A stretch of 64,000 nt of DNA from a virus: IMG/VR virus record IMGVR_UViG_3300009164_005114, positions 1-64,000 of that record. One strand, written 5' to 3'. Below the pieces are notes generated by a model, which was not told the origin of the DNA, did no database searches, and saw only the letters and a program-made list of their open reading frames with translations. How positions within the stretch are numbered: the stretch's first letter is position 1; the number at the start of each line of letters is the position of its first letter. A program made the translations under genes and the position numbers. Below, one piece after another: positions 1 to 64,000 of this stretch.

Positions 1-1599
1 AAAGTAGATAGTTTCAAAAATAGTTTTATTTAATTTCTTAGCTTCTTCAGATGTGAAAATGTAATCCATCAAATAAAATACGTCAGCCAAACCTTGAGTA
101 CCAATCGCAATTGCTCTTTGGTCCAATCCACCTTTTCTACCTTTTTCAGTTGAGTAACTATTAATATCAATAACTTTGTTAAGAGCACTAACAACCTTTC
201 TTACTTCACTATAAAGTAGGTTAAAATCAAACTCACCTTTCTCAATAAAGTTTTTCAATACCATTGAAGATAATGTGCATATTGCGGTAGTTTCTTCATC
301 GGTATATTGGTAAATCTCATTACAAAGGTTTGATTGTTTAATCACACCAATGTTTTGGTGATTTGTTTTCTTGTTAGCATTGTCTTTAGAACATAAGTAA
401 GGAACACCTGTCTCAACTTGTGATTCAATAATCTTAGTCCAAATATCTTGAGCCTTAACTTTTTTACCAATACCTAACTCAACAGCTTTGTTATAATTTG
501 TTTCATATTCACTACCGTAACATTCTTGAAGTGGTTTAATGCCAGCTTTAATAATATCGTTAGGGCAGAATAAATACCAATCAGCACTTTCCTTTACTGC
601 TCTCATGAAGTTGTCGGGAATCCAAAGAGCTGTGAATAAATCTCTTGCTCTTAATTCTTCCGCACCTGTGTTCTTTTTGATATCTAACAAGTCCATAACA
701 TCTTTGTGCCATGGTTCAATATATATAGCAGCACTACCAGGTCGTCTTCCTTGTTGGTTAAAGAATCTCAATGACTCGTTAACAATTTTTAAATACTTTA
801 ACAATCCACCCGCAAATCCACCTGATGAATTAATACGACTTTCTTTACTTCTGATATTAGACATTGATAATCCAATTCCCGCAGCGTCTGAAGAATAAGT
901 TGAAATATCATTCAGGGTTTGTAATAAACCATTACGTGAATCTGAGTTATTATAATGTAATACACAAGATGCTAATTGAGGGACTTTTGTTCCTGAATTA
1001 ATAATGATTGGTGTTGCTGGTGAAATAAGTTGGTTTGACAATGAGTTGTAGTATTCAACAGCTTCTTCAAATGAATTTGTTACCCATAAAGCAACTCTCA
1101 TATACATGTGTTGTGGTCTTTCAACTACTTTACCTTGAGGTGTCTTTAACAAGTACATTTCTTGTAATGAACGCCACGCAAAGTAATCAAAGTTATAATC
1201 TTTCTCATGATTAATAACCTCATCAATTTTGTCATGACCATAAGAGCTCATAACTTCAATTAACTTTTCATTGATTACGCCAGTAGAATGTAATTCCATA
1301 ATAGTTTCACAAAAACTATCTTTAGTTTCCTTATGGTAAGAAGAAATTGCAACTGAAGATGCTAATCTTGAATAGTCATGATGACTACCAGTATAAGCGG
1401 CAGCAATTTCATATACAAGTTTATCTAACTCTTTTGTTGTAATTAACCCTTCAGTTGGTACTGAAGTTATAACTTTAATAAAAATCTCGTCCGAATTAAC
1501 ATTTAACCCTTTTGCAGCTCTTTTAATTCTATTGTAAATTTTTTGTGGATTAAAGGAAGCGTCCTCTCCATCTCTTTTTTTAATTTTTAATGACATCAT
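1..1599 (-). CDS. nrdA: Ribonucleotide reductase class Ia large subunit (NrdA), C-terminus beyond window edge
   Basis: Reduces NDPs to dNDPs together with NrdB. The 533 codons present cover the N-terminal ATP-cone region (from MSLKIKKRDG) and most of the ten-stranded barrel. The three catalytic cysteines are visible: C212 in SCVLHY, C426 in NLCNEI with E428, and C441 in ICTLSS, matching E. coli C225, C439 and C462. The radical-relay tyrosines and the C-terminal cysteine pair would lie past the left edge. The start is one of two consecutive ATGs (1599 or 1596). It follows nrdB by 11 bases, so the two are co-transcribed. The order nrdB then nrdA is the reverse of T4. Identification is firm; whether the gene is complete cannot be judged. 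Confidence 0.96.
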   Translation of the reverse strand, partial: MMSLKIKKRDGEDASFNPQKIYNRIKRAAKGLNVNSDEIFIKVITSVPTEGLITTKELDKLVYEIAAAYTGSHHDYSRLASSVAISSYHKETKDSFCETIMELHSTGVINEKLIEVMSSYGHDKIDEVINHEKDYNFDYFAWRSLQEMYLLKTPQGKVVERPQHMYMRVALWVTNSFEEAVEYYNSLSNQLISPATPIIINSGTKVPQLASCVLHYNNSDSRNGLLQTLNDISTYSSDAAGIGLSMSNIRSKESRINSSGGFAGGLLKYLKIVNESLRFFNQQGRRPGSAAIYIEPWHKDVMDLLDIKKNTGAEELRARDLFTALWIPDNFMRAVKESADWYLFCPNDIIKAGIKPLQECYGSEYETNYNKAVELGIGKKVKAQDIWTKIIESQVETGVPYLCSKDNANKKTNHQNIGVIKQSNLCNEIYQYTDEETTAICTLSSMVLKNFIEKGEFDFNLLYSEVRKVVSALNKVIDINSYSTEKGRKGGLDQRAIAIGTQGLADVFYLMDYIFTSEEAKKLNKTIFETIYF

Positions 1600-1610
1600 A
1601 TTGTTTTATA

Positions 1611-2558
1611 TTAGAAATCTTCCTCAAAAGAAATTGTCTCATTTAATTTAGCTTTTTGGTATTCTACGGTTCTTGACTCAAAGAAGTTTCCTTTAGTTTC
1701 AACCGCAATTTGTTCCATGAATTTAAAGGGTTGTTCAACATTAAATTCTTTTTTACAACCAAGCTTAATTAACAATCCATCAACAACAAACTCAAGATAT
1801 TGTTTCATTAAGTTTGAGTTCATACCAATAAGTGAAACTGGTAATGATTCGGTGATAAATTCTTTTTCAATTTCCAATGCAGATAATAAGATTTCTCTAA
1901 TTCTTTTTTCACTTGGTTTGTTTTCTATGTGATTATTCAACAAGTGAATTGCAAAATCACAGTGTAGATTTTCATCTTTAAAGATTAATGAATTAGCATT
2001 ACATAACCCTTGCATAATTCCTCTTGATTTCATCCAAAAAATTGAACAGAATGAACCTGAGAAGAAGATACCTTCAACAGCCGCAAAGGCAACCAATCTT
2101 TCTTGGAAAGATGCATTTTCAATCCAATCAAGAGCCCATTTTGCCTTCTTTTGTACCGCAGGTAATCTATCAATTGCATGGAAACATTCATCTTTTTCTT
2201 CTGCACTTGAGACATATGTATCAATAAGAAGAGAATACATTAATGAATGTATATTCTCCATCATAAGTTGGAACCCGTAAAAGAATTTTGCCTCAGGATA
2301 CTGAACTTCTTTTAAGAAGTTTTCCGCCAAATTCTCATTTACAATACCATCAGAAGCAGCAAAAAATGACAGTACATTTTTAACAAAGTGTTTTTCATTG
2401 TCTGATAAATTCTCCCAATCACGAATATCATTTGTTAAATCAATTTCTTCTGCAGTCCAAAATGCTGCTTGATGTTGTTTATAATACTCCCATATATCAT
2501 TGTGTTCAATAGGGAAGATAACGAACCTGTTAGGGTTTTCTTTTAAAATGTTTTCCAT
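1611..2558 (-). CDS. nrdB: Ribonucleotide reductase class Ia small subunit (NrdB)
   Basis: Houses the diiron centre and tyrosyl radical that start NDP reduction in NrdA. All expected residues are present: iron ligands D70, E101, H104, E162, E196 and H199, and radical Tyr108 ([11 protein letters not shown]). The protein resembles eukaryotic and Bacteroidota R2 ([19 protein letters not shown]) more than E. coli NrdB. It ends SFEEDF, an acidic tail with terminal Phe of the kind that docks on R1. I chose the ATG at 2558 ([12 protein letters not shown]), giving 315 aa. The same frame is open to an ATG at 2660, but that would overlap the helicase gene by 83 bases and add a low-complexity Lys/Asn stretch unlike any R2. 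The gap to the helicase stop is 19 bases. Confidence 0.96.
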
Positions 2559-2577
2559 AGTTATTTTTGTTATTTTT

Positions 2578-3951
2578 TTACGATTGTTGTTCTCTTTGTT
2601 TTCTTTTTTCCAAAAGTTCTTTAACTCTATCACGTTTTCTTTCTTCCTGTTGTTCTTCAAACCCTAAGAATGTTACTGAACTTTCAGTATCAATTTCAAG
2701 TAATTCATTGTTAAATTTACAGTTTTCAAAAACAACCCCATCTTTACCAATACGTGACTTAGTAATTGCAATGGTTGCCAAATTCATTTCTTTTTGTGTT
2801 AAAGTTTTAGCCAAGGAAATGATAACGTGACCTACTTGTGCTTTCTTGATTGACCCACCCATTTGGTCTGTAGTCACAACTTCAGATGAAATTGATGACC
2901 TATTACCTTGAGTTGCTGTCCAACCAACTAATGATAACTCGTGACACATTGCCTCAAATCCTCTCATTACCGAACCTTCTGCTTTCCATTCGTCTTTACT
3001 TGAACTTTCAGGTACAACACAGTCGATGTAATCCAAAAGAACCAAGTCAATCTTTGTACCATCAGCAATCATTTTTCTGATTTGGTTTTTGATTTGATTC
3101 ATAGTCATAGAATCTGAAGGTAATTTTTTTAAAATTAACTCGTTCTTCATAGTTTCTTTAATCTCGGTAATTTTACTCATAACCGTTTCTTTATGTATTA
3201 CAAGATTATCAGGTTCAATACCAGTCCAAAGTGTAAAATGTTTACGTTGTACAATCTTTGGGTTGTCTTCAAAAAATATTTGGAGGACATTATACCCAAG
3301 ATTGAATGCTGTGTTGGCAATCTTAGTTAAGATGGTAGTTTTACCAACCCCCGTAGGAGCCAATATAACCCCAATCTCACCCTTTGCTAAACCACCCTTA
3401 AGTAGTTTATCAATTCCTGGTATTCCCATCGGAATTGGGTGTCTAAAATCCTCGTCAAGTACTGTCTCAAGGTTGGAGAAGATATCTGTTGTTCCCAAAT
3501 CTCTTTCGCCTACTTGTAATGCCTCACGAACTAATCCCTCAACTTTATCATAAGATTCAAAATCACCTTCTGTTATAATTTTTTGGGCTCTGTCCATAGC
3601 CTTCTGAAGTTCCTGTTGTTTACAAAACTTTAACGCTTTTTCTTGAACAAATTGAGTTCCTTCAAAAGGAGCGTCTTTAACTTGTTTAAGTGTGTCAAGA
3701 ACTATTTTAGCAACAATTTCTTGCGAGATTTCAGATTTAACAATTTGGTCAAGAGTGTCAAAGTTAGGGGTCGATTGGTATTTTGCATGATACTCCTTAG
3801 TCATTTGTAAAATGATTTTGAAGTATTTGTTATCAAAGTAAGAACTTTCTATTACATCCATAATAGATGTAGAAAATTCTTTATCTACGATAATTTGGTT
3901 TAAAAGTTGTATTTGGAAGGTGTTCCCTAAGTAGTCGAAATTCTTGTTCAT
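2578..3951 (-). CDS. Replicative DNA helicase, DnaB/gp41 type
   Basis: Hexameric 5'-3' helicase expected to unwind ahead of the phage polymerase. At 457 aa it is close to T4 gp41 (475 aa). An all-helical N-terminal half (about 1-160) precedes a RecA-like ATPase core with Walker [10 protein letters not shown] at 198-206 and Walker [12 protein letters not shown] at 301-311. The DnaB-type segment TQGNRSS and a basic-rich region QMGGSIKK follow. The C-terminus is highly charged ([20 protein letters not shown]) and may be a partner-binding tail. It lies between a small unknown gene and nrdB in the replication operon. No primase or helicase loader is recognisable in the window. RadA/KaiC-type ATPases share the fold, but the N-terminal domain and context favour gp41. 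Confidence 0.92.
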
Positions 3952-3985
3952 ATGTTATATTTGCATCCCTTGTTTAATTAAATAT

Positions 3986-4438
3986 TTAGCTGTTTAGGTC
4001 AAAGTTCAAATATTGGTAACTTAATTTTTGGGCTGAAAAAATGTCAGTCAATTCTCTTAAAACTTCTTTTAAGAATGGTCGTACATCAACGGTATAACGA
4101 ACTTTTGGTGGATATAATTTTCCATCAAAATTTCTATGACAAATTGTCTGTTCCCCAACTTTAACATAAATGTTAAAATCTTCTTTACCATCAGTGTATG
4201 ATGTCTCCATAATTGTTGGGTCCGCACAAATCGCGTCTTTGTTATCAATCATATAGATAACGGTTTTCATTTTTAAATGATAATGTAATTCTTGTTGGAA
4301 CTGTTCCAAGAAATAATGTAAATCTAAAGAGTTTTTTGCTTTAGGATTATACCCTCTAACATTGAAAAATCTTTGAACCACAATATTGTCGTTTAACGTC
4401 AATAAGAATTCCATTTTGGTACTGTCTTGCTCTTTCAT
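3986..4438 (-). CDS. Unknown small protein in the replication operon
   Basis: Not recognised. The product has 150 aa, is soluble and has no signal peptide or membrane segment. It starts 5 bases after the exonuclease stop and ends 34 bases before the helicase start, so it is co-transcribed with both. It has a mixed alpha/beta look, with a Leu/Phe/Gln-rich helix (LDLHYFLEQFQQELHYHLK) near residues 38-56 and a run of hydrophobic strands after it. The position suggests a role in replication, for example a helicase accessory, but no motif supports a specific function. An ATG nine codons in (4414) is an alternative start. Confidence 0.7.
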   Translation of the reverse strand: MKEQDSTKMEFLLTLNDNIVVQRFFNVRGYNPKAKNSLDLHYFLEQFQQELHYHLKMKTVIYMIDNKDAICADPTIMETSYTDGKEDFNIYVKVGEQTICHRNFDGKLYPPKVRYTVDVRPFLKEVLRELTDIFSAQKLSYQYLNFDLNS

Positions 4439-4443
4439 AATTT

Positions 4444-5439
4444 TTATTTTTTGTGTCTTTTTTCTTTTCTTGTTAATTTCATAAATGGTGTAAGGAAGTT
4501 AACCCAAGCTTCGTCATTTTTGGGTAAATACTTAAAGAGACCATCTTCCATCATCATTCTCATTAAGTTCTTATATCCCCTATCTGTAGGGTCTATAGTG
4601 TCAGTTAGGATTTGTTCAACTAATTCTTTTCCATCATCAGTTATTAAAGGATTTGTCAGGTCAACTATCTTTTTGTTTGTGTTATAAAACTCTTCTCCAA
4701 GTATAGTTGATTTTGTTTTACCAATCAAAATATTACCCAATGTTTTAATTGGTTTTTTTTGCTCGATATTTCCTGCAATATACAGTAATTCCTCAACAGT
4801 GCATGGTTTTTCCTGCACTTGTGGAAAGTATTTAATTAAAGTTTTTTCCCCAAGACCTTCAATACCGTCAATGTTATCTGATTTGTCTCCAGTGAATATC
4901 TTAGTTAACAATACATTATAATGTGGAATGTCCACTTTATTAATGGTAATCATATCACCATTCTTGAAGTATTGTTTTGTAATTGGAGAATAGATTGTAA
5001 CTCTTTCCGAAATAAGTTGTGTTAGGTCTTTATCCGCAGAAAAAATAATAATATTCTCATCCTTGGATATCTTACAATAGTATGCAATAAGGTCATCCGC
5101 CTCATTACTAACCATCTCAACCTGACGAACAAACACTTCTTCTAAGTATTGTTTAACACGAGACTTTTGATACAAATACGATTCGTACTTGTACTCATTC
5201 ATATCTTGTCTTCTATTCGCTTTGTATTGTGGGTATAGACTTTTTCTAATAGATGAATTTGAATCTCCATCCCAAAACACAACAACTTTATCATGGTTGT
5301 GTTCATCAAGGAATTTGCGGAGTATGTTCACAAAGTGAAATACTCCACCCACATGAGCCCCGTCGTTATACACATCCTTGGCTCCATGGAATCCTATCTT
5401 AAATAAATTATCTCCGTCTACTAATAATGTTTTAATCAC
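4444..5439 (-). CDS. 5'-3' exonuclease of the FEN / T4 RNase H family
   Basis: Removes RNA primers and 5' flaps during lagging-strand maturation. The acidic metal-binding residues of the PIN/FEN fold are in order: D8 and D10 (LLVDGDN), D57 (FWDGD), E113-D115-D116 (NEADD), D136 and D138 (SADKDL), and D185 and D188 (TGDKSDN). A helix-hairpin-helix (GIEGLGEKT, about 192-200) follows, as in the 3' domain of this family. The length of 331 aa is close to T4 RNase H (305 aa). It lies 29 bases downstream of uvsX. The Pol I 5' nuclease domain is the nearest alternative, but there is no attached polymerase. Confidence 0.93.
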   Translation of the reverse strand: MIKTLLVDGDNLFKIGFHGAKDVYNDGAHVGGVFHFVNILRKFLDEHNHDKVVVFWDGDSNSSIRKSLYPQYKANRRQDMNEYKYESYLYQKSRVKQYLEEVFVRQVEMVSNEADDLIAYYCKISKDENIIIFSADKDLTQLISERVTIYSPITKQYFKNGDMITINKVDIPHYNVLLTKIFTGDKSDNIDGIEGLGEKTLIKYFPQVQEKPCTVEELLYIAGNIEQKKPIKTLGNILIGKTKSTILGEEFYNTNKKIVDLTNPLITDDGKELVEQILTDTIDPTDRGYKNLMRMMMEDGLFKYLPKNDEAWVNFLTPFMKLTRKEKRHKK

Positions 5440-5468
5440 GATTGTGATTTAAAATGTGAAACAATATA

Positions 5469-6473
5469 CTAATCTTCTTTTTCTTCTTTTAAGTCAAAAT
5501 CCAATGAAGTAACACCAAGAATATCTTTCCAATAGTCAGCATATTCTTTTTTGTATGATTCAATAGACACCTTCTCTTCTGACGCTTCTTTTCCTGCTAA
5601 GAAACCGTGTGGTGTTACAATTATCTTTCCATCTTCGTAACCTAACCCATTGATGTGGTTTTTCATTACGGAAACTTTAGTTCTAATTGCAAACTTTACA
5701 CTTCTCTTATCTTTTGTTGCGGTAATCTTGTTTGTTCCCGCACCTTTTTGGTTACCAAATAAAAACACCAATGATGAGTTTAACCAAATGGCCTCTCCTC
5801 CTTTTGCTTTAATTTTTGGTTGACCGAATGGATTGTCAGGTAACTCAACCCAAGGTTGGTTAACAATAACCAATGTGTTTTCATATTTTGAATCCGCTTT
5901 ACGAGAACCTGAAATACGTTGGTTGATACCCATACCAATTTTGTCTGCTAACGTAGATGCATTGTGTTGTTTACCACCCTTACCTTCGTAAGTCATCTTA
6001 CAAGGAACTGAACCAACAGAATCCCATAAGAATAATAAACTATAATCTAACTCACCTTTTTCTTGCGCATCTAACAAACTATTGATGTAGTCCGTAATTT
6101 GCTCAATGTAGTCAAAGTCATTATTAAAGATGTAAAAACCATCCCAATCAACTTCACCTGTTGATTCATCAACAACTTCTTCACATTCAAAACCCATAAG
6201 TTTCGCATGTTCAAAAGACCATTTTTGTTCGGTAATAATGAACACAGGTAGAATACCTTTTTTCTGAGCATCAACGGCAGTTTTAACCAATGCTGTAGTT
6301 TTTCCTGTATCTGAGTGACCCAAGAACATATTCAAATGTCCTATAGCAGGACCAGGTAATCCAACCGCATCTAAGAAATCTTGTCCTAAGTCAAAAAATC
6401 TTTGGGGTTTGTATTTTGCGGAGGTTGAGAATTTCTTCTTAACTGCGCTGAAATCGTTTTTCTTTATTGCCAT
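5469..6473 (-). CDS. uvsX: RecA-like strand-exchange recombinase, UvsX type
   Basis: Forms filaments on ssDNA and drives strand exchange for recombination-dependent replication and repair. Walker A GHSDTGKTT lies at 52-60 and Walker B YSLLFLWDS at 144-152. The segment KAKGGEAIW (222-230) corresponds to the DNA-binding loop 2 area of RecA-like proteins. The length (334 aa) suits UvsX (about 390 aa) or RecA. The C-terminus is acidic (KEEKED). It follows the gp32-like gene with a 64-base gap that contains a long hairpin, and precedes the exonuclease. Confidence 0.92.
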   Translation of the reverse strand: MAIKKNDFSAVKKKFSTSAKYKPQRFFDLGQDFLDAVGLPGPAIGHLNMFLGHSDTGKTTALVKTAVDAQKKGILPVFIITEQKWSFEHAKLMGFECEEVVDESTGEVDWDGFYIFNNDFDYIEQITDYINSLLDAQEKGELDYSLLFLWDSVGSVPCKMTYEGKGGKQHNASTLADKIGMGINQRISGSRKADSKYENTLVIVNQPWVELPDNPFGQPKIKAKGGEAIWLNSSLVFLFGNQKGAGTNKITATKDKRSVKFAIRTKVSVMKNHINGLGYEDGKIIVTPHGFLAGKEASEEKVSIESYKKEYADYWKDILGVTSLDFDLKEEKED

Positions 6474-6488
6474 ATATGATATAAATTA

Positions 6489-6524
6489 ATCATGCATGGT
6501 ACCATACAAGATACCATACATGAT
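6489..6524 (-). promoter_or_regulatory. 13-bp hairpin in the leader between gp32-like gene and uvsX
   Basis: Arms 6489-6501 and 6512-6524 pair over 13 bp with one T/G position (a G-U wobble in RNA) around a 10-base loop. The hairpin occupies most of the gap between the gp32-like stop and the uvsX ATG. No strong U-tract follows it on the minus strand, so a partial attenuator, an RNA-processing site or a translational control element is more likely than a full terminator. Confidence 0.55.
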
Positions 6525-6537
6525 GTGTTTTGTTTTA

Positions 6538-7398
6538 TTAGAAAGGTAATTCAGTGTCAACCTCGTCATTTGCTTGGGGGTCAACGATAGGTGCCTTTGC
6601 TTCATCTTTTTTTGCTCCACCCATAGATGTTGTAGATTCAGTATCGTTTAAATAAACGTACCCACCTTTTTCACTATCCCATTTTGGAGTTTCTCCACGA
6701 GCGATTGCCTCAAGATAGTCAACAGGTTTTTTAGAATATACATCTAACCAAGTCAATTCATCATTAATCCAAGAATCACCTTGAACTTTTTCTTCGTGTA
6801 TTGCTGTTGGGTCGTCATACATAATTGTAGATACACTTGTGTATTCTTTACCTGCAGGTGTTTTAGATTTTGTCAATTCAATGATAAGGTCACGTCCTTT
6901 TTCAGGGTCAGTGATGTCACCTTTGTTTCTCCAAATTGGAATGATTTTGTCCAAGATACCATCGTTCTTGTAATTGTGTTTAAATCTCCAAAATTTTGGG
7001 CCGTCTTCTTCTCGGTCTCTGTCAATAACTTTTACGATATAGAATTTACGAGACTTGTATTGTTTCGCCAACTCTTTATCAGATTCTTTACCTGTTGACA
7101 TCAATTCTTCATAAACCTCATTTAAAGGGGAACGCTCATTGTCGTTCTTTCCTGGGTCATAGAATTTTTGCCATTGACCACCAACTTGAATTTCGTGGTA
7201 CCAAGCTTCTTTAAATGGTGAACTACCATCTTGTGTTGGAAGAATTCTTACTCTTCTCTGTCCTGATTTCTCTTTATCCCCAAGGATTAAAGCGAAATAC
7301 TTTTTCATTCTTTCGTCTTGCGACATTTTACTTTGGGCCCCGCCCCCTTGTTGTGCTTTTTCGTACTGTGCCAATACGGCGTCTAATGAACTCATCAT
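6538..7398 (-). CDS. Single-stranded DNA-binding protein, gp32-like
   Basis: Coats ssDNA during replication and recombination and is usually abundant. The 286 aa are close to T4 gp32 (301 aa), with a helical basic N-terminus (about 1-45), an OB-like core with aromatic and basic residues (RRVRILPTQDG, FWRFKHNYKN), a low-complexity linker and an acidic tail. Two oddities stand out. There is no cysteine anywhere, so the Cys/His zinc site of T4 gp32 is absent. The extreme C-terminus is DTELPF, resembling the DDDIPF tip of bacterial SSB rather than the T4 tail. It is the first gene of the replication operon, with its own promoter. The start is one of two adjacent ATGs (7398 or 7395). Confidence 0.88.
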   Translation of the reverse strand: MMSSLDAVLAQYEKAQQGGGAQSKMSQDERMKKYFALILGDKEKSGQRRVRILPTQDGSSPFKEAWYHEIQVGGQWQKFYDPGKNDNERSPLNEVYEELMSTGKESDKELAKQYKSRKFYIVKVIDRDREEDGPKFWRFKHNYKNDGILDKIIPIWRNKGDITDPEKGRDLIIELTKSKTPAGKEYTSVSTIMYDDPTAIHEEKVQGDSWINDELTWLDVYSKKPVDYLEAIARGETPKWDSEKGGYVYLNDTESTTSMGGAKKDEAKAPIVDPQANDEVDTELPF

Positions 7399-7432
7399 GT
7401 TTTTCTTTATTTTAAATTGTTAAGTTGTCTTA

Positions 7433-7464
7433 CAAATATAGTATAGTTTGTATCATTTGTCAAA
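7433..7464 (-). promoter_or_regulatory. Promoter of the gp32-like/replication operon
   Basis: On the minus strand TTGACA (7463-7458) is followed after 17 bases by TATATT (7440-7435), a sigma70-type arrangement. The same stretch reads TTTG, 20 bases, TATATTTG, which fits the Bacteroidota -33/-7 consensus TTTG / TAnnTTTG. Transcription would start near 7426 with a leader of roughly 28 bases. Confidence 0.7.
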
Positions 7465-7492
7465 TAAAAAAGGTCACCTTTTGGGTGACCTT
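7461..7492 (-). terminator. Rho-independent terminator after the late gene at 7513-8199
   Basis: A perfect 9-bp stem (arms 7470-7478 and 7484-7492, AAGGTCACC/GGTGACCTT) with a 5-base loop is followed on the minus strand by TTTTTATTTG. It ends the baseplate operon and insulates the gp32-like promoter, which begins within its T-tract. Confidence 0.85.
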
Positions 7493-7512
7493 CATTAATA
7501 TGTTTTAGAATA

Positions 7513-8199
7513 TTATTTATAATCAAATTCGTCTTTGAATCCATTTCCTTGGAAAGAACTCTTAATATCACTAACATTAATGTCTGTTACATCATCAGGG
7601 GTTAAAACATAATCATTTTTTCCCGTTTTTTCCATCTCATCTTTTTTATCATCAAAAAATTGTGATAATTTTTGATTAAAAGGATATGAATCGTAACTTC
7701 TTAGTTCTAATTTTTCTTCAGGGGTTTTTTCTCTGTATTTTTCAATTTTGTTTTCAAGAGCGTTAAGCTTATTCATAATCGCATCCATCTCTCCCAATCT
7801 TGATTCTAATTTAGTTAATTGACCAAACAAGTTTTCAAAATAATCATCTTGTTTTTTCTCAATGTTTTTTTGGGAATCAACTAAGTCAGTTACTTCAAGT
7901 TCTTCACTATCATTTTCTTCACCGTCTTTCTTTTCTTCAGATTTACCTTCACCATCTATTTTTTCAATATCAGGGTCATTTTCAACATCAATTGGTGTTG
8001 GAGCTCCTCCTGGTTCCGCCGCTGGCGCTTCAGGTGGAGTTGCCGTAGCATCTGCAGGTGGTGGTGGAGGCGCTGCCCCCGCATCAGGTGCCAATGCCGT
8101 TAAATCATCAGGAGCTGGTTCTGCAGCTTGTTCTGAAATGTATTTGTTGATACTGTTGTATCTTTTAATTTCACTTAGTATTTTTTTATCTAAAGTCAT
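7513..8199 (-). CDS. Pro/Ala-rich, acidic coiled-coil protein, probably virion related
   Basis: Function unknown. The 228 aa have a clear modular composition. A short helix (about 1-24) is followed by a disordered Ala/Pro-rich stretch (about 25-70), a Glu/Asp/Lys-rich acidic segment (75-105), a probable coiled coil with Leu/Met heptads (about 110-160, around LTKLESRLGEMDAIMNKL), and a mixed C-terminal region. It is the last gene of the late tail operon, four bases after the 74-aa gene, and directly before a strong terminator. A scaffold, chaperone or tail accessory role is possible but not shown. Confidence 0.72.
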   Translation of the reverse strand: MTLDKKILSEIKRYNSINKYISEQAAEPAPDDLTALAPDAGAAPPPPPADATATPPEAPAAEPGGAPTPIDVENDPDIEKIDGEGKSEEKKDGEENDSEELEVTDLVDSQKNIEKKQDDYFENLFGQLTKLESRLGEMDAIMNKLNALENKIEKYREKTPEEKLELRSYDSYPFNQKLSQFFDDKKDEMEKTGKNDYVLTPDDVTDINVSDIKSSFQGNGFKDEFDYK

Positions 8200-8203
8200 T
8201 TGG

Positions 8204-8428
8204 TTATCCGTTTAATAATTGTTTTATACCTTTAGAGGTTTCAACTCTAACTTTTCTGTTGGCAGTTGTTTGGTGTCCAGCTCTTTCAATAAGACCGTCT
8301 CTTTCTCTTACAGTATAACAATCTCCCGTATCTAGGTCACAAACTTGTTTAGTTCCGTCACCGTTATCTTCTTGCGAAAATCTAGTTGATTTACCAAGGT
8401 AGTTATCTAATGCTGATTTAATGTCCAT
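8204..8428 (-). CDS. Small hypothetical protein
   Basis: Not recognised. The 74 aa carry two close cysteines in CDLDTGDCYTV (about 30-40) in a strand-turn-strand context, with a basic C-terminal half. There is no signal peptide. It is co-transcribed with the neighbouring late gene (4-base gap) and preceded by a TATTTAT late-type element 14 bases from its ATG. Confidence 0.6.
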   Translation of the reverse strand: MDIKSALDNYLGKSTRFSQEDNGDGTKQVCDLDTGDCYTVRERDGLIERAGHQTTANRKVRVETSKGIKQLLNG

Positions 8429-8442
8429 AATTATGTTTCTAT

Positions 8443-8449
8443 ATAAATA
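8443..8449 (-). promoter_or_regulatory. Late-promoter-like TATTTAT element
   Basis: TATTTAT on the minus strand, 14 bases before the ATG at 8428. One of fifteen such elements in the window (see findings). Confidence 0.4.
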
Positions 8450-8467
8450 TATTGTTTATGACTTAAG

Positions 8468-11400
8468 TTAACTTAACTTAATCGTGAATGGGAATGTTTG
8501 GTATGCATCAGGTATTACATCATTAGGATTATTAGTCGTATTGAATTTAACATACTTATTAGGTGATGTTGCCATTAATGATATTTTGTTATAAATTTTA
8601 TTTATTTTATTATATTCTTCATCATTATCAATATCTTGTTTTACAATATCTAATATACCTAATGCAGTTATATTAAAATATTGTTTATCATTACTAACAT
8701 AATCTTCAAGTTCTCTACTGTAATCACCACTTCCAACAACTTCTTCAACAAATGTGTTATTAGGTCCAGGTACTAATTTAACTGCCTTCCAAGTCCATTC
8801 AGTATATTGTTTAGTAATATTCCAAGTACCTGAAGCAGGATTTATTCCAACATACATATTCATTGCACTACCAACTAAGTTATATGTGGTATTTGCGGTT
8901 AAAACAATTGGCCCCGTTTGTTGTGGGTTTGAATTAACATTTGGTGGAGAGCCAGGTATTACTGTAGGTTGTGCGGGTGATGTTTGATTTGGATTGTATG
9001 TAAAGTTTGTTGTACTAACAGCATTACCATTTTCAGTCTTAACTGTTATTGTATTATTTTGTGATACATTTGTATTACTAAACGGAACTAAAACAACAAT
9101 ATTTGTTGGGTTGTTAATTGTAATTCCTGTAGTTGTTGTAACATTATTAATTGTTATACCTGTTATAGTGTCCAGATGTTTACCAGAAATAGTAAGTATT
9201 GTTCCCGTTACACCTGTTAATGGTGAAAAAGATGTTATAGTTGGTGGAGGACATGTAGTAACAACTGTTGTTGTTGTATTAATATTATTTGTAGCACCTG
9301 TAACTCCCGCATATATGTTTGCTATTTTTTGTTTTTGAGTTTGGTCTGCAGTTCTAATTGATTTTGCAGACTCTGTATTTAATTGAGCGTCTCCCGCAGA
9401 TTTATATGCATCTTTTAATGTTTTTTCTAATTTTTTATATTGGTCTAAATTTGAATCATAATAAGATTCCGCGACATCCGCCTTAGGCCAATAACAAACA
9501 TAATATTTTGAAATACCTAAAGGAGCATTTCCATTCTCTCCGTAATAAATTCTATTAAGGTTTGGAGTTAATCTTGCAATCATGAAATCAATAAACGAAC
9601 CAATGTCTTTAAAGTTTGCAATTGGTTGAGATGTTGGAGTTCCTGTTGAATTTGGAATATTAACACAAGATGATTGTTTTTGAATAAAATATTTTGTTGC
9701 AGCTCCGTAATAAACATTTAAGGCAACATTTGCAAAATTATTGTTATAACCGTAGAATTTATCTTTATTAAATGTTTTAACATAACATAAAATATAAATA
9801 AGAACTTGTAAGTTAGTATTGGTTGTCTTTTTTTGTATTTCAGTAACAAGTTCTGAAGGTGTTAAAGATATTGTTTCTGATTTAACAAAATCACCCCATG
9901 TACTATAATTTGAATCTAAATTATTTGTACAAGTATTTGTTGCGGCTGCCGTGTTATCACCTTGTTGTGTTAACAATGCAGATTTATTAACATTAGTTAT
10001 TGCTTTACCAGTGACATTATCTTTTTTATTAATAACACTTTCAATTTGTGATAATAAGTTTTGATTAATACTTTGTAAGTAATTGTCAATTGACGGTAAA
10101 TCATAAATTCCTTGTCTAATACCGTTAAATGATGTTTGGAATTGTCCCGCACTTATTGAGTGTTTAACCTCAGTAATCATATATGGTCCATTAAACATTG
10201 GTACATGTCTAAGGTTAAAATACATTGTTGGTTGTAATAATGCGTTACCTAAACAAACAACATTACATTGATAACTTCTTTGTTTATATAAATTATAAAG
10301 TCCAACATTTTGTGTTGCAACATTTCTACCTGAAGCTTGATTAACCATATTCAATTGCGTGTTAATAGATTCTGAAGTCGCTTTACCACTATCCATTGAT
10401 ACATTAAACGAATAAAAAATGTTTTGATTTCTAATACCAATATCCACATTAAAACCTACACATCTGTTAGATAATGCCCAATCTTTTTTACCAATTTGGT
10501 TTTCAATTAATGGGTTTTCGGATGCTCTTCTCATCTCAAATGCATCATCTCTAAATCTAGAATTTCCTTTAGGTAAATCTAAATAAGCGGATGGGAGTCC
10601 CGCATAGAAACAAATCATTTTAGGGCCAGATTTTCTGTAATCAACATCTAAAAATGTACCCCACATGTTGTCGGCAAATTGTAATGAACCTTCAGCGGTT
10701 TGAGATAAAACAGTACCATCCGCGTCTTGTACATTATAGAAGTTAACATACGCGGGTAATGGCATTACATTAAATTTATTTTTAATTAATAAACCACTCA
10801 TGAATGTAAAAACACTCATGTCCATATTAAGAGAACTTTCTTCAACTGTTTTATTCCCTAATAAAGTTTCTTTTAACGCAAATATGTCAATGATAATAGT
10901 ATCTCCAATATTTCTTGATGCTCTATCTAAAAATAAAATATCCTCAAATAATGTTTTGGTTGTAAAGTCACCACCAGCAATCCACTTGTCGTTTAAAGCT
11001 TTAAACATCTCATAATTTTCAACTTTACTTTGTTGACCATCAATGACACTCTGAATTGTTTTTTCAGGAAGTTCTTGTTGGTCAGGAAGTTCCAATCTAA
11101 TTTTTGTTAATATTTGGTTTAAGAATATATTTTGAAGTTCTGTTGTACCATTAAAATATGTTTGAAGTCTGGTTTTAAACTCAGTACTATCAATCGTTGG
11201 TGTATATAATTTTTGAGTGGCGTATTGTTTAATTAATTGTGAACACAACACAATATTATCAACCGTAAATTGAATATTATTATCAATAAAGAAATCTGTA
11301 ATATAAGAACCTTGGTCTGTATATTTTAGATTTGTAATTGTTGAAAACCCTACTTCTGTTTCTAAAGCCAACCATTCATTTGGGAATGCCGCTTTTGATT

Positions 11401-14400
11401 GAGATAAAGTCACAATACCGTTTAATGATGGTAATGTATTTTTAACATAAGGATTAAATTGTATTGGGTCTGTAATTGTATTAGTACCTCCATTATAAGC
11501 TAAGAATGAATCAACAACTCTTCTTTTATAATTTGCGGGGTTACCATATTTTAACACAACATCATATTCTAAGAATGATTTTATTGTATTAGAAAATGAG
11601 GTTAATTGAGTATTACCAAGTGTTTTAAAATAATCACCAGTTGATAATCCATTATTTCCATTAACCGACATCAAACTTCTAAATAAGTATTGGAAGTTTT
11701 TAAAGATTGCATTATTGTCAACAGGAGAAGCCCCGATTGGAACAACAACTTGCGGACCTAAATCAATATCTGCAACAGGTTTACTAAAGTTTAAGAATTC
11801 CTGTTCAAATTTATCTAAAATACTTTTATCAAAAACTGAAAATATTTCTTCAATATTAGAATATTCGTCATCAATCAATAATTTAAAAGACGATTGTTTT
11901 GTATTACCTGTTAAAATTTTATTAACATATGAATCAGGTTTTGGCTTAGTTATTTGGTCATTATTAAAATAACCATAATTTGGTGCACTCCACAATAATC
12001 TAACAGAACCATTATAAATTGATGGATTATCTAAGAATGGACATATAGGTATATTATTAATTAAACATTCAGTATTTACTTGGTTAATTTGTGAACCAAA
12101 TGAAGGTACTATATAATATTTTTCACTTGTGGTATTTTGGTTTGGTGAACATGCGTTAGGATTTGCCAATATATCTTGAATTCCGTTAGGTAAAATTACA
12201 GACCAAGTTTGCATTGTTGAGAAGTTTTGAGACCCAGCAAGTCCTATTGGTAATGACGAGTTAATATTTGAATCAGTAAAATTATATACTTTAACACCCC
12301 CATCAATACTCGTTTGTATTTCAGTGTCGGTATATCCACTATATAAATCATAACCATTATAAAAAACATTAAAGTCGTTAATTACTTTAGGATAAAAACC
12401 TGTTTGTATTTTTGATATGTTGTTACCATATTCTTGTAATGTAATTTTCTTTTCACCATCAAATTTAAACGAATATGTTTTTGTATCCGCACTTGTTATA
12501 GGGTCAAAGTTTGTTTTATAATCAAAATTTTTCCAAGCACTTTCTAAAATATCAATACCTGTAGATTTGTAGGTTTTATATCTAAACCAAATAGAACCTA
12601 ACTTTAACATCCAAGCATATGGAATTTTATGAATAGCCCCAAACTTTTTAAAACAAGATGCAATATAATCTAAATCACCTGACGCACCATTTGTTTTATA
12701 CCTTTCTTTTAAGGTTGCTAATGGTAATGCATTTATGAAAAGGTATGCTGCCTGTACATAAGGATATTTGTCTTTTTTTCTCCAATTATAAACACCATTT
12801 TGTATCGCATTTATCAGATACGGAGTGTTTAACATTGTTGTAGTTGTTTCTGTTGTTATGTTAGTTATTGGTCTAATATGACTAACATAACCTTCTGTTG
12901 GTATAAAAATTTCAGGATTTTTTCTGGTGTCATAAAATACTGTTAGATTTGTTGCAACAATTTCAGTGGTTGGATTTGAAACTTTCAAATATGAAAAATT
13001 TGTAACAGGCCTATTAGTTGTATAATCGTACACACTTTCAAAGTTTGAAATTACCGTTCTTGGTTTAAAAACTTTTAAAACATTTGTTGTATTATAAACC
13101 GAATCTCTTGAACTACTATCACTTAAACTCATATTACCCGAAACCCATGTTGGGTTAGTAAACGGATATGTATCAATAATTAAAGGTGTGTTACTTGCAG
13201 ATTTAACTAATTGTTCTAAAGCCTCAGATTTAGTACTTAGTTGTGGTTCTTTACCTAAATCACCAATACTTAAAATATTAAAAGAATTTTCTGTAATATT
13301 TTTTATATAAGGTGTAACATAAAAATCTCTAATAAATTCTTGGTACGCCCTACCTGTACCTTGGTTTGAAAAATTTTCCAAACTGGCTTTGTAATTCTCT
13401 GCAGTTAAATTATAGTTTTTTAACTTCAAAGTTAAATAAGGTGAGCTTACCCCTAAACTTGTAACAATATTACTTGTTTCTGAACTAAGTACTAAATTTG
13501 TTAATTGATTTAGTTGATTAGAATTTGCCCTAATAAAACCATTATAGTTAGCGGTTAAAAATTGTCTTTCCCAAATCTCATAGAAAAATTTAATTTCTTC
13601 TTTATTAAGATATGCAATACCTGTTGAAGGGTATTCAATAGCATTTAAATTAATAATGTTTGTAGTTGATTGGCTATCTGTTGGAACCGCAGCAATTGGT
13701 GGATTAAACTTTTGAGTTAATCCTCTCATATATTCTTCAACAAATTCTACTTCAGGCCATTTGTCATATAAATAACCTTTAGTTAAATTAACAACTGATG
13801 GGTCTGCAATATATTTTAATTGGAATCTACCCTTTTTATCATTAGGTGTTTCAACAAAAAACTGAGGCCAAGGGTATACAGGTATTTGAGCAGTTGATAA
13901 CCCTTGATTTTCATTTAAAGATTTTTGACTTATATTAAGGTTATCTCTTGTATCTGTACCAGGCGCTGAAGATGTGTTATCTAATATCGCACTTTTTCTA
14001 ACAGGGTCATATTTTACATTCCAAGCGGTTGTATGTGTATCATCTAACAATCTAATAAACGCCTCGGCTGACGCCATAATAACTGCACAAATATTTCTAA
14101 CTGTAGGTTTAAATCCAAATCCAATTGTCGTGTCTTCAATTTTTTTAGCAAAATCTGCGGTTAATGCAGTTTCATATTGAGTTAATTGTCTATTTGCTTC
14201 TGCCTCCATTTGGCGAATTAATTCTTCAAATCTTGGAGTTCCGTTAAAAGCTCCTGTCGTGGTTGCAAAAGTAAACAAAGGGCTAAAAACAAGATTACCT
14301 GATTTATTTGTGTCGTCTGTTGCCAATTTTTCCATTGTTGGTTTTAAAACTCCCTCCAAATAAATTTTAACTGAATTTGTATCTGCAGTTGTTGGAGATA

Positions 14401-15829
14401 ATATTCCAAGTTGTTCAACTGTAGTTTTTTCCAAATCAATATCATCCAAAACAACATTAATTAACATTGTATCGTTTGTAATACTATTTTTAACTGGTGA
14501 TGGTCCCGTTAATCCTAAAGTAGGATTTTCCGCCAGCAATTTATTATACTCAGTAGTATACCCACTTAACAATGTTTTTGCAGATTGTTTTGCCGTTGGG
14601 TCTTTTAATATGTTATCTTTAAAAGTAAAAACGTAAGATTTATCTTTTAATACTATTGGCTTTGGGTTTAAGTATGTATTGAACCAAGACTTTTCACCAC
14701 CATAAACATCGTTATAATAATTTTGTAATGTTTCTTTATATGTTCTAATGTTTGTTAAAGGTTCAACATCTACTTTAGTGTAAGAATTAATTACTGTTTG
14801 CTCAAAAGTTTCAAGTTTATTCATTAATTGAGCAAATGTTATTTCAGGAAAATCAGGAGCGATTAATCCTTTGGCTTTGTATTCACTATAAACTTCAACA
14901 ACTTTTTGGTAACCTTTCTCACTAACAATTTGAGTGACTACGTTGTTTGAACTATTTGTAGATTCTTTTGATATTGCACCTGTTTGTTTTGTTCCAGATT
15001 CAACATTTTTATTTGGAGCTTCAGATGAAGTAGTTGATTTAGAAATATCAAATCTTGTACTGTACATGTGTGGGGCAGCAAGTAAATGACCCATTGAAAT
15101 CTCGTTAAGTATGTTAAATTTGTATCCAATAAATTCTAACGTAACTTGGTAGTTACCACTAAACGAATTAAACCTAGCATTAAATGTTTTTAGATTTAGT
15201 TGATACTTTACCGCTTGACCATAATAACCTTTTAGTGTTAAATAAAATGGACAATATGGTAAATTAAAAAAGGCTGCGTATGGTGAATTATCTCCTAATT
15301 GGAATAGAGCTCTACCTTGAATATCTTCTAATTCCATTGTAACTGTTGGAATAAATGAAGTGTTTGTTGTTACATTAATATTTGTAATACCTAACAATCC
15401 GTTATCTGTTGAGGTATTACCAGGATTATTAACCGTTACTTTTTGATACGGTTTGGTACCGTCATTTGGGTCAATGTTTTGAATATTTAATTGATTATCA
15501 CCTAATCCATTTACAGAGTTCTTTCCCGTTAATTCATCGTAATAACCTGTGGTTAAGTTTGTACCTTCGGTTGGTCTTAAGAAATTCATTTTAGCAACCG
15601 ATACAATCCTAATTCTATCTTCAGGACTTCCACCTACAGATAGTTTAGTTCTTGGTACAACTTCAGCTTCAAGGTTGGCATACATAACCAATTTTTCATG
15701 GTCAACCAATCTTTCACGAATATTTCCGAAAGCATCAATAGTCTTGTTTGGGTCAACAACAATAATATTATTGTAGTCAAACTCAACTAATATGTTTCCA
15801 CTGTTGTCTCCTGGTGTGTTACCTGCCAT
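8468..15829 (-). CDS. Giant baseplate/tail-hub protein (2453 aa) with IPT/TIG-like domain
   Basis: One uninterrupted frame, with Asn/Thr/Tyr-rich, beta-strand-rich virion-type composition throughout. Residues about 1-240 look like a baseplate structural domain. Residues about 1830-1925 contain YMITEVKHSISAGQFQTSF, the kind of strand seen near the end of gp27/VgrG/gpD-type tail-hub domains. Residues about 2190-2280 form an IPT/TIG-like Ig domain (TITSFSPLTGVTGTILTISG). Another alpha-rich module lies between them (about 1975-2150). It overlaps the gp53-like gene by 11 bases and lies at the end of the tail operon, where T4 keeps hub and wedge genes. A hub plus adhesin fusion is an inference. No lysozyme or protease motif was identified. 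Confidence 0.75.
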   Translation of the reverse strand: MAGNTPGDNSGNILVEFDYNNIIVVDPNKTIDAFGNIRERLVDHEKLVMYANLEAEVVPRTKLSVGGSPEDRIRIVSVAKMNFLRPTEGTNLTTGYYDELTGKNSVNGLGDNQLNIQNIDPNDGTKPYQKVTVNNPGNTSTDNGLLGITNINVTTNTSFIPTVTMELEDIQGRALFQLGDNSPYAAFFNLPYCPFYLTLKGYYGQAVKYQLNLKTFNARFNSFSGNYQVTLEFIGYKFNILNEISMGHLLAAPHMYSTRFDISKSTTSSEAPNKNVESGTKQTGAISKESTNSSNNVVTQIVSEKGYQKVVEVYSEYKAKGLIAPDFPEITFAQLMNKLETFEQTVINSYTKVDVEPLTNIRTYKETLQNYYNDVYGGEKSWFNTYLNPKPIVLKDKSYVFTFKDNILKDPTAKQSAKTLLSGYTTEYNKLLAENPTLGLTGPSPVKNSITNDTMLINVVLDDIDLEKTTVEQLGILSPTTADTNSVKIYLEGVLKPTMEKLATDDTNKSGNLVFSPLFTFATTTGAFNGTPRFEELIRQMEAEANRQLTQYETALTADFAKKIEDTTIGFGFKPTVRNICAVIMASAEAFIRLLDDTHTTAWNVKYDPVRKSAILDNTSSAPGTDTRDNLNISQKSLNENQGLSTAQIPVYPWPQFFVETPNDKKGRFQLKYIADPSVVNLTKGYLYDKWPEVEFVEEYMRGLTQKFNPPIAAVPTDSQSTTNIINLNAIEYPSTGIAYLNKEEIKFFYEIWERQFLTANYNGFIRANSNQLNQLTNLVLSSETSNIVTSLGVSSPYLTLKLKNYNLTAENYKASLENFSNQGTGRAYQEFIRDFYVTPYIKNITENSFNILSIGDLGKEPQLSTKSEALEQLVKSASNTPLIIDTYPFTNPTWVSGNMSLSDSSSRDSVYNTTNVLKVFKPRTVISNFESVYDYTTNRPVTNFSYLKVSNPTTEIVATNLTVFYDTRKNPEIFIPTEGYVSHIRPITNITTETTTTMLNTPYLINAIQNGVYNWRKKDKYPYVQAAYLFINALPLATLKERYKTNGASGDLDYIASCFKKFGAIHKIPYAWMLKLGSIWFRYKTYKSTGIDILESAWKNFDYKTNFDPITSADTKTYSFKFDGEKKITLQEYGNNISKIQTGFYPKVINDFNVFYNGYDLYSGYTDTEIQTSIDGGVKVYNFTDSNINSSLPIGLAGSQNFSTMQTWSVILPNGIQDILANPNACSPNQNTTSEKYYIVPSFGSQINQVNTECLINNIPICPFLDNPSIYNGSVRLLWSAPNYGYFNNDQITKPKPDSYVNKILTGNTKQSSFKLLIDDEYSNIEEIFSVFDKSILDKFEQEFLNFSKPVADIDLGPQVVVPIGASPVDNNAIFKNFQYLFRSLMSVNGNNGLSTGDYFKTLGNTQLTSFSNTIKSFLEYDVVLKYGNPANYKRRVVDSFLAYNGGTNTITDPIQFNPYVKNTLPSLNGIVTLSQSKAAFPNEWLALETEVGFSTITNLKYTDQGSYITDFFIDNNIQFTVDNIVLCSQLIKQYATQKLYTPTIDSTEFKTRLQTYFNGTTELQNIFLNQILTKIRLELPDQQELPEKTIQSVIDGQQSKVENYEMFKALNDKWIAGGDFTTKTLFEDILFLDRASRNIGDTIIIDIFALKETLLGNKTVEESSLNMDMSVFTFMSGLLIKNKFNVMPLPAYVNFYNVQDADGTVLSQTAEGSLQFADNMWGTFLDVDYRKSGPKMICFYAGLPSAYLDLPKGNSRFRDDAFEMRRASENPLIENQIGKKDWALSNRCVGFNVDIGIRNQNIFYSFNVSMDSGKATSESINTQLNMVNQASGRNVATQNVGLYNLYKQRSYQCNVVCLGNALLQPTMYFNLRHVPMFNGPYMITEVKHSISAGQFQTSFNGIRQGIYDLPSIDNYLQSINQNLLSQIESVINKKDNVTGKAITNVNKSALLTQQGDNTAAATNTCTNNLDSNYSTWGDFVKSETISLTPSELVTEIQKKTTNTNLQVLIYILCYVKTFNKDKFYGYNNNFANVALNVYYGAATKYFIQKQSSCVNIPNSTGTPTSQPIANFKDIGSFIDFMIARLTPNLNRIYYGENGNAPLGISKYYVCYWPKADVAESYYDSNLDQYKKLEKTLKDAYKSAGDAQLNTESAKSIRTADQTQKQKIANIYAGVTGATNNINTTTTVVTTCPPPTITSFSPLTGVTGTILTISGKHLDTITGITINNVTTTTGITINNPTNIVVLVPFSNTNVSQNNTITVKTENGNAVSTTNFTYNPNQTSPAQPTVIPGSPPNVNSNPQQTGPIVLTANTTYNLVGSAMNMYVGINPASGTWNITKQYTEWTWKAVKLVPGPNNTFVEEVVGSGDYSRELEDYVSNDKQYFNITALGILDIVKQDIDNDEEYNKINKIYNKISLMATSPNKYVKFNTTNNPNDVIPDAYQTFPFTIKLS

Positions 15830-16142
15830 AATAATAAAAATAATCAGCTAAAGCCGCTTTATAGTCTTGTAATGAAGGTAGTAGAGGATAAGGAATAATC
15901 AATACCGCACCATCATATATGTAGTTCTCTAACCCACCAAATTGTGGATTTGCCTGTAATATTAACCAACCAAAATATGGTGAATTATAATACTCTTGAG
16001 ATACAACATCTAATCTACTTCTAGCAACTTTATATATGTAGGATTTATCTGTTGGCTTTTGAGGTATTGGTACAAAAGGCACAACAGTTTGTTCCCCATT
16101 AATGAGAAAGTCACTATATCTATTCCAATATTGATACGCCAT
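15819..16142 (-). CDS. Baseplate wedge protein, gp53/LysM-like
   Basis: The 107-aa protein has the compact aromatic pattern of T4 gp53-type and LysM-containing tail proteins. YIYKVARSRLDVVSQEYY is followed by GWLILQANPQ and a strand GAVLIIPYPL near residue 80. Such proteins bind wedge or hub components in the baseplate. It overlaps the 1672-aa gene by one base upstream and the 2453-aa gene by 11 bases downstream, so the three are translationally coupled. The gp53 assignment rests on motif impression and synteny. Confidence 0.65.
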   Translation of the reverse strand: MAYQYWNRYSDFLINGEQTVVPFVPIPQKPTDKSYIYKVARSRLDVVSQEYYNSPYFGWLILQANPQFGGLENYIYDGAVLIIPYPLLPSLQDYKAALADYFYYYGR

Positions 16143-19100
16143 TAGTTAAGTTTTGCTTTTGATATATATACATCGTTTGATATTTCATCATTCCATGTTT
16201 TATTATTTGTGTTTTGATTTTGAGTCGCACCTAAACCTTTAATTAACGCAACTTGTCCGTCAGAATTAGCTCCTTCAGTTGTATAACTAAACATTCTTTT
16301 CTTAGTTGAGTATGGTGTGTACTTTAAGAAATCTTTTAGTTTTTCTTTTTCCATATAAGTTATAAACTCTTTAGTAATACTATTTTCTTCAACAAAGGCT
16401 GGTTTAGCAATTTTATCCCAATACGCATCAAACACTTCACTTATATTATCGGAACCTTTACCAATAATACCTGTATTGTTAATTATATTACCAATCATCG
16501 CATTTTTAAAGGTTTGATATTTTTTATCATCAACCACATCATCAGAAACAATCATATAAACTCTTCTAAATGTAAAACTACTGTTACCATCAAATAAGGG
16601 TAATCTACTAAACGGAACAAACACTTCTTGACCTGCAGGTAACTTATAAGGTGATTCAAAAACTAAAATACCACTATATGTTTGTTTGTTTCCTGTATAT
16701 GTAAAACTATTAGTACTCATAGTAACCGCATTAAATGCCGTTATACCACTTTTAATTTTTTTAATATCATTAACTAATTCAATTAAAGTGTCCGAAGCAC
16801 CTTGTGAATTTGTATCAACCTCTGTTGTCGGTAATAAAACAAAACTTCTAACCGTACCATTTTTTTGTTGGTATCCGTCAGTACCTGTACCAGTTTTTCC
16901 TGGTGCGAAATATGGAACAGTATTAGCTCTTGCAATATACCCAATATAACTTTGTTGTACATTTACCATACTTTGAGTTATGTTAGTTACCGCATTTTGA
17001 TAAGTTCCTTTTTTATTCTTAACAATTGATGAGTAATTTTCTTTAACTTGATTAATTAGTCTTGATGAAAAGTTTTTAGATGGGTTTGAAATAAATTGTA
17101 TAAACCCTTCGTTACCCGCCTTAATATCGGTAATCAATTGTTCAAATATTGTATCAATTCTTTTTTCAGTGTTATATGGTTTACCAAATAAAACTGTTTG
17201 TGGGGTATCATTTTCCACAATCATAAATTTACCATCAGTATAAGTTCTTTCTAACATCCATTGTTGACGTAAGGCGTTATTATATTGATTGACCGTCTCT
17301 CTATTTTTATTTACAACATTTGTAAAATACGTTTGAGTTTCATCACGTAATTTGTCCATGAAAGTACTATAACTTATAGTTCCAGTCTGTCCTGTTTCAA
17401 CAATATTATTAGTAATAATAGTACCAATAGTAGTTTCATTTGTTTGTCCGTTGTTTGGTTGCGCTTGGTTAACAGTTGGTGGTGCAATATTGTTAGCCGC
17501 TGCAAATTGTAAGAAATCTTTATCAATTACTTTATAACTTGTATCCGTAGGGTCTGCTCTATCGTCATAAATTTCAGTATTTGCATAATAATTAAACGTT
17601 AACGCATTTTGTAGTTTATCAACAGATTCTTTTAATCCACTACCACCAACAAAATTAAATGAAAGGGTAACATTTGCAATCATAGGTTGAACACCAATAC
17701 CTTCAGGATTCAAATCCAATGACTCATATTGGAAACTTAAGTTAGTTGGAATAATTTTAGTATTATAAAAATCCCCAACTCTTAATACTAATACTGGCGG
17801 TGCACCAAAAGCTGTGTTGGTTGCGTTGTTATATTGTAAAATTGGTTTACCACCAACACTACCTTTAACTGTAGGTATTGTGTCTCCAGGTCTCATACAT
17901 TGTTGTAAGAATGTTAACCTTGAGTTAAGACCTTCGGGCGTAATTGAGTGAAATGCTGGTTGGAAAAATTTTAATTTATCTCTAAGATTATCATAAACCA
18001 TAGGAGTCTCCTCTTTTATGGTTTCAAAATAATCACATTCAGATAATAAAGCCCTTAAAACTCTTTTACTAATATTATCCTTAGGTACTACTACATTCTC
18101 AATAACAGGTTGTACTTCAGTTGTTGTAACAACATTACCTGTAACTACAGTTGTTTTTTTAGGGACAGGTTGTGGTTGAGGAGCACTCAATGTTGATTGT
18201 ATATCAGAAATATACGCTCTTCTACATGCCATTGCATTTGTTGTATATATTTCGTGAGAAACTGCTTGAGTATCCCCACCAACAGCTTTCCCATCATTAT
18301 CAGTACAGTTTACAGTTGTACCTGGCGACATTCCGTCAATTGAATATGGTTTTGACGCGGTTTTAGATTTTAAAGGTTGTGAGGATGTGTTTTCTCCAAA
18401 GTTTTTACCACTATTAACAATTAATCTTTTTTCTTTAATATATTGACTTGTACTTGAGTTTTCAGCAAAAAATCTAATAACAGAGTTAATTCTTCGTGTT
18501 GCCAATTCTTTATTATACGATTGTGTTGCAGGTGCAGAACAACTCGAATCTATAGTAATTGTTACAGTACCATCAGGATTATTTTTAAATTGTGATGCCA
18601 AGTCAATTGCCAACTGTTGTGCAATATCATAGTTAGGATTAACTACTGTATTATAAAATTCATCTAATTGAACCCCATTTGATTTTTTTGAATATGTTGG
18701 TTGTTCACCAATATATTCCGTATACATTTCAGTATAGTTTGGAGATGTTTTAGGTTTTGGATAATCATTTGAAAAATAAAATCCAATGTTTTTATATTTT
18801 GTAAAATAATCTTTGTTAGTACCTCCATCACCATTGTTACCAGCAACTTGTGGTATTGTAGTTACAGTACTAACAGCGTATTGCATTTGTTCTTTAGTAA
18901 CTTCTTTTGAAGAAATTGCTTGTTGAATTTGAAATAAATCGTTTGGACTAATAGTATAATATTTTTTAGCCAATTCGTATAAATCATATTTTCTACATCC
19001 CGCAAAGAATGAATCTAAAATACTATCAACTCTAACTTTATTAGTTTCATTTGCCAACACTTTATTAACAATAACATTTAATACTGACGGATGGTCAACA

Positions 19101-21160
19101 ACAATTTTCCAAGTTAAACTACCACTTCTACTTGTATTTTTATAGGTGTAGATTGGTTCAGGTCTTCCTAAGAAATCATTCGCATTCCAATTGGCAGTAA
19201 CTGTTTCACTAAATGTTAACCCATATGGAGGGAACCACATAACTCTACCACCGTTAGGTCCTCTTTCACAAACAGGTAAATCTGAAACAGAAAATCCTGG
19301 TGTATTTGAAGTTGCCCATGCTAAATTTTCTAATGAGAACATATATTTTTTAGCATAAGCATTATTATAACTTCCAATTAAATTTGTTGAGTCTTGACCC
19401 CCTTCTTGTTTGTTTGGAGCGATATTAAGATTATATGTTTTATCTAACACAGAATATGAAAATCTTCTACCTTCAGTTGTAATACCATCAGTTTTTTGAA
19501 GGTCATTATATTGAAGATACGGAATGTCTTTGGCAAATACTCTACAGTATTCAGTACCAACTTCTTGTCCAATTGCCCCAACATAAGTTAAAACTCTTGA
19601 ACCTTTTGTCATTTCAGTATATCCGTCATTGAATACTTTACTAACTTGGTCAATCGCATTACCAACATGTTGTAATCGTTTACCACCTTGTGGTTGGCTG
19701 TCAACAATTCTTTGTGTTTTATCAAGAATAGAACCTTGTTTAAATGTTCTTTCTGTTGATTCAGTTGAATTATATGATGATGGTTTAAAGTCAGAATCTT
19801 CTCTGATTATTTCACCACCAATACCAACTTTCTTACCAGCATTACCTTTGTATTTTGGTGACACCCATGTGAATCCACCTTCAATACCACCACCATTACT
19901 ATATGTCGGACCATTAGCACCTAAACGAATTTCTTTACTTGGACCTTCATATAGTTGAGCTAATTCTGATGGACCATAAACAGGAGATTGTTGTTCATTA
20001 CCAAATGAGTCAACAGGTAACGCTCTACTTGGTGAGAATACTCTTGAAGGGTCAGAACTTGTTGACCCAACATAAAAATTAGAATTATTTGTTTCTGTAC
20101 CAACAATAGCACCACCTAATCTATCAAGTAATGTTCTGTCGTAATTTGGCTTATATCTGTTGTAGTTAATATTTTTCCACAACAAAGATTTTTGCCCCGC
20201 ACCTGTATTGTTATAAAATATTTGTGTACCAGTCTTACCAGCACCTAATAAGTTACTTACAAAATTACCTGCTGCTGCAATTGGATTTGCAAGTAACGAT
20301 TGTCCAATTGTTGTTGGTTGTGCAGGGTTAACATTTGGGTCAAAATAAGAACCTGGAATTAATGAGAATGGAGCAACACTACCACCCAATCTAAGTAAGA
20401 AATCTGCAGATGCCGAAACAGGATTAGATGGAACTGTAATTTGATAATTTGGCTCAATTAAAGGAACATTACCTGTTAATATATTAACAAGATTAGTACT
20501 ACTGTTAACATTTAAAAAATTAGCACGACCTATTGTTTCTCTAATAATCGCTCTACCTATTCTTTCTTGAAACTCTTTCTTAAGTGTTTTTGCACCTAAT
20601 CGAGCAATATATGAATCCGCACTTAATAAACCATTACTACCTTGTGGGTCTGGATTTAATAAAATTGAAAGTGGTGTATAAGATGAAGGATTGATAATTG
20701 TTGGGTATGGTTGACCATTTGGTATTCTACCGCCATCAGGATATACAATTTCTAATGTTGTAACCGCTTCACCCGCATCAAAGGTATTACTTGTTGAGTA
20801 AGCATTAAGTGGTTTCCATATTTGTGTTGCAGCATATCCCGTATCAACAATATGAGCATCTTGTTGTCCAGGGCCATACTCCCCTTGATTTGAAGTTGTA
20901 TTTAAGTTACCACTAATATCTGGTGCCAATTCATATCCACCATCATTACCCCATCTATTTAGTGGGTATTGTTTGTCCGCAAAAAATGTAGTATCAATTA
21001 ATCCATCAGGACTATCAACTACCGCATAATCCGATTGAATCACCTCGTAAGTTGTAGGTGGCGTGGCGGGGTTAGGAGATTTAGCATAAGGTACTAAATT
21101 CCTGGTGATTAGTTTTTTTCTAAACCCCTCTGTGCTAATATAATCTAATGGACTCCCCAT
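16142..21160 (-). CDS. Giant baseplate protein (1672 aa) with OmpA-like domain
   Basis: A structural protein that precedes the gp53-like and hub genes. The N-terminal about 560 residues are Gly/Asn/Pro-rich. Around 630-720 is a baseplate-type segment (GGRVMWFPPYGLTF, SGSLTWKIVVDHPSVLN). Residues about 835-985 resemble an OmpA/MotB peptidoglycan-associated domain: a strand TVTITIDSS, then YNKELATRRINSVIRFF, GKNFGENT, an insert, and AMACRRAYISDI. The Asp that binds diaminopimelate in OmpA is not evident. A second structural domain (FYNTKIIPTNLSFQYESLDL) lies near 1125-1190. A role in contacting the cell wall during injection is inferred. Confidence 0.72.
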   Translation of the reverse strand: MGSPLDYISTEGFRKKLITRNLVPYAKSPNPATPPTTYEVIQSDYAVVDSPDGLIDTTFFADKQYPLNRWGNDGGYELAPDISGNLNTTSNQGEYGPGQQDAHIVDTGYAATQIWKPLNAYSTSNTFDAGEAVTTLEIVYPDGGRIPNGQPYPTIINPSSYTPLSILLNPDPQGSNGLLSADSYIARLGAKTLKKEFQERIGRAIIRETIGRANFLNVNSSTNLVNILTGNVPLIEPNYQITVPSNPVSASADFLLRLGGSVAPFSLIPGSYFDPNVNPAQPTTIGQSLLANPIAAAGNFVSNLLGAGKTGTQIFYNNTGAGQKSLLWKNINYNRYKPNYDRTLLDRLGGAIVGTETNNSNFYVGSTSSDPSRVFSPSRALPVDSFGNEQQSPVYGPSELAQLYEGPSKEIRLGANGPTYSNGGGIEGGFTWVSPKYKGNAGKKVGIGGEIIREDSDFKPSSYNSTESTERTFKQGSILDKTQRIVDSQPQGGKRLQHVGNAIDQVSKVFNDGYTEMTKGSRVLTYVGAIGQEVGTEYCRVFAKDIPYLQYNDLQKTDGITTEGRRFSYSVLDKTYNLNIAPNKQEGGQDSTNLIGSYNNAYAKKYMFSLENLAWATSNTPGFSVSDLPVCERGPNGGRVMWFPPYGLTFSETVTANWNANDFLGRPEPIYTYKNTSRSGSLTWKIVVDHPSVLNVIVNKVLANETNKVRVDSILDSFFAGCRKYDLYELAKKYYTISPNDLFQIQQAISSKEVTKEQMQYAVSTVTTIPQVAGNNGDGGTNKDYFTKYKNIGFYFSNDYPKPKTSPNYTEMYTEYIGEQPTYSKKSNGVQLDEFYNTVVNPNYDIAQQLAIDLASQFKNNPDGTVTITIDSSCSAPATQSYNKELATRRINSVIRFFAENSSTSQYIKEKRLIVNSGKNFGENTSSQPLKSKTASKPYSIDGMSPGTTVNCTDNDGKAVGGDTQAVSHEIYTTNAMACRRAYISDIQSTLSAPQPQPVPKKTTVVTGNVVTTTEVQPVIENVVVPKDNISKRVLRALLSECDYFETIKEETPMVYDNLRDKLKFFQPAFHSITPEGLNSRLTFLQQCMRPGDTIPTVKGSVGGKPILQYNNATNTAFGAPPVLVLRVGDFYNTKIIPTNLSFQYESLDLNPEGIGVQPMIANVTLSFNFVGGSGLKESVDKLQNALTFNYYANTEIYDDRADPTDTSYKVIDKDFLQFAAANNIAPPTVNQAQPNNGQTNETTIGTIITNNIVETGQTGTISYSTFMDKLRDETQTYFTNVVNKNRETVNQYNNALRQQWMLERTYTDGKFMIVENDTPQTVLFGKPYNTEKRIDTIFEQLITDIKAGNEGFIQFISNPSKNFSSRLINQVKENYSSIVKNKKGTYQNAVTNITQSMVNVQQSYIGYIARANTVPYFAPGKTGTGTDGYQQKNGTVRSFVLLPTTEVDTNSQGASDTLIELVNDIKKIKSGITAFNAVTMSTNSFTYTGNKQTYSGILVFESPYKLPAGQEVFVPFSRLPLFDGNSSFTFRRVYMIVSDDVVDDKKYQTFKNAMIGNIINNTGIIGKGSDNISEVFDAYWDKIAKPAFVEENSITKEFITYMEKEKLKDFLKYTPYSTKKRMFSYTTEGANSDGQVALIKGLGATQNQNTNNKTWNDEISNDVYISKAKLN

Positions 21161-21174
21161 TTATACTTTTCTTA

Positions 21175-21181
21175 ATAAATA
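21175..21181 (-). promoter_or_regulatory. Late-promoter-like TATTTAT element
   Basis: TATTTAT on the minus strand, 14 bases before the ATG at 21160, in the 43-base gap after the tape-measure gene. Confidence 0.4.
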
Positions 21182-21203
21182 GGTTAAAGGTAATTTTTTA
21201 TCA

Positions 21204-23060
21204 TTAATATGAGACAACACCTTGACCTTTATTTGATTTTGTGTCAGATAAACTTAAAACATATTGTTTAAATTGGTCACTGTTAAAAATCGCATTTAAT
21301 TGTTGTTGTGTTAGTGTAGTTCCTGGCGGGGTATCTATAGTAATTTTAAACTCACCAAACTCAATTTTACTTGTTGTAGTTTTACTTTCAGTATTTGTTA
21401 AACTAGCATTTCGACTTACAGTTCTTTCCCCTAAAACATCTGTAAGAGATATTGGTTTTTGTGTTGTGGCGGCTGATTTTGATTTAACCGCACTAGCTGC
21501 GGAAGTTGTTGGTCTTCCTACCGCAGTTAAAAGTTCTTCAGAATATTTTTTGAATTCTTTTTCAATAGTACTTGAACCAGTAACACCTTGGTTAGTTTTT
21601 TGAAGAATATCTTTAAGTGCTTCCATACCTTTATTACCCATACCACTCGCAGTATTTGTAATACCTTCCTCAATTGCTTTAACTTTTTTAGATAAATCCT
21701 CATTACTTAACTTACCTGAAGTATTCGCAACATATAAATCTCTCATTTCTTTAATAGCGTCATTAACTTTTTCTGTTATTACCGCGCTACCAGGAACAGT
21801 TGTATCAACCGCTTTACTAAGTGACCTTGTAATTCTATCTGCTCCTAATAAATTACCTCTAATCGCAGAAGACCCCGCAACACCATAAGTTGCTTTGGCG
21901 ACATTACCCTCAATTGCTCGTTGGATGTTTTTTAATACATCTAATTGACTTGTTTGAATTTCTTCTAAAGTTTTGGGAGCATTAGCCTGTTGTTCCCTTA
22001 ACTTTTCCATTTCGTCCTGAGTAATATCACCTAATTTTTTGGTTTCAACTTTACCAGTTTCATCGTCTTTAAGTTGTACAACATACTCACCATCTTTCAT
22101 TGTTGCCATATTGGCGAAGAATTGTTTATCTTCTTCGTCTTTAAATTTCAATGAAGGATTAATGGCCGAAACTCTTTTATCTAAATCTGCAGCAGCTAAA
22201 GCTGATTTTGTAAGTTGTTCATAAGAGATACCCGTCTCTTTAGACATTTCTCTTAATGTTAATACACCTTGTGGATTTATTTTAAACGATTTGCTTTTTT
22301 CGTCAAATTCAGTAAATTGTTTTGTGGCTTTGATTAAACTGTCTTGTAATGCACCTGGGTCGTTAATTGCATCATTCATTAAGGCAAACGGGTCACCTAA
22401 TTGTCCAACAGCTAATCCTAATCTTTGGAATGATGCCGCCATGTTAATAGCACCTTCAGGGTCTATAACTTTATTAGCAAATTCAGCGGTAGTTTTCATG
22501 TCAAATCTTAACATTGAAGCTTGAGCCGCCATTTTAGTTAACCCCTGAACACCATCGTTAAAGTTAAATCTATTCATTAACTCCATGTTATTAGCAACAT
22601 CGGTCATTACAGTTCTAGCATTCAAACCAATACTTTGAACATATTCAATAGATTTTTCTAAATTTGGTCCAATTTGAGATGTTTCATACCCAACTTTTGA
22701 AAAAGAATCAACCAATTCTTTAGCCCCAACACCTAATACTGTAGACGCGGCATATAATTTACTAACTTGGTCTTCAGTTGCAATAACATTTCGTCTCGAA
22801 CCTTCGGCAATTTTTGCCATAGTGTTTGAAACATCATTAATATCTCCACCTAATCTAATAACTCCTGCGGCCGCTCTAGAAACCGCATCGTTCATTTCAT
22901 CTAATCTGGTTCTACCCTGAACAAAAGAATTATTTAGTTTATCGGCCTGTTGGTACATGTTACCGATAGAGTCTAATATTTTTTCAATAGGTGACCCTAA
23001 ACTATCAACGGTTTCTTTAAGTTCTTTAGCACTACCTTCGTCTTTTGGATTTCCTGCCAT
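21204..23060 (-). CDS. Tail tape measure-like protein
   Basis: A 618-aa, mainly helical, Ala/Ser/Lys/Thr-rich protein with long amphipathic helices (LGVGAKELVDSFSKVG, AAQASMLRFDMKTTAEFANK), typical of tape-measure or gp29-like proteins; T4 gp29 has 590 aa. It follows the tail chaperone gene, the standard position of the tape measure in tailed phages. It lacks obvious membrane segments. The Ser/Thr-rich region at about 515-560 looks disordered. The start at 23060 follows a TATTTAT element by 20 bases. Confidence 0.75.
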   Translation of the reverse strand: MAGNPKDEGSAKELKETVDSLGSPIEKILDSIGNMYQQADKLNNSFVQGRTRLDEMNDAVSRAAAGVIRLGGDINDVSNTMAKIAEGSRRNVIATEDQVSKLYAASTVLGVGAKELVDSFSKVGYETSQIGPNLEKSIEYVQSIGLNARTVMTDVANNMELMNRFNFNDGVQGLTKMAAQASMLRFDMKTTAEFANKVIDPEGAINMAASFQRLGLAVGQLGDPFALMNDAINDPGALQDSLIKATKQFTEFDEKSKSFKINPQGVLTLREMSKETGISYEQLTKSALAAADLDKRVSAINPSLKFKDEEDKQFFANMATMKDGEYVVQLKDDETGKVETKKLGDITQDEMEKLREQQANAPKTLEEIQTSQLDVLKNIQRAIEGNVAKATYGVAGSSAIRGNLLGADRITRSLSKAVDTTVPGSAVITEKVNDAIKEMRDLYVANTSGKLSNEDLSKKVKAIEEGITNTASGMGNKGMEALKDILQKTNQGVTGSSTIEKEFKKYSEELLTAVGRPTTSAASAVKSKSAATTQKPISLTDVLGERTVSRNASLTNTESKTTTSKIEFGEFKITIDTPPGTTLTQQQLNAIFNSDQFKQYVLSLSDTKSNKGQGVVSY

Positions 23061-23080
23061 GATATTAATTGGTTATGTAT

Positions 23081-23087
23081 ATAAATA
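23081..23087 (-). promoter_or_regulatory. Late-promoter-like TATTTAT element
   Basis: TATTTAT on the minus strand, 20 bases before the tape-measure ATG at 23060 and next to a hairpin that closes the chaperone gene. Confidence 0.42.
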
Positions 23088-23088
23088 G

Positions 23089-23117
23089 AAGAAGGACCAA
23101 AAATTTTAGTCCTTCTT
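23089..23117 (-). terminator. Hairpin at the end of the tail-chaperone extension
   Basis: Arms 23089-23097 and 23109-23117 pair over 9 bp with an 11-base loop. The minus-strand sequence beyond it is TCTATTTATAT, only moderately T-rich. The stop codon of the frameshift extension (23106-23108) lies in the loop. It may be a weak terminator or a processing hairpin. Confidence 0.5.
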
Positions 23118-23258
23118 ATTATCTTCGAGCCATTTGTCCAATAAATATTTTCTAACAAATATTGGCATTCGCTCAAAATCTTGATATGTAATTTTCATTA
23201 AAGTATTCAGATAGTAAAACTCATCTATCTGATTTTTTCTATAATCAGAAGAAAGGGC
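23106..23258 (-). CDS. Tail-chaperone C-terminal extension read by +1 frameshift
   Basis: A frame +1 to the chaperone gene is open from the slippery run to a TAA at 23108-23106, adding 50 residues (beginning ALSSDYRKNQIDEFYYLNTL). It contains MPIFVRKYLLDKWLED, a helical signature like the T part of lambda-type G/GT chaperones. The zero-frame protein ends five codons after the run, so a ribosome slipping +1 at TTTTTTC would make a 293-aa G-T fusion. An internal ATG at 23198 could alternatively start an independent 30-aa peptide. The frame is continuous through the overlap, which favours frameshifting. Confidence 0.7.
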   Translation of the reverse strand, partial: ALSSDYRKNQIDEFYYLNTLMKITYQDFERMPIFVRKYLLDKWLEDNKKD

Positions 23259-23988
23259 GAAAAAAGTCGACCCCAAAACCAACATTCACTGTTAGTCTTT
23301 CTCCTGACGGGGCCATTATAATTTTAGTCATATCCAATCTTGGTTCGTTCTCATTCATAAAATTTTTAATGAACTTTGAATCGGCAATTGGCATTGACTC
23401 GATGAATTTTGCAATAACTGCTTTATCGGTTGAACCGTCAATCTCAATGATTTCTTTTTGTAATCTCCAAGTAACTCTTGGAACAACTCTGCCTTGGGGG
23501 TATGTTTCTGCTAATCTACCAATCTCCATAATTTCACCATAATTTAAAGGTTTAATTTTAATTGTTGATTGTGATTTTGGTAAAAGAATTGTAAAACTAC
23601 CGTCTTCATTTGGTTGTTGTCCGTTAATGATAGATAGTTCATCCAACCTAACATTTGTTTGAAATACTTTTTTAGTTGATGGGTCTGTAAGATTTAATGT
23701 CATCTCAGGACCAAATGCCGTGTTTCTTAAAAATATTAAGATTGCCTCAACATCACCTTCAATTAGGTCTTCAACCCTAACATCTGGTTCGTAAATTTTT
23801 GCTCTTAATAAAGTCATTGTTAAATCATTAGTTCCACCCATCAAAATGTTTTCATCTGATGCGGTAAGATAACCAACTTTTAATGATTTCTTTTTGTTTT
23901 TGTAGAAAATACCTTGAGAAGGTAATGGTACCACATCGTGTGGTAGTGTAAAATTTTGTTGACCGTAGTCGATTGTTTGATTATCCAT
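23245..23988 (-). CDS. Tail assembly chaperone / gp26-like (zero-frame product)
   Basis: A 247-aa protein between tail tube and tape measure. The segment VGYLTASDENILMGG, followed by DVRVEDLIEGDVEAILIFLR, matches the T4 gp26/gp51-type baseplate-hub and tail-chaperone pattern (a conserved TAxDE, then a helix ending in an Arg-rich turn). Such proteins bind the tape measure during tail assembly. The zero frame ends VDFFRPFF just after a run of six T. See the extension entry for the longer frameshifted form. It starts immediately after a terminator, so a separate transcription start or read-through is needed. Confidence 0.8.
   Translation of the reverse strand: MDNQTIDYGQQNFTLPHDVVPLPSQGIFYKNKKKSLKVGYLTASDENILMGGTNDLTMTLLRAKIYEPDVRVEDLIEGDVEAILIFLRNTAFGPEMTLNLTDPSTKKVFQTNVRLDELSIINGQQPNEDGSFTILLPKSQSTIKIKPLNYGEIMEIGRLAETYPQGRVVPRVTWRLQKEIIEIDGSTDKAVIAKFIESMPIADSKFIKNFMNENEPRLDMTKIIMAPSGERLTVNVGFGVDFFRPFF
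23259..23265 (-). other. Putative +1 ribosomal frameshift site TTTTTTC
   Basis: Zero-frame codons are GAC TTT TTT CGC. After slipping +1, tRNA-Phe re-pairs with TTT in the P site and with TTC in the A site, both cognate. The next +1 codon is GCC, and the frame stays open for 50 codons. Confidence 0.65.
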
Positions 23989-23990
23989 AT

Positions 23991-24027
23991 AAAAAAATTA
24001 ACCGTAAAGTTTAGTGCTTTACGGTTA
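23991..24027 (-). terminator. Rho-independent terminator after the tail tube gene
   Basis: A perfect 11-bp stem (23999-24009 with 24017-24027, TAACCGTAAAG/CTTTACGGTTA) with a 7-base loop is followed on the minus strand by TTTTTTT. It lies 34 bases past the tube stop and just before the chaperone ATG, and probably limits read-through from the highly expressed tube gene. Confidence 0.85.
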
Positions 24028-24060
24028 AATATAATTGATTGTAAAATTTTGTAAATAAGA

Positions 24061-24549
24061 TTAGTAAACTAGTACACATCTATCCATTCTCAATGTCGCA
24101 GTAATAGACGCTAAAGCATCTGTTTTGTAGTCTAACGCATTGAAGTTAACGTCTGTTAAGAATGTTCCGTAAAGAATCCATTTCTCAACAACAACACCTG
24201 TTGGGTCCAACATTTCAAGGTCGATGTCTTTTTTGTAACCCGCAGCATAACCCATACGACCTGTCACTGATTCAGCATGTAGACGAACCCACTCCATAAG
24301 AGCTTGAGCCGCTGAAGGTCCAATTGGGTCTCTAAACGTTACGTTAATTGTTTGCCAGTTAAATCTACCAGCAACGAAAGTTGAAGTGTTTAAGAACGGT
24401 ATCTCAACTGGTGCAATTTGAATATGAGGTCTTGATGTAGATTCTACAAACCACTCGTTAATACCCAAACTTGACGGAAACCTTAAGATGAAACGGTTTT
24501 GGCGTTTCGGTTCGTAAGGTATCGGCATTTTCATTAATAAATCAGCCAT
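24061..24549 (-). CDS. Tail tube protein, gp19-like
   Basis: A 162-aa protein with the size (T4 gp19, 163 aa) and pattern of myovirus inner-tube proteins. A basic N-terminus RQNRFILRFP is followed by a strand IAPVEIPFLNT, the segment WQTINVTFRDPIGPSAAQALMEWVR and a C-terminal strand pair (ITATLRMDRCVLVY). It polymerises into the rigid tube inside the sheath. Its own terminator follows it, and a TATTTAT element lies 36 bases upstream, as expected for a highly expressed late gene. Confidence 0.93.
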   Translation of the reverse strand: MADLLMKMPIPYEPKRQNRFILRFPSSLGINEWFVESTSRPHIQIAPVEIPFLNTSTFVAGRFNWQTINVTFRDPIGPSAAQALMEWVRLHAESVTGRMGYAAGYKKDIDLEMLDPTGVVVEKWILYGTFLTDVNFNALDYKTDALASITATLRMDRCVLVY

Positions 24550-24585
24550 GTTATTTTAATTTTTTTGTTTCTTTAGTTTATATCT

Positions 24586-24592
24586 ATAAATA
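24586..24592 (-). promoter_or_regulatory. Late-promoter-like TATTTAT element
   Basis: TATTTAT on the minus strand (context CTATATTTATAGAT), 36 bases before the tail tube ATG at 24549. Confidence 0.45.
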
Positions 24593-24644
24593 TAGTCTTG
24601 TTAAAAAATTTTTCTCTTTACTTTTAATTTGGACGGATTATAAT

Positions 24645-25475
24645 CTAATTATATTCCTTTTTAACGCCTCCAGCAGTAGAATAAGTCTTAACTATATTAT
24701 CTGGTTTATCTTTAAAATGTTTACTCATTACTTCAACATTTCTAATATCATCATCTGAAAATCCAATACTAGGTTGCTCTGGTACAAAATTATTTGACAC
24801 ATCGTTTTTAATATATGCCTTCTTATTAAGAACTGAAGCCATCGCCTTTATATAAGATACAAATTCTTCCATTGCACGAACTTTTGCTTCTTCGGGATTG
24901 GCAGCACCTGTTTCATCTCCAAAAGACACAGGGTGAAACTTACAAAGTTCCAAGTACGACTTAATTAATTCATCGTCACTCATGTCCCCTTCATCCGTAA
25001 ATGTTCTATATTTTTTAAGGTTCTTAATTAATTTGTCTTTATCTATACCATGAAATCCATCAATAATGTAATTGTAAACAGCTTGTTTTAATGTGTTTGG
25101 GTTGTGACCTCTTGCGGTAATAATTGAAAAAATTGAACCGTTATTGATTGCCTCTCTAAAATCACTAAACGCTGGACCAAGTTTTGCTCTCATGGTATCT
25201 ACTAAAAAATCTTTGTCACCTGCGGTTCTAAAATTTCTAAATGGGTCTTCAGCGAATCCTAAAATGGTATTACCCTTATAATCAAAAGGTTCTTTACCTA
25301 TTTGACTTCTATATTCCGCAAAGTCATCAGTACTCATACCAACTTCATCACCACTTTCAGTTTTTAATACTATCTTTGTTGGCATATGAACAATGTTGTC
25401 ATCCCAATCAAATGCATAATATTTCATATCGGGTGTACCCTCACCTTTAAAACCTTCTTTAAGTTGTCTTTTCAT
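24645..25475 (-). CDS. HAD-superfamily phosphatase-like protein between sheath and tube genes
   Basis: A 276-aa protein with the HAD signature. Motif I is AFDWDDNIV (D23, D25), motif II is SIITARGHN (T120) and the motif IV acidic cluster is GFSDDDIRNVE (about 239-248). HAD enzymes transfer phosphate through the first Asp. The substrate is unknown; nucleotide or polynucleotide 3'-phosphate are possibilities by analogy with T4 Pnkp. The gene sits between sheath and tube, an unusual place for an enzyme. It is preceded by a strong hairpin. ATG 25427 (MKYYAFDWDD) is an alternative start that keeps all motifs. Confidence 0.8.
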   Translation of the reverse strand: MKRQLKEGFKGEGTPDMKYYAFDWDDNIVHMPTKIVLKTESGDEVGMSTDDFAEYRSQIGKEPFDYKGNTILGFAEDPFRNFRTAGDKDFLVDTMRAKLGPAFSDFREAINNGSIFSIITARGHNPNTLKQAVYNYIIDGFHGIDKDKLIKNLKKYRTFTDEGDMSDDELIKSYLELCKFHPVSFGDETGAANPEEAKVRAMEEFVSYIKAMASVLNKKAYIKNDVSNNFVPEQPSIGFSDDDIRNVEVMSKHFKDKPDNIVKTYSTAGGVKKEYN

Positions 25476-25488
25476 ACTTTGGCATTTA

Positions 25489-25509
25489 GGGGGTACTTAA
25501 TGTACCCCC
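25489..25509 (-). promoter_or_regulatory. 8-bp GC-rich hairpin after the sheath gene
   Basis: GGGGGTAC (25489-25496) pairs perfectly with GTACCCCC (25502-25509) over a 5-base loop. It lies between the sheath stop and the HAD ATG, with no T-tract on the minus side. It may stabilise the 3' end of sheath mRNA or be a processing or pausing site. Confidence 0.5.
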
Positions 25510-25518
25510 ATGAATTTA

Positions 25519-28500
25519 TTATATATTTTCAAACGAAGCTCCTGTTGGAGTAATGAAGAATTCAATATCAATAAACTCCAAAGCTTTCGTAGGTTTTAGG
25601 TAGATTTTACCTGTTAAAGTGTTTCTATCTAAATCTTCAGGTGAAGAAGATACTGTTACACGGAAATCGTATAAACCTCTGTCTCTTCTAATTGAATCTA
25701 AGATAGGGTTAACACTATCCAAGAATTGTTGTCTAACAACTTGGTCGTTTTGTTCAAACAATAATCTTACCGCCACTGCTGAAATCAATTTACGAGCTTG
25801 TAGTAATAATCTTCTTACGTTTAATCTGTTAAGTGCTGTGTCAGCAACTTGTAGAGTTTTATTACCCCAAATTACAGTTCCAACATCAGAGAAAGTTGCG
25901 ATAGGGTTAATTCTACCTTGATACAATGTATCTCTATCAGTTTGTGTAAGTTTTTGTCTAGCTTTGATTGAGTTTACAAGACCTCTTGTGTAACCCGCTG
26001 ATGCAAACCAAGGGAATGAAATGTTATCTGTCAACGCTAAGTTTCTACAAACCTCACCTGTTGGTGGTAAATAAATTTGAGTATTGTTAACTGTATCTCT
26101 TGTTAAAATCCAAGGATAATAAGTTGCGGTATAGTTAGAGTCAATTCCTGTGTTATCTAAGTTATCAACCGCTTCTTGTGAGTAGATGATATCTTGTGGG
26201 TTGGTTGAATCTGGTGTATACATATTATAGTCAGGAGTTGTTGCGATATAAACCGAGTCAGCTCTTGAATATTGTACCATATCTATTGCTTCTTCTACTA
26301 AGTTTGAGTTATTAACATAATCAATACTTGAAGTTGCAAACACGTTAATGTTAGTTGCTTCAGGATTTGCAAATGTTAAGATACCAAGTAAGTAAGCGTA
26401 ATAGTCAGTGTTTGCGAAATCTTGAGTATTATTTTGAACCACAATTCTTTTGAATATACCGTCACCTGTTGCGGTTGGATATCTTGAAGAAGGGTATGCT
26501 CCTGATAAATAACCTGAAGAACCTAATTGGAATCTATCTTGGTTAGTTCTAAACTCTCTGTAAATATCCCATCCATCAAATCCACCTGCAAAACACACTG
26601 TGTATTTTCTTGAATAAATAAAGTAATAAGGATTTTCTTGAGTTTGCGGGTCAAATCTAAAGTCAGCAGTTCCACATTCAAATGCCGTTTGTCCACTTGT
26701 CATTGAAGTTCTTGCGATTGTTACAACTGTAGCACCTGAGTCCATATGGAAACCTCTACTCAAATAATTCCATTTAACTGATTCTGTAGCTAATTCCCAC
26801 CCAACAATTGGGTTTTGTTTACCTTTGTATGTTAGTAATGACTCATCAACACCATATTGTGTTGAGAATCCTAAATATGTTTTTCTAACAATATCTCCCC
26901 CTGATTCAACTGTTCCTCCTCCAACGGCAGAACCGAATGGTGGATTTGCAATAACCTCTCCAGGGTAATCATATTTAGTTTTAAATTTAGGGAATGGTGA
27001 TGGATATACATTAGCGTCTTCATATTCTCTTTGTGTGTAACCGTAGAAACCACAAGGTAATGAGTCTATTGGATATTCATTTGCCATTTCAACCATTATA
27101 TATTTTGAAATTAATGCGAACTCACCGTTAGACGAACCAATCTTTTTAGCAATAAAGTTATTTGTACCTGGGTCCATATTACAATTTGTAAATTTCTCAA
27201 TTACAATTGGATTAGAATCAGTGTCAAAGAAATTTCTAACTAATACATCAAAAGACATATTATTAAACGATAAATTAGCAATTGAAACTTTAACTTCGGT
27301 ATTTGCTGCATCACCATCAGAAATTGATATGAATTTAAACAAATCATATACTTTATTACCTCTTAATTCTGAAACTAAGAAAGGTGTTTCAGGTGATTGA
27401 TATTTTTCTAAATTCCATGCAATTGATGAACTTGATTGACTTCTTGCGTCTGGTAGTGCAATTAAATCACAATTTAATCCACGAACATAACCTTGACTAT
27501 AACCATAATTCAAACTTCCTTGATAAATTTCTTCAACATAAATTGGAACTTGGAATCTTGATTTACCAAAATTATCAACACCCAATACTTTAGTTATATA
27601 TTTTGCAGATGATGCTAATAATGAAGTCTCAAATGAGAATGTGTTATTATCTTTAGTTACACCTGAAAGTAAGAAAGATGCATATGGAGATTGAGTTATA
27701 CCCGAATATTGACCTGTACAAACAAGTTGTAAGTTATTAGGTACCCATGTATTGTTATTATTGTAATCAATACCTACTTCATAAACAGGACCATGGTCAA
27801 CACTATCAGCACTGTTTGCGTAAAGTGAGATACCTCTTGAACGAATAGTACCTACAACCATATTATTATATTCAGAGTAAGCAGTACCTGTAAATTGGTA
27901 AGTCATACCTGTAATAGTACCTGTAAATTCTGTAGATGTTGCACCAGTTGCTAAAGTACCTACAGTGTAGTAGAATGAATATCCTGTATAAGCATTTCCT
28001 GAAGAAATGTCAAAGTTTGCATAATACCATGGGTCGTTTGATGACGAAGTTAAATCATTCTGAGCTAAATTGTTTTCACACTTATATGGGTCTTTAATAA
28101 CATTATAAGTGTTTGTTAAACCGTAGTAATCGCTTTCAGGAATTGCACCGTACATAACAACAGTTGTTGCTGAAAGGTTAGGGCTATCCATAATACCGTC
28201 TAAAATAGAATTAAAGTCACTTTGTAATGTTGATGTAGAACCATCAGACAATCTATATTGTACATTTAAATTTGCTTGAACCTCAACAGGAAGTTGAGAA
28301 AGGTTTGTAAATGTAACAGTATTCCCTGTAGAATTACCTGTAAACGTTGCAGTAAAAGGTGCACTACTTGTGTTTATTGCAATTGTTGTAGGGTCAACAT
28401 TGGCAATTAACGAAAGACTCCAAGATGGACCCGCGTCATAACCTGATAGACCTAAAACTCTTGTAACAAACAATTGGTTAGATTGTTGTAGATATGACTT

Positions 28501-28752
28501 AGCGATGTAAGCAGCCTCATACTTTGGTATCTGAGTGTTATAAAACTTAACGGGTTCTGTTCCCCCGAAATAAGCTTGAAACTCATCATAGTTTGTTATG
28601 AATACTGGTTCGAATGCTGGTCCTTTTATAGTTTCTCCAACAAGACCTAAAGTTGTTACACCCACACTTTGGGCTACGAATGATAAGTCGGTTTCGGATG
28701 TGTATACGCCTGGTGATACGAATACTTTTTGATTTGCTTGTGCTGTTGCCAT
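25519..28752 (-). CDS. Contractile tail sheath protein, gp18-like, enlarged
   Basis: The N-terminal 110 residues carry the classic sheath start (FVSPGVYTSETDLS, GLVGETIKGPAFEPVFI, an Ala/Tyr-rich helix and LFVTRVLG). Residues about 880-1077 match the conserved C-terminal sheath domain (GYTRGLVNSIKARQKLTQ, LYDFRVTVSSSPEDLDRN). It polymerises around the tube and contracts on infection. At 1077 aa it exceeds T4 gp18 (659 aa), and the extra length is in the middle, as Gly/Ser/Thr/Tyr-rich beta domains that probably lie on the tail surface. A TATTTAT element lies 34 bases before the ATG. Confidence 0.95.
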   Translation of the reverse strand: MATAQANQKVFVSPGVYTSETDLSFVAQSVGVTTLGLVGETIKGPAFEPVFITNYDEFQAYFGGTEPVKFYNTQIPKYEAAYIAKSYLQQSNQLFVTRVLGLSGYDAGPSWSLSLIANVDPTTIAINTSSAPFTATFTGNSTGNTVTFTNLSQLPVEVQANLNVQYRLSDGSTSTLQSDFNSILDGIMDSPNLSATTVVMYGAIPESDYYGLTNTYNVIKDPYKCENNLAQNDLTSSSNDPWYYANFDISSGNAYTGYSFYYTVGTLATGATSTEFTGTITGMTYQFTGTAYSEYNNMVVGTIRSRGISLYANSADSVDHGPVYEVGIDYNNNNTWVPNNLQLVCTGQYSGITQSPYASFLLSGVTKDNNTFSFETSLLASSAKYITKVLGVDNFGKSRFQVPIYVEEIYQGSLNYGYSQGYVRGLNCDLIALPDARSQSSSSIAWNLEKYQSPETPFLVSELRGNKVYDLFKFISISDGDAANTEVKVSIANLSFNNMSFDVLVRNFFDTDSNPIVIEKFTNCNMDPGTNNFIAKKIGSSNGEFALISKYIMVEMANEYPIDSLPCGFYGYTQREYEDANVYPSPFPKFKTKYDYPGEVIANPPFGSAVGGGTVESGGDIVRKTYLGFSTQYGVDESLLTYKGKQNPIVGWELATESVKWNYLSRGFHMDSGATVVTIARTSMTSGQTAFECGTADFRFDPQTQENPYYFIYSRKYTVCFAGGFDGWDIYREFRTNQDRFQLGSSGYLSGAYPSSRYPTATGDGIFKRIVVQNNTQDFANTDYYAYLLGILTFANPEATNINVFATSSIDYVNNSNLVEEAIDMVQYSRADSVYIATTPDYNMYTPDSTNPQDIIYSQEAVDNLDNTGIDSNYTATYYPWILTRDTVNNTQIYLPPTGEVCRNLALTDNISFPWFASAGYTRGLVNSIKARQKLTQTDRDTLYQGRINPIATFSDVGTVIWGNKTLQVADTALNRLNVRRLLLQARKLISAVAVRLLFEQNDQVVRQQFLDSVNPILDSIRRDRGLYDFRVTVSSSPEDLDRNTLTGKIYLKPTKALEFIDIEFFITPTGASFENI

Positions 28753-28786
28753 TATTAAATTATTCTGTTACAGATTTATTTTATAG

Positions 28787-28793
28787 ATAAATA
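28787..28793 (-). promoter_or_regulatory. Late-promoter-like TATTTAT element
   Basis: TATTTAT on the minus strand, 34 bases before the sheath ATG at 28752. Confidence 0.45.
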
Positions 28794-28830
28794 TTCAACA
28801 TAAGTTGAAAAAACTTTACTTTTCAATAAC

Positions 28831-28837
28831 TATTTAT
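28831..28837 (+). promoter_or_regulatory. TATTTAT element of the small plus-strand gene
   Basis: TATTTAT on the plus strand, 35 bases before the ATG at 28873, back-to-back with the sheath element. Confidence 0.3.
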
Positions 28838-28872
28838 AAACGGTATGAATTAATTCTGCCTTTTTTCTGCCT

Positions 28873-29034
28873 ATGAAAACTAATAAGGAAATCAAGAATA
28901 TTAAAATATCACCTGAATCACACGAGATATTGAAAAAATACTGTGATAAGAGGGGAATAAAGATTTATAAATTTTTAGAAAATTTAATTATTGAGAAGTG
29001 CAAAGAGAAGAAAGATATATACGGTGAAGATTAA
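28873..29034 (+). CDS. Small ribbon-helix-helix-like protein (53 aa)
   Basis: A 53-codon frame on the plus strand within an otherwise minus-strand tail region. The sequence has a ribbon-helix-helix look: a basic strand (EIKNIKISPES), helix A (HEILKKYCDKRG) with the usual Gly turn, then helix B (IKIYKFLENLIIEKC) and a charged tail. Such proteins are dimeric DNA-binding repressors. The gene fills the space between the sheath leader and the convergent 347-aa gene, overlapping the latter's stop by 4 bases. It could regulate the neighbouring late promoters. Fold assigned by pattern only. Confidence 0.6.
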   Translation: MKTNKEIKNIKISPESHEILKKYCDKRGIKIYKFLENLIIEKCKEKKDIYGED

Positions 29035-30074
29035 ACGAGCTTGTTATTGTACAATATTGTTGAATCCTGTGTATCGTCTATTTTTGTAACTTCAACTCTA
29101 AGTCTATCGTTTGTTGTTATTTCAATATTTTGAAGGTCACTACCATAGTAATCACCGTTAATGTATATGTCAAAAGTATCTACATTACCAGTTGAAACTA
29201 AATTCATATTGGCAGTGAAATCAATAAAATCATTTAACATAGTATTACCCGAAACAAATAAAAAATTCATCTCAAATTCATCAGGGTTTTCAGGATATTT
29301 TTTTCTTTTTTGTTTTTTTGTTGAGGTGTCGATTTCCATAAGTTGTGTTACTCTTGCAATTGCAGGTTTAACTTCAAACTCTTCTTCGTCAATAAGATAT
29401 CCCAACATTGTGAAATCATAATTTTGAATATAATATTTTCTTGACTCAATTGTCATTTGAGATTCATCTGAAACATTATCCAAAATAATTGGAACATATT
29501 GTCCTTTAATAAATGTGTAGGCTTGTCTTGACGCGAATGTTTGCATAACCACTTTATTAAGTTGGTTAAGTTCTCTCATTCTATTACAAATAATTTTAAC
29601 ACTATATTTGATATCAACAGGGACAGGTTGTGGAATTGTATAAATGTCCATACCTTGTTCATTACCATTCCATGTTGGTACCGAAGCGTAATAAAATTGC
29701 TTTCTGTTTGGAATGTTATAAATTAAAGCAGGGTTTGAACCGTATTTTACTTCAGGATTTCTAACCACTGTAATAAATGGTGGGGATGGATTATTATCCA
29801 TATCCGTGAATAATGCGGTTTCAGTATATTGAGTCCAATTTTGAGTTGTAATGATAATATCCAACATAGGAACAATTTTTCCCGATGTTGTTACTTGTAA
29901 TTCATCTTTAACAAAATTCAACATACCTTTATCTAAATCGGCATGTAATACTGACTTAGGTAAATAAGTTCCATCTTCTTTAATATACTCTAAAAGTTGT
30001 TCTCTTCTTTCAGATAAAACTTTTTTTGGTACTAAAGGTAATGTTGGTTTAACTATGTTTCTTGGTAACGGCAT
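29031..30074 (-). CDS. Probable tail terminator/sheath stabiliser (gp15-like position)
   Basis: A 347-aa virion-type protein immediately upstream of the sheath gene, the place of gp15 (tail sheath stabiliser) in T4-like order. The central segment VKIICNRMRELNQLNKVVMQ, followed by TFASRQAYTFIKGQYVPIIL, recalls tail-terminator proteins that cap tube and sheath. The C-terminal about 80 residues form a beta-rich domain (TFDIYINGDYYGSDLQNIEI). No catalytic motifs are present. It starts 4 bases after the 136-aa gene, so the three small genes form one transcript. Assignment is mostly by synteny. Confidence 0.65.
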   Translation of the reverse strand: MPLPRNIVKPTLPLVPKKVLSERREQLLEYIKEDGTYLPKSVLHADLDKGMLNFVKDELQVTTSGKIVPMLDIIITTQNWTQYTETALFTDMDNNPSPPFITVVRNPEVKYGSNPALIYNIPNRKQFYYASVPTWNGNEQGMDIYTIPQPVPVDIKYSVKIICNRMRELNQLNKVVMQTFASRQAYTFIKGQYVPIILDNVSDESQMTIESRKYYIQNYDFTMLGYLIDEEEFEVKPAIARVTQLMEIDTSTKKQKRKKYPENPDEFEMNFLFVSGNTMLNDFIDFTANMNLVSTGNVDTFDIYINGDYYGSDLQNIEITTNDRLRVEVTKIDDTQDSTILYNNKLV

Positions 30075-30078
30075 TTTA

Positions 30079-30489
30079 TTATTTTACAACAAATATTTTA
30101 TTTTGCGAATTTATCATATCAACTTCATTTGCATGATAAACAGGTTCTTCACTGTCTTTATAAACAAACGAATCAAATTTATATGGATTATATGTAACAA
30201 CTTTATCAGAAGTTGAGGTTGGTAAATCGTCACATGGATATTCACAATAATCTAATAATTTTCCAATTACAAATGCGTGAACATTCTTTGATTTTTCAGA
30301 ACGAACTTTTTCTTTACCACCTTTTCTAACTCTAAACTCAACATCTCCTAATTTAACATAGTCAGCATGCATAATTACTTTACTATCATAGGTGACCGAA
30401 AAAGTATGTTTGTGTAAATTATAATACACCATAACTTTCTTACCCAAAAATAAATTATCAAACTGAGATTCAGTTATTACTACTTTCAT
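30079..30489 (-). CDS. Phage protein of unknown function (VYYNLHK type)
   Basis: A 136-aa protein containing VMVYYNLHKHTFSV, then DYVKLGDVEFRV and KSKNVHAFVIGKLLDY. I recognise this pattern from many unrelated tailed phages but know of no function. The N-terminus MKVVITESQFDNL is a leader seen on other small proteins of large phages. It overlaps the preceding gene by one base and is 4 bases before the gp15-like gene, so it belongs to the neck/terminator transcript. C-terminal residues about 90-136 are acidic. Confidence 0.7.
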   Translation of the reverse strand: MKVVITESQFDNLFLGKKVMVYYNLHKHTFSVTYDSKVIMHADYVKLGDVEFRVRKGGKEKVRSEKSKNVHAFVIGKLLDYCEYPCDDLPTSTSDKVVTYNPYKFDSFVYKDSEEPVYHANEVDMINSQNKIFVVK

Positions 30490-31001
30490 TATAATCCTCT
30501 AAATTCGTTTTCGCTTACATATGTTGCGGTTATTGTTCTATAGAACGGTTTGTATCCACCATAAGTATGTTTATTGTCTGACTTAACAAGTCCATCATCA
30601 ATAACCGTATAATATCTAATTCGGTCTTCAGTTTCATAATATCCAAAGTAATCACCCATAAGGATATTAACTTGCATATCATCAAGAGTTTTTTGGTAAA
30701 TTGAAAATTTCATATTACCTGGCTCATCTTGTTTAACTTTAGAATTACCAAGTAATTTGTTAGTTGGAGCCATGATTTGAACATAACCGTTCAATTCTAT
30801 AGGTGCCATGAATTGTATTCCATCTTCTAAAACTTCACCATACACATCATCAGTTTTTGTGCGATATCTATCAACACGGTATAACACAACCGTGAAATTC
30901 ATATCACCCACTAACCACTCTTCACCCATACCAATATCTAATACAAAATCCTCCTCACCGAAGAATTTGCCTAACCTTGTAATTGGAACTAATTTTTGCA
31001 T
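30489..31001 (-). CDS. Probable neck/head-completion structural protein
   Basis: A 170-aa, beta-rich, acidic protein (GEEWLVGDMNFTVVLYRVDR, YFGYYETEDRIRYYTVIDD) with no enzyme motif. It is the first gene of the neck-sheath transcript, corresponding by order to gp14 of T4-like phages, though no sequence identity to gp14 can be claimed. The TATTTAT element ends only 6 bases before the ATG. The C-terminus FRGL is short and ordered. Confidence 0.55.
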   Translation of the reverse strand: MQKLVPITRLGKFFGEEDFVLDIGMGEEWLVGDMNFTVVLYRVDRYRTKTDDVYGEVLEDGIQFMAPIELNGYVQIMAPTNKLLGNSKVKQDEPGNMKFSIYQKTLDDMQVNILMGDYFGYYETEDRIRYYTVIDDGLVKSDNKHTYGGYKPFYRTITATYVSENEFRGL

Positions 31002-31007
31002 ATATTG

Positions 31008-31014
31008 ATAAATA
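31008..31014 (-). promoter_or_regulatory. Late-promoter-like TATTTAT element
   Basis: AAAGTATTTATCAATAT directly precedes the ATG at 31001, with 6 bases between the element and the ATG. Confidence 0.5.
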
Positions 31015-31056
31015 CTTTATTTTTACTTATATTTAAGACAAACTTTTATTAAAAGA

Positions 31057-32808
31057 ATGGAAATAAGTTTGGAGTCAAAGGCATTGACGATTCTTGAAAC
31101 ATATGAAGGTGGTAATAATTACATGTTAGAGTTAAAACGTAAGTCACAACTTAACAAAAAATTTTACCCAACAAGAAGTCAATCAGAGTATATTATTAAC
31201 TTCCACGACAAGCAACCAAAGGTTGCCAAGAAGTGGGTGATTCTTGACGCCTACTTTGCACAAAAATTAGCTGACGATAAATTATATACCGAAATACCTC
31301 AAAAAGTTTGGGTTGAAAAATTATTAGCAGATAAAGAAAAGGCTTACCACATTTGGGGTAAAGTTTTTGAAAAAGAAGAATTACATGATTTTTGGTTACC
31401 AAAGGCAGCAATCATTAAAGATAATTCAGTTAAAGATGTTGTGATTGATTATTCCAAATATTCTCACCGTCCTCCATTAGAACATCAAAAAGAAGCAATT
31501 CAAAAATTAGTTGAAAATAAAAAGTTTATCTTGGCTGATGACATGGGTCTTGGTAAAACAACCTCAACAATCATTGCAGCATTAGAATCAGGTTCTAAAA
31601 AAGTTTTAATCATTTGTCCCGCTACTTTAAAAATTAACTGGAAACGTGAGATTGAAAATTATTCAGACAAATCAATCTACATTGCGGAAAGTAAAAACTT
31701 TAGTACTGAGGCGGATTTTGTAATTATAAACTACGACATAATAAAAAATTTCCATGACCCTAAAAAGAAAGATGAATCTCAAGTTCTTGCTGCCAATTTT
31801 GATTTGGTTATTATTGACGAAGCACACTATATCAAAAATGCTACGGCGCAAAGGACGAAACTAATTAACGATATCGTTAAAAAAACTGACAGATTGTGGT
31901 TATTGACAGGTACCCCAATGACATCACGACCAATTGATTATTTCAACTTATTAAGTTTGATTGATTCCCCTGTTGCAAAGAATTGGATGGCATATGCTAT
32001 CAGATATTGTCAAGGATATCAATTTAATGTTGGCGGAAGAAAAGTTTGGAATGTGACGGGTGCATCAAATTTAGAGGAATTAAGAGACCGAACTGTAGGA
32101 TTAACATTAAGAAGATTAAAAGAAAATGTTCTTGACCTACCCGATAAAATTATTACCCCTGTATATCTTAGATTAAAATCTAAAGAATATGAAAATGTTA
32201 TGGGGGAATATTATGATTGGTATGATAAAAATCCTGAAGAGTCAAAATCACTAACAGTTCAATTTTCAAAACTAACAAAGGTTAGACAAATTATTGCTGA
32301 CGAGAAAATTGCTCAGACAATTGAACTTGCCGAAAACATTTTAGAACAAGACAAGAAAGTTATCATATTCTGTAATTTCACAGATTCTTTAAATAAAATT
32401 ACAGAACATTTTGGAAAACTTGCAGTTAAACTTGATGGTTCAATGTCAAAACCTGAAAGACAATACTCTGTTGACCAATTCCAAGACAACCCAAAGGTTA
32501 AAGTTTTTGTTGGTAACATTAAAGCCGCAGGTGTTGGTATTACTTTAACATCAGCAGAAGCGGTAATCATGAATGACCTTTCATTCTTACCATCAGACCA
32601 CGCACAAGCTGAAGACCGAGCATATCGCTACGGTCAAAATAACAATGTATTAGTATACTATCCAATTTTTGAAAATACGATTGAAGGTATCATTTATGAT
32701 ATATTGAACAACAAGAAACAAGTCATCGCAACAGTTATGGGTGACAACCAAAATCCTGCTGATGCAGCAGAAGAAATTCTACAAAGAATTAATCAGTTGA
32801 GATATTAA
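31057..32808 (+). CDS. SNF2-family DNA helicase/annealing ATPase
   Basis: A 583-aa superfamily 2 ATPase of the SNF2/SMARCAL1 type. Motif I is DDMGLGKTTS (161-170), Ia is LIICPATLKINWKREI, II is DEAH (254-257), III is LLTGTPMTS (282-290), the second core has VKVFVGNIKAAGVGITLTSA, and VI is AEDRAYRYGQ near residue 532. It likely remodels or anneals forked DNA, the role that UvsW plays in T4. An N-terminal domain of about 130 residues precedes the core. It is on the plus strand, divergent from the neck-sheath transcript, with a 55-base shared gap. Confidence 0.92.
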   Translation: MEISLESKALTILETYEGGNNYMLELKRKSQLNKKFYPTRSQSEYIINFHDKQPKVAKKWVILDAYFAQKLADDKLYTEIPQKVWVEKLLADKEKAYHIWGKVFEKEELHDFWLPKAAIIKDNSVKDVVIDYSKYSHRPPLEHQKEAIQKLVENKKFILADDMGLGKTTSTIIAALESGSKKVLIICPATLKINWKREIENYSDKSIYIAESKNFSTEADFVIINYDIIKNFHDPKKKDESQVLAANFDLVIIDEAHYIKNATAQRTKLINDIVKKTDRLWLLTGTPMTSRPIDYFNLLSLIDSPVAKNWMAYAIRYCQGYQFNVGGRKVWNVTGASNLEELRDRTVGLTLRRLKENVLDLPDKIITPVYLRLKSKEYENVMGEYYDWYDKNPEESKSLTVQFSKLTKVRQIIADEKIAQTIELAENILEQDKKVIIFCNFTDSLNKITEHFGKLAVKLDGSMSKPERQYSVDQFQDNPKVKVFVGNIKAAGVGITLTSAEAVIMNDLSFLPSDHAQAEDRAYRYGQNNNVLVYYPIFENTIEGIIYDILNNKKQVIATVMGDNQNPADAAEEILQRINQLRY

Positions 32809-32820
32809 GCAACTACGGAT

Positions 32821-32827
32821 TATTTAT
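32821..32827 (+). promoter_or_regulatory. Late-promoter-like TATTTAT element
   Basis: TATTTAT on the plus strand, 22 bases before the ATG at 32850. Confidence 0.38.
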
Positions 32828-32849
32828 ATACAACGGATAATCCAAAACT

Positions 32850-34379
32850 ATGAAAAAAACAGAAGAGAAAATCCAACAACTAGAACTACAGATACTTGAA
32901 ACCCACGTTAACAAAGAAAAAGAGTTGTTGATTACAGAAATGAAAAAAATAGGAATAGAGAAATTACCTTATTCTTATACAGCCCTCAAACAGTTTATTG
33001 ACCCAGAAACAATGAACTTTCATTATAATAAACATTATAAAGGGTACGTGGATAAACTAAACGACGCATTATCAAAGAAAAAATACGGAGATTTAGATTT
33101 AGAAAAAATAATCAAAACAATTAGTCGTTTTGATAAAAACATAAGAAATAATGCAGGTGGTGCTTTTAACCACGCATTATTTTGGAACATGTTAACTCCT
33201 GAACCCAAAAAACTTGATGGTGAACTTTACAAAAAAATCACCAAACAATGGGGGACATTCACCGCATTCAAAAAAGAATTTGAAAAACAAGCCAAAGAAA
33301 GATTTGGTTCTGGATGGGTATGGTTAGTTCTAACCTCAAAAAATACTTTAAAAATTATGTCAACTCCAAACCAAGACAATCCATTAATGAATGTGATTGA
33401 AGGGGGTGGATTTCCACTATTAGGACTAGATTTATGGGAACATGCTTATTATCTAAAATATAGAAACAAAAGAGATGAATATATCACAAACTTTTGGAAA
33501 GTAGTTAATTGGGATTTTGTAACAAAAATGTACGAAATGAAAATTGAAACAAAATTAACTGAATCAACAAAATTAAAACAATTGTTAAGTGAGGGTAAAT
33601 CTGAAATGTGTTCTCAATCAGAGAATGAATTCTATAGAATGTTATTCAATGCAAATTCCGATATAAAATGGACTTTCATGAATGGTATTAATAAAATCAT
33701 GAAAGAAGTATTCAATGAAAACTATATTGAAAAACCAGACAACGACCAATTACCTGGTGTTTATAATCTTGAGGGTCCTGGCAGGTCTGTTATTAATAAA
33801 TTAAACACAAACTACACATCTTTTTGTATCTTATTAAAAGATTTAAATAATGTTATTGCAACAATTCCTAATAAAGAACCCATTCAATTTATGGATAAAA
33901 CTCCATCACAACAAAAGAAAGAGGTTGAAAGATTTGTTAATGCATTAAACCATTTTAAGTTTAGAATCTTTGATAAAGAAAGTTCAACTTTTCAAAATTT
34001 ATTAAGAATTTTAACTGAAAAAGATAAAGCAGGAAGTAAAAGAGAAGAAATCACGGCATCAATACTTAAGAGGTTTTTTGGTAAAACCGCTAAGGTTGAG
34101 GTGGTTGGAGAACTTGGTAATAAAAAAGACGCAATACAAGGTGTGGATTTAGAAGTTTTTAAAGATGGACAATTATATACCGCTCAGATTAAACCGTTTA
34201 GAAATATGATTGAAACTGAGGATGGTATTGTTTTAGAAGGTACCGCAAGTGTTAAGTTATACAAAACAGATTGGATGGTTTTCCAAAAAGGAAAAAATGT
34301 TTTAGTGTTCAATCAAAAACCAAAAATTGTAGGTGGTAATTTTGTTTTTCCAAAAGATTCACTGCTCTACAGTATTTAA
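32850..34379 (+). CDS. Mn-type superoxide dismutase fused to a PD-(D/E)XK-like domain
   Basis: Residues about 38-230 are an Fe/Mn superoxide dismutase. The four metal ligands are present: H58 (NFHYNKH), H108 (GGAFNHALFW), D194 and H198 (DLWEHAYY). The GG before the second ligand and Q175 in NQDNPL are the Mn-type signature. The domain would convert superoxide to H2O2 and O2. Residues about 240-509 are a separate domain ending in GVDLEV (D433), then AQIK (Q446, K448) and a preceding helix with E399/E400. This is the D...QxK arrangement of Mrr-like nuclease folds. A short helical leader (1-35) precedes the dismutase. It lies between the SNF2 helicase and a neck gene. Nuclease activity is inference. 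Confidence 0.88.
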   Translation: MKKTEEKIQQLELQILETHVNKEKELLITEMKKIGIEKLPYSYTALKQFIDPETMNFHYNKHYKGYVDKLNDALSKKKYGDLDLEKIIKTISRFDKNIRNNAGGAFNHALFWNMLTPEPKKLDGELYKKITKQWGTFTAFKKEFEKQAKERFGSGWVWLVLTSKNTLKIMSTPNQDNPLMNVIEGGGFPLLGLDLWEHAYYLKYRNKRDEYITNFWKVVNWDFVTKMYEMKIETKLTESTKLKQLLSEGKSEMCSQSENEFYRMLFNANSDIKWTFMNGINKIMKEVFNENYIEKPDNDQLPGVYNLEGPGRSVINKLNTNYTSFCILLKDLNNVIATIPNKEPIQFMDKTPSQQKKEVERFVNALNHFKFRIFDKESSTFQNLLRILTEKDKAGSKREEITASILKRFFGKTAKVEVVGELGNKKDAIQGVDLEVFKDGQLYTAQIKPFRNMIETEDGIVLEGTASVKLYKTDWMVFQKGKNVLVFNQKPKIVGGNFVFPKDSLLYSI

Positions 34380-34394
34380 TAATAAACTAATTGA

Positions 34395-34401
34395 TATTTA
34401 T
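34395..34401 (+). promoter_or_regulatory. Late-promoter-like TATTTAT element
   Basis: TGATATTTATTAGAT directly precedes the ATG at 34407, with 5 bases between the element and the ATG. Confidence 0.48.
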
Positions 34402-34406
34402 TAGAT

Positions 34407-35519
34407 ATGGCAGTTATTCCAGAACCAGAAAGGTCAAAAATTTATACAAGAATTAAACACTTATTGGGTGCACCATTAAGAAGTGTTGAGATTGAAGATG
34501 AAATGATGGATTCTTTGATGGAACTATCTATTCAAGATTATGAACAATATGTTCTTGATTGGTTAATTGAAAGTCAGTGGGTTAACTTGGTTAACTTGAA
34601 CATGACTGAAAAGTCTGTTGCTCAAGCTTTAATTACAAGAACCATGGATTTTGAACAACAATTTGCATATTCGTATTCAAAAATTGTTGGACTTCAAACT
34701 ATGGGTCCATGGGTACTTAAAAAAGATTATTTTCTTCTTGAGCCAAACAAACAAGATTATGAAATACCTGCAGGTAGAGAGATTAATGAGTTATTATGGT
34801 TTAGTAACCAACCTTGGACTGCATTTGGTATGGGTGGAATTGGTGGTTTTGGTGGTGTTGGATTAGGTGCGAATGAAGTAGGATTTGCTCAAATGGGTTA
34901 TCAAGGTTCTTACTTTATGATGTCAGGTTTTGACTACTTGTTAAGAATGCAAGAGGCAAACATTATGAATAGAATTTTAGGTGGTTCGTTAACATATAGA
35001 ATTACTGCGTTACCTGATGGTAAAAGAAACGTACAGTTATATAACGCTCCTGGTAATCATTTTAATTGGAATAATTATAGCGGATATGTCGGTAAAGCTG
35101 TTTGGTATTGGTATTACGATGTAACTCCTGATAGTAGGGCGGATTGTTTAAAAAATAATCCTGATGTAATTAAAATGCCTAATGAAGTTCCTTTAGAAGA
35201 GTTTACTTGGACAGATTTAAATGTACCTGCACAACAATGGGTAAGAAGATGGTTTACCGCTTACGTTAAAGAAACGTTAGGTAGAGTTAGAGGGAAATAT
35301 AGTGGAAACTTAAAAACCCCTGACTCTGAAATCCAAATGGACTATACAAGTCTTTTAACTGAAGGTAAAGATGAAAAAACTAAGTTAGAAGAAGAATTAA
35401 AACTAAGACTTGAAAGACTTAGACCTGAAAAACAAATGGAAAAAGAAGCCCTTATTGCTGAAAATTTAAATAAGCAAATGAAATTCAGAGCTATGCCTCG
35501 TCAAATATATGTAATTTAA
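34407..35519 (+). CDS. Neck protein, gp13-like
   Basis: A 370-aa protein with the pattern of T4-like neck proteins. An N-terminal helical region (IYTRIKHLLGAPLRSVEI, MMDSLMELSIQDYEQYVLDW) is followed by YEIPAGREINELLWF, a Gly/Phe-rich loop (about 148-160), and a conserved aromatic strand region (VGKAVWYWYYDV). A charged helical C-terminus closes it (KLEEELKLRLERLRPEK). gp13 joins the portal vertex to the tail. It stands on the plus strand, away from the minus-strand gp14/gp15-like genes. Assigned by pattern, without direct comparison. Confidence 0.65.
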   Translation: MAVIPEPERSKIYTRIKHLLGAPLRSVEIEDEMMDSLMELSIQDYEQYVLDWLIESQWVNLVNLNMTEKSVAQALITRTMDFEQQFAYSYSKIVGLQTMGPWVLKKDYFLLEPNKQDYEIPAGREINELLWFSNQPWTAFGMGGIGGFGGVGLGANEVGFAQMGYQGSYFMMSGFDYLLRMQEANIMNRILGGSLTYRITALPDGKRNVQLYNAPGNHFNWNNYSGYVGKAVWYWYYDVTPDSRADCLKNNPDVIKMPNEVPLEEFTWTDLNVPAQQWVRRWFTAYVKETLGRVRGKYSGNLKTPDSEIQMDYTSLLTEGKDEKTKLEEELKLRLERLRPEKQMEKEALIAENLNKQMKFRAMPRQIYVI

Positions 35520-35523
35520 CCTT

Positions 35524-35859
35524 ATGGCAATATTAAGAACAATCCCATCTACAAGATTAATTAATGGGGAAATATTAGAAACTTCAGAAATTTCAATTGT
35601 GTCTGAAAGAGAATACTCAACTAACGGTGAGGAATGTGTTATCATTAGAAATGTATTGGAGTCTACAGTTACTTTAAACTCAAAAACTACTGACCATATT
35701 GTCGTAAAGGCAATGACAAGGATAACAATCAAACCTGACACAGGCAAAATTGACGAAGACTATGATGAAATAGTTGCCGACAAATATGCCTGTATTGAGT
35801 TTAGATTTTGTGCTGGTAATTGGTATATCTTATCTTCAGACGGTCTCAAGAATTCCTAA
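35524..35859 (+). CDS. Small hypothetical, probably virion protein
   Basis: A 111-aa beta-rich protein (SEISIVSEREYSTNGEECVI, VKAMTRITIKPD, YACIEFRFCAGNWYIL) with the look of a small decoration or fibre-associated domain. It starts 4 bases after the neck gene, so it is in the same transcript. Its last 24 bases overlap the convergent DNA polymerase gene. Three cysteines are present, without a metal-site pattern. Function unknown. Confidence 0.65.
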   Translation: MAILRTIPSTRLINGEILETSEISIVSEREYSTNGEECVIIRNVLESTVTLNSKTTDHIVVKAMTRITIKPDTGKIDEDYDEIVADKYACIEFRFCAGNWYILSSDGLKNS

Positions 35860-38565
35860 CTTTTCTTTCCACCCTTCTTCAGCTAATTCGTACATATAGT
35901 CAGGGTCTAAACCTCGTTTTTTCCAATATGACATTTCAGCATCTGTAATCGCTAACACGTCCTCCAATTTATCTTGACCTGACTCGTCAAATGGTTGACC
36001 ATTTATCAATTCACATTGTGCGGTTGTAAAGATACCTCTTTTTTCAGGGTCAGTAACAATTAAACCATTTCTCACTTCATCCTTAAAACAAACTAATAAC
36101 GGCTCAATTCTTTTATTAAAAGTGGTAATTGCTCTTGGGACATTATAATCACCTGTTAAATTAGGGTCATTGTCTAAAATGTCTTTATCTAACATATAAC
36201 AATTAATTTGAACTCCATCCCCTTTCTTTTGAACATCTCCATGAGACGATTTAAGTCCATTATTAACATACATAATAACATCACCTAAACTTACGTTTAA
36301 ATTTGATTGAAGAGCTAATTCCATGTGGGCCATTCTGCTCATACTATTACCCGATTTAGTTTTTTCTGTTAAACGTTTTTTGTAATCATCCATACTTAGT
36401 TTAACTTTCGCCCTTTGAGCGATTTTACTTAACGGTATCTTTTTATCAAAAATTGTCTGTAAGTACTCATAGTAATATTCAACAAACGCCTTACCATTGC
36501 CTTCAAGTAACATTTTAACACCTTTATCCAAAAAGGCCTCAATATACAATGGAAGTTTCTTTGATTTAATACTATTACCCGTTAATTTGATTTTACCTTT
36601 GGCATCCATAACCGCATAGTTCTTACGAGCTAAGTTGATGGTAGAAGGCCATATACCATCAGTATCAAGCGCCATCTCACCTCTCATGAATATATCATTA
36701 TACTCGGCAACATCGGCTTCAGGCCCAAAATATTCTTTACCCTCTTTAACTTTCCAATTCAATCCACGACCAACATAAACTCTATCGTTTGCCTCATCAG
36801 GAGTTGAGAAGTTAACACCATCCGTATCCATTACCAACGGAACGTATCCTTTAGTCATGAAGAACTTAATCATCTGACGAAGGTATTGTCTACCTGTACA
36901 GGTAATCTGTTCACCCATATACATGTCACCCCAAGCATAAACCTGAGGAGCGGATAATGCACCAAACATCGAGTTAATGAAAATCTTAATCGGTAACTGT
37001 TTATTACCATATGATTCAGACTTCTTACGGTCAACATTATAAAACTCTTCAGCAAGTTGTTTGTATTTGATACGGGTATTACGGAAGTAACTTAACATAC
37101 CTTTCATTGCACCTGTTACATCACAGTCAGGAAATACATCATGTACTAACTGAATAGAAGGGTATAGAGATGAGAAATCGAGTTTAAGTACGTTCTTACT
37201 ATAACCAACCTTAAGTAGTCGTGAAAGACCTCCTACAAAGTCTGTCTTACCTTGTTTTTCTGGAATAGCGAGCCCATGCTTATAAGACCAAGCTAACATT
37301 AACATTTTCCATAATGTTGCAGTACCCATGGTTGAAACCCTTTCGTATGTTGTTGGAATCATCGCAGCCAACAAGAAGGAACCTTGGTTGAACTCTTGGT
37401 CCACCTTAAGGGTTTCATCTAGGTCATCGTCAAGATACATCTCTACTAACTTATCACCTTTAATCTTATTGTATACGTCAGTACGTTTATCACAAATTTC
37501 ATCAATTTTAGAATCCACACCAACTTTTTTGTAATTACCGTTTTTAGTGTTTAACCAAAAGTCTTCTTTCTTTGAGTAGAATGGACCAATATCTAAATGG
37601 TCAATATAAACACGGTCAGGGGCTTCAGCATTAATATACTGAGTAATGTATTTCAATCCCGCAGATTTAATACTTGAATTGATTGCTTGTGCTCTACGAA
37701 CAGCATGAATAATATCAATTACATTATAACCCCAAATAGAAGTTTGAGTAAATGTCTCAACCTCATTCGCAAGTTTTAACATACTATCTTTTCTTGTGAA
37801 TGAATGTTGAGGATGTAATGATTTACAAATCTTCTTAGGGTCTATCCCCAATATTTGACATCTTTCAAAAATCCAATGCCAGTCGAAATTTGCTGAGTTG
37901 TAACCACCAATAATACTTGGTTTTAATTCATTAATAACATTAAAGAATTCAATGATGGCATTCTTTTCTTCTGCCTCATCCATACACTCAATAACTCGGT
38001 GATATCCTTTATTTGTTTTAATTCCAATCATGAAGATACGACCGTCCTTTGGTTCAAGAGCAGTCGTCTCTAAGTCATATACCATTCGGGTAACTTCTTC
38101 ATAATTCTCAAATCCTTTAAATAATCTTTTTTCTTTAGAGATTAAGTATTGTTCTACAGGAGGTAAAATCATTACTTTGTCTTTTGTTTTTTCACCCCAT
38201 GGGTCACAACCACCTTCTCTAAAGAACTGAATAAGCTCTCTATATCCTTTAAGTGATTTCACCATGAAAGTCATACCTTTTTGTAACCTTTCGTTACCGT
38301 GAGTTTCCAACTTCTCAATCATAATACCATGTTTGGACATGGCTTCTTTCTGAGCTGCTTTTGAATTACCGTAAAAGTTAATACCGCGTAAATCACCTAC
38401 CCATGCAAATGGGGTAAACGTATCCTTACGGATTTCTTTTCCTTTACCAGGAATCTCTTTAATTTTGTAAATGGAGTTGGATGCGTAGTCAAATTCTATT
38501 GCTACAATAAATTCTTCGGGGTCATTCCCGTGCAAGAACGATTCAATTTCTTCGTTAGATATCAT
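35836..38565 (-). CDS. DNA polymerase, family B (gp43-like)
   Basis: Replicative polymerase with 3'-5' proofreading, 909 aa (T4 gp43 has 898). Exonuclease residues: D164 and E166 in VYDLETTAL, and D228 in NSANFDWHW. Polymerase motif A is KLDFSSLYPSI (D463), motif B is QLPIKIFINSMFG (about 523-534), and motif C is VMDTDGVNF (D580, D582). It is alone on the minus strand between the plus-strand neck genes and the adhesin region, with no intein or frameshift. A 6-bp hairpin (38590-38607) and a TATTTAT element 55 bases from the ATG lie upstream. The C-terminal tail EKLGILETV could be a clamp-binding peptide, but no clamp gene is in the window. Confidence 0.96.
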   Translation of the reverse strand: MISNEEIESFLHGNDPEEFIVAIEFDYASNSIYKIKEIPGKGKEIRKDTFTPFAWVGDLRGINFYGNSKAAQKEAMSKHGIMIEKLETHGNERLQKGMTFMVKSLKGYRELIQFFREGGCDPWGEKTKDKVMILPPVEQYLISKEKRLFKGFENYEEVTRMVYDLETTALEPKDGRIFMIGIKTNKGYHRVIECMDEAEEKNAIIEFFNVINELKPSIIGGYNSANFDWHWIFERCQILGIDPKKICKSLHPQHSFTRKDSMLKLANEVETFTQTSIWGYNVIDIIHAVRRAQAINSSIKSAGLKYITQYINAEAPDRVYIDHLDIGPFYSKKEDFWLNTKNGNYKKVGVDSKIDEICDKRTDVYNKIKGDKLVEMYLDDDLDETLKVDQEFNQGSFLLAAMIPTTYERVSTMGTATLWKMLMLAWSYKHGLAIPEKQGKTDFVGGLSRLLKVGYSKNVLKLDFSSLYPSIQLVHDVFPDCDVTGAMKGMLSYFRNTRIKYKQLAEEFYNVDRKKSESYGNKQLPIKIFINSMFGALSAPQVYAWGDMYMGEQITCTGRQYLRQMIKFFMTKGYVPLVMDTDGVNFSTPDEANDRVYVGRGLNWKVKEGKEYFGPEADVAEYNDIFMRGEMALDTDGIWPSTINLARKNYAVMDAKGKIKLTGNSIKSKKLPLYIEAFLDKGVKMLLEGNGKAFVEYYYEYLQTIFDKKIPLSKIAQRAKVKLSMDDYKKRLTEKTKSGNSMSRMAHMELALQSNLNVSLGDVIMYVNNGLKSSHGDVQKKGDGVQINCYMLDKDILDNDPNLTGDYNVPRAITTFNKRIEPLLVCFKDEVRNGLIVTDPEKRGIFTTAQCELINGQPFDESGQDKLEDVLAITDAEMSYWKKRGLDPDYMYELAEEGWKEKLGILETV

Positions 38566-38620
38566 AAGTTATATAGTTGGTTTATTAGCTTTCACACCAT
38601 CGTGAAATTTACCTTCTATG

Positions 38621-38627
38621 ATAAATA
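38621..38627 (-). promoter_or_regulatory. TATTTAT element before DNA polymerase
   Basis: TATTTAT on the minus strand, 55 bases before the polymerase ATG. The distance is larger than for the late genes, so it may be coincidental in AT-rich sequence. Confidence 0.25.
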
Positions 38628-38652
38628 TAAAATAAAAAACTTAGTAATCAAA

Positions 38653-39030
38653 TTAACAACAAGCAGTTTCTGAAATAAAACTTGGTTGAATATTAATATA
38701 TAACTCTTCTCTAATAGGTAGAATCAAATTACCTTCGTCATTCTTAATTAAAAACTGACCTACATATCGACCTGGGGTATTTGTATCCCTTGAACTAAAT
38801 TTGAAATAAATATAATATTCGGGTTCAGCACCTAAAGGTAAAATTAAATTTACTATTTCTGCAGGTGCCGACACAATTTTAGGAATTCCTGTTTCTACTT
38901 CTACCATAGTAAAAAAGATTGTTGAAACCGCCAAGTCCTCCATTAGTTGAAGATATCCTGACCTTCCGTCTTTAACTACCTGCATTTTTAATACAGGGAG
39001 TGTTGCGTTTTGTTTGATAAAGAATTCCAT
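38653..39030 (-). CDS. Small beta-rich virion-type protein
   Basis: A 125-aa protein beginning MEFFIKQNATLPVLKMQVV, which recalls the N-terminal domain of phage baseplate or fibre proteins of the BppU type (an Ig-like module attached to receptor-binding parts). Strands alternate with short loops; it ends SETACC. It follows the glycosyltransferase-fusion gene by 16 bases on the minus strand. A fibre or decoration component fits the neighbouring adhesin genes. The BppU resemblance is weak. Confidence 0.5.
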   Translation of the reverse strand: MEFFIKQNATLPVLKMQVVKDGRSGYLQLMEDLAVSTIFFTMVEVETGIPKIVSAPAEIVNLILPLGAEPEYYIYFKFSSRDTNTPGRYVGQFLIKNDEGNLILPIREELYINIQPSFISETACC

Positions 39031-39034
39031 AACA

Positions 39035-39041
39035 ATAAATA
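39035..39041 (-). promoter_or_regulatory. Late-promoter-like TATTTAT element
   Basis: ATATATTTATTGTT directly precedes the ATG at 39030 (4-base spacing). Confidence 0.42.
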
Positions 39042-39046
39042 TATTG

Positions 39047-40723
39047 TTATGACTCTTTTCTTAAACTTCTTTCGTAATGTTCAAACCTATCGTGTTCTGT
39101 TGGTGTCATAAGTAGTAAGCCAGGATATAAATTTCCTTCTTTAACTAACTGATACATATGACTCATCCATGTTTGTTCAAATGGGTGTGCCCAAGTTGTA
39201 TCTAAAAACATTTTCTTATTACCTGTTCTGGTCACAATTTGTGGCCAGTTACAATAATACACTTCACCCGTAACATAAGGTATACCTTGGAATGTTCTAA
39301 TAGAATCATAAACAGCTTTAGGTGCATTTGGGTCAATACCTTGTTCAGGTAATCTATTTTTACCTGGCCAATATTTTTCTCTAACCACTTGTGGTACATT
39401 ATACCAAGACCACTGAGTACCATTATCACCAAAGAACTCACTAAAGTTTAACTTTAAAAAATCAAAGTTTTCTTTTTTTGCAATTTGTAATGTTTTTGAA
39501 TATAAATTAGGAACATACCTATTAAACCCATTTCTACAAACATGACCTTCATTTGGATAGAAAAACATATCATCTTCAAAAAATAAATAAAAATCTAAAT
39601 CGGTCTTTTCTTCAAAATGTTCGGCAATCCATTGTCTTCCACCACAAATACCTAAATTATCTTTTTTAATGTGTTCAAATCCATATTCTTGACAAATTCT
39701 GGCGTAATCATCAAATGTGGATGTGTCGGTAGAATTATCCAATAAAAACTTTTTAGTTTTTATAATATAATCCTTATCATAAGCATTCATTGAATCAATT
39801 AATGTTTGAAATTGTTTTGGACTATTAAATGTGATGACATACAAACCAACTTTATTAACATCTAAACTATTTGTAGATTTGTTAACATTTTCTGATTTAG
39901 GTGTAAGGTTATTATTCTTCAAGTCCTCAAAAAATTTACCAACTAAACCGTTAGATTCAATTTCAAAATAATTTACCAAATCTGAATGTTTATAACACAT
40001 AATACTGAAAATTGATTCTTCAGTACCCATATACCCTTCATCTAAAGTTGATTTTAATAATCCATAATAAATTCCGTTAATATCACCAATAGTGTGTTTT
40101 GGACCACCAAAGAACCCACCTCTTGCGACTTTATTAACTTTGGCACCCGCAATTGAATTTAACTTATTATATTCAAATCCGTGAATTTCATTTTCCGCAT
40201 CGTAAGGAAAACAAACGAATGAAAATTTTGAAATGTATTTTGATAAATTATCCAAAACTTTATCATGAGTAAAATAACCTGGATGAACAGTATTAGTTAA
40301 ACCACCATCAATCCAAAACATATATTCTGAATCAAACTGGTCCATTATTTTTGCATCGTGTAGCAAAAATACTTTAGACATAACTAATGGATTATAATTT
40401 TCTAATCTACCTTGGGTTGATTCTTTTAACCATCCTGATAAATTAGCCCACTCATCATTGGTTCTAATTTTTTGTATTTTATCAAAGAATTCAGAATCTC
40501 TAAACCATGATAATGGTCTAACAATAAATTGAGTATTTGATTGGTCTCTTCTTTTAAAAACAAACTCTTTTAATTCTTCATCACCAAAAATTATTAAGTT
40601 TTCCTCAACTTGTAATAATTTTTCAAATTGGTCTAAATAATGTTGGTAAGGTCTTGACCAACCTTCTGATAGTTCTCCTCTACCAATGTCCCATATACCT
40701 GTTACTAATGTTATATTACTCAT
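39047..40723 (-). CDS. Two-domain glycosyltransferase (HtrL/WlaTC-like + GT-A)
   Basis: A 558-aa fusion. The N-terminal part (about 1-270) has the layout of HtrL/YibB/WlaTC glycosyltransferases: MFWIDGG near 135, then GGFFGGPKHTI and GTEESIFSIM. The C-terminal part (about 285-558) is a GT-A domain with LFFEDDM (the DxD-like metal site, near 382), GGRQW before it and an acceptor-side Trp-rich region. The two halves probably add two sugars in sequence. It overlaps the preceding HtrL-like gene by 8 bases, so expression is coupled. Donor and acceptor are unknown; the context suggests modification of virion fibres or host-surface glycans. Confidence 0.8.
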   Translation of the reverse strand: MSNITLVTGIWDIGRGELSEGWSRPYQHYLDQFEKLLQVEENLIIFGDEELKEFVFKRRDQSNTQFIVRPLSWFRDSEFFDKIQKIRTNDEWANLSGWLKESTQGRLENYNPLVMSKVFLLHDAKIMDQFDSEYMFWIDGGLTNTVHPGYFTHDKVLDNLSKYISKFSFVCFPYDAENEIHGFEYNKLNSIAGAKVNKVARGGFFGGPKHTIGDINGIYYGLLKSTLDEGYMGTEESIFSIMCYKHSDLVNYFEIESNGLVGKFFEDLKNNNLTPKSENVNKSTNSLDVNKVGLYVITFNSPKQFQTLIDSMNAYDKDYIIKTKKFLLDNSTDTSTFDDYARICQEYGFEHIKKDNLGICGGRQWIAEHFEEKTDLDFYLFFEDDMFFYPNEGHVCRNGFNRYVPNLYSKTLQIAKKENFDFLKLNFSEFFGDNGTQWSWYNVPQVVREKYWPGKNRLPEQGIDPNAPKAVYDSIRTFQGIPYVTGEVYYCNWPQIVTRTGNKKMFLDTTWAHPFEQTWMSHMYQLVKEGNLYPGLLLMTPTEHDRFEHYERSLRKES

Positions 40724-41603
40724 ATATTCTATTGAATTCTTCTAAAATTTTATAAAAACTTTTATTTAATGTGAACATTTCATCTGTCACTCCTGCGGGT
40801 GCATTATCTCTACACCACCAAATATCAAAATGTTTTCTTTCAAATAATTCTTTATGATTGAAATACATTAAAGTCATAATTGGTTCTTCATGGTGTAAGT
40901 TCTTCGCATCTATTATAGTTTTTTCAGCATAATCTTCAAATAAATTTACAATTTCATCCCACTTGTCTCTGTGACCTCCAAACAATCCACCAATAATATG
41001 AAGACTTCTATCATATTCTTTGTACCACTTAGGGTCTAAAGTTTGTGACCAAAAGTTTCTATCATTTTCTTTACCGAGTATTAAAAACTTATCACCAGTA
41101 TCCTCAATCATGTTATGTAAAAAATCATTATTAAACAAACTACATTCATAGTATCTTTGCTCTGGATGAGTACCACTTAAATATTTTACAGGAACTAATC
41201 CACAATGAGATAAACCCGCATCAATCCAATAATAATAGTCGTAAGATTTATCTTCATTCCACCACCAATGAAATTTAGAATATTGAATTTCAACACATCT
41301 ATCAGATTTTTTAGTTTGCTCAACATTTTTATATTCTTTAATTAAATGTTGGAATTTAGTTGTTGAAATATCAAAAATTTCAAACTTTAATTTCTCAGAT
41401 GATATTGAATGTGTTTCGTAAAAGAATTTTTTTAATGGTTCTATTTCTCTTTCAGACGTATAACATAAGAAATCTGCGTCGGTCATTTTTAAAAGAGATA
41501 ATAAACTATAACTATAGTGACCCCCTCTATTCATTCTACCACCGTATTCGGTGCCATACAAATCACTATAGATTGATGTGATAAATTTAACTTTAGTTGA
41601 CAT
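40716..41603 (-). CDS. HtrL/WlaTC-like glycosyltransferase
   Basis: A 295-aa single-domain relative of the N-terminal half of its downstream neighbour. YYWIDAGLSHCG near residue 126 corresponds to FWIDGG, and IIGGLFGGHRDKW followed by HHEEPIMTLMYF corresponds to GGFFGG...TEESIF. These are GT-A-like enzymes with an Asp motif at the donor site. It overlaps the GT25-like gene by 11 bases and the fusion gene by 8. It may transfer an outer sugar of the same glycan. Donor unknown. Confidence 0.78.
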   Translation of the reverse strand: MSTKVKFITSIYSDLYGTEYGGRMNRGGHYSYSLLSLLKMTDADFLCYTSEREIEPLKKFFYETHSISSEKLKFEIFDISTTKFQHLIKEYKNVEQTKKSDRCVEIQYSKFHWWWNEDKSYDYYYWIDAGLSHCGLVPVKYLSGTHPEQRYYECSLFNNDFLHNMIEDTGDKFLILGKENDRNFWSQTLDPKWYKEYDRSLHIIGGLFGGHRDKWDEIVNLFEDYAEKTIIDAKNLHHEEPIMTLMYFNHKELFERKHFDIWWCRDNAPAGVTDEMFTLNKSFYKILEEFNRIYE

Positions 41604-42327
41604 ATGTGAATTGATTGTGTTCTTTATTGTTTTTTAATTCTTGGGTTAATATTCCACTTAAATATTGTGGTGGAATTTTACACGGACTATATAAATTCCA
41701 ATTATAAGTTTGAGTGTAAAAATTATTGTATTGTCCTTGTGACACATCAGACCAACTACTCATCTGAGGAGCCAATGGTAAAATTGGACAATAACTTTGT
41801 TTGATTGGTAATACAAATTGATAGATGTAATCATCAATTGCGTAGTACCCTAATTTTTCAGGTATTTCCATCTCTAATACATTATCATAGATTGAACTAT
41901 GATAAATCATCATATTAGTTGCAAATATACCTCTTTCGTGTTCTTGTTTTGGGGGTAAATTTGTTATATCTAAAAACAAAGGTTGTTCTTTACTACGAAG
42001 AACAGGTCTGTTTAAAGTAGGAGAAAGATTGATAATACCATATTCAAATTCACCACTTTCAGTTTCAATTTTATTAATTAAGTCTTTTGAGTATGGTAAA
42101 AAAGTACAATCATCTTCAATAACCATCACAGAGTCGTATCCCCTCTCTTTAGCAAGTTTAATAATTCCTGTATGAGATAAAGTACATCCTCCGTGATTGT
42201 TTAAATCAACAGCTTTAAATAATTCGTAATCCCATCCCATATAGTCCATCTCTTTTTGAATATGGTCTAATCGGTCAGGTCGTCTTTCTAAATTAACGAC
42301 AAATTTGGGAATGTTGGTAATATTCAT
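41593..42327 (-). CDS. Glycosyltransferase family 25-like
   Basis: A 244-aa protein with the GT25 (LPS galactosyl/glucosyltransferase) signature: FVVNLERRPDRL (9-20), the acceptor-side GCTLSHTGIIKLA (47-59) and metal site VMVIEDDC (67-74). GT25 members act on LPS, or on collagen hydroxylysine in animals. It overlaps the upstream GlcNAc-transferase-like gene by one base (stop-start overlap), so the two are co-translated. Part of the four-gene glycosylation cassette beside the Thr/Pro-rich proteins. Confidence 0.88.
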   Translation of the reverse strand: MNITNIPKFVVNLERRPDRLDHIQKEMDYMGWDYELFKAVDLNNHGGCTLSHTGIIKLAKERGYDSVMVIEDDCTFLPYSKDLINKIETESGEFEYGIINLSPTLNRPVLRSKEQPLFLDITNLPPKQEHERGIFATNMMIYHSSIYDNVLEMEIPEKLGYYAIDDYIYQFVLPIKQSYCPILPLAPQMSSWSDVSQGQYNNFYTQTYNWNLYSPCKIPPQYLSGILTQELKNNKEHNQFTYVN

Positions 42328-43592
42328 TAACTAACGTGGTTGTGGGTTAATCTGCCTGTAATTCTATCACACCATCCTTTTGATTCTGAGTAAGGCCATA
42401 CTACCCAGTAAGAAGGTAATTCATCTGTTTGGAATTCTCTCCACACTTTACAATACTTATCAGGGTCTCTCATAAATCCTGCAATTTCATTCTTGTCTGC
42501 ATCTTTTCTGTATAAAGTTTCGTCTTTATCGTTATGGAATGCAACAACCCAAAAATCATAATCCGTTTCAGGTACTTGAGAATATCCGATATCAATACAA
42601 TGTTTAAACATCATACAGAAACTATCTTTCCATTCTTGTTCTGTCTCAAAATTATATGGGTTTGGTGGATAGTTTTTATCTAAAGTATATTTGTCAATTG
42701 CTCTTTTTTGGAATAAGATACCTGCATATTTTTCATACTCGGTTAAAGTTCTAACGGTACCAAAACCATAAGGACCATCATGACCTTCTTGAGTTTCACC
42801 ATCCATACCAAATAATTTTCTATTTGTTAAATGAGATACTCTGTTTCTTTCACCCCAACCTTTGTCATCATCCCATTGTTTTGTTCTACCTTTACGAGTG
42901 TATTCGTGGTAAACAACAGGAATATGTGGGTGGAATAAATCATAACCCCAAGTGTAAGCTCTTGCAGCAATTGAAATTTCTTCTCCGTGGAAATAATATT
43001 CAGGGTTGTGCTGAACTTCAGTTGAGAATTGTCCTAATGTAAAACAGAAGTGAGCTGAGTAGAATCTTGATGTTACAGGTTTTTTTAAATCTTTCCAACC
43101 TGGAATTGTTTCAGGTAAGAAGAATACTGCACCTTCAGGAATGAATCGGTCAAAAACCATTCTCCATGCATCAGGGGCTCTTCCTGCTGGGTCATTTTCG
43201 GGGTCAAAAGAAGGAACGTAGCCCGTAAGTAGAGGCTTCTTATACCCGTCCTTCTGTAACCCCTTTATCATTTTGATAAGGATATCGTCCCAATCCTTAA
43301 CAAATCTCATGTGAGAATCTATTTGTAGTGTATAAGTTTCACCTTTGTAAAGTTGTTGAACTTGGTGTCTCGCCCAACAAACACCTTTAGAATCTTGATA
43401 AGGAATATCTAAAATTCTAAATCTTTTGTCGTTTTTATACTCATCTAAATTATCAAAACCGTCTTCTTCACTGTATTGTCTTGCAATACCGAAAACTAAG
43501 TTATTTGGTTTTTTGGCGTTTTCCAACATGTCTTTAATTGTTGGGATTAACTGCGGGTCTCTGTATGAGGCAATTTGGATAAAAATCTTCAT
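42327..43592 (-). CDS. GlcNAc-transferase family protein (polypeptide O-GlcNAc type)
   Basis: A 421-aa protein matching the family of UDP-GlcNAc:polypeptide N-acetylglucosaminyltransferases (Dictyostelium Gnt1/Skp1-type; Pfam 'GlcNAc'). IFIQIASYRDPQLIPTI is at 3-19, VCWARHQVQQLY at 71-82 and metal-site QIDSHMRF at 90-97, with a conserved EYYFHGEEISIAARAYTWG region near 202. These enzymes attach GlcNAc to hydroxyl residues of proteins. It is the gene directly downstream of the two Thr/Pro-rich proteins, separated from them only by a terminator, which makes those proteins attractive substrates. Family assignment is strong; substrate is inferred. Confidence 0.85.
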   Translation of the reverse strand: MKIFIQIASYRDPQLIPTIKDMLENAKKPNNLVFGIARQYSEEDGFDNLDEYKNDKRFRILDIPYQDSKGVCWARHQVQQLYKGETYTLQIDSHMRFVKDWDDILIKMIKGLQKDGYKKPLLTGYVPSFDPENDPAGRAPDAWRMVFDRFIPEGAVFFLPETIPGWKDLKKPVTSRFYSAHFCFTLGQFSTEVQHNPEYYFHGEEISIAARAYTWGYDLFHPHIPVVYHEYTRKGRTKQWDDDKGWGERNRVSHLTNRKLFGMDGETQEGHDGPYGFGTVRTLTEYEKYAGILFQKRAIDKYTLDKNYPPNPYNFETEQEWKDSFCMMFKHCIDIGYSQVPETDYDFWVVAFHNDKDETLYRKDADKNEIAGFMRDPDKYCKVWREFQTDELPSYWVVWPYSESKGWCDRITGRLTHNHVS

Positions 43593-43610
43593 GTATGTTA
43601 TATTTTACCC

Positions 43611-43649
43611 TAAAAATAAAAAACCCTCCACGAAGGTGAAGGGTTTTTT
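43611..43649 (-). terminator. Terminator after the 366-aa Thr/Pro-rich protein gene
   Basis: Arms AAAAAACCCT (43618-43627) and AGGGTTTTTT (43640-43649) with an inner CC/GG pair form a hairpin, followed on the minus strand by TTTATTTTTAGGG. It separates the fibre genes from the glycosyltransferase cassette. Confidence 0.8.
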
Positions 43650-43673
43650 ACATATATTAATTTTCTTTTTTTA

Positions 43674-44774
43674 TTAACATCCGTTAGGGTCAGAAGCGGT
43701 AATTAAACCAGCTCCACCACTAACTAAATACCATGCAGTACCGTTAGAATAATAACCATCTGCCGCCACAATTGATAATCCTGTGTTAACATATAATGTC
43801 TCACCAATGTTAGGTCCAGGTCCTTGAGATGCTGGTACATAAAGTGTGTTAGGTGCTGAACTAAAGTCGGTACATGCTAAATTTGATGTTGAACCTGTTC
43901 CCAGAATATAAGTATAATATCCGAATGTTGCGGTAGGTGTTGTAGTTACTGTAGGTGTGTTAGTTGGAGTTGAAGTATGAGTTGGTGTTGGAGTTTGTGT
44001 TGGTAATAATGAACATAATGAGAATCCTCCTGTTTCATTACCATTTGAATTTAATTGAACTACTTGTCCTGAGTTTGAATAGCAACCTGTCATATTAACA
44101 GTTACTGGTCCGTATACTAAATTAAAGAATTGTGTATTTTCATCAAAGTTTGCAAGTTCACCATAAATTGTTATTGATGGTGATGCGTTACATGCATCAT
44201 TACTTGTTAAACCTGTTGAAACTGAGAACGAAAATCTTGCTCTTGTTGGTGTAGGTGTGTTAGTTGGTGTTTCAGTTTGAGTCGGAGTTGGTGTAACTGC
44301 CGCAGTTCCTGTTTGTGTTGGAGTCGCAGTTAATGTTGTTGTGGTTGTTGGTGTTTGAGTTGGTGTTTCCGTATTAGTTGGAGTTGGTGTATTAGTTGGA
44401 GTTGCAGTTAATGTAGTTGTCGTTGTTGGTGTTTGAGTTGGTGTCTCCGTATTAGTTGTAGTTGGAGTTGGTGTAGGTGTTGTTCCAGGCGTTTGAGTAT
44501 TTGTTGGTGTTAAAGTTGGTGTTGGAGTTGCGGTCTTTGTCGGAGTTGGGGTACTAGTTGGATAATACATTGGATATGCTCCATTATTAACCAATACCAC
44601 ACTATTAACAAATGACGGTGCAATTGAATAAGTGTTGTTTATTAACCAAATATTTTTTGTTTGGTTTGGTAATAACTCAACTTGGTATTCCCACATTGAA
44701 TCGTCACATCTTCTATAATTGAAGTTTACAACGGTTGAACCCGTGTTTGTTAAGGTATATTTGCTACATGCCAT
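43674..44774 (-). CDS. Thr/Pro-rich mucin-like fibre protein (366 aa)
   Basis: Modular. Residues 1-71 are an N-terminal beta domain that may attach it to the virion. Residues 72-178 are an almost pure Thr/Pro tract ([16 protein letters not shown] style). Module A (179-258, RFSFSVSTG to FSLCSLL) follows, then a second short tract (259-283) and module B (284-366, [11 protein letters not shown] to SDPNGC). Modules A and B recur nearly unchanged in the next gene. No signal peptide and no catalytic motif are present. The tracts would form extended stalks densely supplied with O-glycosylation sites. A virion fibre or adhesin is the likeliest role. Terminator-bounded on its 3' side. Confidence 0.85.
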
Positions 44775-44793
44775 CTTGATTTCTTTTTATAAT

Positions 44794-44800
44794 ATAAATA
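44794..44800 (-). promoter_or_regulatory. Late-promoter-like TATTTAT element
   Basis: TAGTATTTATATTA, 19 bases before the ATG at 44774. Confidence 0.48.
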
Positions 44801-44858
44801 CTAAGTATTTGTTTATTAGATTCAATATTTCTAATTTTTTATTTTTTTAATTTTGTTC

Positions 44859-46610
44859 TTAGCACCCATTAGGGTCAGAACTTCCAATTTGACCTAAACC
44901 ACCACTAACTAAGTACCATGCAGTACCATTAGAATAGTAACCATCCGCGGCTGGTGTTGTTAATGAAGTATTAACATATAAGTACTCGCCAACATTAGGA
45001 CCAGTCCCTTGAGATACTGGTGCATAAAGAGTATTAGGGGCGGAACTAAAGTCAGCACACGCGGTGTTTGTTGTTAATCCCGTACCTAAAATATATGTGT
45101 AATACCCAAATGTTGCTGTAGGTGTTGTTGTTGGTGTAGGTGTTGGAGTTTGAGTTAAAAGTGAACATAATGAGAATACTCCTACATAGTTACCGTTAGA
45201 GTCTAACTCAACTACTTGTCCTGAATTTTTATAATAACCTGTCATATTCACCGTCACTGGTCCATAAAGAGAATTAAAGAATTGCGTATTTTCGTCAAAG
45301 TTTACAAATTCACCATAAATTGTTATTGAAGGTGACGCATCACACGCATCGTATTGAGTGGTCCCTGTTGAAACTGAGAACGAGAATCTTGTTCTTGTTG
45401 GTGTTGGAGTTTGAGTTGGTGTTTCGGTATTAGTTGGTGTTTGAGTTTGAGTTGGTGTTTTGGTATTAGTTGGTGTTTGAGTTGGTGTTTGAGTTGGTGT
45501 TTCCGTGTTAGTTTGTGTAGGTGTTTGAGTTTGAGTCTCAGTATTTGTAGGTGTTTGTGTAGGTGTTTGAGTTTGAGTCTCAGTATTTGTAGGTGTTTGT
45601 GTAGGTGTTTGAGTTTGAGTCTCAGTATTTGTAGGTGTTTGCGTTTGTGTTGCAGTATTACTTGGGGTTTGGGTAGGTGTAGGTGTTTTTGTTGAAGTAT
45701 TAGTTGGTGTTGCAGTTGGAGTTGGTAAAGGACATCCTCCTAATAATACAATATTACCATCACCATATGCAATTTGAATTGTTTCCGCACAATAAATTTG
45801 AGTTGTAAATACATCTAAGAAGAAATCAAATTCAAACCCATCACAATCAATACCAACAAAAGTTGTTTGATTTTGAGTTCCACCAAACAATAAATAAGTT
45901 TTACATATTGAATTAGTAGGTGTTTGAGTTTGAGTTGGTGTTAATGTCGGAGTATTAGTTGAAGTTTCTGTGTTAGTTGGTGTTAAAGTTTGTGTAGGTG
46001 TTTGAGTTGGAGTTTCCGCAGCAGTCCCTGTATTTGTAGGTGTATTTGTTGGCGTTTCCGTGTTAGTTGGTGTAGTTGTTGGGGTTGAGGTGTTAGTCGT
46101 GGTATTACTAGGTGTGTTTGTTGGAGTTTCCGTGTTAGTTGGAGTTGCTGTAGGAGTTAATCCAATAGTAACAGATGGGGTTGGTGTCATTGTTTCGGTT
46201 GGAGTTTGAGTTGGGGTTTCAGTTGTTGTTGAGGTTGGAGTAACTGTTGAGGTTACTGTTGCGGTTGGTGTTACTGTTGCAGTTGACGTAGGAGTTAATG
46301 TAGGAGTTTCCGTAGGTGTTGGCGTTAATCCTTCTGTTTGAGTTGGAGTTTGAGTTGGAGTTGAAGTGTTGGTTGGTGTATTTGTTTGAGTTGGCGTAGG
46401 ACTAGGTGTTGGACCTGGAACATTTAATGTGTAGGTATAACCATAAGTTGGTACATATAAATCATAGATACCGTAATAATAACTAGATATATAGTTAAAC
46501 GGAATTATTTGCGTTCCCAAATCAATAGTACCTCCCGTGTCTGGAAAATACGTAACTTGTGAGGTTTGCCCACTTAAATTATCACTTTCAATTCTTATTC
46601 CTAATGCCAT
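44859..46610 (-). CDS. Thr/Pro-rich mucin-like fibre protein (583 aa), paralogue
   Basis: Residues 1-65 are a Tyr-rich N-terminal domain. Thr/Pro tracts follow at 66-233 and 295-407, separated by a Cys-containing domain (234-294, ICKTYLLFGG to GGCPLP). Module A is at 408-485, a short tract at 486-500 and module B at 501-583, the last two modules clearly paralogous to those of the downstream gene. About half of the protein is Thr/Pro repeat, with Gln, Asn and Glu as spacers. It probably forms a long stalk with globular knobs on the virion. Tract length can vary by slippage (see the 42-base repeat). Function inferred from architecture. Confidence 0.85.
   Translation of the reverse strand: MALGIRIESDNLSGQTSQVTYFPDTGGTIDLGTQIIPFNYISSYYYGIYDLYVPTYGYTYTLNVPGPTPSPTPTQTNTPTNTSTPTQTPTQTEGLTPTPTETPTLTPTSTATVTPTATVTSTVTPTSTTTETPTQTPTETMTPTPSVTIGLTPTATPTNTETPTNTPSNTTTNTSTPTTTPTNTETPTNTPTNTGTAAETPTQTPTQTLTPTNTETSTNTPTLTPTQTQTPTNSICKTYLLFGGTQNQTTFVGIDCDGFEFDFFLDVFTTQIYCAETIQIAYGDGNIVLLGGCPLPTPTATPTNTSTKTPTPTQTPSNTATQTQTPTNTETQTQTPTQTPTNTETQTQTPTQTPTNTETQTQTPTQTNTETPTQTPTQTPTNTKTPTQTQTPTNTETPTQTPTPTRTRFSFSVSTGTTQYDACDASPSITIYGEFVNFDENTQFFNSLYGPVTVNMTGYYKNSGQVVELDSNGNYVGVFSLCSLLTQTPTPTPTTTPTATFGYYTYILGTGLTTNTACADFSSAPNTLYAPVSQGTGPNVGEYLYVNTSLTTPAADGYYSNGTAWYLVSGGLGQIGSSDPNGC
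45501..45650 (-). repeat. In-frame 42-base tandem repeat within the Thr/Pro tract
   Basis: Encodes residues 321-370 of the 583-aa protein. The 14-residue unit TQTQTPTQTPTNTE occurs twice in full (331-358), flanked by shortened copies. The DNA copies are almost identical, suggesting recent expansion by slippage or recombination. Confidence 0.85.
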
Positions 46611-46614
46611 GTCA

Positions 46615-46621
46615 ATAAATA
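46615..46621 (-). promoter_or_regulatory. Late-promoter-like TATTTAT element
   Basis: AAGTATTTATTGAC directly precedes the ATG at 46610 (4-base spacing). Transcripts starting from it would be practically leaderless. Confidence 0.5.
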
Positions 46622-46643
46622 CTTAATTTTTTTGTTTTATTCT

Positions 46644-48650
46644 TTAAACTATACGACCAATTCCATTTATTACTACATATCTCAAATCGTTTTGAGGTAT
46701 TAAAATATATTCCAAATCATCATCAGGTATTAATAAATAAACCAAATCTTCATCTGGAATTACTACATATGTCAAATCATTTTGAGGAACAATAATCGCA
46801 CAATCAGGGCAAATAGGATTTAATAATCCATATTTATTTTTTAATAATTTAAAGTTGTGTTTAATTTGTGATGCATTGAGAGGTTCTGTATACATTCTAA
46901 ACGCACTAATGTCACCAATCATACTACCCCCAAAAATTTCTTCTAATCTAACATGAGTTGTAAGACCCGAATATTCTGTGTGGTCTAAATCGTATGTCGT
47001 TAAACACTCAGGGTCTTGTTGGTAAACAATCTCGTTTATATTTGGAGGACATCCTCCTGAGAATGTTAAATTATCGTGAAGTCCTTGAGTACCTCCACCT
47101 ATTGAAATGTTATATCCAACGCCAATTTGTTTTTCTTTTGGAGTGTTAAGTAACCTTGGGATAATTTCTTCAAAATTTTCTGTGACCATGAACAATTTAC
47201 CATTAACATAGAATTTTAATGTTCCCATTCTATATTTTTGCTCTTCAGTCCACATGTCAGTAAATGTTACAACCTCAGTTGTTGCTGGGTCATAACTTGG
47301 GTCATGAGTTATTGGAGGTTCAATTAAACTAACACTTCTACCTTCAATAGTTGCAAAATAAACATCTTTAACTAAAAGACCTAATCCACCTTTATCATAT
47401 AAATCACAAGTATCTAACCATTCATATCTTTGGAAAACCGCATCAATTTGAACCCAATGTTCCAAATTAATATATGGTGTTAATTTACATTCATCAAAAA
47501 TCCCTCTTGTTGAACACCATTCAGTTACTGAAGTCCCTGTTACATATGTTAAACCTGTAAGACAAGTTCCAGTGTGTTCACACCCACCAGTAATTCTATA
47601 TGTCTTAACACATAATCTTGGGTTTCCACTATCACCACTAAGTCTTAATGATAAACCATTTGAAACTCCATCATACAATGGGTCTGTTTCAGGGTATTGC
47701 GCCTTTGAATCACAATCACAAGGACAACCACAAGTACAATGCGTTATTGTGCCACCCGATGGTTGGTAAACTTGTAAACATTCTGATGATGTGTTTGCCG
47801 AACTTGCACAACCACAAGTATGCATACAAGTTAATCCTGACGTAACTCTTGTATATCCAGTATCTTGTATTGGACTTCCGTCGGCGTAATGGTAATATTT
47901 GTTTTCAGCTCTTGCCCCCATATAAAAGAAGGTACCTTTATTATCAGGATATCTTTCATTCAATCCCACAGAAGTATCACCAGTCCACCTATATCTTAAC
48001 ATGAACTCGGTTGTCCAACCTAAAGGAACTCTTTGAGGAAATACTTGATAATCATAACCTGGTACTTTGTAGAATCCTTGGAAGAACCCTCCATTTAATT
48101 TCGCAACATACCCAATATTTCCACCAACATTTTGGTAAGATAAGTCGTAATTATAGGAATTATCATTCCATAATCTATTTTCAGTTGTTGTAAAACCTGT
48201 GATTGGGTGGAGTTTCATTCTCCTATCGTATTTGTATCTACTAAATCTATCAGATACATTTTCATATAAACCAGTAGTAATTTCAATAGTTTCTCCTGAC
48301 ATATGTTGAACCAAACCATTATCCATACCTGTTAATCCAATGTCACATAACTCTGTAGTTTTTACACAAAAATTTGGATTGATGTCTTCAGGGTTCCAAT
48401 AGTTTTCAGAAACAATTGTTTGATAATCAAAAGAACACGCAGATATTTGGCATAATGTTGTTCCAGTGCTATTAAATTCAAATTTAAATGGCATTCTATT
48501 TCCATCTTCCTCACCTATTAATAGTGGAGAAAATATAACTTCTTGGTCATAGTCTTTTTCATCCGACGCTAAACAAATATCGGTTACTTCGTTGACTGGT
48601 TTAAGACCCCAACGTCTAAAATTATATTGATTAATATTCTGATATGCCAT
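46644..48650 (-). CDS. Large fibre/adhesin-like virion protein with Cys-rich insert
   Basis: A 668-aa protein. The central part has a lectin-like jellyroll appearance: HWVQIDAVFQRYEW, LKFYVNGKLFMVTENF and SIGGGTQGLHDNLTF near 410-545 resemble the LamG/ConA-like strand order. A Cys-rich stretch (about 275-325, containing HCTCGCPCDCDSK) is unusual for a phage protein and could bind metal or be disulfide-linked. The end (617-668) holds four tandem 10-residue repeats. It lies upstream of the Thr/Pro-rich genes on the same strand. A receptor-binding or adhesin function is inferred from composition and neighbours. Confidence 0.72.
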   Translation of the reverse strand: MAYQNINQYNFRRWGLKPVNEVTDICLASDEKDYDQEVIFSPLLIGEEDGNRMPFKFEFNSTGTTLCQISACSFDYQTIVSENYWNPEDINPNFCVKTTELCDIGLTGMDNGLVQHMSGETIEITTGLYENVSDRFSRYKYDRRMKLHPITGFTTTENRLWNDNSYNYDLSYQNVGGNIGYVAKLNGGFFQGFYKVPGYDYQVFPQRVPLGWTTEFMLRYRWTGDTSVGLNERYPDNKGTFFYMGARAENKYYHYADGSPIQDTGYTRVTSGLTCMHTCGCASSANTSSECLQVYQPSGGTITHCTCGCPCDCDSKAQYPETDPLYDGVSNGLSLRLSGDSGNPRLCVKTYRITGGCEHTGTCLTGLTYVTGTSVTEWCSTRGIFDECKLTPYINLEHWVQIDAVFQRYEWLDTCDLYDKGGLGLLVKDVYFATIEGRSVSLIEPPITHDPSYDPATTEVVTFTDMWTEEQKYRMGTLKFYVNGKLFMVTENFEEIIPRLLNTPKEKQIGVGYNISIGGGTQGLHDNLTFSGGCPPNINEIVYQQDPECLTTYDLDHTEYSGLTTHVRLEEIFGGSMIGDISAFRMYTEPLNASQIKHNFKLLKNKYGLLNPICPDCAIIVPQNDLTYVVIPDEDLVYLLIPDDDLEYILIPQNDLRYVVINGIGRIV
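46650..46802 (-). repeat. Four tandem 10-residue repeats (30-base unit) at the C-terminus
   Basis: Unit P-x-x-D-L-x-Y-[VLI]-[VL]-I, as in PQNDLTYVVI, PDEDLVYLLI, PDDDLEYILI and PQNDLRYVVI. It alternates a DL turn with a hydrophobic strand, as in short beta-solenoid or trimer-forming tails. Confidence 0.85.
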
Positions 48651-48659
48651 ATGATATTG

Positions 48660-48666
48660 ATAAATA
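48660..48666 (-). promoter_or_regulatory. Late-promoter-like TATTTAT element
   Basis: AGGTATTTATCAATATCAT directly precedes the ATG at 48650 (9-base spacing). It is divergent from the plus-strand element 14 bases away. Confidence 0.48.
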
Positions 48667-48679
48667 CCTTGTGTCCTAG

Positions 48680-48686
48680 TATTTAT
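48680..48686 (+). promoter_or_regulatory. Late-promoter-like TATTTAT element
   Basis: TAGTATTTATAGAT on the plus strand, 16 bases before the ATG at 48703. A purine-rich AAAAAAGAAGAG fills the spacer. Confidence 0.48.
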
Positions 48687-48702
48687 AGATAAAAAAGAAG
48701 AG

Positions 48703-49533
48703 ATGATTACAACAGATAACGAATTTTATTCATCACCATACTATTTTCTTTTAAGAGATAAAGGAGATAAATACTCATTATATTTCTCCGTAGAGGGAAA
48801 TTTGACCGAAGCTCGTGAAAAAGATGAGGTGATTCACTTTGAAAAAAGTAAAGGTACAAAAGTTAAAAACCATCTTAAGAAAGTTGCCAAAGAGAAAAAA
48901 ATTAAAACAACTAAAGGTCTTAAGAAGGATTTGGAAGAATTAGTAAATTTAGATGGAGCATTGTCCAATTCTAAAATTCCAATTCTTGACCCAAAACTTC
49001 ACCCTAAAAAAACAATGGACCAAACCGTTGCAGCTGCTCGTATTACAAATGACCCTATTTCTCGTGGTTATAGAAGTTATTATGGTGAGTCAGTTGAGGA
49101 AGTTAGTGAAATTGATATGTCGGGGGCTTTTGGATACGAAGAGACTGAAGATATGGACGGAGCAGAAACTTACAAATATTTAGTTAAAAAGATGGGTATG
49201 GAACCTGATGAGGCAAAAGAAAGAACAAAACAACAAGGTAAAGACCCTTCAGGTAAAAAAGATAAAAATTCAAAGTATTATAAAGATAAAAATTTTGTAA
49301 CAAGGGCAACTTTATCTGAAATACAAAAACAAAAAATGATTAAAGTGGTTGAAGACATTTTAATGGGTAAAAAAAATTCAGACAATTCTGAGGTTGGAAA
49401 AAAAGAACTTCCTAAGAATATTGATGAATTACCACTATTAATTAGAAAAAATTTAAAAACTCTTTTGGGTCATGTTGAAAAAAACGGATTCTCAAAAGAA
49501 GATTTAATCAAACTTATAAAAAAAGGTGAATAA
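48703..49533 (+). CDS. Unknown charged protein, probably virion or assembly related
   Basis: A 276-aa Lys/Glu-rich, largely helical protein. A globular N-terminus (about 1-60) is followed by a basic helix region (KNHLKKVAKEKKIKTTKGLK), a conserved-looking central segment (DQTVAAARITNDPISRGYRS, about 105-125) and an acidic stretch. The C-terminal helices are LRKNLKTLLGH-like in style. No catalytic motif is seen. It opens a plus-strand transcript of five small genes running to 51413. Its stop overlaps the GTG start of the next gene by 8 bases. A head-assembly or scaffold role is possible. Confidence 0.65.
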   Translation: MITTDNEFYSSPYYFLLRDKGDKYSLYFSVEGNLTEAREKDEVIHFEKSKGTKVKNHLKKVAKEKKIKTTKGLKKDLEELVNLDGALSNSKIPILDPKLHPKKTMDQTVAAARITNDPISRGYRSYYGESVEEVSEIDMSGAFGYEETEDMDGAETYKYLVKKMGMEPDEAKERTKQQGKDPSGKKDKNSKYYKDKNFVTRATLSEIQKQKMIKVVEDILMGKKNSDNSEVGKKELPKNIDELPLLIRKNLKTLLGHVEKNGFSKEDLIKLIKKGE

Positions 49534-49993
49534 AAGTTTATACGATAAAGAGATTGAATTTCCATCTGACAAAAGGGAGTATATGAAAAAATGTTTTCAT
49601 ATGGTTAAAAATGCAAATGAGAAAACTGAGGGATTTAACAGAAATAAAGAACTTCAGGGACAAAAATTTATCACATATAAACAATTAAAAAGAATTAAAA
49701 ACTTTTTTGATAACTTTAAAGGTAACCAAAAAGAACCTTCATTTATTTTAAATGGTGGTGTTGAAATTAAAAATTGGGTTAACGATGAGTTAAGAAAAAT
49801 GAGGGAGTATATTAAAAATACCAAAACGAATAAAATGAACGCTGGTATGATGAACCAATTCATTGACCCTCACGAGAAAAAAGATTTTACAAATGTAAGA
49901 CCATCTCAAGAACATTCAAAAACTGTAGACAAATATAACCCTTCAGTTAATGAAAGTGTTAAGAGAATAAACGAACTAATTTCAAAAATATAA
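49526..49993 (+). CDS. Unknown small protein with GTG start
   Basis: A 155-aa, Lys/Asn-rich helical protein (EYMKKCFHMVKNANEKTEGF, KQLKRIKNFFDNFKG) ending in a helical tail (NESVKRINELISKI). The GTG at 49526 is the first in-frame start and overlaps the upstream stop by 8 bases. The next ATG lies 19 codons in. The segment FIDPHEKKDFTNVRPSQEHSK recalls peptides exposed on virion proteins, but no family was recognised. Co-transcribed with neighbours. Confidence 0.65.
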   Translation: MNKSLYDKEIEFPSDKREYMKKCFHMVKNANEKTEGFNRNKELQGQKFITYKQLKRIKNFFDNFKGNQKEPSFILNGGVEIKNWVNDELRKMREYIKNTKTNKMNAGMMNQFIDPHEKKDFTNVRPSQEHSKTVDKYNPSVNESVKRINELISKI

Positions 49994-49997
49994 TATC

Positions 49998-50291
49998 ATG
50001 GCACAACAAACAACAGTTGATTTAAACCAAAATGAACCAAACGCAATGACAGCAATTGCAGAACAAGAAAGAGCTAAATTGATTCCTAAAAACGATTATA
50101 ATCAAGCGGGTAATCCTTATTCTTCTGTAAACAAAGATGCGGTTGCCGATGGTGACTCTATGGGTAGAGGTACAGGCTCTTTTTTAGATGTTTATAACGT
50201 AAACGCGGGAACGATAGATGATATCGTGGAAAGAAAAAGTGAGGTAAAAATCAATCAATACAATTCATCAAAAACATACCCTAATTTCTAA
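49998..50291 (+). CDS. Small hypothetical protein
   Basis: A 97-aa, Asn/Gln/Asp-rich protein with a helical N-terminus (NAMTAIAEQERAKLIPKNDY), a Gly/Ser-rich middle and a final strand. It ends TYPNF, and the TAA stop overlaps the next ATG by one base, so translation is coupled to the WYL gene. Probably disordered in isolation; a minor virion or assembly protein would fit. Not recognised. Confidence 0.6.
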   Translation: MAQQTTVDLNQNEPNAMTAIAEQERAKLIPKNDYNQAGNPYSSVNKDAVADGDSMGRGTGSFLDVYNVNAGTIDDIVERKSEVKINQYNSSKTYPNF

Positions 50292-50770
50292 TGAAACTAC
50301 AAGGAGCATTAAAAGGTTTAATTTGTGAAATCGCGTCTTTAGATGGTATTGTCGATGCTATTAAAGGACGAAAAGTTGTTATTATTTATTACGATGGTGA
50401 TGAACCAGGTGGTAGAGGACTAAGACAAATTGAGCCAGTATGCTTAGGAGTTAGTAAAGCGGGTAATAAAGTTTTAAGAGCTTGGGATTCAGAGGGGTCG
50501 TCTCACACTGCTTATGAAGGAGACCAACCATTACCAGGGTGGAGATTATTTAGGTTAGATAAAATTCTATCTAACAAACCTACGGGTGAGGTTTACAATG
50601 AACCCAAACCTGGTTATAATTTTAACGGAGACAAAAGTATGGTTAGTGTTATTATTAATGCTAAGTTTGATAATACACCACCACAACCTCAAACGCCACC
50701 AACACCACAACCTGAAACACCACCAACACCTGAAACTCCACCAACACCAGAAGAAGAAAATTTAACATAA
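50291..50770 (+). CDS. WYL-domain protein with Pro-rich tail
   Basis: A 159-aa protein. Residues about 25-95 form a WYL-type SH3-like fold: KVVIIYYDGD, RGLRQIEPVCLGVSKAGN, LRAWDSEG and GWRLFRLDKIL, the RxIEP...FRLDxI core of the family. WYL domains sense nucleic acid or nucleotide ligands in bacterial regulators and defence proteins. No DNA-binding domain is attached here. Instead the last about 30 residues are a repeated Pro/Thr/Glu tail (TPPTPETPPTPEE style). It overlaps the previous gene by one base. It might be a virion-associated ligand-binding protein or a counter-defence factor; function unproven. Confidence 0.82.
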   Translation: MKLQGALKGLICEIASLDGIVDAIKGRKVVIIYYDGDEPGGRGLRQIEPVCLGVSKAGNKVLRAWDSEGSSHTAYEGDQPLPGWRLFRLDKILSNKPTGEVYNEPKPGYNFNGDKSMVSVIINAKFDNTPPQPQTPPTPQPETPPTPETPPTPEEENLT

Positions 50771-50771
50771 C

Positions 50772-51413
50772 ATGGACAGATTAATGGAAAAATTGGCTTT
50801 ATCAAAAGCCATTATGGATAAGGCAGATGGAATTAAAAGTTCAAATTCCATGAATGGAGGTTTACCACCAACATCATTACAACAATTAAATGCTCCTGAA
50901 ACATTTAATGTTCCTGCTGCAAAATACAATATACCTTCAGAATTCTTACAAGAAGAATCATCTGTAAATCAACCTTACTTATCTGCAGCACCAAGAGAAA
51001 ATACAAAACCAGTTGGTGTACCAACAGTAGATGCAATCAAAAATTCTAAATTACCTGAAGAAATTAAAAGGTTAATGATGGAACATCCAATTGCTCAAGC
51101 CCAACAACCACAAATGACAATATCTAATGAGCTTATTGAAAAGGCATCGAGATTAATGAAAGAAAATGGTGGTTATATTCCTGAATCAGCAAAAGAAAAA
51201 TCAACTCAACAACAACCGCAACAACAACAACATTCAGTTGGCGGTATTGATTATAAATTAATCAAAAAAATGATTAATGAAGCAGTTAATGATGCGTTAA
51301 AAGAAAACGGATTACTCACAGAATCTTCAGAAAAATCTAATGAAATTTTTAGTTTTAAAGTTGGTAAACATATATTTGAAGGTAAGGTAACCAAAATTAA
51401 AAAGTTGTCTTAA
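50772..51413 (+). CDS. Unknown protein with Gln-rich linker, probably virion assembly
   Basis: A 213-aa protein. An N-terminal helix (LMEKLALSKAIMDKADGIK) is followed by a Pro/Ala/Gln-rich disordered region with a poly-Gln stretch (about 145-158, QQQPQQQQ), a helix (YKLIKKMINEAVNDALKENG) and a compact C-terminal strand motif (FSFKVGKHIFEGKVTKIKK). The architecture resembles scaffold or prohead-core proteins, but no family was identified. It is the last gene of this small-gene transcript. A 54-base gap follows before the sugar operon. Confidence 0.62.
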   Translation: MDRLMEKLALSKAIMDKADGIKSSNSMNGGLPPTSLQQLNAPETFNVPAAKYNIPSEFLQEESSVNQPYLSAAPRENTKPVGVPTVDAIKNSKLPEEIKRLMMEHPIAQAQQPQMTISNELIEKASRLMKENGGYIPESAKEKSTQQQPQQQQHSVGGIDYKLIKKMINEAVNDALKENGLLTESSEKSNEIFSFKVGKHIFEGKVTKIKKLS

Positions 51414-51467
51414 CCCCTTTCTTTATTTGACTCGAATTACTATATTTTAAGAAATATATTAATTATA

Positions 51468-52682
51468 ATGTCAAAAATTAAAATCTTAGTAGTACCATCC
51501 GACAGAACTGGTGTCGGAAAATTTAGGTCAGTCGACCCTCACGTATTCTTACAAAACTTGTATGGAGACGAATTCCATGTAGATATAGTTTATGAAGTTC
51601 CTTATGAGGATATGAAATTTTGGTCTCAGTATCAAATTGTTTCATATCATAGAAGTATTGGTCCTGATTTTGATAAATCACATGAACTTATTCAAAAATT
51701 AAATTCATTAGGAATTATCACTGTTTGTGATATTGATGATTATTGGATGCCAGGAAGAGAGCACCCAATTCATGATATTATTAGAGTAAATAAGATTAAT
51801 GAAAAAATTGTTGCAAGTCTTAGAGTTTCACAATATGTGACAACTACAACAAATATTTTTGCAGATGAAATCAGAAAAATAAATAAAAATGTTTCTGTTT
51901 TTCCAAATGCAATTAACCCTAATGAACCACAATTTAAAGAACCTACTTTAGAATCAGATAGATTGAGGATTGGTTGGCTAGGGGGTTCTTCTCACTTACA
52001 CGACATTCAGTTATTAGACCAATCTTTTGGTAGAATGACATCCGCTAAAGATAAGGTACAATTTGTATTGTGTGGATTTGATACAAGAGGTAGTGTTACC
52101 GAAATTAATCAACAAACAGGTGAACACAAAAGAAGAGATATTTTACCTCATGAAACTGTTTGGGCTCAATACGAAAAAATATTTACACAAAATTATTCTA
52201 TAGTTTCTGAAGATTATAAAAAACATCTATTAAATTATAATCAATTACCTTATGAAAATGAGGCGAATGAGGCTTATATTAGAGTATGGACAAAACCTGT
52301 TACATCTTACGCTAAGAATTATTCAAAATTTGACGTATCTTTGTCTCCAATCAAAAACAATATGTTTAATAGAATGAAGTCTCAATTAAAAGTTATTGAA
52401 GCTGGATTCTATAAGAAAGCCCTTATTGCTTCAGATTTGGGGCCATATACCATAGATTTAAAACACTGTTTAAATCATGGTAATTTTGTTGATGGTAACG
52501 CACTTTTAGTTGATGAAAAAAGAAATCATTCTGATTGGGCGAAATTTATTGACAAACTTATTAAAAACCCAAATATGGCAAAAGACATGGGTGAAAGATT
52601 ATATGAAACCGTTAAAGACACATATGACTTAAATATTGTAACAAAAAGTAGAGCAGAATTTTACAAATCTTTAATTAAATAA
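51468..52682 (+). CDS. GT-B glycosyltransferase (GT4-like)
   Basis: A 404-aa protein with a GT-B layout. The N-terminal domain starts KIKILVVPSDRTGVGKFRS; the linker and C-terminal domain contain LRIGWLGGSSHLHD near 165 and VQFVLCGF. The donor-binding region is KSQLKVIEAGFYKKALIASD near 305-325, where GT4 enzymes carry the E-x7-E-like motif. GT4 enzymes transfer sugars with retention, often from GDP- or UDP-sugars. It opens the long plus-strand sugar operon. Acceptor unknown. Confidence 0.82.
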   Translation: MSKIKILVVPSDRTGVGKFRSVDPHVFLQNLYGDEFHVDIVYEVPYEDMKFWSQYQIVSYHRSIGPDFDKSHELIQKLNSLGIITVCDIDDYWMPGREHPIHDIIRVNKINEKIVASLRVSQYVTTTTNIFADEIRKINKNVSVFPNAINPNEPQFKEPTLESDRLRIGWLGGSSHLHDIQLLDQSFGRMTSAKDKVQFVLCGFDTRGSVTEINQQTGEHKRRDILPHETVWAQYEKIFTQNYSIVSEDYKKHLLNYNQLPYENEANEAYIRVWTKPVTSYAKNYSKFDVSLSPIKNNMFNRMKSQLKVIEAGFYKKALIASDLGPYTIDLKHCLNHGNFVDGNALLVDEKRNHSDWAKFIDKLIKNPNMAKDMGERLYETVKDTYDLNIVTKSRAEFYKSLIK

Positions 52683-52685
52683 CAA

Positions 52686-53387
52686 ATGATAAACATACCA
52701 TTAACCAAAATTTTATTCTTGGATATTGAAACTGTGGGTATTCAACCTGATTGGGAGTCTCTTGAGTCTAATAGACCTGAGTTGGCATTCCAATTTAAAA
52801 ATTACCACGATTGGTTTCAAAAAAGATTTCCTGAGGATGCAGATAAACCTGTAGGAGATATGTTTGTAAACCGAGCAGCATTAGTTCCTGAATTTGCAAG
52901 AATAGCATGTGTTAGCGTTGCCTTTGTTACAGATAAAGGTGAAACTAAAATGCAATCTTTTAGTGACCCTGATGAGAAAAAATTATTACAAGATGTTCAA
53001 AAATTATTGTACCGAGTTGGGGAGTTGGGATTCTTTTTATGTGGTCATAATGTTAAAGGGTTTGATATCCCTATGATGGCAAAAAGAATGATTATGAATG
53101 GAATTCTTCCACCAAAAATATTACCAGGTCATGATACTAAACCATGGGAAATTAAAGCTCTTGATACTAAAGAACTTTGGCAATATGGTGGTTACGGGTC
53201 AATCGCATCATTAGAATTAATGTGCGTTTGTTTAGGTGTTGAATCTTCTAAAAACATGGAAGTAACAGGTAATAAAGTTCACGAAGCATTTTGGGTTAAA
53301 AAAGATATTAAAGGTATTGTTGAATATTGTGAAAAAGATGTATCTGTTTTAATTGATGTAATAAATAAACTATTAAAATTAAAATAA
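52686..53387 (+). CDS. 3'-5' exonuclease, DEDDy (PolB-like)
   Basis: A 233-aa stand-alone proofreading-type exonuclease. D13 and E15 lie in FLDIETVGI, D127 in HNVKGFDIPMM, and Y214 and D218 in YCEKDV, giving a full DEDDy set. It matches the PolB-like predicted exonuclease group. It may process DNA ends in recombination or repair. It lies 3 bases after the glycosyltransferase and overlaps the dUTPase by one base (TAATG). These two DNA-metabolism genes are embedded in a sugar operon. Confidence 0.9.
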   Translation: MINIPLTKILFLDIETVGIQPDWESLESNRPELAFQFKNYHDWFQKRFPEDADKPVGDMFVNRAALVPEFARIACVSVAFVTDKGETKMQSFSDPDEKKLLQDVQKLLYRVGELGFFLCGHNVKGFDIPMMAKRMIMNGILPPKILPGHDTKPWEIKALDTKELWQYGGYGSIASLELMCVCLGVESSKNMEVTGNKVHEAFWVKKDIKGIVEYCEKDVSVLIDVINKLLKLK

Positions 53388-53980
53388 TGGATAAGATTTA
53401 CAAAGAAATTGAAAGACAATTTGATAAGATTAAAGCTCAAGCAGGTATTGAACCTGATGAGGAATATCAAAAAGAATTAGAAGAAGCGCTTGGTTTAGAT
53501 TTAGATGAAATTGAAAAATTTATGTACGACTCGGCCAGAACAAGAACTGTTAAAATAGAGACTGTTCATAAAGACGCAGTATTCCCAAAATACGCATACC
53601 CAACCGATTCAGGATTTGATTTACATTCAACTAATGATTTAGAAGTAGGTCCGTTTGGGAGAGTTTTAGTTCCAACAGGAATTAAAGTTTCTTTTGAAGA
53701 AGGATATGAAATTCAAGTTAGACCTAAAAGTGGTTTGGCAATTAAACAAGGTTTAACTGTTTTAAACACACCAGGAACTGTAGACCAAGGATACACAGGT
53801 GAAATACAAGTTATTGTCTTCAACACAAACAATTACGCAGTTACAATTCCAAAAGGAATGAAAGTTGGGCAAGCTGTTTTATGTCCTGTGGTTAATGGTA
53901 AGTTTGTTAATTTTGAACAGGTAAATAGTATTGAAAATAAAGACCGAGGAAATAATGGATTTGGTAGTACAGGAATTTAA
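53387..53980 (+). CDS. dut: dUTPase with N-terminal extension
   Basis: Hydrolyses dUTP to dUMP and PPi, keeping uracil out of DNA and feeding dTMP synthesis. The five trimeric dUTPase motifs are present: I AYPTDSGFDL (70-79), II RPKSGLA (112-118), III NTPGTVDQGYTGEI with catalytic Asp133, IV IPKGMKVGQAVL (154-165) and V RGNNGFGSTG (187-196). A leader of about 50 residues, acidic and helical (YQKELEEALGLDLDEIEKF), precedes motif I and is absent from typical about 150-aa dUTPases. It may be a partner-binding helix. Confidence 0.95.
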   Translation: MDKIYKEIERQFDKIKAQAGIEPDEEYQKELEEALGLDLDEIEKFMYDSARTRTVKIETVHKDAVFPKYAYPTDSGFDLHSTNDLEVGPFGRVLVPTGIKVSFEEGYEIQVRPKSGLAIKQGLTVLNTPGTVDQGYTGEIQVIVFNTNNYAVTIPKGMKVGQAVLCPVVNGKFVNFEQVNSIENKDRGNNGFGSTGI

Positions 53981-53990
53981 AAAATAAATA

Positions 53991-55631
53991 ATGATTACAG
54001 TAGGATATTCAACAAGAGAACATAACCCAAAATTTATAGAATACTTAAAAAAAAGTTCAGGGTTTAAAAAAATAGAAGTTATTGAAAAAATTAATAACGG
54101 AGAAAAATCTTTAGCAGAAGTTTATAATGAAATACTTTCAGAGTCAAAAACTGACATAGTTGTATTATGTCATGACGACATTTACTTTGATACATCAAGT
54201 TGGTATCACAAAATAAAGTCTCATTTTGATAAAAGTGATTACGGTATTTTAGGAGTTGCGGGTACAACCCATATGTCAGAAACTGGTAGATGGTGGGAAA
54301 CTAATCGTAGAAAAAACATGATTGGTATTGTTAATCACGAAAGTGGTGGAAAAAAATGGACATCAAAATACTCCGAAGATTTAAATAAATCTATTAAGGA
54401 AACCGTTATTGTTGATGGTTTGTTTATCGCATTAAGTAAATCAAGAATCAAAACTAATTTTTTGGAAGAGTTTAAAGGGTTTCACTTTTATGATATCGCA
54501 TTTTGTTTTGAAAATTACTTACAAGGGGTTAAAGTTGGTGTTATAACAAATATTAGAATTACTCATAAATCTATAGGACAAACAAATGACCAATGGGAAG
54601 AAAATAGAGAATTGTTTGTTAAAAAATATGGTGAAAATTTACCATCAAAAATTCCATTTGACCCAAATAAAAGAATTAAAGTTTTACTATCTTGTCTTTT
54701 CTTTAGAGGATTTACAGGTTCTGAATTATATGTTTTTGAACTTGCTAAAAGTTTAATTAAATTAAATTGTAGTGTAACCATTTTATCTCAAATTGGAGGA
54801 CCATTAACTGACATGGCAAAAAAATTGGGTATTAAATGTGTGTCATTTGAAAACGCGCCAGGTTTTAAACTTGGCGATGGTCAATGGGGTATGAACACCC
54901 CTGAAGGGTTTAAGCCATCAACACCAAATGCTTTGTATAAAGTTTCTGAAGTTGATTATGATATTGTCCACATCCAACACAAACCAGTTACTGAAAGAAT
55001 TTTAAACATGTATCCTGAATTGGATAAAATTTGTACTATTCATTCTGAGGTAATGTCAAAAGAACTTGAAAATCCAATTCTTAACGATACAATAAAAAAA
55101 TATATCGCAATTCGTCCTGAGATTAAATCTCATATGATTGAAAATTTTCAAATTCCTGAAGAAATGATTGAGGTCATTTACAATCCAGTTGATAATGAAA
55201 AATTTAAATCTAAAACTATACCAACTGAAAACTATGTGTTATTTGTTGGTACTATAGATTATTTAAGAAAAGAAGCAATTTTAGATTTAATTGAATACAC
55301 AAGAGAAATTGGAAAAGAGTTATGGTTAGTAGGTGAAAATAATGGAAATTATTTAGAAAATATTTTACTTGAGGACCATGTTAAACATTTCCCATCAACT
55401 TGGAACATTGAGGATTTTATAACTAAATCTTACGAAACTGCGGGTATTCAATTAGGTAGAACAACTATTGAAAGTTGGTTGTGTAATAAACCAAGTTGGA
55501 TTTATAAGGTAAATTCAAATGGATTTATTTTATCAAAAGAAAAACATGAACCCCCAACCGATATTGAGAAATATTATACCATGAATGTTGCTCAACAAAT
55601 AAGAAATGAATATGTTAAAATATTATCATAA
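53991..55631 (+). CDS. Two-domain glycosyltransferase (GT2-like + GT-B)
   Basis: A 546-aa fusion. The N-terminal about 220 residues are GT-A-like: GYSTREHNPKFIEYLKK, then SLAEVYNEIL and the metal site VVLCHDDIYFDT (57-68), as in family-2-like enzymes. From about 226 a GT-B domain begins (RIKVLLSCLFFRGFTGSELY) with VLFVGTIDYLRKEAI and ETAGIQLGRTTIESWLCN at the donor site. Two linked sugar additions are likely. Its stop overlaps the next ATG by one base. No Lys/Arg-rich membrane segment is present. Confidence 0.82.
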   Translation: MITVGYSTREHNPKFIEYLKKSSGFKKIEVIEKINNGEKSLAEVYNEILSESKTDIVVLCHDDIYFDTSSWYHKIKSHFDKSDYGILGVAGTTHMSETGRWWETNRRKNMIGIVNHESGGKKWTSKYSEDLNKSIKETVIVDGLFIALSKSRIKTNFLEEFKGFHFYDIAFCFENYLQGVKVGVITNIRITHKSIGQTNDQWEENRELFVKKYGENLPSKIPFDPNKRIKVLLSCLFFRGFTGSELYVFELAKSLIKLNCSVTILSQIGGPLTDMAKKLGIKCVSFENAPGFKLGDGQWGMNTPEGFKPSTPNALYKVSEVDYDIVHIQHKPVTERILNMYPELDKICTIHSEVMSKELENPILNDTIKKYIAIRPEIKSHMIENFQIPEEMIEVIYNPVDNEKFKSKTIPTENYVLFVGTIDYLRKEAILDLIEYTREIGKELWLVGENNGNYLENILLEDHVKHFPSTWNIEDFITKSYETAGIQLGRTTIESWLCNKPSWIYKVNSNGFILSKEKHEPPTDIEKYYTMNVAQQIRNEYVKILS

Positions 55632-56788
55632 TGAAAATAGGAATAATTGGTGCGAATGATTTAAGTGTGTCTTTTGGATTATTATGTGAAAAAAAAGGTC
55701 ACACCGTTATTGTTGCGGATTCAGATGAAAACTATATTTTTAATTTAAATCAAAAAATTTGTTTAACTAATGAACCATTAGTTCAATCTATGTTATTTGA
55801 TACCACAAAATTTAGTGGTACCACAAATCATTTAGATTTAATTAAAAATTCTGATTTAATTTTTGTTTTTGTGACAACACCATCAAATGTTAATGGTAGT
55901 TATGACACAACTAAAGTTTTTGAATTTGTTGCTGAATTTTATACAGCATCATCATTAGACATACCTCTTTATGATAAAAAATTAATAATAAGTTCTGTTG
56001 TTAATCCTGGTGATGTTGACCAAATACAACAAAGGTTAAGTATGTTTAACGTACAAGTTGCATATAATCCTTTATTCACAGTTGAAGGTGAGATGGTTAA
56101 AAATATTGAGGAGTCTGACATAGTTTTAATTGGTAGTGAACATCAAGAACTTTCAAATACTTTAACTTACTTACATACTAAAATTAAAACAGTTCCCGTT
56201 AACACTTACGTAATGTCCCCAAAAGCGTCTGAAATAACTAAATTATCTATTAATTGTTTTTTGGCATCAAAAATTAGTTACGCAAATATGATAGGTGAAA
56301 TTATGAGTAAATCAGGAATTGAAGAAGAAACTAATATTGTGTTAACAGCCATTGGTGGGGATTCCAGAATTGGTAAAAAATTAATGAAATATGGTTTTGG
56401 TTTTGGAGGACCTTTAATTCCTAAAGATAATAGAGCATTACAATTTTATTCAAAATCAATTGACGCAAATTCTGAGTTACTTTTAAATGTAGAAACATTT
56501 AATAAATCTCATTCAGAATTTATTAAAAATTATTATATACAAGGAAACCCAAATAAAGAAGTACCATTTGTGTTAAACCACATTACCCATAAAAAAGGAA
56601 GTGTAACATTAGATGAATCACAACAATTTCAATTATGTGTAGATTTACTAATAGAAGGATATTATGTGAATGTTATTGAAATTTCAGAGATTGCAAATAA
56701 ATTAAATTCTTTGTCCGAATCATACGATGGTAGATTAAGATTTTACAAACAAGGGACTAAACCCGAAGGTATTTTAATTAATTTATAA
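55631..56788 (+). CDS. UDP-sugar dehydrogenase family protein lacking the catalytic Cys
   Basis: The 385-aa protein follows the UDP-glucose/GDP-mannose 6-dehydrogenase plan. A Rossmann start (MKIGIIGANDLSVSFG) is followed by FVFVTTPSNVNGSYDT, NPLFTVEGE (the catalytic loop, usually NPEFLREG) and EITKLSINCFLASKISYAN with K204 and N208 conserved. In the active-site loop, GFGFGG is followed by PLIPKD (255-266), where the family has GGSCFPKD, so the catalytic Cys is replaced (residue 262 is Leu). The Glu of NPE is Leu148. It may therefore be a non-oxidising or binding-only relative, or act on another substrate. The C-terminal domain (about 300-385) is divergent. Confidence 0.8.
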   Translation: MKIGIIGANDLSVSFGLLCEKKGHTVIVADSDENYIFNLNQKICLTNEPLVQSMLFDTTKFSGTTNHLDLIKNSDLIFVFVTTPSNVNGSYDTTKVFEFVAEFYTASSLDIPLYDKKLIISSVVNPGDVDQIQQRLSMFNVQVAYNPLFTVEGEMVKNIEESDIVLIGSEHQELSNTLTYLHTKIKTVPVNTYVMSPKASEITKLSINCFLASKISYANMIGEIMSKSGIEEETNIVLTAIGGDSRIGKKLMKYGFGFGGPLIPKDNRALQFYSKSIDANSELLLNVETFNKSHSEFIKNYYIQGNPNKEVPFVLNHITHKKGSVTLDESQQFQLCVDLLIEGYYVNVIEISEIANKLNSLSESYDGRLRFYKQGTKPEGILINL

Positions 56789-57498
56789 TGATAGTATTAA
56801 CTACAACATATAATTGTGAAAAATTTGTAGAAAAATCTTTATTGACGATTATGTCTCAAAGGTTTAAAGATTTTAAGTGTTATATTACTGATGACATGTC
56901 AACTGATAAAACCGTTGATGTTATAAAAAAAACTATAAGTGGTGATGATAGATTTGTTTTAATTGAAAACAAACAAAAGATGTATCAGCCAGGTAACTAT
57001 GACCAAATAATTCGTGGGATGAATATTCATGATAATGAAATTTGTGTTGAAATTGATGGAGATGATTGGTTACCAAATTCAAATGTTTTATCATTTATTG
57101 ATGAAATATATAAAAATGAAAATGTTTGGATGACTAGTGGTTCGTTCAAATATCACGATGGGAGGCCAGGTTTTGCAAATCCCCCAAAAAATTTTACAAC
57201 TGTTAGAAACCAAACTTTTACTTTATCTCATTTAAGAACTTGGAAATCTTGGTTATGGAAAAAAATTAAAGAAGATGATTTAAAAGATGTTTCAGGAAAT
57301 TACTGGAGTGTCGCAGGTGATTTATCATTTATGTTTCCAATGTTAGAAATGTCAGGAGAAGAACACTTCAAATTTATTCCCGAAGTGTTATATGTCTATA
57401 ACGAATCAAATCCATTAAACGACCATAAAGTTAACATGAATAAAGTGGTATCAACTGTTAATATTATTAGAAATAAACCTGAATATAACAGAATATAA
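56788..57498 (+). CDS. Family 2 glycosyltransferase
   Basis: A 236-aa GT-A enzyme. The opening is VLTTTYNCEKFVEKSLLTIM, then CYITDDMSTDKTVDVI (the nucleotide site). CVEIDGDDWLP (about 91-101) is the metal-binding DxD. The segment WSVAGDLSFMFPMLEM follows as the acceptor-side element. It overlaps the preceding gene by one base. It probably adds one residue of the same oligosaccharide made by its neighbours. Donor unknown. Confidence 0.9.
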   Translation: MIVLTTTYNCEKFVEKSLLTIMSQRFKDFKCYITDDMSTDKTVDVIKKTISGDDRFVLIENKQKMYQPGNYDQIIRGMNIHDNEICVEIDGDDWLPNSNVLSFIDEIYKNENVWMTSGSFKYHDGRPGFANPPKNFTTVRNQTFTLSHLRTWKSWLWKKIKEDDLKDVSGNYWSVAGDLSFMFPMLEMSGEEHFKFIPEVLYVYNESNPLNDHKVNMNKVVSTVNIIRNKPEYNRI

Positions 57499-58188
57499 GT
57501 GAAAATATCAATTTGTATCCCAACATGGGAACAATACGACAGAGGAGTTGAATTTCTAAGAAATAATTTAGAACGTATTTTAACCCAAACATATAAAAAT
57601 TTTAACGTAATAATTTCAGACCATAGTAAAGATGATAAAATTAAATTACTATGCGATTCGTATTCAGATAAATTTGAAATTAAATATGTTAAGAATCAAA
57701 CCCTTTTAGGTAATGGACCTGCCAACACTAACAACGCAATAATTAATGCGGACGGGGACATTATTAAAATAATATTCCAAGATGATTTTTTATATCAAGA
57801 TAAGTCATTAGAAATAATTGCAAAAGAATTTGAAAACACCGAATGTAATTGGTTAGTTAGTGGTTGTAACCATACACATGATGATGGAAAAAATTTTTCA
57901 AACTTTATGGTTCCATATTGGAACGACAACATTGCAACAGGAACAAATACAATTAGTTCTCCCTCAGTTTTATCTTTTAGAAATAATAATCCTTGTCTTT
58001 TTGATGAAGAATTAACTATGTTAATGGACTGTGAAATGTATTATCAACTTTACATCAGATACGGATTACCTAAAATTATTACGGACTGTTTAATCACAAA
58101 TAGAATGCACCAACATCAAATTAGTAGTTTATATAATAAAGATATGTGGTCAGAAATAAATCATGTAAAAATTAAACACAGCATATAA
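57499..58188 (+). CDS. Family 2 glycosyltransferase, GTG start
   Basis: A 229-aa GT-A enzyme: ISICIPTWEQYDRGVEFLRN, then FNVIISDHSKDDKI and the metal site IIFQDDFLY near 92-100. The start is GTG at 57499, immediately after the TAA of the previous gene. It is similar in plan to that neighbour but with a different acceptor-side region (MDCEMYYQLYIRYG). It lies one base before the next gene, in a tight operon. Donor unknown. Confidence 0.88.
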   Translation: MKISICIPTWEQYDRGVEFLRNNLERILTQTYKNFNVIISDHSKDDKIKLLCDSYSDKFEIKYVKNQTLLGNGPANTNNAIINADGDIIKIIFQDDFLYQDKSLEIIAKEFENTECNWLVSGCNHTHDDGKNFSNFMVPYWNDNIATGTNTISSPSVLSFRNNNPCLFDEELTMLMDCEMYYQLYIRYGLPKIITDCLITNRMHQHQISSLYNKDMWSEINHVKIKHSI

Positions 58189-58189
58189 A

Positions 58190-59074
58190 ATGAAAAATCC
58201 AAAAGTATATATCAACATTCCAGCACAAGCAATCGCAGGTGGAGTTGAGTCTTTATTTCAATTAGCCGACGCAATTAACAATGTTGGAGGTGAATCAATC
58301 ATATTATGGGATATTCAATACGGAGACCCAATTCCTGGAAAATATAAACATTATAATGTACAACATTCAAAAGAAGTTGAAGATACTTCTGATAATTGGA
58401 TTATTTATCCTGAAGTTTGGACTGAAAAATTACACACTTATAAAAACTTAAAGAAAGCGATATGGTGGTTAAGTGTTGATAATAATCACGGTAAATTTAA
58501 AGAATTTTCTGATTCAAATATTACACATTTTTATCAGTCTTTTTATGCGTTAGATTTTTTACAAAAAAATGGTGTTGAGAAATATCTTCCGTTATTTGAT
58601 TATATCCCCGCAAAATATACTGAATCAACTTATGATATTTCTGAAAAGAAAAATATTGTTTGTTACAATCCTGTTAAGGGTCTTGAAATTACCAATCAAA
58701 TTAAATCTTTAAATCCTGATATTCAATTTGTACCTATTGTTGGTATGGAAGAAAATCAAATTATTGACCTGTTAAAAACAAGTAAAATTTATATTGATTT
58801 TGGTCACCATCCTGGGAGAGATAGGATACCAAGAGAATCTGCAATACTCGGAAATTGTGTTATAACAAATTCAAAAGGAGCTGCGGGATTTTATAATGAC
58901 ATACCTGCCAGCAAACAATATAAAACATCAAACGTCGAGGAAATTGGAACTGCAATTCGTAACTGTTTTGAAAACTTTGAATCCGTAATCAATGAATACG
59001 CAATATACAGGTCTTCAATTAAAAACCAAAAAGAACAATTACATAACCTTGTAAAACAATATTTTATATTATGA
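58190..59074 (+). CDS. Probable GT-B glycosyltransferase
   Basis: A 294-aa protein with GT-B features. The N-terminal domain begins VYINIPAQAIAGGVESLFQL. The C-terminal domain contains IVCYNPVKGLEIT, a helix LLKTSKIYIDFGHHPGRDRI and ESAILGNCVITNSKGAAGF near 220-245, the donor-binding Glu-Gly region of many polysaccharide glycosyltransferases. The exact family is not certain. It overlaps the methyltransferase gene by 4 bases (ATGA). Confidence 0.72.
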   Translation: MKNPKVYINIPAQAIAGGVESLFQLADAINNVGGESIILWDIQYGDPIPGKYKHYNVQHSKEVEDTSDNWIIYPEVWTEKLHTYKNLKKAIWWLSVDNNHGKFKEFSDSNITHFYQSFYALDFLQKNGVEKYLPLFDYIPAKYTESTYDISEKKNIVCYNPVKGLEITNQIKSLNPDIQFVPIVGMEENQIIDLLKTSKIYIDFGHHPGRDRIPRESAILGNCVITNSKGAAGFYNDIPASKQYKTSNVEEIGTAIRNCFENFESVINEYAIYRSSIKNQKEQLHNLVKQYFIL

Positions 59075-59742
59075 TTTTAAATGATGACTTAGGGGTAAAT
59101 AAAGATGTTTTATATAAGATTACATCAAAATATACTGAATCAATATTTGTTGATTTAGGAGTTAGAGAAGGTCTCTCTTCTAAAATAATGTTATCGGATT
59201 CTGTTAAGAATAATAATAAAGTATTTGGTGTTGATGTTGATTGGGGTATGTTAAACTCTGAAGTGAAATCTCACCCTAACTATACAACAATTTTAGGTGA
59301 TTCATCTACTGTTGGGAAATATTGGAATGAAAAAATAAACGGGTTATTTGTAGATACTTTTCATATTAAAGACCAAGTTTTATCTGAATTATATTTTTGG
59401 TATCCCCATATTAAAGAAGGCGGTTTTATTGCTTTCCATGACACAAATTGGCCACAAGGTCAACATGATGAATATGGAGGGATTACTTGGGGTAGAGTTG
59501 AAGAGGGGGTTAAATCATTCTTTAATGTTGATTCTCTAAACTATGAAGATGAACACATTAAGATGATTAATTATCCTGAATCGTGGGGACTAACAATTGT
59601 TGAAATCAAAAAGAAAAAAGACTATGTTTCCGAGTTTCCTAACTGGAAAGAAATTATTGATAGAAGAAATCATTTAATTAGTCTTTTTTGGAATGAAGAA
59701 AATAAATCTGATGTTAAAATTGACTTAGTATTAAATGTATGA
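59071..59742 (+). CDS. SAM-dependent methyltransferase-like protein
   Basis: A 223-aa Rossmann-type protein. Motif I FVDLGVREGLSS is near 31-42, then VFGVDVDWGML (the SAM ribose-binding acidic end) and INGLFVDTFHIKD, followed by GGFIAFHDTNWP near 117-128. This order fits class I methyltransferases of the Methyltransf_24/CmcI-like group that act in sugar and antibiotic pathways. It likely O-methylates a sugar of the glycan. It overlaps the Glf gene by 8 bases. Confidence 0.78.
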   Translation: MILNDDLGVNKDVLYKITSKYTESIFVDLGVREGLSSKIMLSDSVKNNNKVFGVDVDWGMLNSEVKSHPNYTTILGDSSTVGKYWNEKINGLFVDTFHIKDQVLSELYFWYPHIKEGGFIAFHDTNWPQGQHDEYGGITWGRVEEGVKSFFNVDSLNYEDEHIKMINYPESWGLTIVEIKKKKDYVSEFPNWKEIIDRRNHLISLFWNEENKSDVKIDLVLNV

Positions 59743-60832
59743 TTATGTAATAGTAGGTAGCGGATTCTTTGGTTCTATATGTGCTAGAGAGCTAACTGAT
59801 AACGGATACAAATGTTTGGTGATTGAAAATCGCAATCATATTGGTGGTAATTGTCATACCGAAAAAAGAGACAATATTAATATCCATACATATGGACCAC
59901 ATATTTTTCACACCTCAGATGAAGAAATTTGGAATTGGATTAACAAATATGTTAAGTTCAATAACTTTACTTTAACTCCTGTCGCAAATTATAATGGTGA
60001 AATATATTCATTACCTTTTAGTATGTGGACATTCAATAAATTATGGAATGTAACAACACCTGAAGAAGCCAAAGAGATTATTAAATCTCAATCAATGGAC
60101 ATTGATGAACCTAAAAATTTAGAAGAACAAGCAATAAAATTAGTTGGTAGAGATGTGTACGAAAAATTAATTAAAGGTTACACCGCAAAACAATGGAGAA
60201 AAGACCCTAAAGATTTACCAAAAGAAATTATTAAAAGATTACCCGTTAGATTTACATACGATAACAATTATTTTAATGACACATATCAAGGAATACCTAT
60301 TGGTGGGTATACTCAAATTTTTGAAAAGTTATTAGATGGTATTGAGGTTAAATTAAATGTCGACTACTTTGAAAATAAAGAATATTGGGATAGTATCTCC
60401 GATAAAGTAATTTATACAGGTCCAATTGATAGATTCTATGATTATCAGTTTGGTGAGTTGGAATACAAGACGACTAAATTTGAACATGACAGATACCCTG
60501 AAGAAAATTTCCAAGGGACTGCGGTAATGAATTATACAGATTTGAAAATATCTTATACAAGAATTATTGAACATAAACATTTTGAAAAATCTGAATCCCC
60601 TGTAAGTTGGATAACTTACGAAACTCCTGTTGAATATCGTGCAAATGAAACTGAACCGTATTACCCAGTTAACGATTCAGAAAACAATTTAAAATATTCA
60701 AAATATAAAGAATTGTCAGATTCACAATCAAAATACATTTTTGGTGGTAGATTGGCACAATACAAATATTACGACATGCACCAAGTAATACAAAGTGCGT
60801 TAGACACCGTAAAAACATTAATAAAAAAATAA
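59735..60832 (+). CDS. glf: UDP-galactopyranose mutase
   Basis: A 365-aa FAD enzyme that converts UDP-galactopyranose to UDP-galactofuranose. The FAD-binding start is YVIVGSGFFGSICAREL (4-20), then VIENRNHIGGNCHTE, the signature YGPHIFHTSDEEIWNWI (52-70), FSMWTFNKLW and a C-terminal GGRLAQYKYYDM, all typical of Glf. Length equals the family norm (about 370). It supplies the donor for galactofuranose-containing glycans, so at least one neighbouring transferase may use UDP-Galf. Confidence 0.95.
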   Translation: MYDYVIVGSGFFGSICARELTDNGYKCLVIENRNHIGGNCHTEKRDNINIHTYGPHIFHTSDEEIWNWINKYVKFNNFTLTPVANYNGEIYSLPFSMWTFNKLWNVTTPEEAKEIIKSQSMDIDEPKNLEEQAIKLVGRDVYEKLIKGYTAKQWRKDPKDLPKEIIKRLPVRFTYDNNYFNDTYQGIPIGGYTQIFEKLLDGIEVKLNVDYFENKEYWDSISDKVIYTGPIDRFYDYQFGELEYKTTKFEHDRYPEENFQGTAVMNYTDLKISYTRIIEHKHFEKSESPVSWITYETPVEYRANETEPYYPVNDSENNLKYSKYKELSDSQSKYIFGGRLAQYKYYDMHQVIQSALDTVKTLIKK

Positions 60833-60833
60833 C

Positions 60834-61634
60834 ATGTATAATTTGTCAGTAATATCAAGTTTTGGTTTAGACGTTAGTTTTCAAACCGAAAAATTTTGTG
60901 AATTGTACGCGGATATGATTCCAAACACACCTAAAGAGTCAATTAGGATTTTATGGGTTATGGAACCCAATGGAGTTTCAGGGTTTAGACAGAACGCAAT
61001 AGATAACCATGGAAAATTTGATTTAATTTTAACTGGTGATAAAGAAATTTTGGCATCATGCCCAAATGCAAAACTGTTCCCTTATGGTACAACTTGGATT
61101 AAAGATTTTGAATTTCCTGAACAAAAAGAATATTGTATTACAACATTAATTGGAGGTAAGACACAATGTTCGGGTCATGTATTAAGACATTCAGTACCTG
61201 AAAAAAGTAAATTAATAACATCAATTCCTGTTCATTTATATAACAGCATTAATACTTCGTTTACCCCATTACCTGAAATGAGAAAAATGAAAAGTAATTT
61301 GTGGAAGAATGAATTATTTTATTCCCAATTTCATATTGTAATTGAAAATGTGACTGAGGATAATTGGTTTACAGAAAAATTAATTGATTGTTTCCAAACA
61401 AAAACAATTCCAATTTATATTGGATGTGATAATATTGGAGATTATTTTGATTTAAGGGGTATGTTCCATGTAAAAACATTAGATGAAATGGTTGAGGTAT
61501 GTAATACAATTACACCTGAAACATATCAAAATATTTTAGAATATGTTAATATAAATTATGAAAAGTCCATGAATTACCATGACTTTAGAAAAAGGATTGA
61601 AAACGAAGTTAAATTATTTATTTCAAATAACTAA
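60834..61634 (+). CDS. GT10-type (alpha-1,3-fucosyltransferase-like) glycosyltransferase
   Basis: A 266-aa protein. The conserved donor-binding region FHIVIENVTEDNWFTEKLID, followed by TIPIYIGCDNIGDYF (about 166-202), matches the C-terminal block of GT10 fucosyltransferases (FxxxFENS...TEKLxxA...PIYxG). The N-terminal acceptor domain (YNLSVISSFG) is divergent. It lies one base after glf and precedes a GT11 gene and a GDP-fucose-synthase-like gene, so GDP-fucose or a related GDP-6-deoxysugar is the likely donor. Confidence 0.82.
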   Translation: MYNLSVISSFGLDVSFQTEKFCELYADMIPNTPKESIRILWVMEPNGVSGFRQNAIDNHGKFDLILTGDKEILASCPNAKLFPYGTTWIKDFEFPEQKEYCITTLIGGKTQCSGHVLRHSVPEKSKLITSIPVHLYNSINTSFTPLPEMRKMKSNLWKNELFYSQFHIVIENVTEDNWFTEKLIDCFQTKTIPIYIGCDNIGDYFDLRGMFHVKTLDEMVEVCNTITPETYQNILEYVNINYEKSMNYHDFRKRIENEVKLFISNN

Positions 61635-61637
61635 AAT

Positions 61638-62420
61638 ATGGATGTAGTATCAACAAGATTAATGGGCGGATTAGGAAACATAATGTTTCAAATTGCCGCA
61701 GCATATAGTGTATCTCTTAGAGATAATAAAGAAATGATTTGTGATACAAGGGATATGATGATACCTCACAAACCATATACTTTTTATCTTGATAATATTT
61801 TTAGAAAAGTAAAATTTTCGGACAGCTTATCTATTTTAAATCCTATTGGAGAATGTGGATTCCATTACTGCGATATACCAAAAATTCAAGGTAATGTTAA
61901 GTTAATTGGTCATTTTCAAAGTGAAAAATATTTTATTAATCACAAAAATGAATTATTAGATTTATTTGAAATTGATGAAAAAACTAAAACAACTTTATTA
62001 GAAAAATACGGTGAGGTTCTTAATCAAGATACGTGTTCAATCCATGTTAGAAGAGGGGATTATTTAGGACTACCCAATCATCACCCAACTCAACCAATTA
62101 GTTATTATGAAAATGCAATTAAAATTATTGGAGAAGAAAAACATTTTTTAATATTTTCTGATGACATAAAATGGTGTGAAGAAAATTTTAATTTCTTAAA
62201 AAATAAAACATTTGTTTCAGGTAATCTGGACTATGAAGACCTATACCTAATGTCAATGTGTAAACATAATATAATTGCCAACTCAACCTTTAGCTGGTGG
62301 GGAGCATGGTTAAATAAAAATGAAAGTAAACAAGTTGTTATACCATCAAAATGGTTTGGAATTTCTAATTCACATTTAAACACTAATGACTTATATTGTG
62401 ATAAATGGATTAAACTATGA
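61638..62420 (+). CDS. GT11 alpha-1,2-fucosyltransferase-like
   Basis: A 260-aa protein with the GT11 signature: GGLGNIMFQIA (10-20), the GDP-binding HVRRGDYLG (136-144) and NSTFSWWGAWLN (215-226). These enzymes add fucose, or other GDP-6-deoxysugars, to galactose-type residues. The stop overlaps the next gene by 4 bases. With the GT10 gene and the Fcl-like gene it forms a deoxy-sugar module. Confidence 0.92.
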   Translation: MDVVSTRLMGGLGNIMFQIAAAYSVSLRDNKEMICDTRDMMIPHKPYTFYLDNIFRKVKFSDSLSILNPIGECGFHYCDIPKIQGNVKLIGHFQSEKYFINHKNELLDLFEIDEKTKTTLLEKYGEVLNQDTCSIHVRRGDYLGLPNHHPTQPISYYENAIKIIGEEKHFLIFSDDIKWCEENFNFLKNKTFVSGNLDYEDLYLMSMCKHNIIANSTFSWWGAWLNKNESKQVVIPSKWFGISNSHLNTNDLYCDKWIKL

Positions 62421-63340
62421 AAGTATTAGTAACAGGTTCTAATGGATTACTAGGTAATGCATTAAAAGAATTATTAGGTGAAGGTCATATCTACCATACA
62501 AGAAAAGATGCTGATTTAACCGATGAAAAATTAACCAAAGAATACATCACACATCATGTGAAAAATTCTGGAGTAGACACAATCATACATTGTGCAGCAA
62601 AGGTTGGAGGGGTTCAAGCAAACTCAACAAACAATGAAACATTTTTTATTGAGAACTACAACATAAATAATAATGTTATAAGTGCGGCATTTGAGAATGG
62701 AGTTAAAAACTTTGTAAATTTATCCTCCACTTGTATTTTCCCCGACTCTAACATTACATACCCACTAACAGCCGACCAAATAGATATCGCACCTCCTCAC
62801 CCATCTAACCATGGGTATTCTTATGCAAAAAGATTATCAGGATATCAAACAAAAATCATTAGACAATTAACGGGTAATAATTGGATTACAATTGTACCAA
62901 CAAATGTTTATGGTCCACACGATAATTTCCATCCTGACCATAGTCACATGATTCCTGGTATTATTCACAGAGCGTATAACTGTAAACAAAATAATGAGGA
63001 CTTTGTAGTTTGGGGAGATGGTAGTCCTTTAAGACAATTCATCCACTCAAAAGATTTAGCGAAAGTTATTTTATGGGCAATTGATAATTGGAATAGTGAT
63101 GTTCCATTTATGGCGGTTAACGATAACGAGCATTCAGTTATGGATATTGTTAAGATAGTTGCCAAAAAATTTGAAATTGCAGATAACAATTTAATTTTTG
63201 ACGAAACAAAACCAAGAGGTCAATTTAGAAAACCAGCAAAATCAGACATACCTAAAGATTACGAATACATTAACCTTGAAACAGGGATAACCGAAACCAT
63301 TGATTGGTTTATTAACAACTATAATACATTAAGAAAATGA
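62417..63340 (+). CDS. GDP-L-fucose synthase-like reductase/epimerase (Fcl/ColC group)
   Basis: A 307-aa short-chain dehydrogenase. The NADP site is GSNGLLGNA (7-15), the conserved block is HCAAKVGGVQANS (58-70), the catalytic area is SSTCIFP, and YSYAK (Y134, K138) is the YxxxK pair. The region SPLRQFIHSKDLAK is typical of the family. It would convert a GDP-4-keto-6-deoxymannose to GDP-L-fucose. Because the next gene is ColD-like, it could instead be the ColC-type enzyme making GDP-L-colitose. No GDP-mannose 4,6-dehydratase gene is in the window. Confidence 0.9.
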   Translation: MKVLVTGSNGLLGNALKELLGEGHIYHTRKDADLTDEKLTKEYITHHVKNSGVDTIIHCAAKVGGVQANSTNNETFFIENYNINNNVISAAFENGVKNFVNLSSTCIFPDSNITYPLTADQIDIAPPHPSNHGYSYAKRLSGYQTKIIRQLTGNNWITIVPTNVYGPHDNFHPDHSHMIPGIIHRAYNCKQNNEDFVVWGDGSPLRQFIHSKDLAKVILWAIDNWNSDVPFMAVNDNEHSVMDIVKIVAKKFEIADNNLIFDETKPRGQFRKPAKSDIPKDYEYINLETGITETIDWFINNYNTLRK

Positions 63341-64000
63341 AAAGAATTGATTTAATTCAAGACACTATTGATAACCAAGATATTGATAATTTAATTACAT
63401 GGTTACAAAATTACCCAAGATTAACTAAAGGTTCAAAAACAATTGAATTTGAAAATAAGTGGTCTCAATGGTTGGGGTCAAAATATTCTGTTTTTGTTAA
63501 CTCAGGTTCATCCGCAAATTTACTTATGCTATACGCATTGAAAATTCTTAACAAAATGAAGAACAATAAAGTTTGTGTCCCAACATTATGTTGGGCAACA
63601 GATTTGGCGCCTGTACTTCAATTTGATATGGAACCATTATTGATTGACTGTAATTTAGATAATTTGTCAGTTGATTTAGAACATTTGGAGGAAGTGTTTA
63701 AAACCGAAAATCCATCTGTATTAATTTTAGTTTCAGTATTGGGATTATCACCTGATATGGATTCTATTGTTGAGTTGTGTAAAAAATATGATGTTATATT
63801 ACTTGAAGACAACTGTGAGTCACAGGGGACTAAATTCAAAGGTACTAAACTTGGTAACTTTGGTTTAATGTCATCATTCTCAACTTATTTTGGTCACACT
63901 ATGTCGACAATTGAAGGTGGAATTATTTCAACAAACGATGAAGAAATTTACAACACATTACTACAACTTAGAAGTCACGGTTGGGATAGAGATTTATCTA
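63337..64000 (+). CDS. ColD-like PLP-dependent dehydratase (DegT fold), C-terminus beyond window
   Basis: The 221 codons present belong to the DegT/DnrJ/EryC1 PLP family. The PLP phosphate site is VNSGSSANLLMLYA (54-67), the cofactor Asp lies in LLEDNCES (D158) and the active-site loop is STYFGHTMSTIEGG (182-195). The usual PLP-binding Lys is His187. Lys-to-His at this place marks the sugar 3-dehydratases, ColD of colitose synthesis (GDP-4-keto-6-deoxymannose 3-dehydratase, His188), rather than aminotransferases. It overlaps the Fcl-like gene by 4 bases (ATGA). The end lies past the right edge. Confidence 0.85.
   Translation, partial: MKRIDLIQDTIDNQDIDNLITWLQNYPRLTKGSKTIEFENKWSQWLGSKYSVFVNSGSSANLLMLYALKILNKMKNNKVCVPTLCWATDLAPVLQFDMEPLLIDCNLDNLSVDLEHLEEVFKTENPSVLILVSVLGLSPDMDSIVELCKKYDVILLEDNCESQGTKFKGTKLGNFGLMSSFSTYFGHTMSTIEGGIISTNDEEIYNTLLQLRSHGWDRDLS

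What the first reader, a model, noticed from the sequence alone, without database searches (positions are those of the whole stretch)
38653..48650. Mucin-like virion fibres next to a dedicated O-glycosylation cassette
Two paralogous proteins (43674-44774, 44859-46610) carry long Thr/Pro tracts, the composition of mucins and other O-glycosylated stalks. Directly downstream on the same strand is a protein of the polypeptide GlcNAc-transferase family (IFIQIASYRDPQL, ARH, QIDSHMRF), then GT25-like and two HtrL/WlaTC-like glycosyltransferases, four overlapping genes in all. Known family chemistry plus adjacency suggests the phage builds a glycan on its own fibres, a phage mucin that could bind host lectins, shield epitopes or tune adsorption. 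I do not know of this pairing being described.
Basis: partly seen in the sequence, partly recalled or inferred. Interest (0 to 1): 0.87.

Follow-up and report, generated by a model that had tools for sequence, protein, structure and literature searches.

The report
Phage mucin-like fibres with own glycosyltransferase
A freshwater phage carries threonine/proline-rich, mucin-like proteins, thought to be virion fibres, beside an enzyme whose predicted shape is closest to the enzymes that start mucin glycosylation in animals; the same pairing recurs in several phage lineages and some bacteria, so phages probably sugar-coat their own fibres, although no glycan has been measured here.

Summary
Two paralogues (43674-44774, 44859-46610) carry tracts with Thr at almost every second residue (43-51% Thr; 7.6% over all ORFs). 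Next comes a PF11397 (GT60-type) transferase and three overlapping genes (GT25, an unassigned one, HtrL/YibB). The transferase model (pLDDT 91.5) is closest to polypeptide GalNAc-transferases, the initiators of mucin-type O-glycosylation (ranks 1-29, Z 19-22; next 16.8). The pairing is specific and recurrent: 9 of 14 viral GT60 clusters have a Thr/Pro-tract gene in the fetched DNA, against 0 of 120 random viral loci and 2 of 70 loci around another phage glycosyltransferase; in that set all 6 loci that also hold GT60 have one (3 distinct neighbourhoods). Gene order differs between lineages, and some Bacteroidota pair GT60 with exported Thr/Pro proteins. The XacN1 paper reports virion glycoproteins and names its GT60 (46% identical) as a candidate enzyme. 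Corrections: a conserved terminator separates tract genes from transferases; 114 of 120 tract-pattern loci show no GT60; one 'HtrL' gene is weakly supported. Glycan, linkage, virion location and role are untested.

The parts
43674..44774 (-). TP366: Thr-x-Thr/Pro tracts (residues 70-180 and 256-288) between small globular domains; proposed glycan acceptor
   Evidence: phrog_15511 3e-6
44859..46610 (-). TP583: paralogue with longer tracts (67-235, 294-410, 483-505); proposed glycan acceptor
   Evidence: phrog_15511 5e-14
46644..48650 (-). p668: first gene of the run; no Pfam or PHROG hit; many homologues carry a C-terminal Thr/Pro tract; TATAAATA late-promoter-like site 37 bases upstream
42327..43592 (-). 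PF11397 (GT60-type) glycosyltransferase; fold nearest to polypeptide GalNAc-transferases; D92-S93-H94 and H229 invariant in 36 of 36
41593..42327 (-). GT25-type glycosyltransferase; not found in some relatives
40716..41603 (-). unassigned, weakly HtrL-like protein; conserved with the cassette in many relatives, also in XacN1 and RAS14 (31% and 26%)
39047..40723 (-). HtrL/YibB-type protein with an unassigned C-terminal half; conserved with the cassette in two phage groups and in some bacterial loci
43623..43637 (-). intrinsic-terminator-like hairpin between the tract genes and the transferase cassette
38653..39030 (-). 125-aa protein of unknown function that follows the cassette in most relatives
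51468..63340 (+). second glycan region, possible supplier or extender: GT1-like, GT2-, GT10- and GT11-type transferases, UDP-galactopyranose mutase, UDP-glucose/GDP-mannose dehydrogenase, GDP-fucose-synthase-like epimerase; two genes within it (52686-53980) look like nucleotide-metabolism genes by eye

Best explanation
The phage carries a mucin-type O-glycosylation module for its own virion. Genes p668, TP583 and TP366 make fibre or appendage proteins whose Thr-x-Thr/Pro tracts are extended acceptor stalks (tracts shown; late expression and virion location inferred). A separately transcribed, cytoplasmic PF11397 enzyme transfers the first HexNAc, probably alpha-GlcNAc from UDP-GlcNAc, to tract threonines (fold, motifs and linkage shown; donor, linkage and acceptor inferred). 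The GT25 and HtrL-type enzymes, and possibly the fucose/galactofuranose genes at 51-63 kb, extend the glycan (inferred), which makes rigid, heavily glycosylated stalks. The same module occurs in other phage lineages and, with exported Thr/Pro proteins, in some bacteria.
For: Family and fold: PF11397 E 1e-65; model pLDDT 91.5, pTM 0.87; polypeptide GalNAc-transferases fill Foldseek ranks 1-32 and VIA-align ranks 1-29, Z 22.4-19.2, against 16.8 for the next entry; D92-S93-H94 and H229 invariant in 36 of 36. Specific linkage: 14 viral GT60 clusters at 70% identity, 9 with a tract ORF in the fetched DNA of at least one member; the two largest have it within 1.5 kb in 77 of 82 and 43 of 62 loci. 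Controls at the same cut-off: 0 of 120 random viral loci; 2 of 70 GT11-anchored loci without GT60 (2 of 74 if four loci dropped for sharing a contig with GT60 are kept), but 6 of 6 GT11-anchored loci that also hold GT60, 3 distinct neighbourhoods (Fisher values). Different arrangements: tract upstream on the same strand, downstream on the same strand, or on the opposite strand. Bacteria: in Jiulongibacter sediminis 3 of 4 genome-wide PTPTPT motifs lie in a tract gene beside GT60. Virion link: among 22 tract proteins scanned, four PHROG 'virion structural protein' families are hit. Literature: at least two XacN1 glycoproteins reported, with ORF334 (the homologue) as one of two candidate enzymes (PMC5852040); the T. 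cruzi enzyme, placed in GT60 with Skp1 Gnt1, adds alpha-GlcNAc to Thr and was assayed on KPPTTTTTTTTKPP (PMC3769586, PMC6939170, passages).
Against: No glycan, peptide or activity data exist for this phage or its Thr/Pro proteins. Of 120 loci picked by a Thr-Pro pattern 114 show no GT60 in the DNA in view, so tracts also exist without it. Five of 14 clusters, all singletons of the jumbo group, have no tract ORF within the fetched flanks, and in XacN1 and RAS14 the tract lies about 9 kb away on the opposite strand. A conserved terminator separates acceptor and enzyme genes. GT60 also includes an enzyme that acts on one hydroxyproline of Skp1, and 60 of 79 bacterial GT60 loci have no tract ORF. 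Genome-wide motif counts support the link in only two of five bacterial genomes, one of them doubtfully. The p668 model failed (pLDDT 26.5), so fibre structure is not shown.
Confidence: 0.66

Rival explanations
1. Thr/Pro tracts are plain flexible linkers and the transferases are morons that change host surface glycans (LPS, capsule); they sit together because tail-fibre regions collect host-interaction genes.
For: Pfam calls GT25 'LPS biosynthesis protein'. A second glycan region lies close by. Tracts occur without GT60 in view in 114 of 120 pattern loci.
Against: The link is specific to GT60: 2 of 70 GT11-anchored loci without GT60 have a tract, against 6 of 6 with it. It recurs in different arrangements and beside exported tract proteins in bacterial chromosomes. 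The nearest solved folds are polypeptide transferases.
Confidence: 0.17
2. The cassette glycosylates modified bases of phage DNA, as T-even phages do.
For: Weak hit of 39047-40723 to phrog_842, beta-glucosyl-HMC-alpha-glucosyltransferase (E 0.007); a gene of the thymidylate synthase family (which, as recalled, also holds hydroxymethylases) in 4 of 8 related records.
Against: No such gene in the other 4 of 8 records, the window's own included (all may be fragments). DNA glycosylation does not explain the GT60 to Thr/Pro link or its presence in bacteria.
Confidence: 0.06
3. GT60 does glycosylate a phage protein, but the acceptor is not the tracts (for example one site on neighbouring fibre domains or the capsid, as Gnt1 does on Skp1).
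For: Skp1 Gnt1, a GT60 enzyme, modifies a single hydroxyproline (PMC6939170, passages). GT60 loci without tracts exist.
Against: Tract proteins of different lineages share little besides the tract (22 proteins, mean column identity 11%; phrog_15511, hit by 10 of 22, covers tract sequence in the window proteins).
Confidence: 0.11

Closest known systems
GT60 polypeptide alpha-GlcNAc-transferases of protists (T. cruzi TcOGNT-2, Dictyostelium Gnt2, Skp1 Gnt1)
   Same: Pfam family PF11397 (that this equals CAZy GT60 is recalled); T. cruzi acceptors are Thr-rich mucins; T. cruzi gp72 has a very similar tract, PTVTPTPPLTPTPTPEVTPTP..., assumed by its authors to hold the phosphoglycosylation sites (PMC3630849, passages)
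   Different: DdGnt2 is a Golgi membrane enzyme (PMC3769586); here the enzyme is phage-encoded, with no evident signal or membrane segment, and the acceptor genes lie beside it
Polypeptide GalNAc-transferases (GT27, mucin-type O-glycosylation)
   Same: Nearest solved folds, Z 19-22 over 256-278 residues
   Different: 11-14% identity; most of the top rows align residues 1 to about 330 of the model only; no sequence-level match; donor sugar unknown
Glycosylated virions of mycobacteriophages (Freeman et al. 2023; seen only as cited in PMC12619734)
   Same: Glycans on phage virion proteins
   Different: Reported at C-termini of capsid and tail-tube subunits, not on Thr/Pro stalks; enzymes not compared here
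XacN1 jumbo phage glycoproteins (PMC5852040)
   Same: 46%-identical GT60 (ORF334), plus HtrL-type genes and a giant protein with a Pro/Thr/Ser tract nearby
   Different: The paper suggests phage-encoded transferases but, in the section and passages I saw, names neither the glycoproteins nor a Thr/Pro acceptor or mucin-type chemistry
PBCV-1 chlorovirus capsid glycosylation (as cited in PMC5852040)
   Same: Virus-encoded enzymes at least partly decorate the particle
   Different: Eukaryotic virus, major capsid protein as acceptor; enzymes not compared here

Membership tests
PF11397 / GT60 glycosyltransferases | Sequence match above the curated cut-off | tested here: met
   222.6 bits against cut-off 21
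PF11397 / GT60 glycosyltransferases | DxH-type metal/donor motif conserved | tested here: met
   D92-S93-H94 and H229 invariant in 36 of 36; that these match the GalNAc-T metal ligands is recalled
PF11397 / GT60 glycosyltransferases | UDP-GlcNAc : polypeptide transfer | not testable with these tools
   needs an enzyme assay
Polypeptide GalNAc-transferases (GT27) | GT-A catalytic fold of this type | tested here: met
   Z 19-22, 256-278 residues, rmsd 3.2-3.8; next entry 16.8
Polypeptide GalNAc-transferases (GT27) | Detectable sequence homology | tested here: not met
   phmmer against PDB chains gives only 3 irrelevant hits, E 0.6-0.7, so it is not filed as GT27
Mucin / mucin-like protein | Long Thr/Pro-rich repetitive tracts | tested here: met
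Mucin / mucin-like protein | Dense O-glycans | not testable with these tools
   needs mass spectrometry
Virion structural (fibre) protein | Membership in a known structural family | tested here: inconclusive
   window proteins hit only phrog_15511 (unknown function); other tract proteins among 22 scanned hit four virion-structural PHROGs
Phage DNA glucosyltransferase system | Hydroxymethylase partner | tested here: inconclusive
   PF00303 in 4 of 8 related records, none in the window's record; possible fragments; the family does not separate thymidylate synthase from hydroxymethylase (recalled)
HtrL/YibB family (39047-40723) | Pfam match over cut-off | tested here: met
   75.9 against 24.1 bits; below the YibB equivalog cut-offs
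HtrL/YibB family (40716-41603) | Pfam or NCBIfam match | tested here: not met

The most novel reading that the evidence does not exclude
Prokaryotes have a mucin-type O-glycosylation system of their own: a cytoplasmic GT60 enzyme of the polypeptide-GalNAc-transferase fold modifies Thr-x-Thr/Pro tracts. Some bacteria use it on exported surface proteins, and several phage lineages carry it to build mucin-like virion fibres.
Probability: 0.5. Interest if true: 0.9.

Novelty: new variant of a known kind. Interest (0 to 1): 0.78.

Why it matters
Glycosylated phage virions are known in a few cases, but enzyme and acceptor are seldom both evident from sequence. Here a specific enzyme family and a specific acceptor composition travel together across distant phages and into bacteria. 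That turns the question of why many environmental phages carry Thr/Pro tracts into a direct experiment, suggests a bacterial counterpart of mucin-type O-glycosylation, and offers a compact enzyme-tract pair for making mucin-like polymers in bacteria. It also bears on how phages meet lectins and mucus.

Tried and rejected
A plain-linker reading with chance adjacency was set back because of the controls. A generic-glycosyltransferase reading was set back because GT11-anchored loci lack tracts unless GT60 is there. DNA modification was kept as a weak rival. The AlphaFold model of p668 failed (pLDDT 26.5) and was not searched. The PDB sequence search with GT60 found nothing of use. tblastn of TP366 against phage records gave no match (low-complexity filter on). 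The promoter scan gave fewer sites than shuffles and the terminator scan about the chance number (38 against 48.3; 5 against 5.1), so only the one terminator is used, on the strength. The late motif TATAAATA was found before one gene (p668) of 28 looked at, not before TP583 or TP366.

Limits of the counts. The bacterial tract rate (19 of 79) has no matched baseline and is not used as a statistic. Of five bacterial genomes tested with the PTPTPT motif (reversed-pattern control in brackets): G013 3 of 4 hits at GT60 (0); G017 5 of 7 at GT60 (5), and that stretch lies near a protein's C-terminus and may be an ordinary linker; G015 5 scattered hits (0); G014 1 hit, its tract at GT60 lacking the motif (0); G016 18 hits (20), uninformative. 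Loci of one contig occur twice in the 167 (L101/L223, L102/L277, L099/L283, L088/L284), and near-identical contigs inflate locus counts, so clusters are used. One search kept only the best 80 of 333 relatives and the best 80 of 177. In the GT11 control four loci (L510, L511, L542, L587) were dropped because I saw, by contig name, that their contigs also hold a GT60 locus; none of the four has a tract, so the count would be 2 of 74 with them. L585 and L586, the two with a tract, look like one neighbourhood. Mean locus length differs: random about 8.0 kb, GT11 about 15.4 kb, GT60 loci up to 25 kb. The tract cut-off (60% T+P+S with at least 6 T and 6 P in 40 residues) was my choice; at 55% one random locus of 120 passes.

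Literature searches for phage mucins or Thr/Pro-tract phage proteins with glycosyltransferases showed no description of the pairing in the listed titles and abstract starts (up to 20 per search); the library is open-access only.
Full report
1. The observation. TP366 and TP583 are paralogues (71% over 189 aa) with tracts in which Thr occupies almost every second residue: 51 of 57, 77 of 80 and 55 of 55 threonines of the three long tracts lie on one parity. The tracts use all four Thr codons and are mostly imperfect DNA repeats, so selection on the amino-acid pattern is more likely than DNA slippage alone, although one 42-base array is freshly duplicated. Among 77 ORFs kept from the 82,855-base record nothing else resembles them.

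2. The enzyme. The next gene is a PF11397 glycosyltransferase (1.3e-65; phrog_24687 1e-167). That PF11397 corresponds to CAZy GT60 is recalled. GT60 holds the Skp1 hydroxyproline GlcNAc-transferase and the T. cruzi polypeptide alpha-GlcNAc-transferase (PMC6939170, passages); the latter starts mucin O-glycans on Thr, was assayed on KPPTTTTTTTTKPP and needs Mn2+ (PMC3769586, passages). An AlphaFold model from an alignment of 36 sequences (pLDDT 91.5, pTM 0.87) has polypeptide GalNAc-transferases as its nearest solved structures: Foldseek ranks 1-32, best E 8e-10, and VIA-align ranks 1-29 with Z 22.4-19.2, then a drop to 16.8. D92-S93-H94 and H229 are invariant in 36 of 36.

3. Is the pairing more than chance? 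Three viral scans with GT60 queries (one search kept the best 80 of 333) plus XacN1 and RAS14 gave 167 GT60 loci in 14 clusters at 70% identity. In the window's cluster 77 of 82 loci have a tract ORF within 1.5 kb, 76 upstream on the same strand; of the five misses three have at most 2 bases of upstream sequence and two are one contig (L099/L283). In the second cluster 47 of 62 have one, 43 within 1.5 kb (32 downstream, 10 upstream, 1 on the opposite strand). In the jumbo clusters it is farther away and on the other strand, or not in view. Overall 9 of 14 clusters have at least one member with a tract. Controls at the same cut-off: 0 of 120 random viral loci (one weak hit at a looser cut-off), and 2 of 70 loci anchored on the phage's GT11 fucosyltransferase and lacking GT60 (2 of 74 with the four loci dropped), whereas all 6 GT11-anchored loci that also hold GT60 have a tract, 3 distinct neighbourhoods. 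Fisher tests: 9/14 against 0/120, 7e-11; 9/14 against 2/70, 3e-7; 3/3 against 2/70, 2e-4; random loci are shorter (about 8 kb) than GT60 and GT11 loci, so the GT11 comparison is the fairer one. In reverse, 6 of 120 loci picked by a Thr-Pro DNA pattern hold GT60 against 0 of 120 random loci (p 0.015). Twelve records whose loci showed no tract or only a far one were searched whole: 9 have Pro-Thr motifs, and so do 6 of the 9 that had no tract in the fetched DNA (reversed control: 2 hits in one record).

4. Independence. On a tree of 89 GT60 sequences the label 'tract within 3 kb' (30 rows) occurs on both sides of the midpoint root and needs 12-13 changes at least (shuffled mean 25), so it is partly inherited and partly regained or lost. 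Gene orders differ: tract-GT60-GT25-HtrL (window), GT60-carbamoyltransferase-HtrL facing giant Pro/Thr/Ser-tract proteins (XacN1, RAS14), GT60 between two tract genes (L133/L231), and tract-GT60 neighbours without the HtrL genes in view (L102, L248, L257).

5. Bacteria. A genome scan found 177 relatives, 79 loci kept; 19 of 79 have a tract ORF (no matched baseline). In Jiulongibacter sediminis and a Saprospiraceae MAG, GT60 and an HtrL-type gene lie divergently to a Thr/Pro protein with a twin-arginine-like N-terminus, read by eye. One of 22 tract proteins scanned carries a Por secretion C-terminal domain, by its sequence most likely the Saprospiraceae one. In Jiulongibacter 3 of 4 genome-wide PTPTPT motifs fall at coordinates inside that gene (contig matched by coordinates); of the other four genomes tested one agrees doubtfully and three give no support. 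A cytoplasmic enzyme that works before export would fit both the phage and the bacterial case; this is inference.

6. Virion and timing. p668 has a T4-type late motif TATAAATA 37 bases upstream, the only exact one among 28 genes looked at, and the record encodes a possible late sigma factor (phrog_234, E 6e-4). Many p668 homologues carry tracts themselves. Tract proteins of other lineages hit four virion-structural PHROGs and one a crAss muzzle domain, and one lies in the same run as a lower-baseplate-like protein (L248). A conserved terminator separates TP366 from GT60, so acceptors and enzymes are probably regulated apart. The p668 model failed.

7. Literature. The XacN1 paper reports at least two glycoproteins by proteomic analysis and suggests the phage's own transferases, ORF328 and ORF334; ORF334 is the homologue of this GT60 (PMC5852040, section 13 and passages; the supplementary figure was not seen). 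Glycosylated virions are also known from mycobacteriophages (seen only as cited in PMC12619734). The T. cruzi gp72 Thr/Pro domain is close in sequence to the phage tracts and is assumed by its authors to hold the phosphoglycosylation sites (PMC3630849, passages). Eight searches listed no report of the tract-GT60 pairing.

8. Verdict. The mechanism, mucin-type O-glycosylation of the phage's own Thr/Pro proteins, is the best explanation (0.66). Donor sugar, linkage, extension order, particle location and biological role remain open.

Noticed in passing
51468-63340 (+), continuing past the window to 66272 of the record: Second, larger glycan region: GT1-like, GT2, GT10 and GT11 transferases, UDP-galactopyranose mutase, sugar-nucleotide dehydrogenase, GDP-fucose-synthase-like epimerase, and beyond the window a DegT-type aminotransferase (by eye) and a GDP-mannose 4,6-dehydratase. 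It could supply fucose and galactofuranose.
   Followed up: partly
46668-46780: The C-terminus of p668 has 10-residue repeats (LIPDDDLEY-like, 30-base unit) near the place where many homologues carry Thr/Pro tracts.
   Followed up: no
L103-L222: Thr-Pro tracts are easy to find in viral contigs (98 of 120 pattern loci have a tract ORF) and 114 of 120 show no GT60 in view; other enzymes may serve them or they may be bare.
   Followed up: no
L083:13409-15706, L438:9235-10803: Carbamoyltransferase beside GT60: annotated as such in XacN1 and NodU-like, though below the equivalog cut-off, in Jiulongibacter; suggests carbamoylated glycans.
   Followed up: no
L116:870-4384: In a close relative other genes replace GT25 and the HtrL-like gene between GT60 and the HtrL/YibB gene, as if the extension enzymes were swapped while GT60 stays.
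   Followed up: no
L119:1764-2516: A relative with the transferase cassette whose Thr/Pro pattern reads in another frame; an assembly error or a broken tract gene.
   Followed up: no
42327-43592 against L431-L433: On the GT60 tree the window's enzyme groups with three Bacteroidia/Saprospiraceae MAG sequences (support 99/99), a weak hint at a Bacteroidota host or exchange; those contigs might themselves be viral.
   Followed up: no
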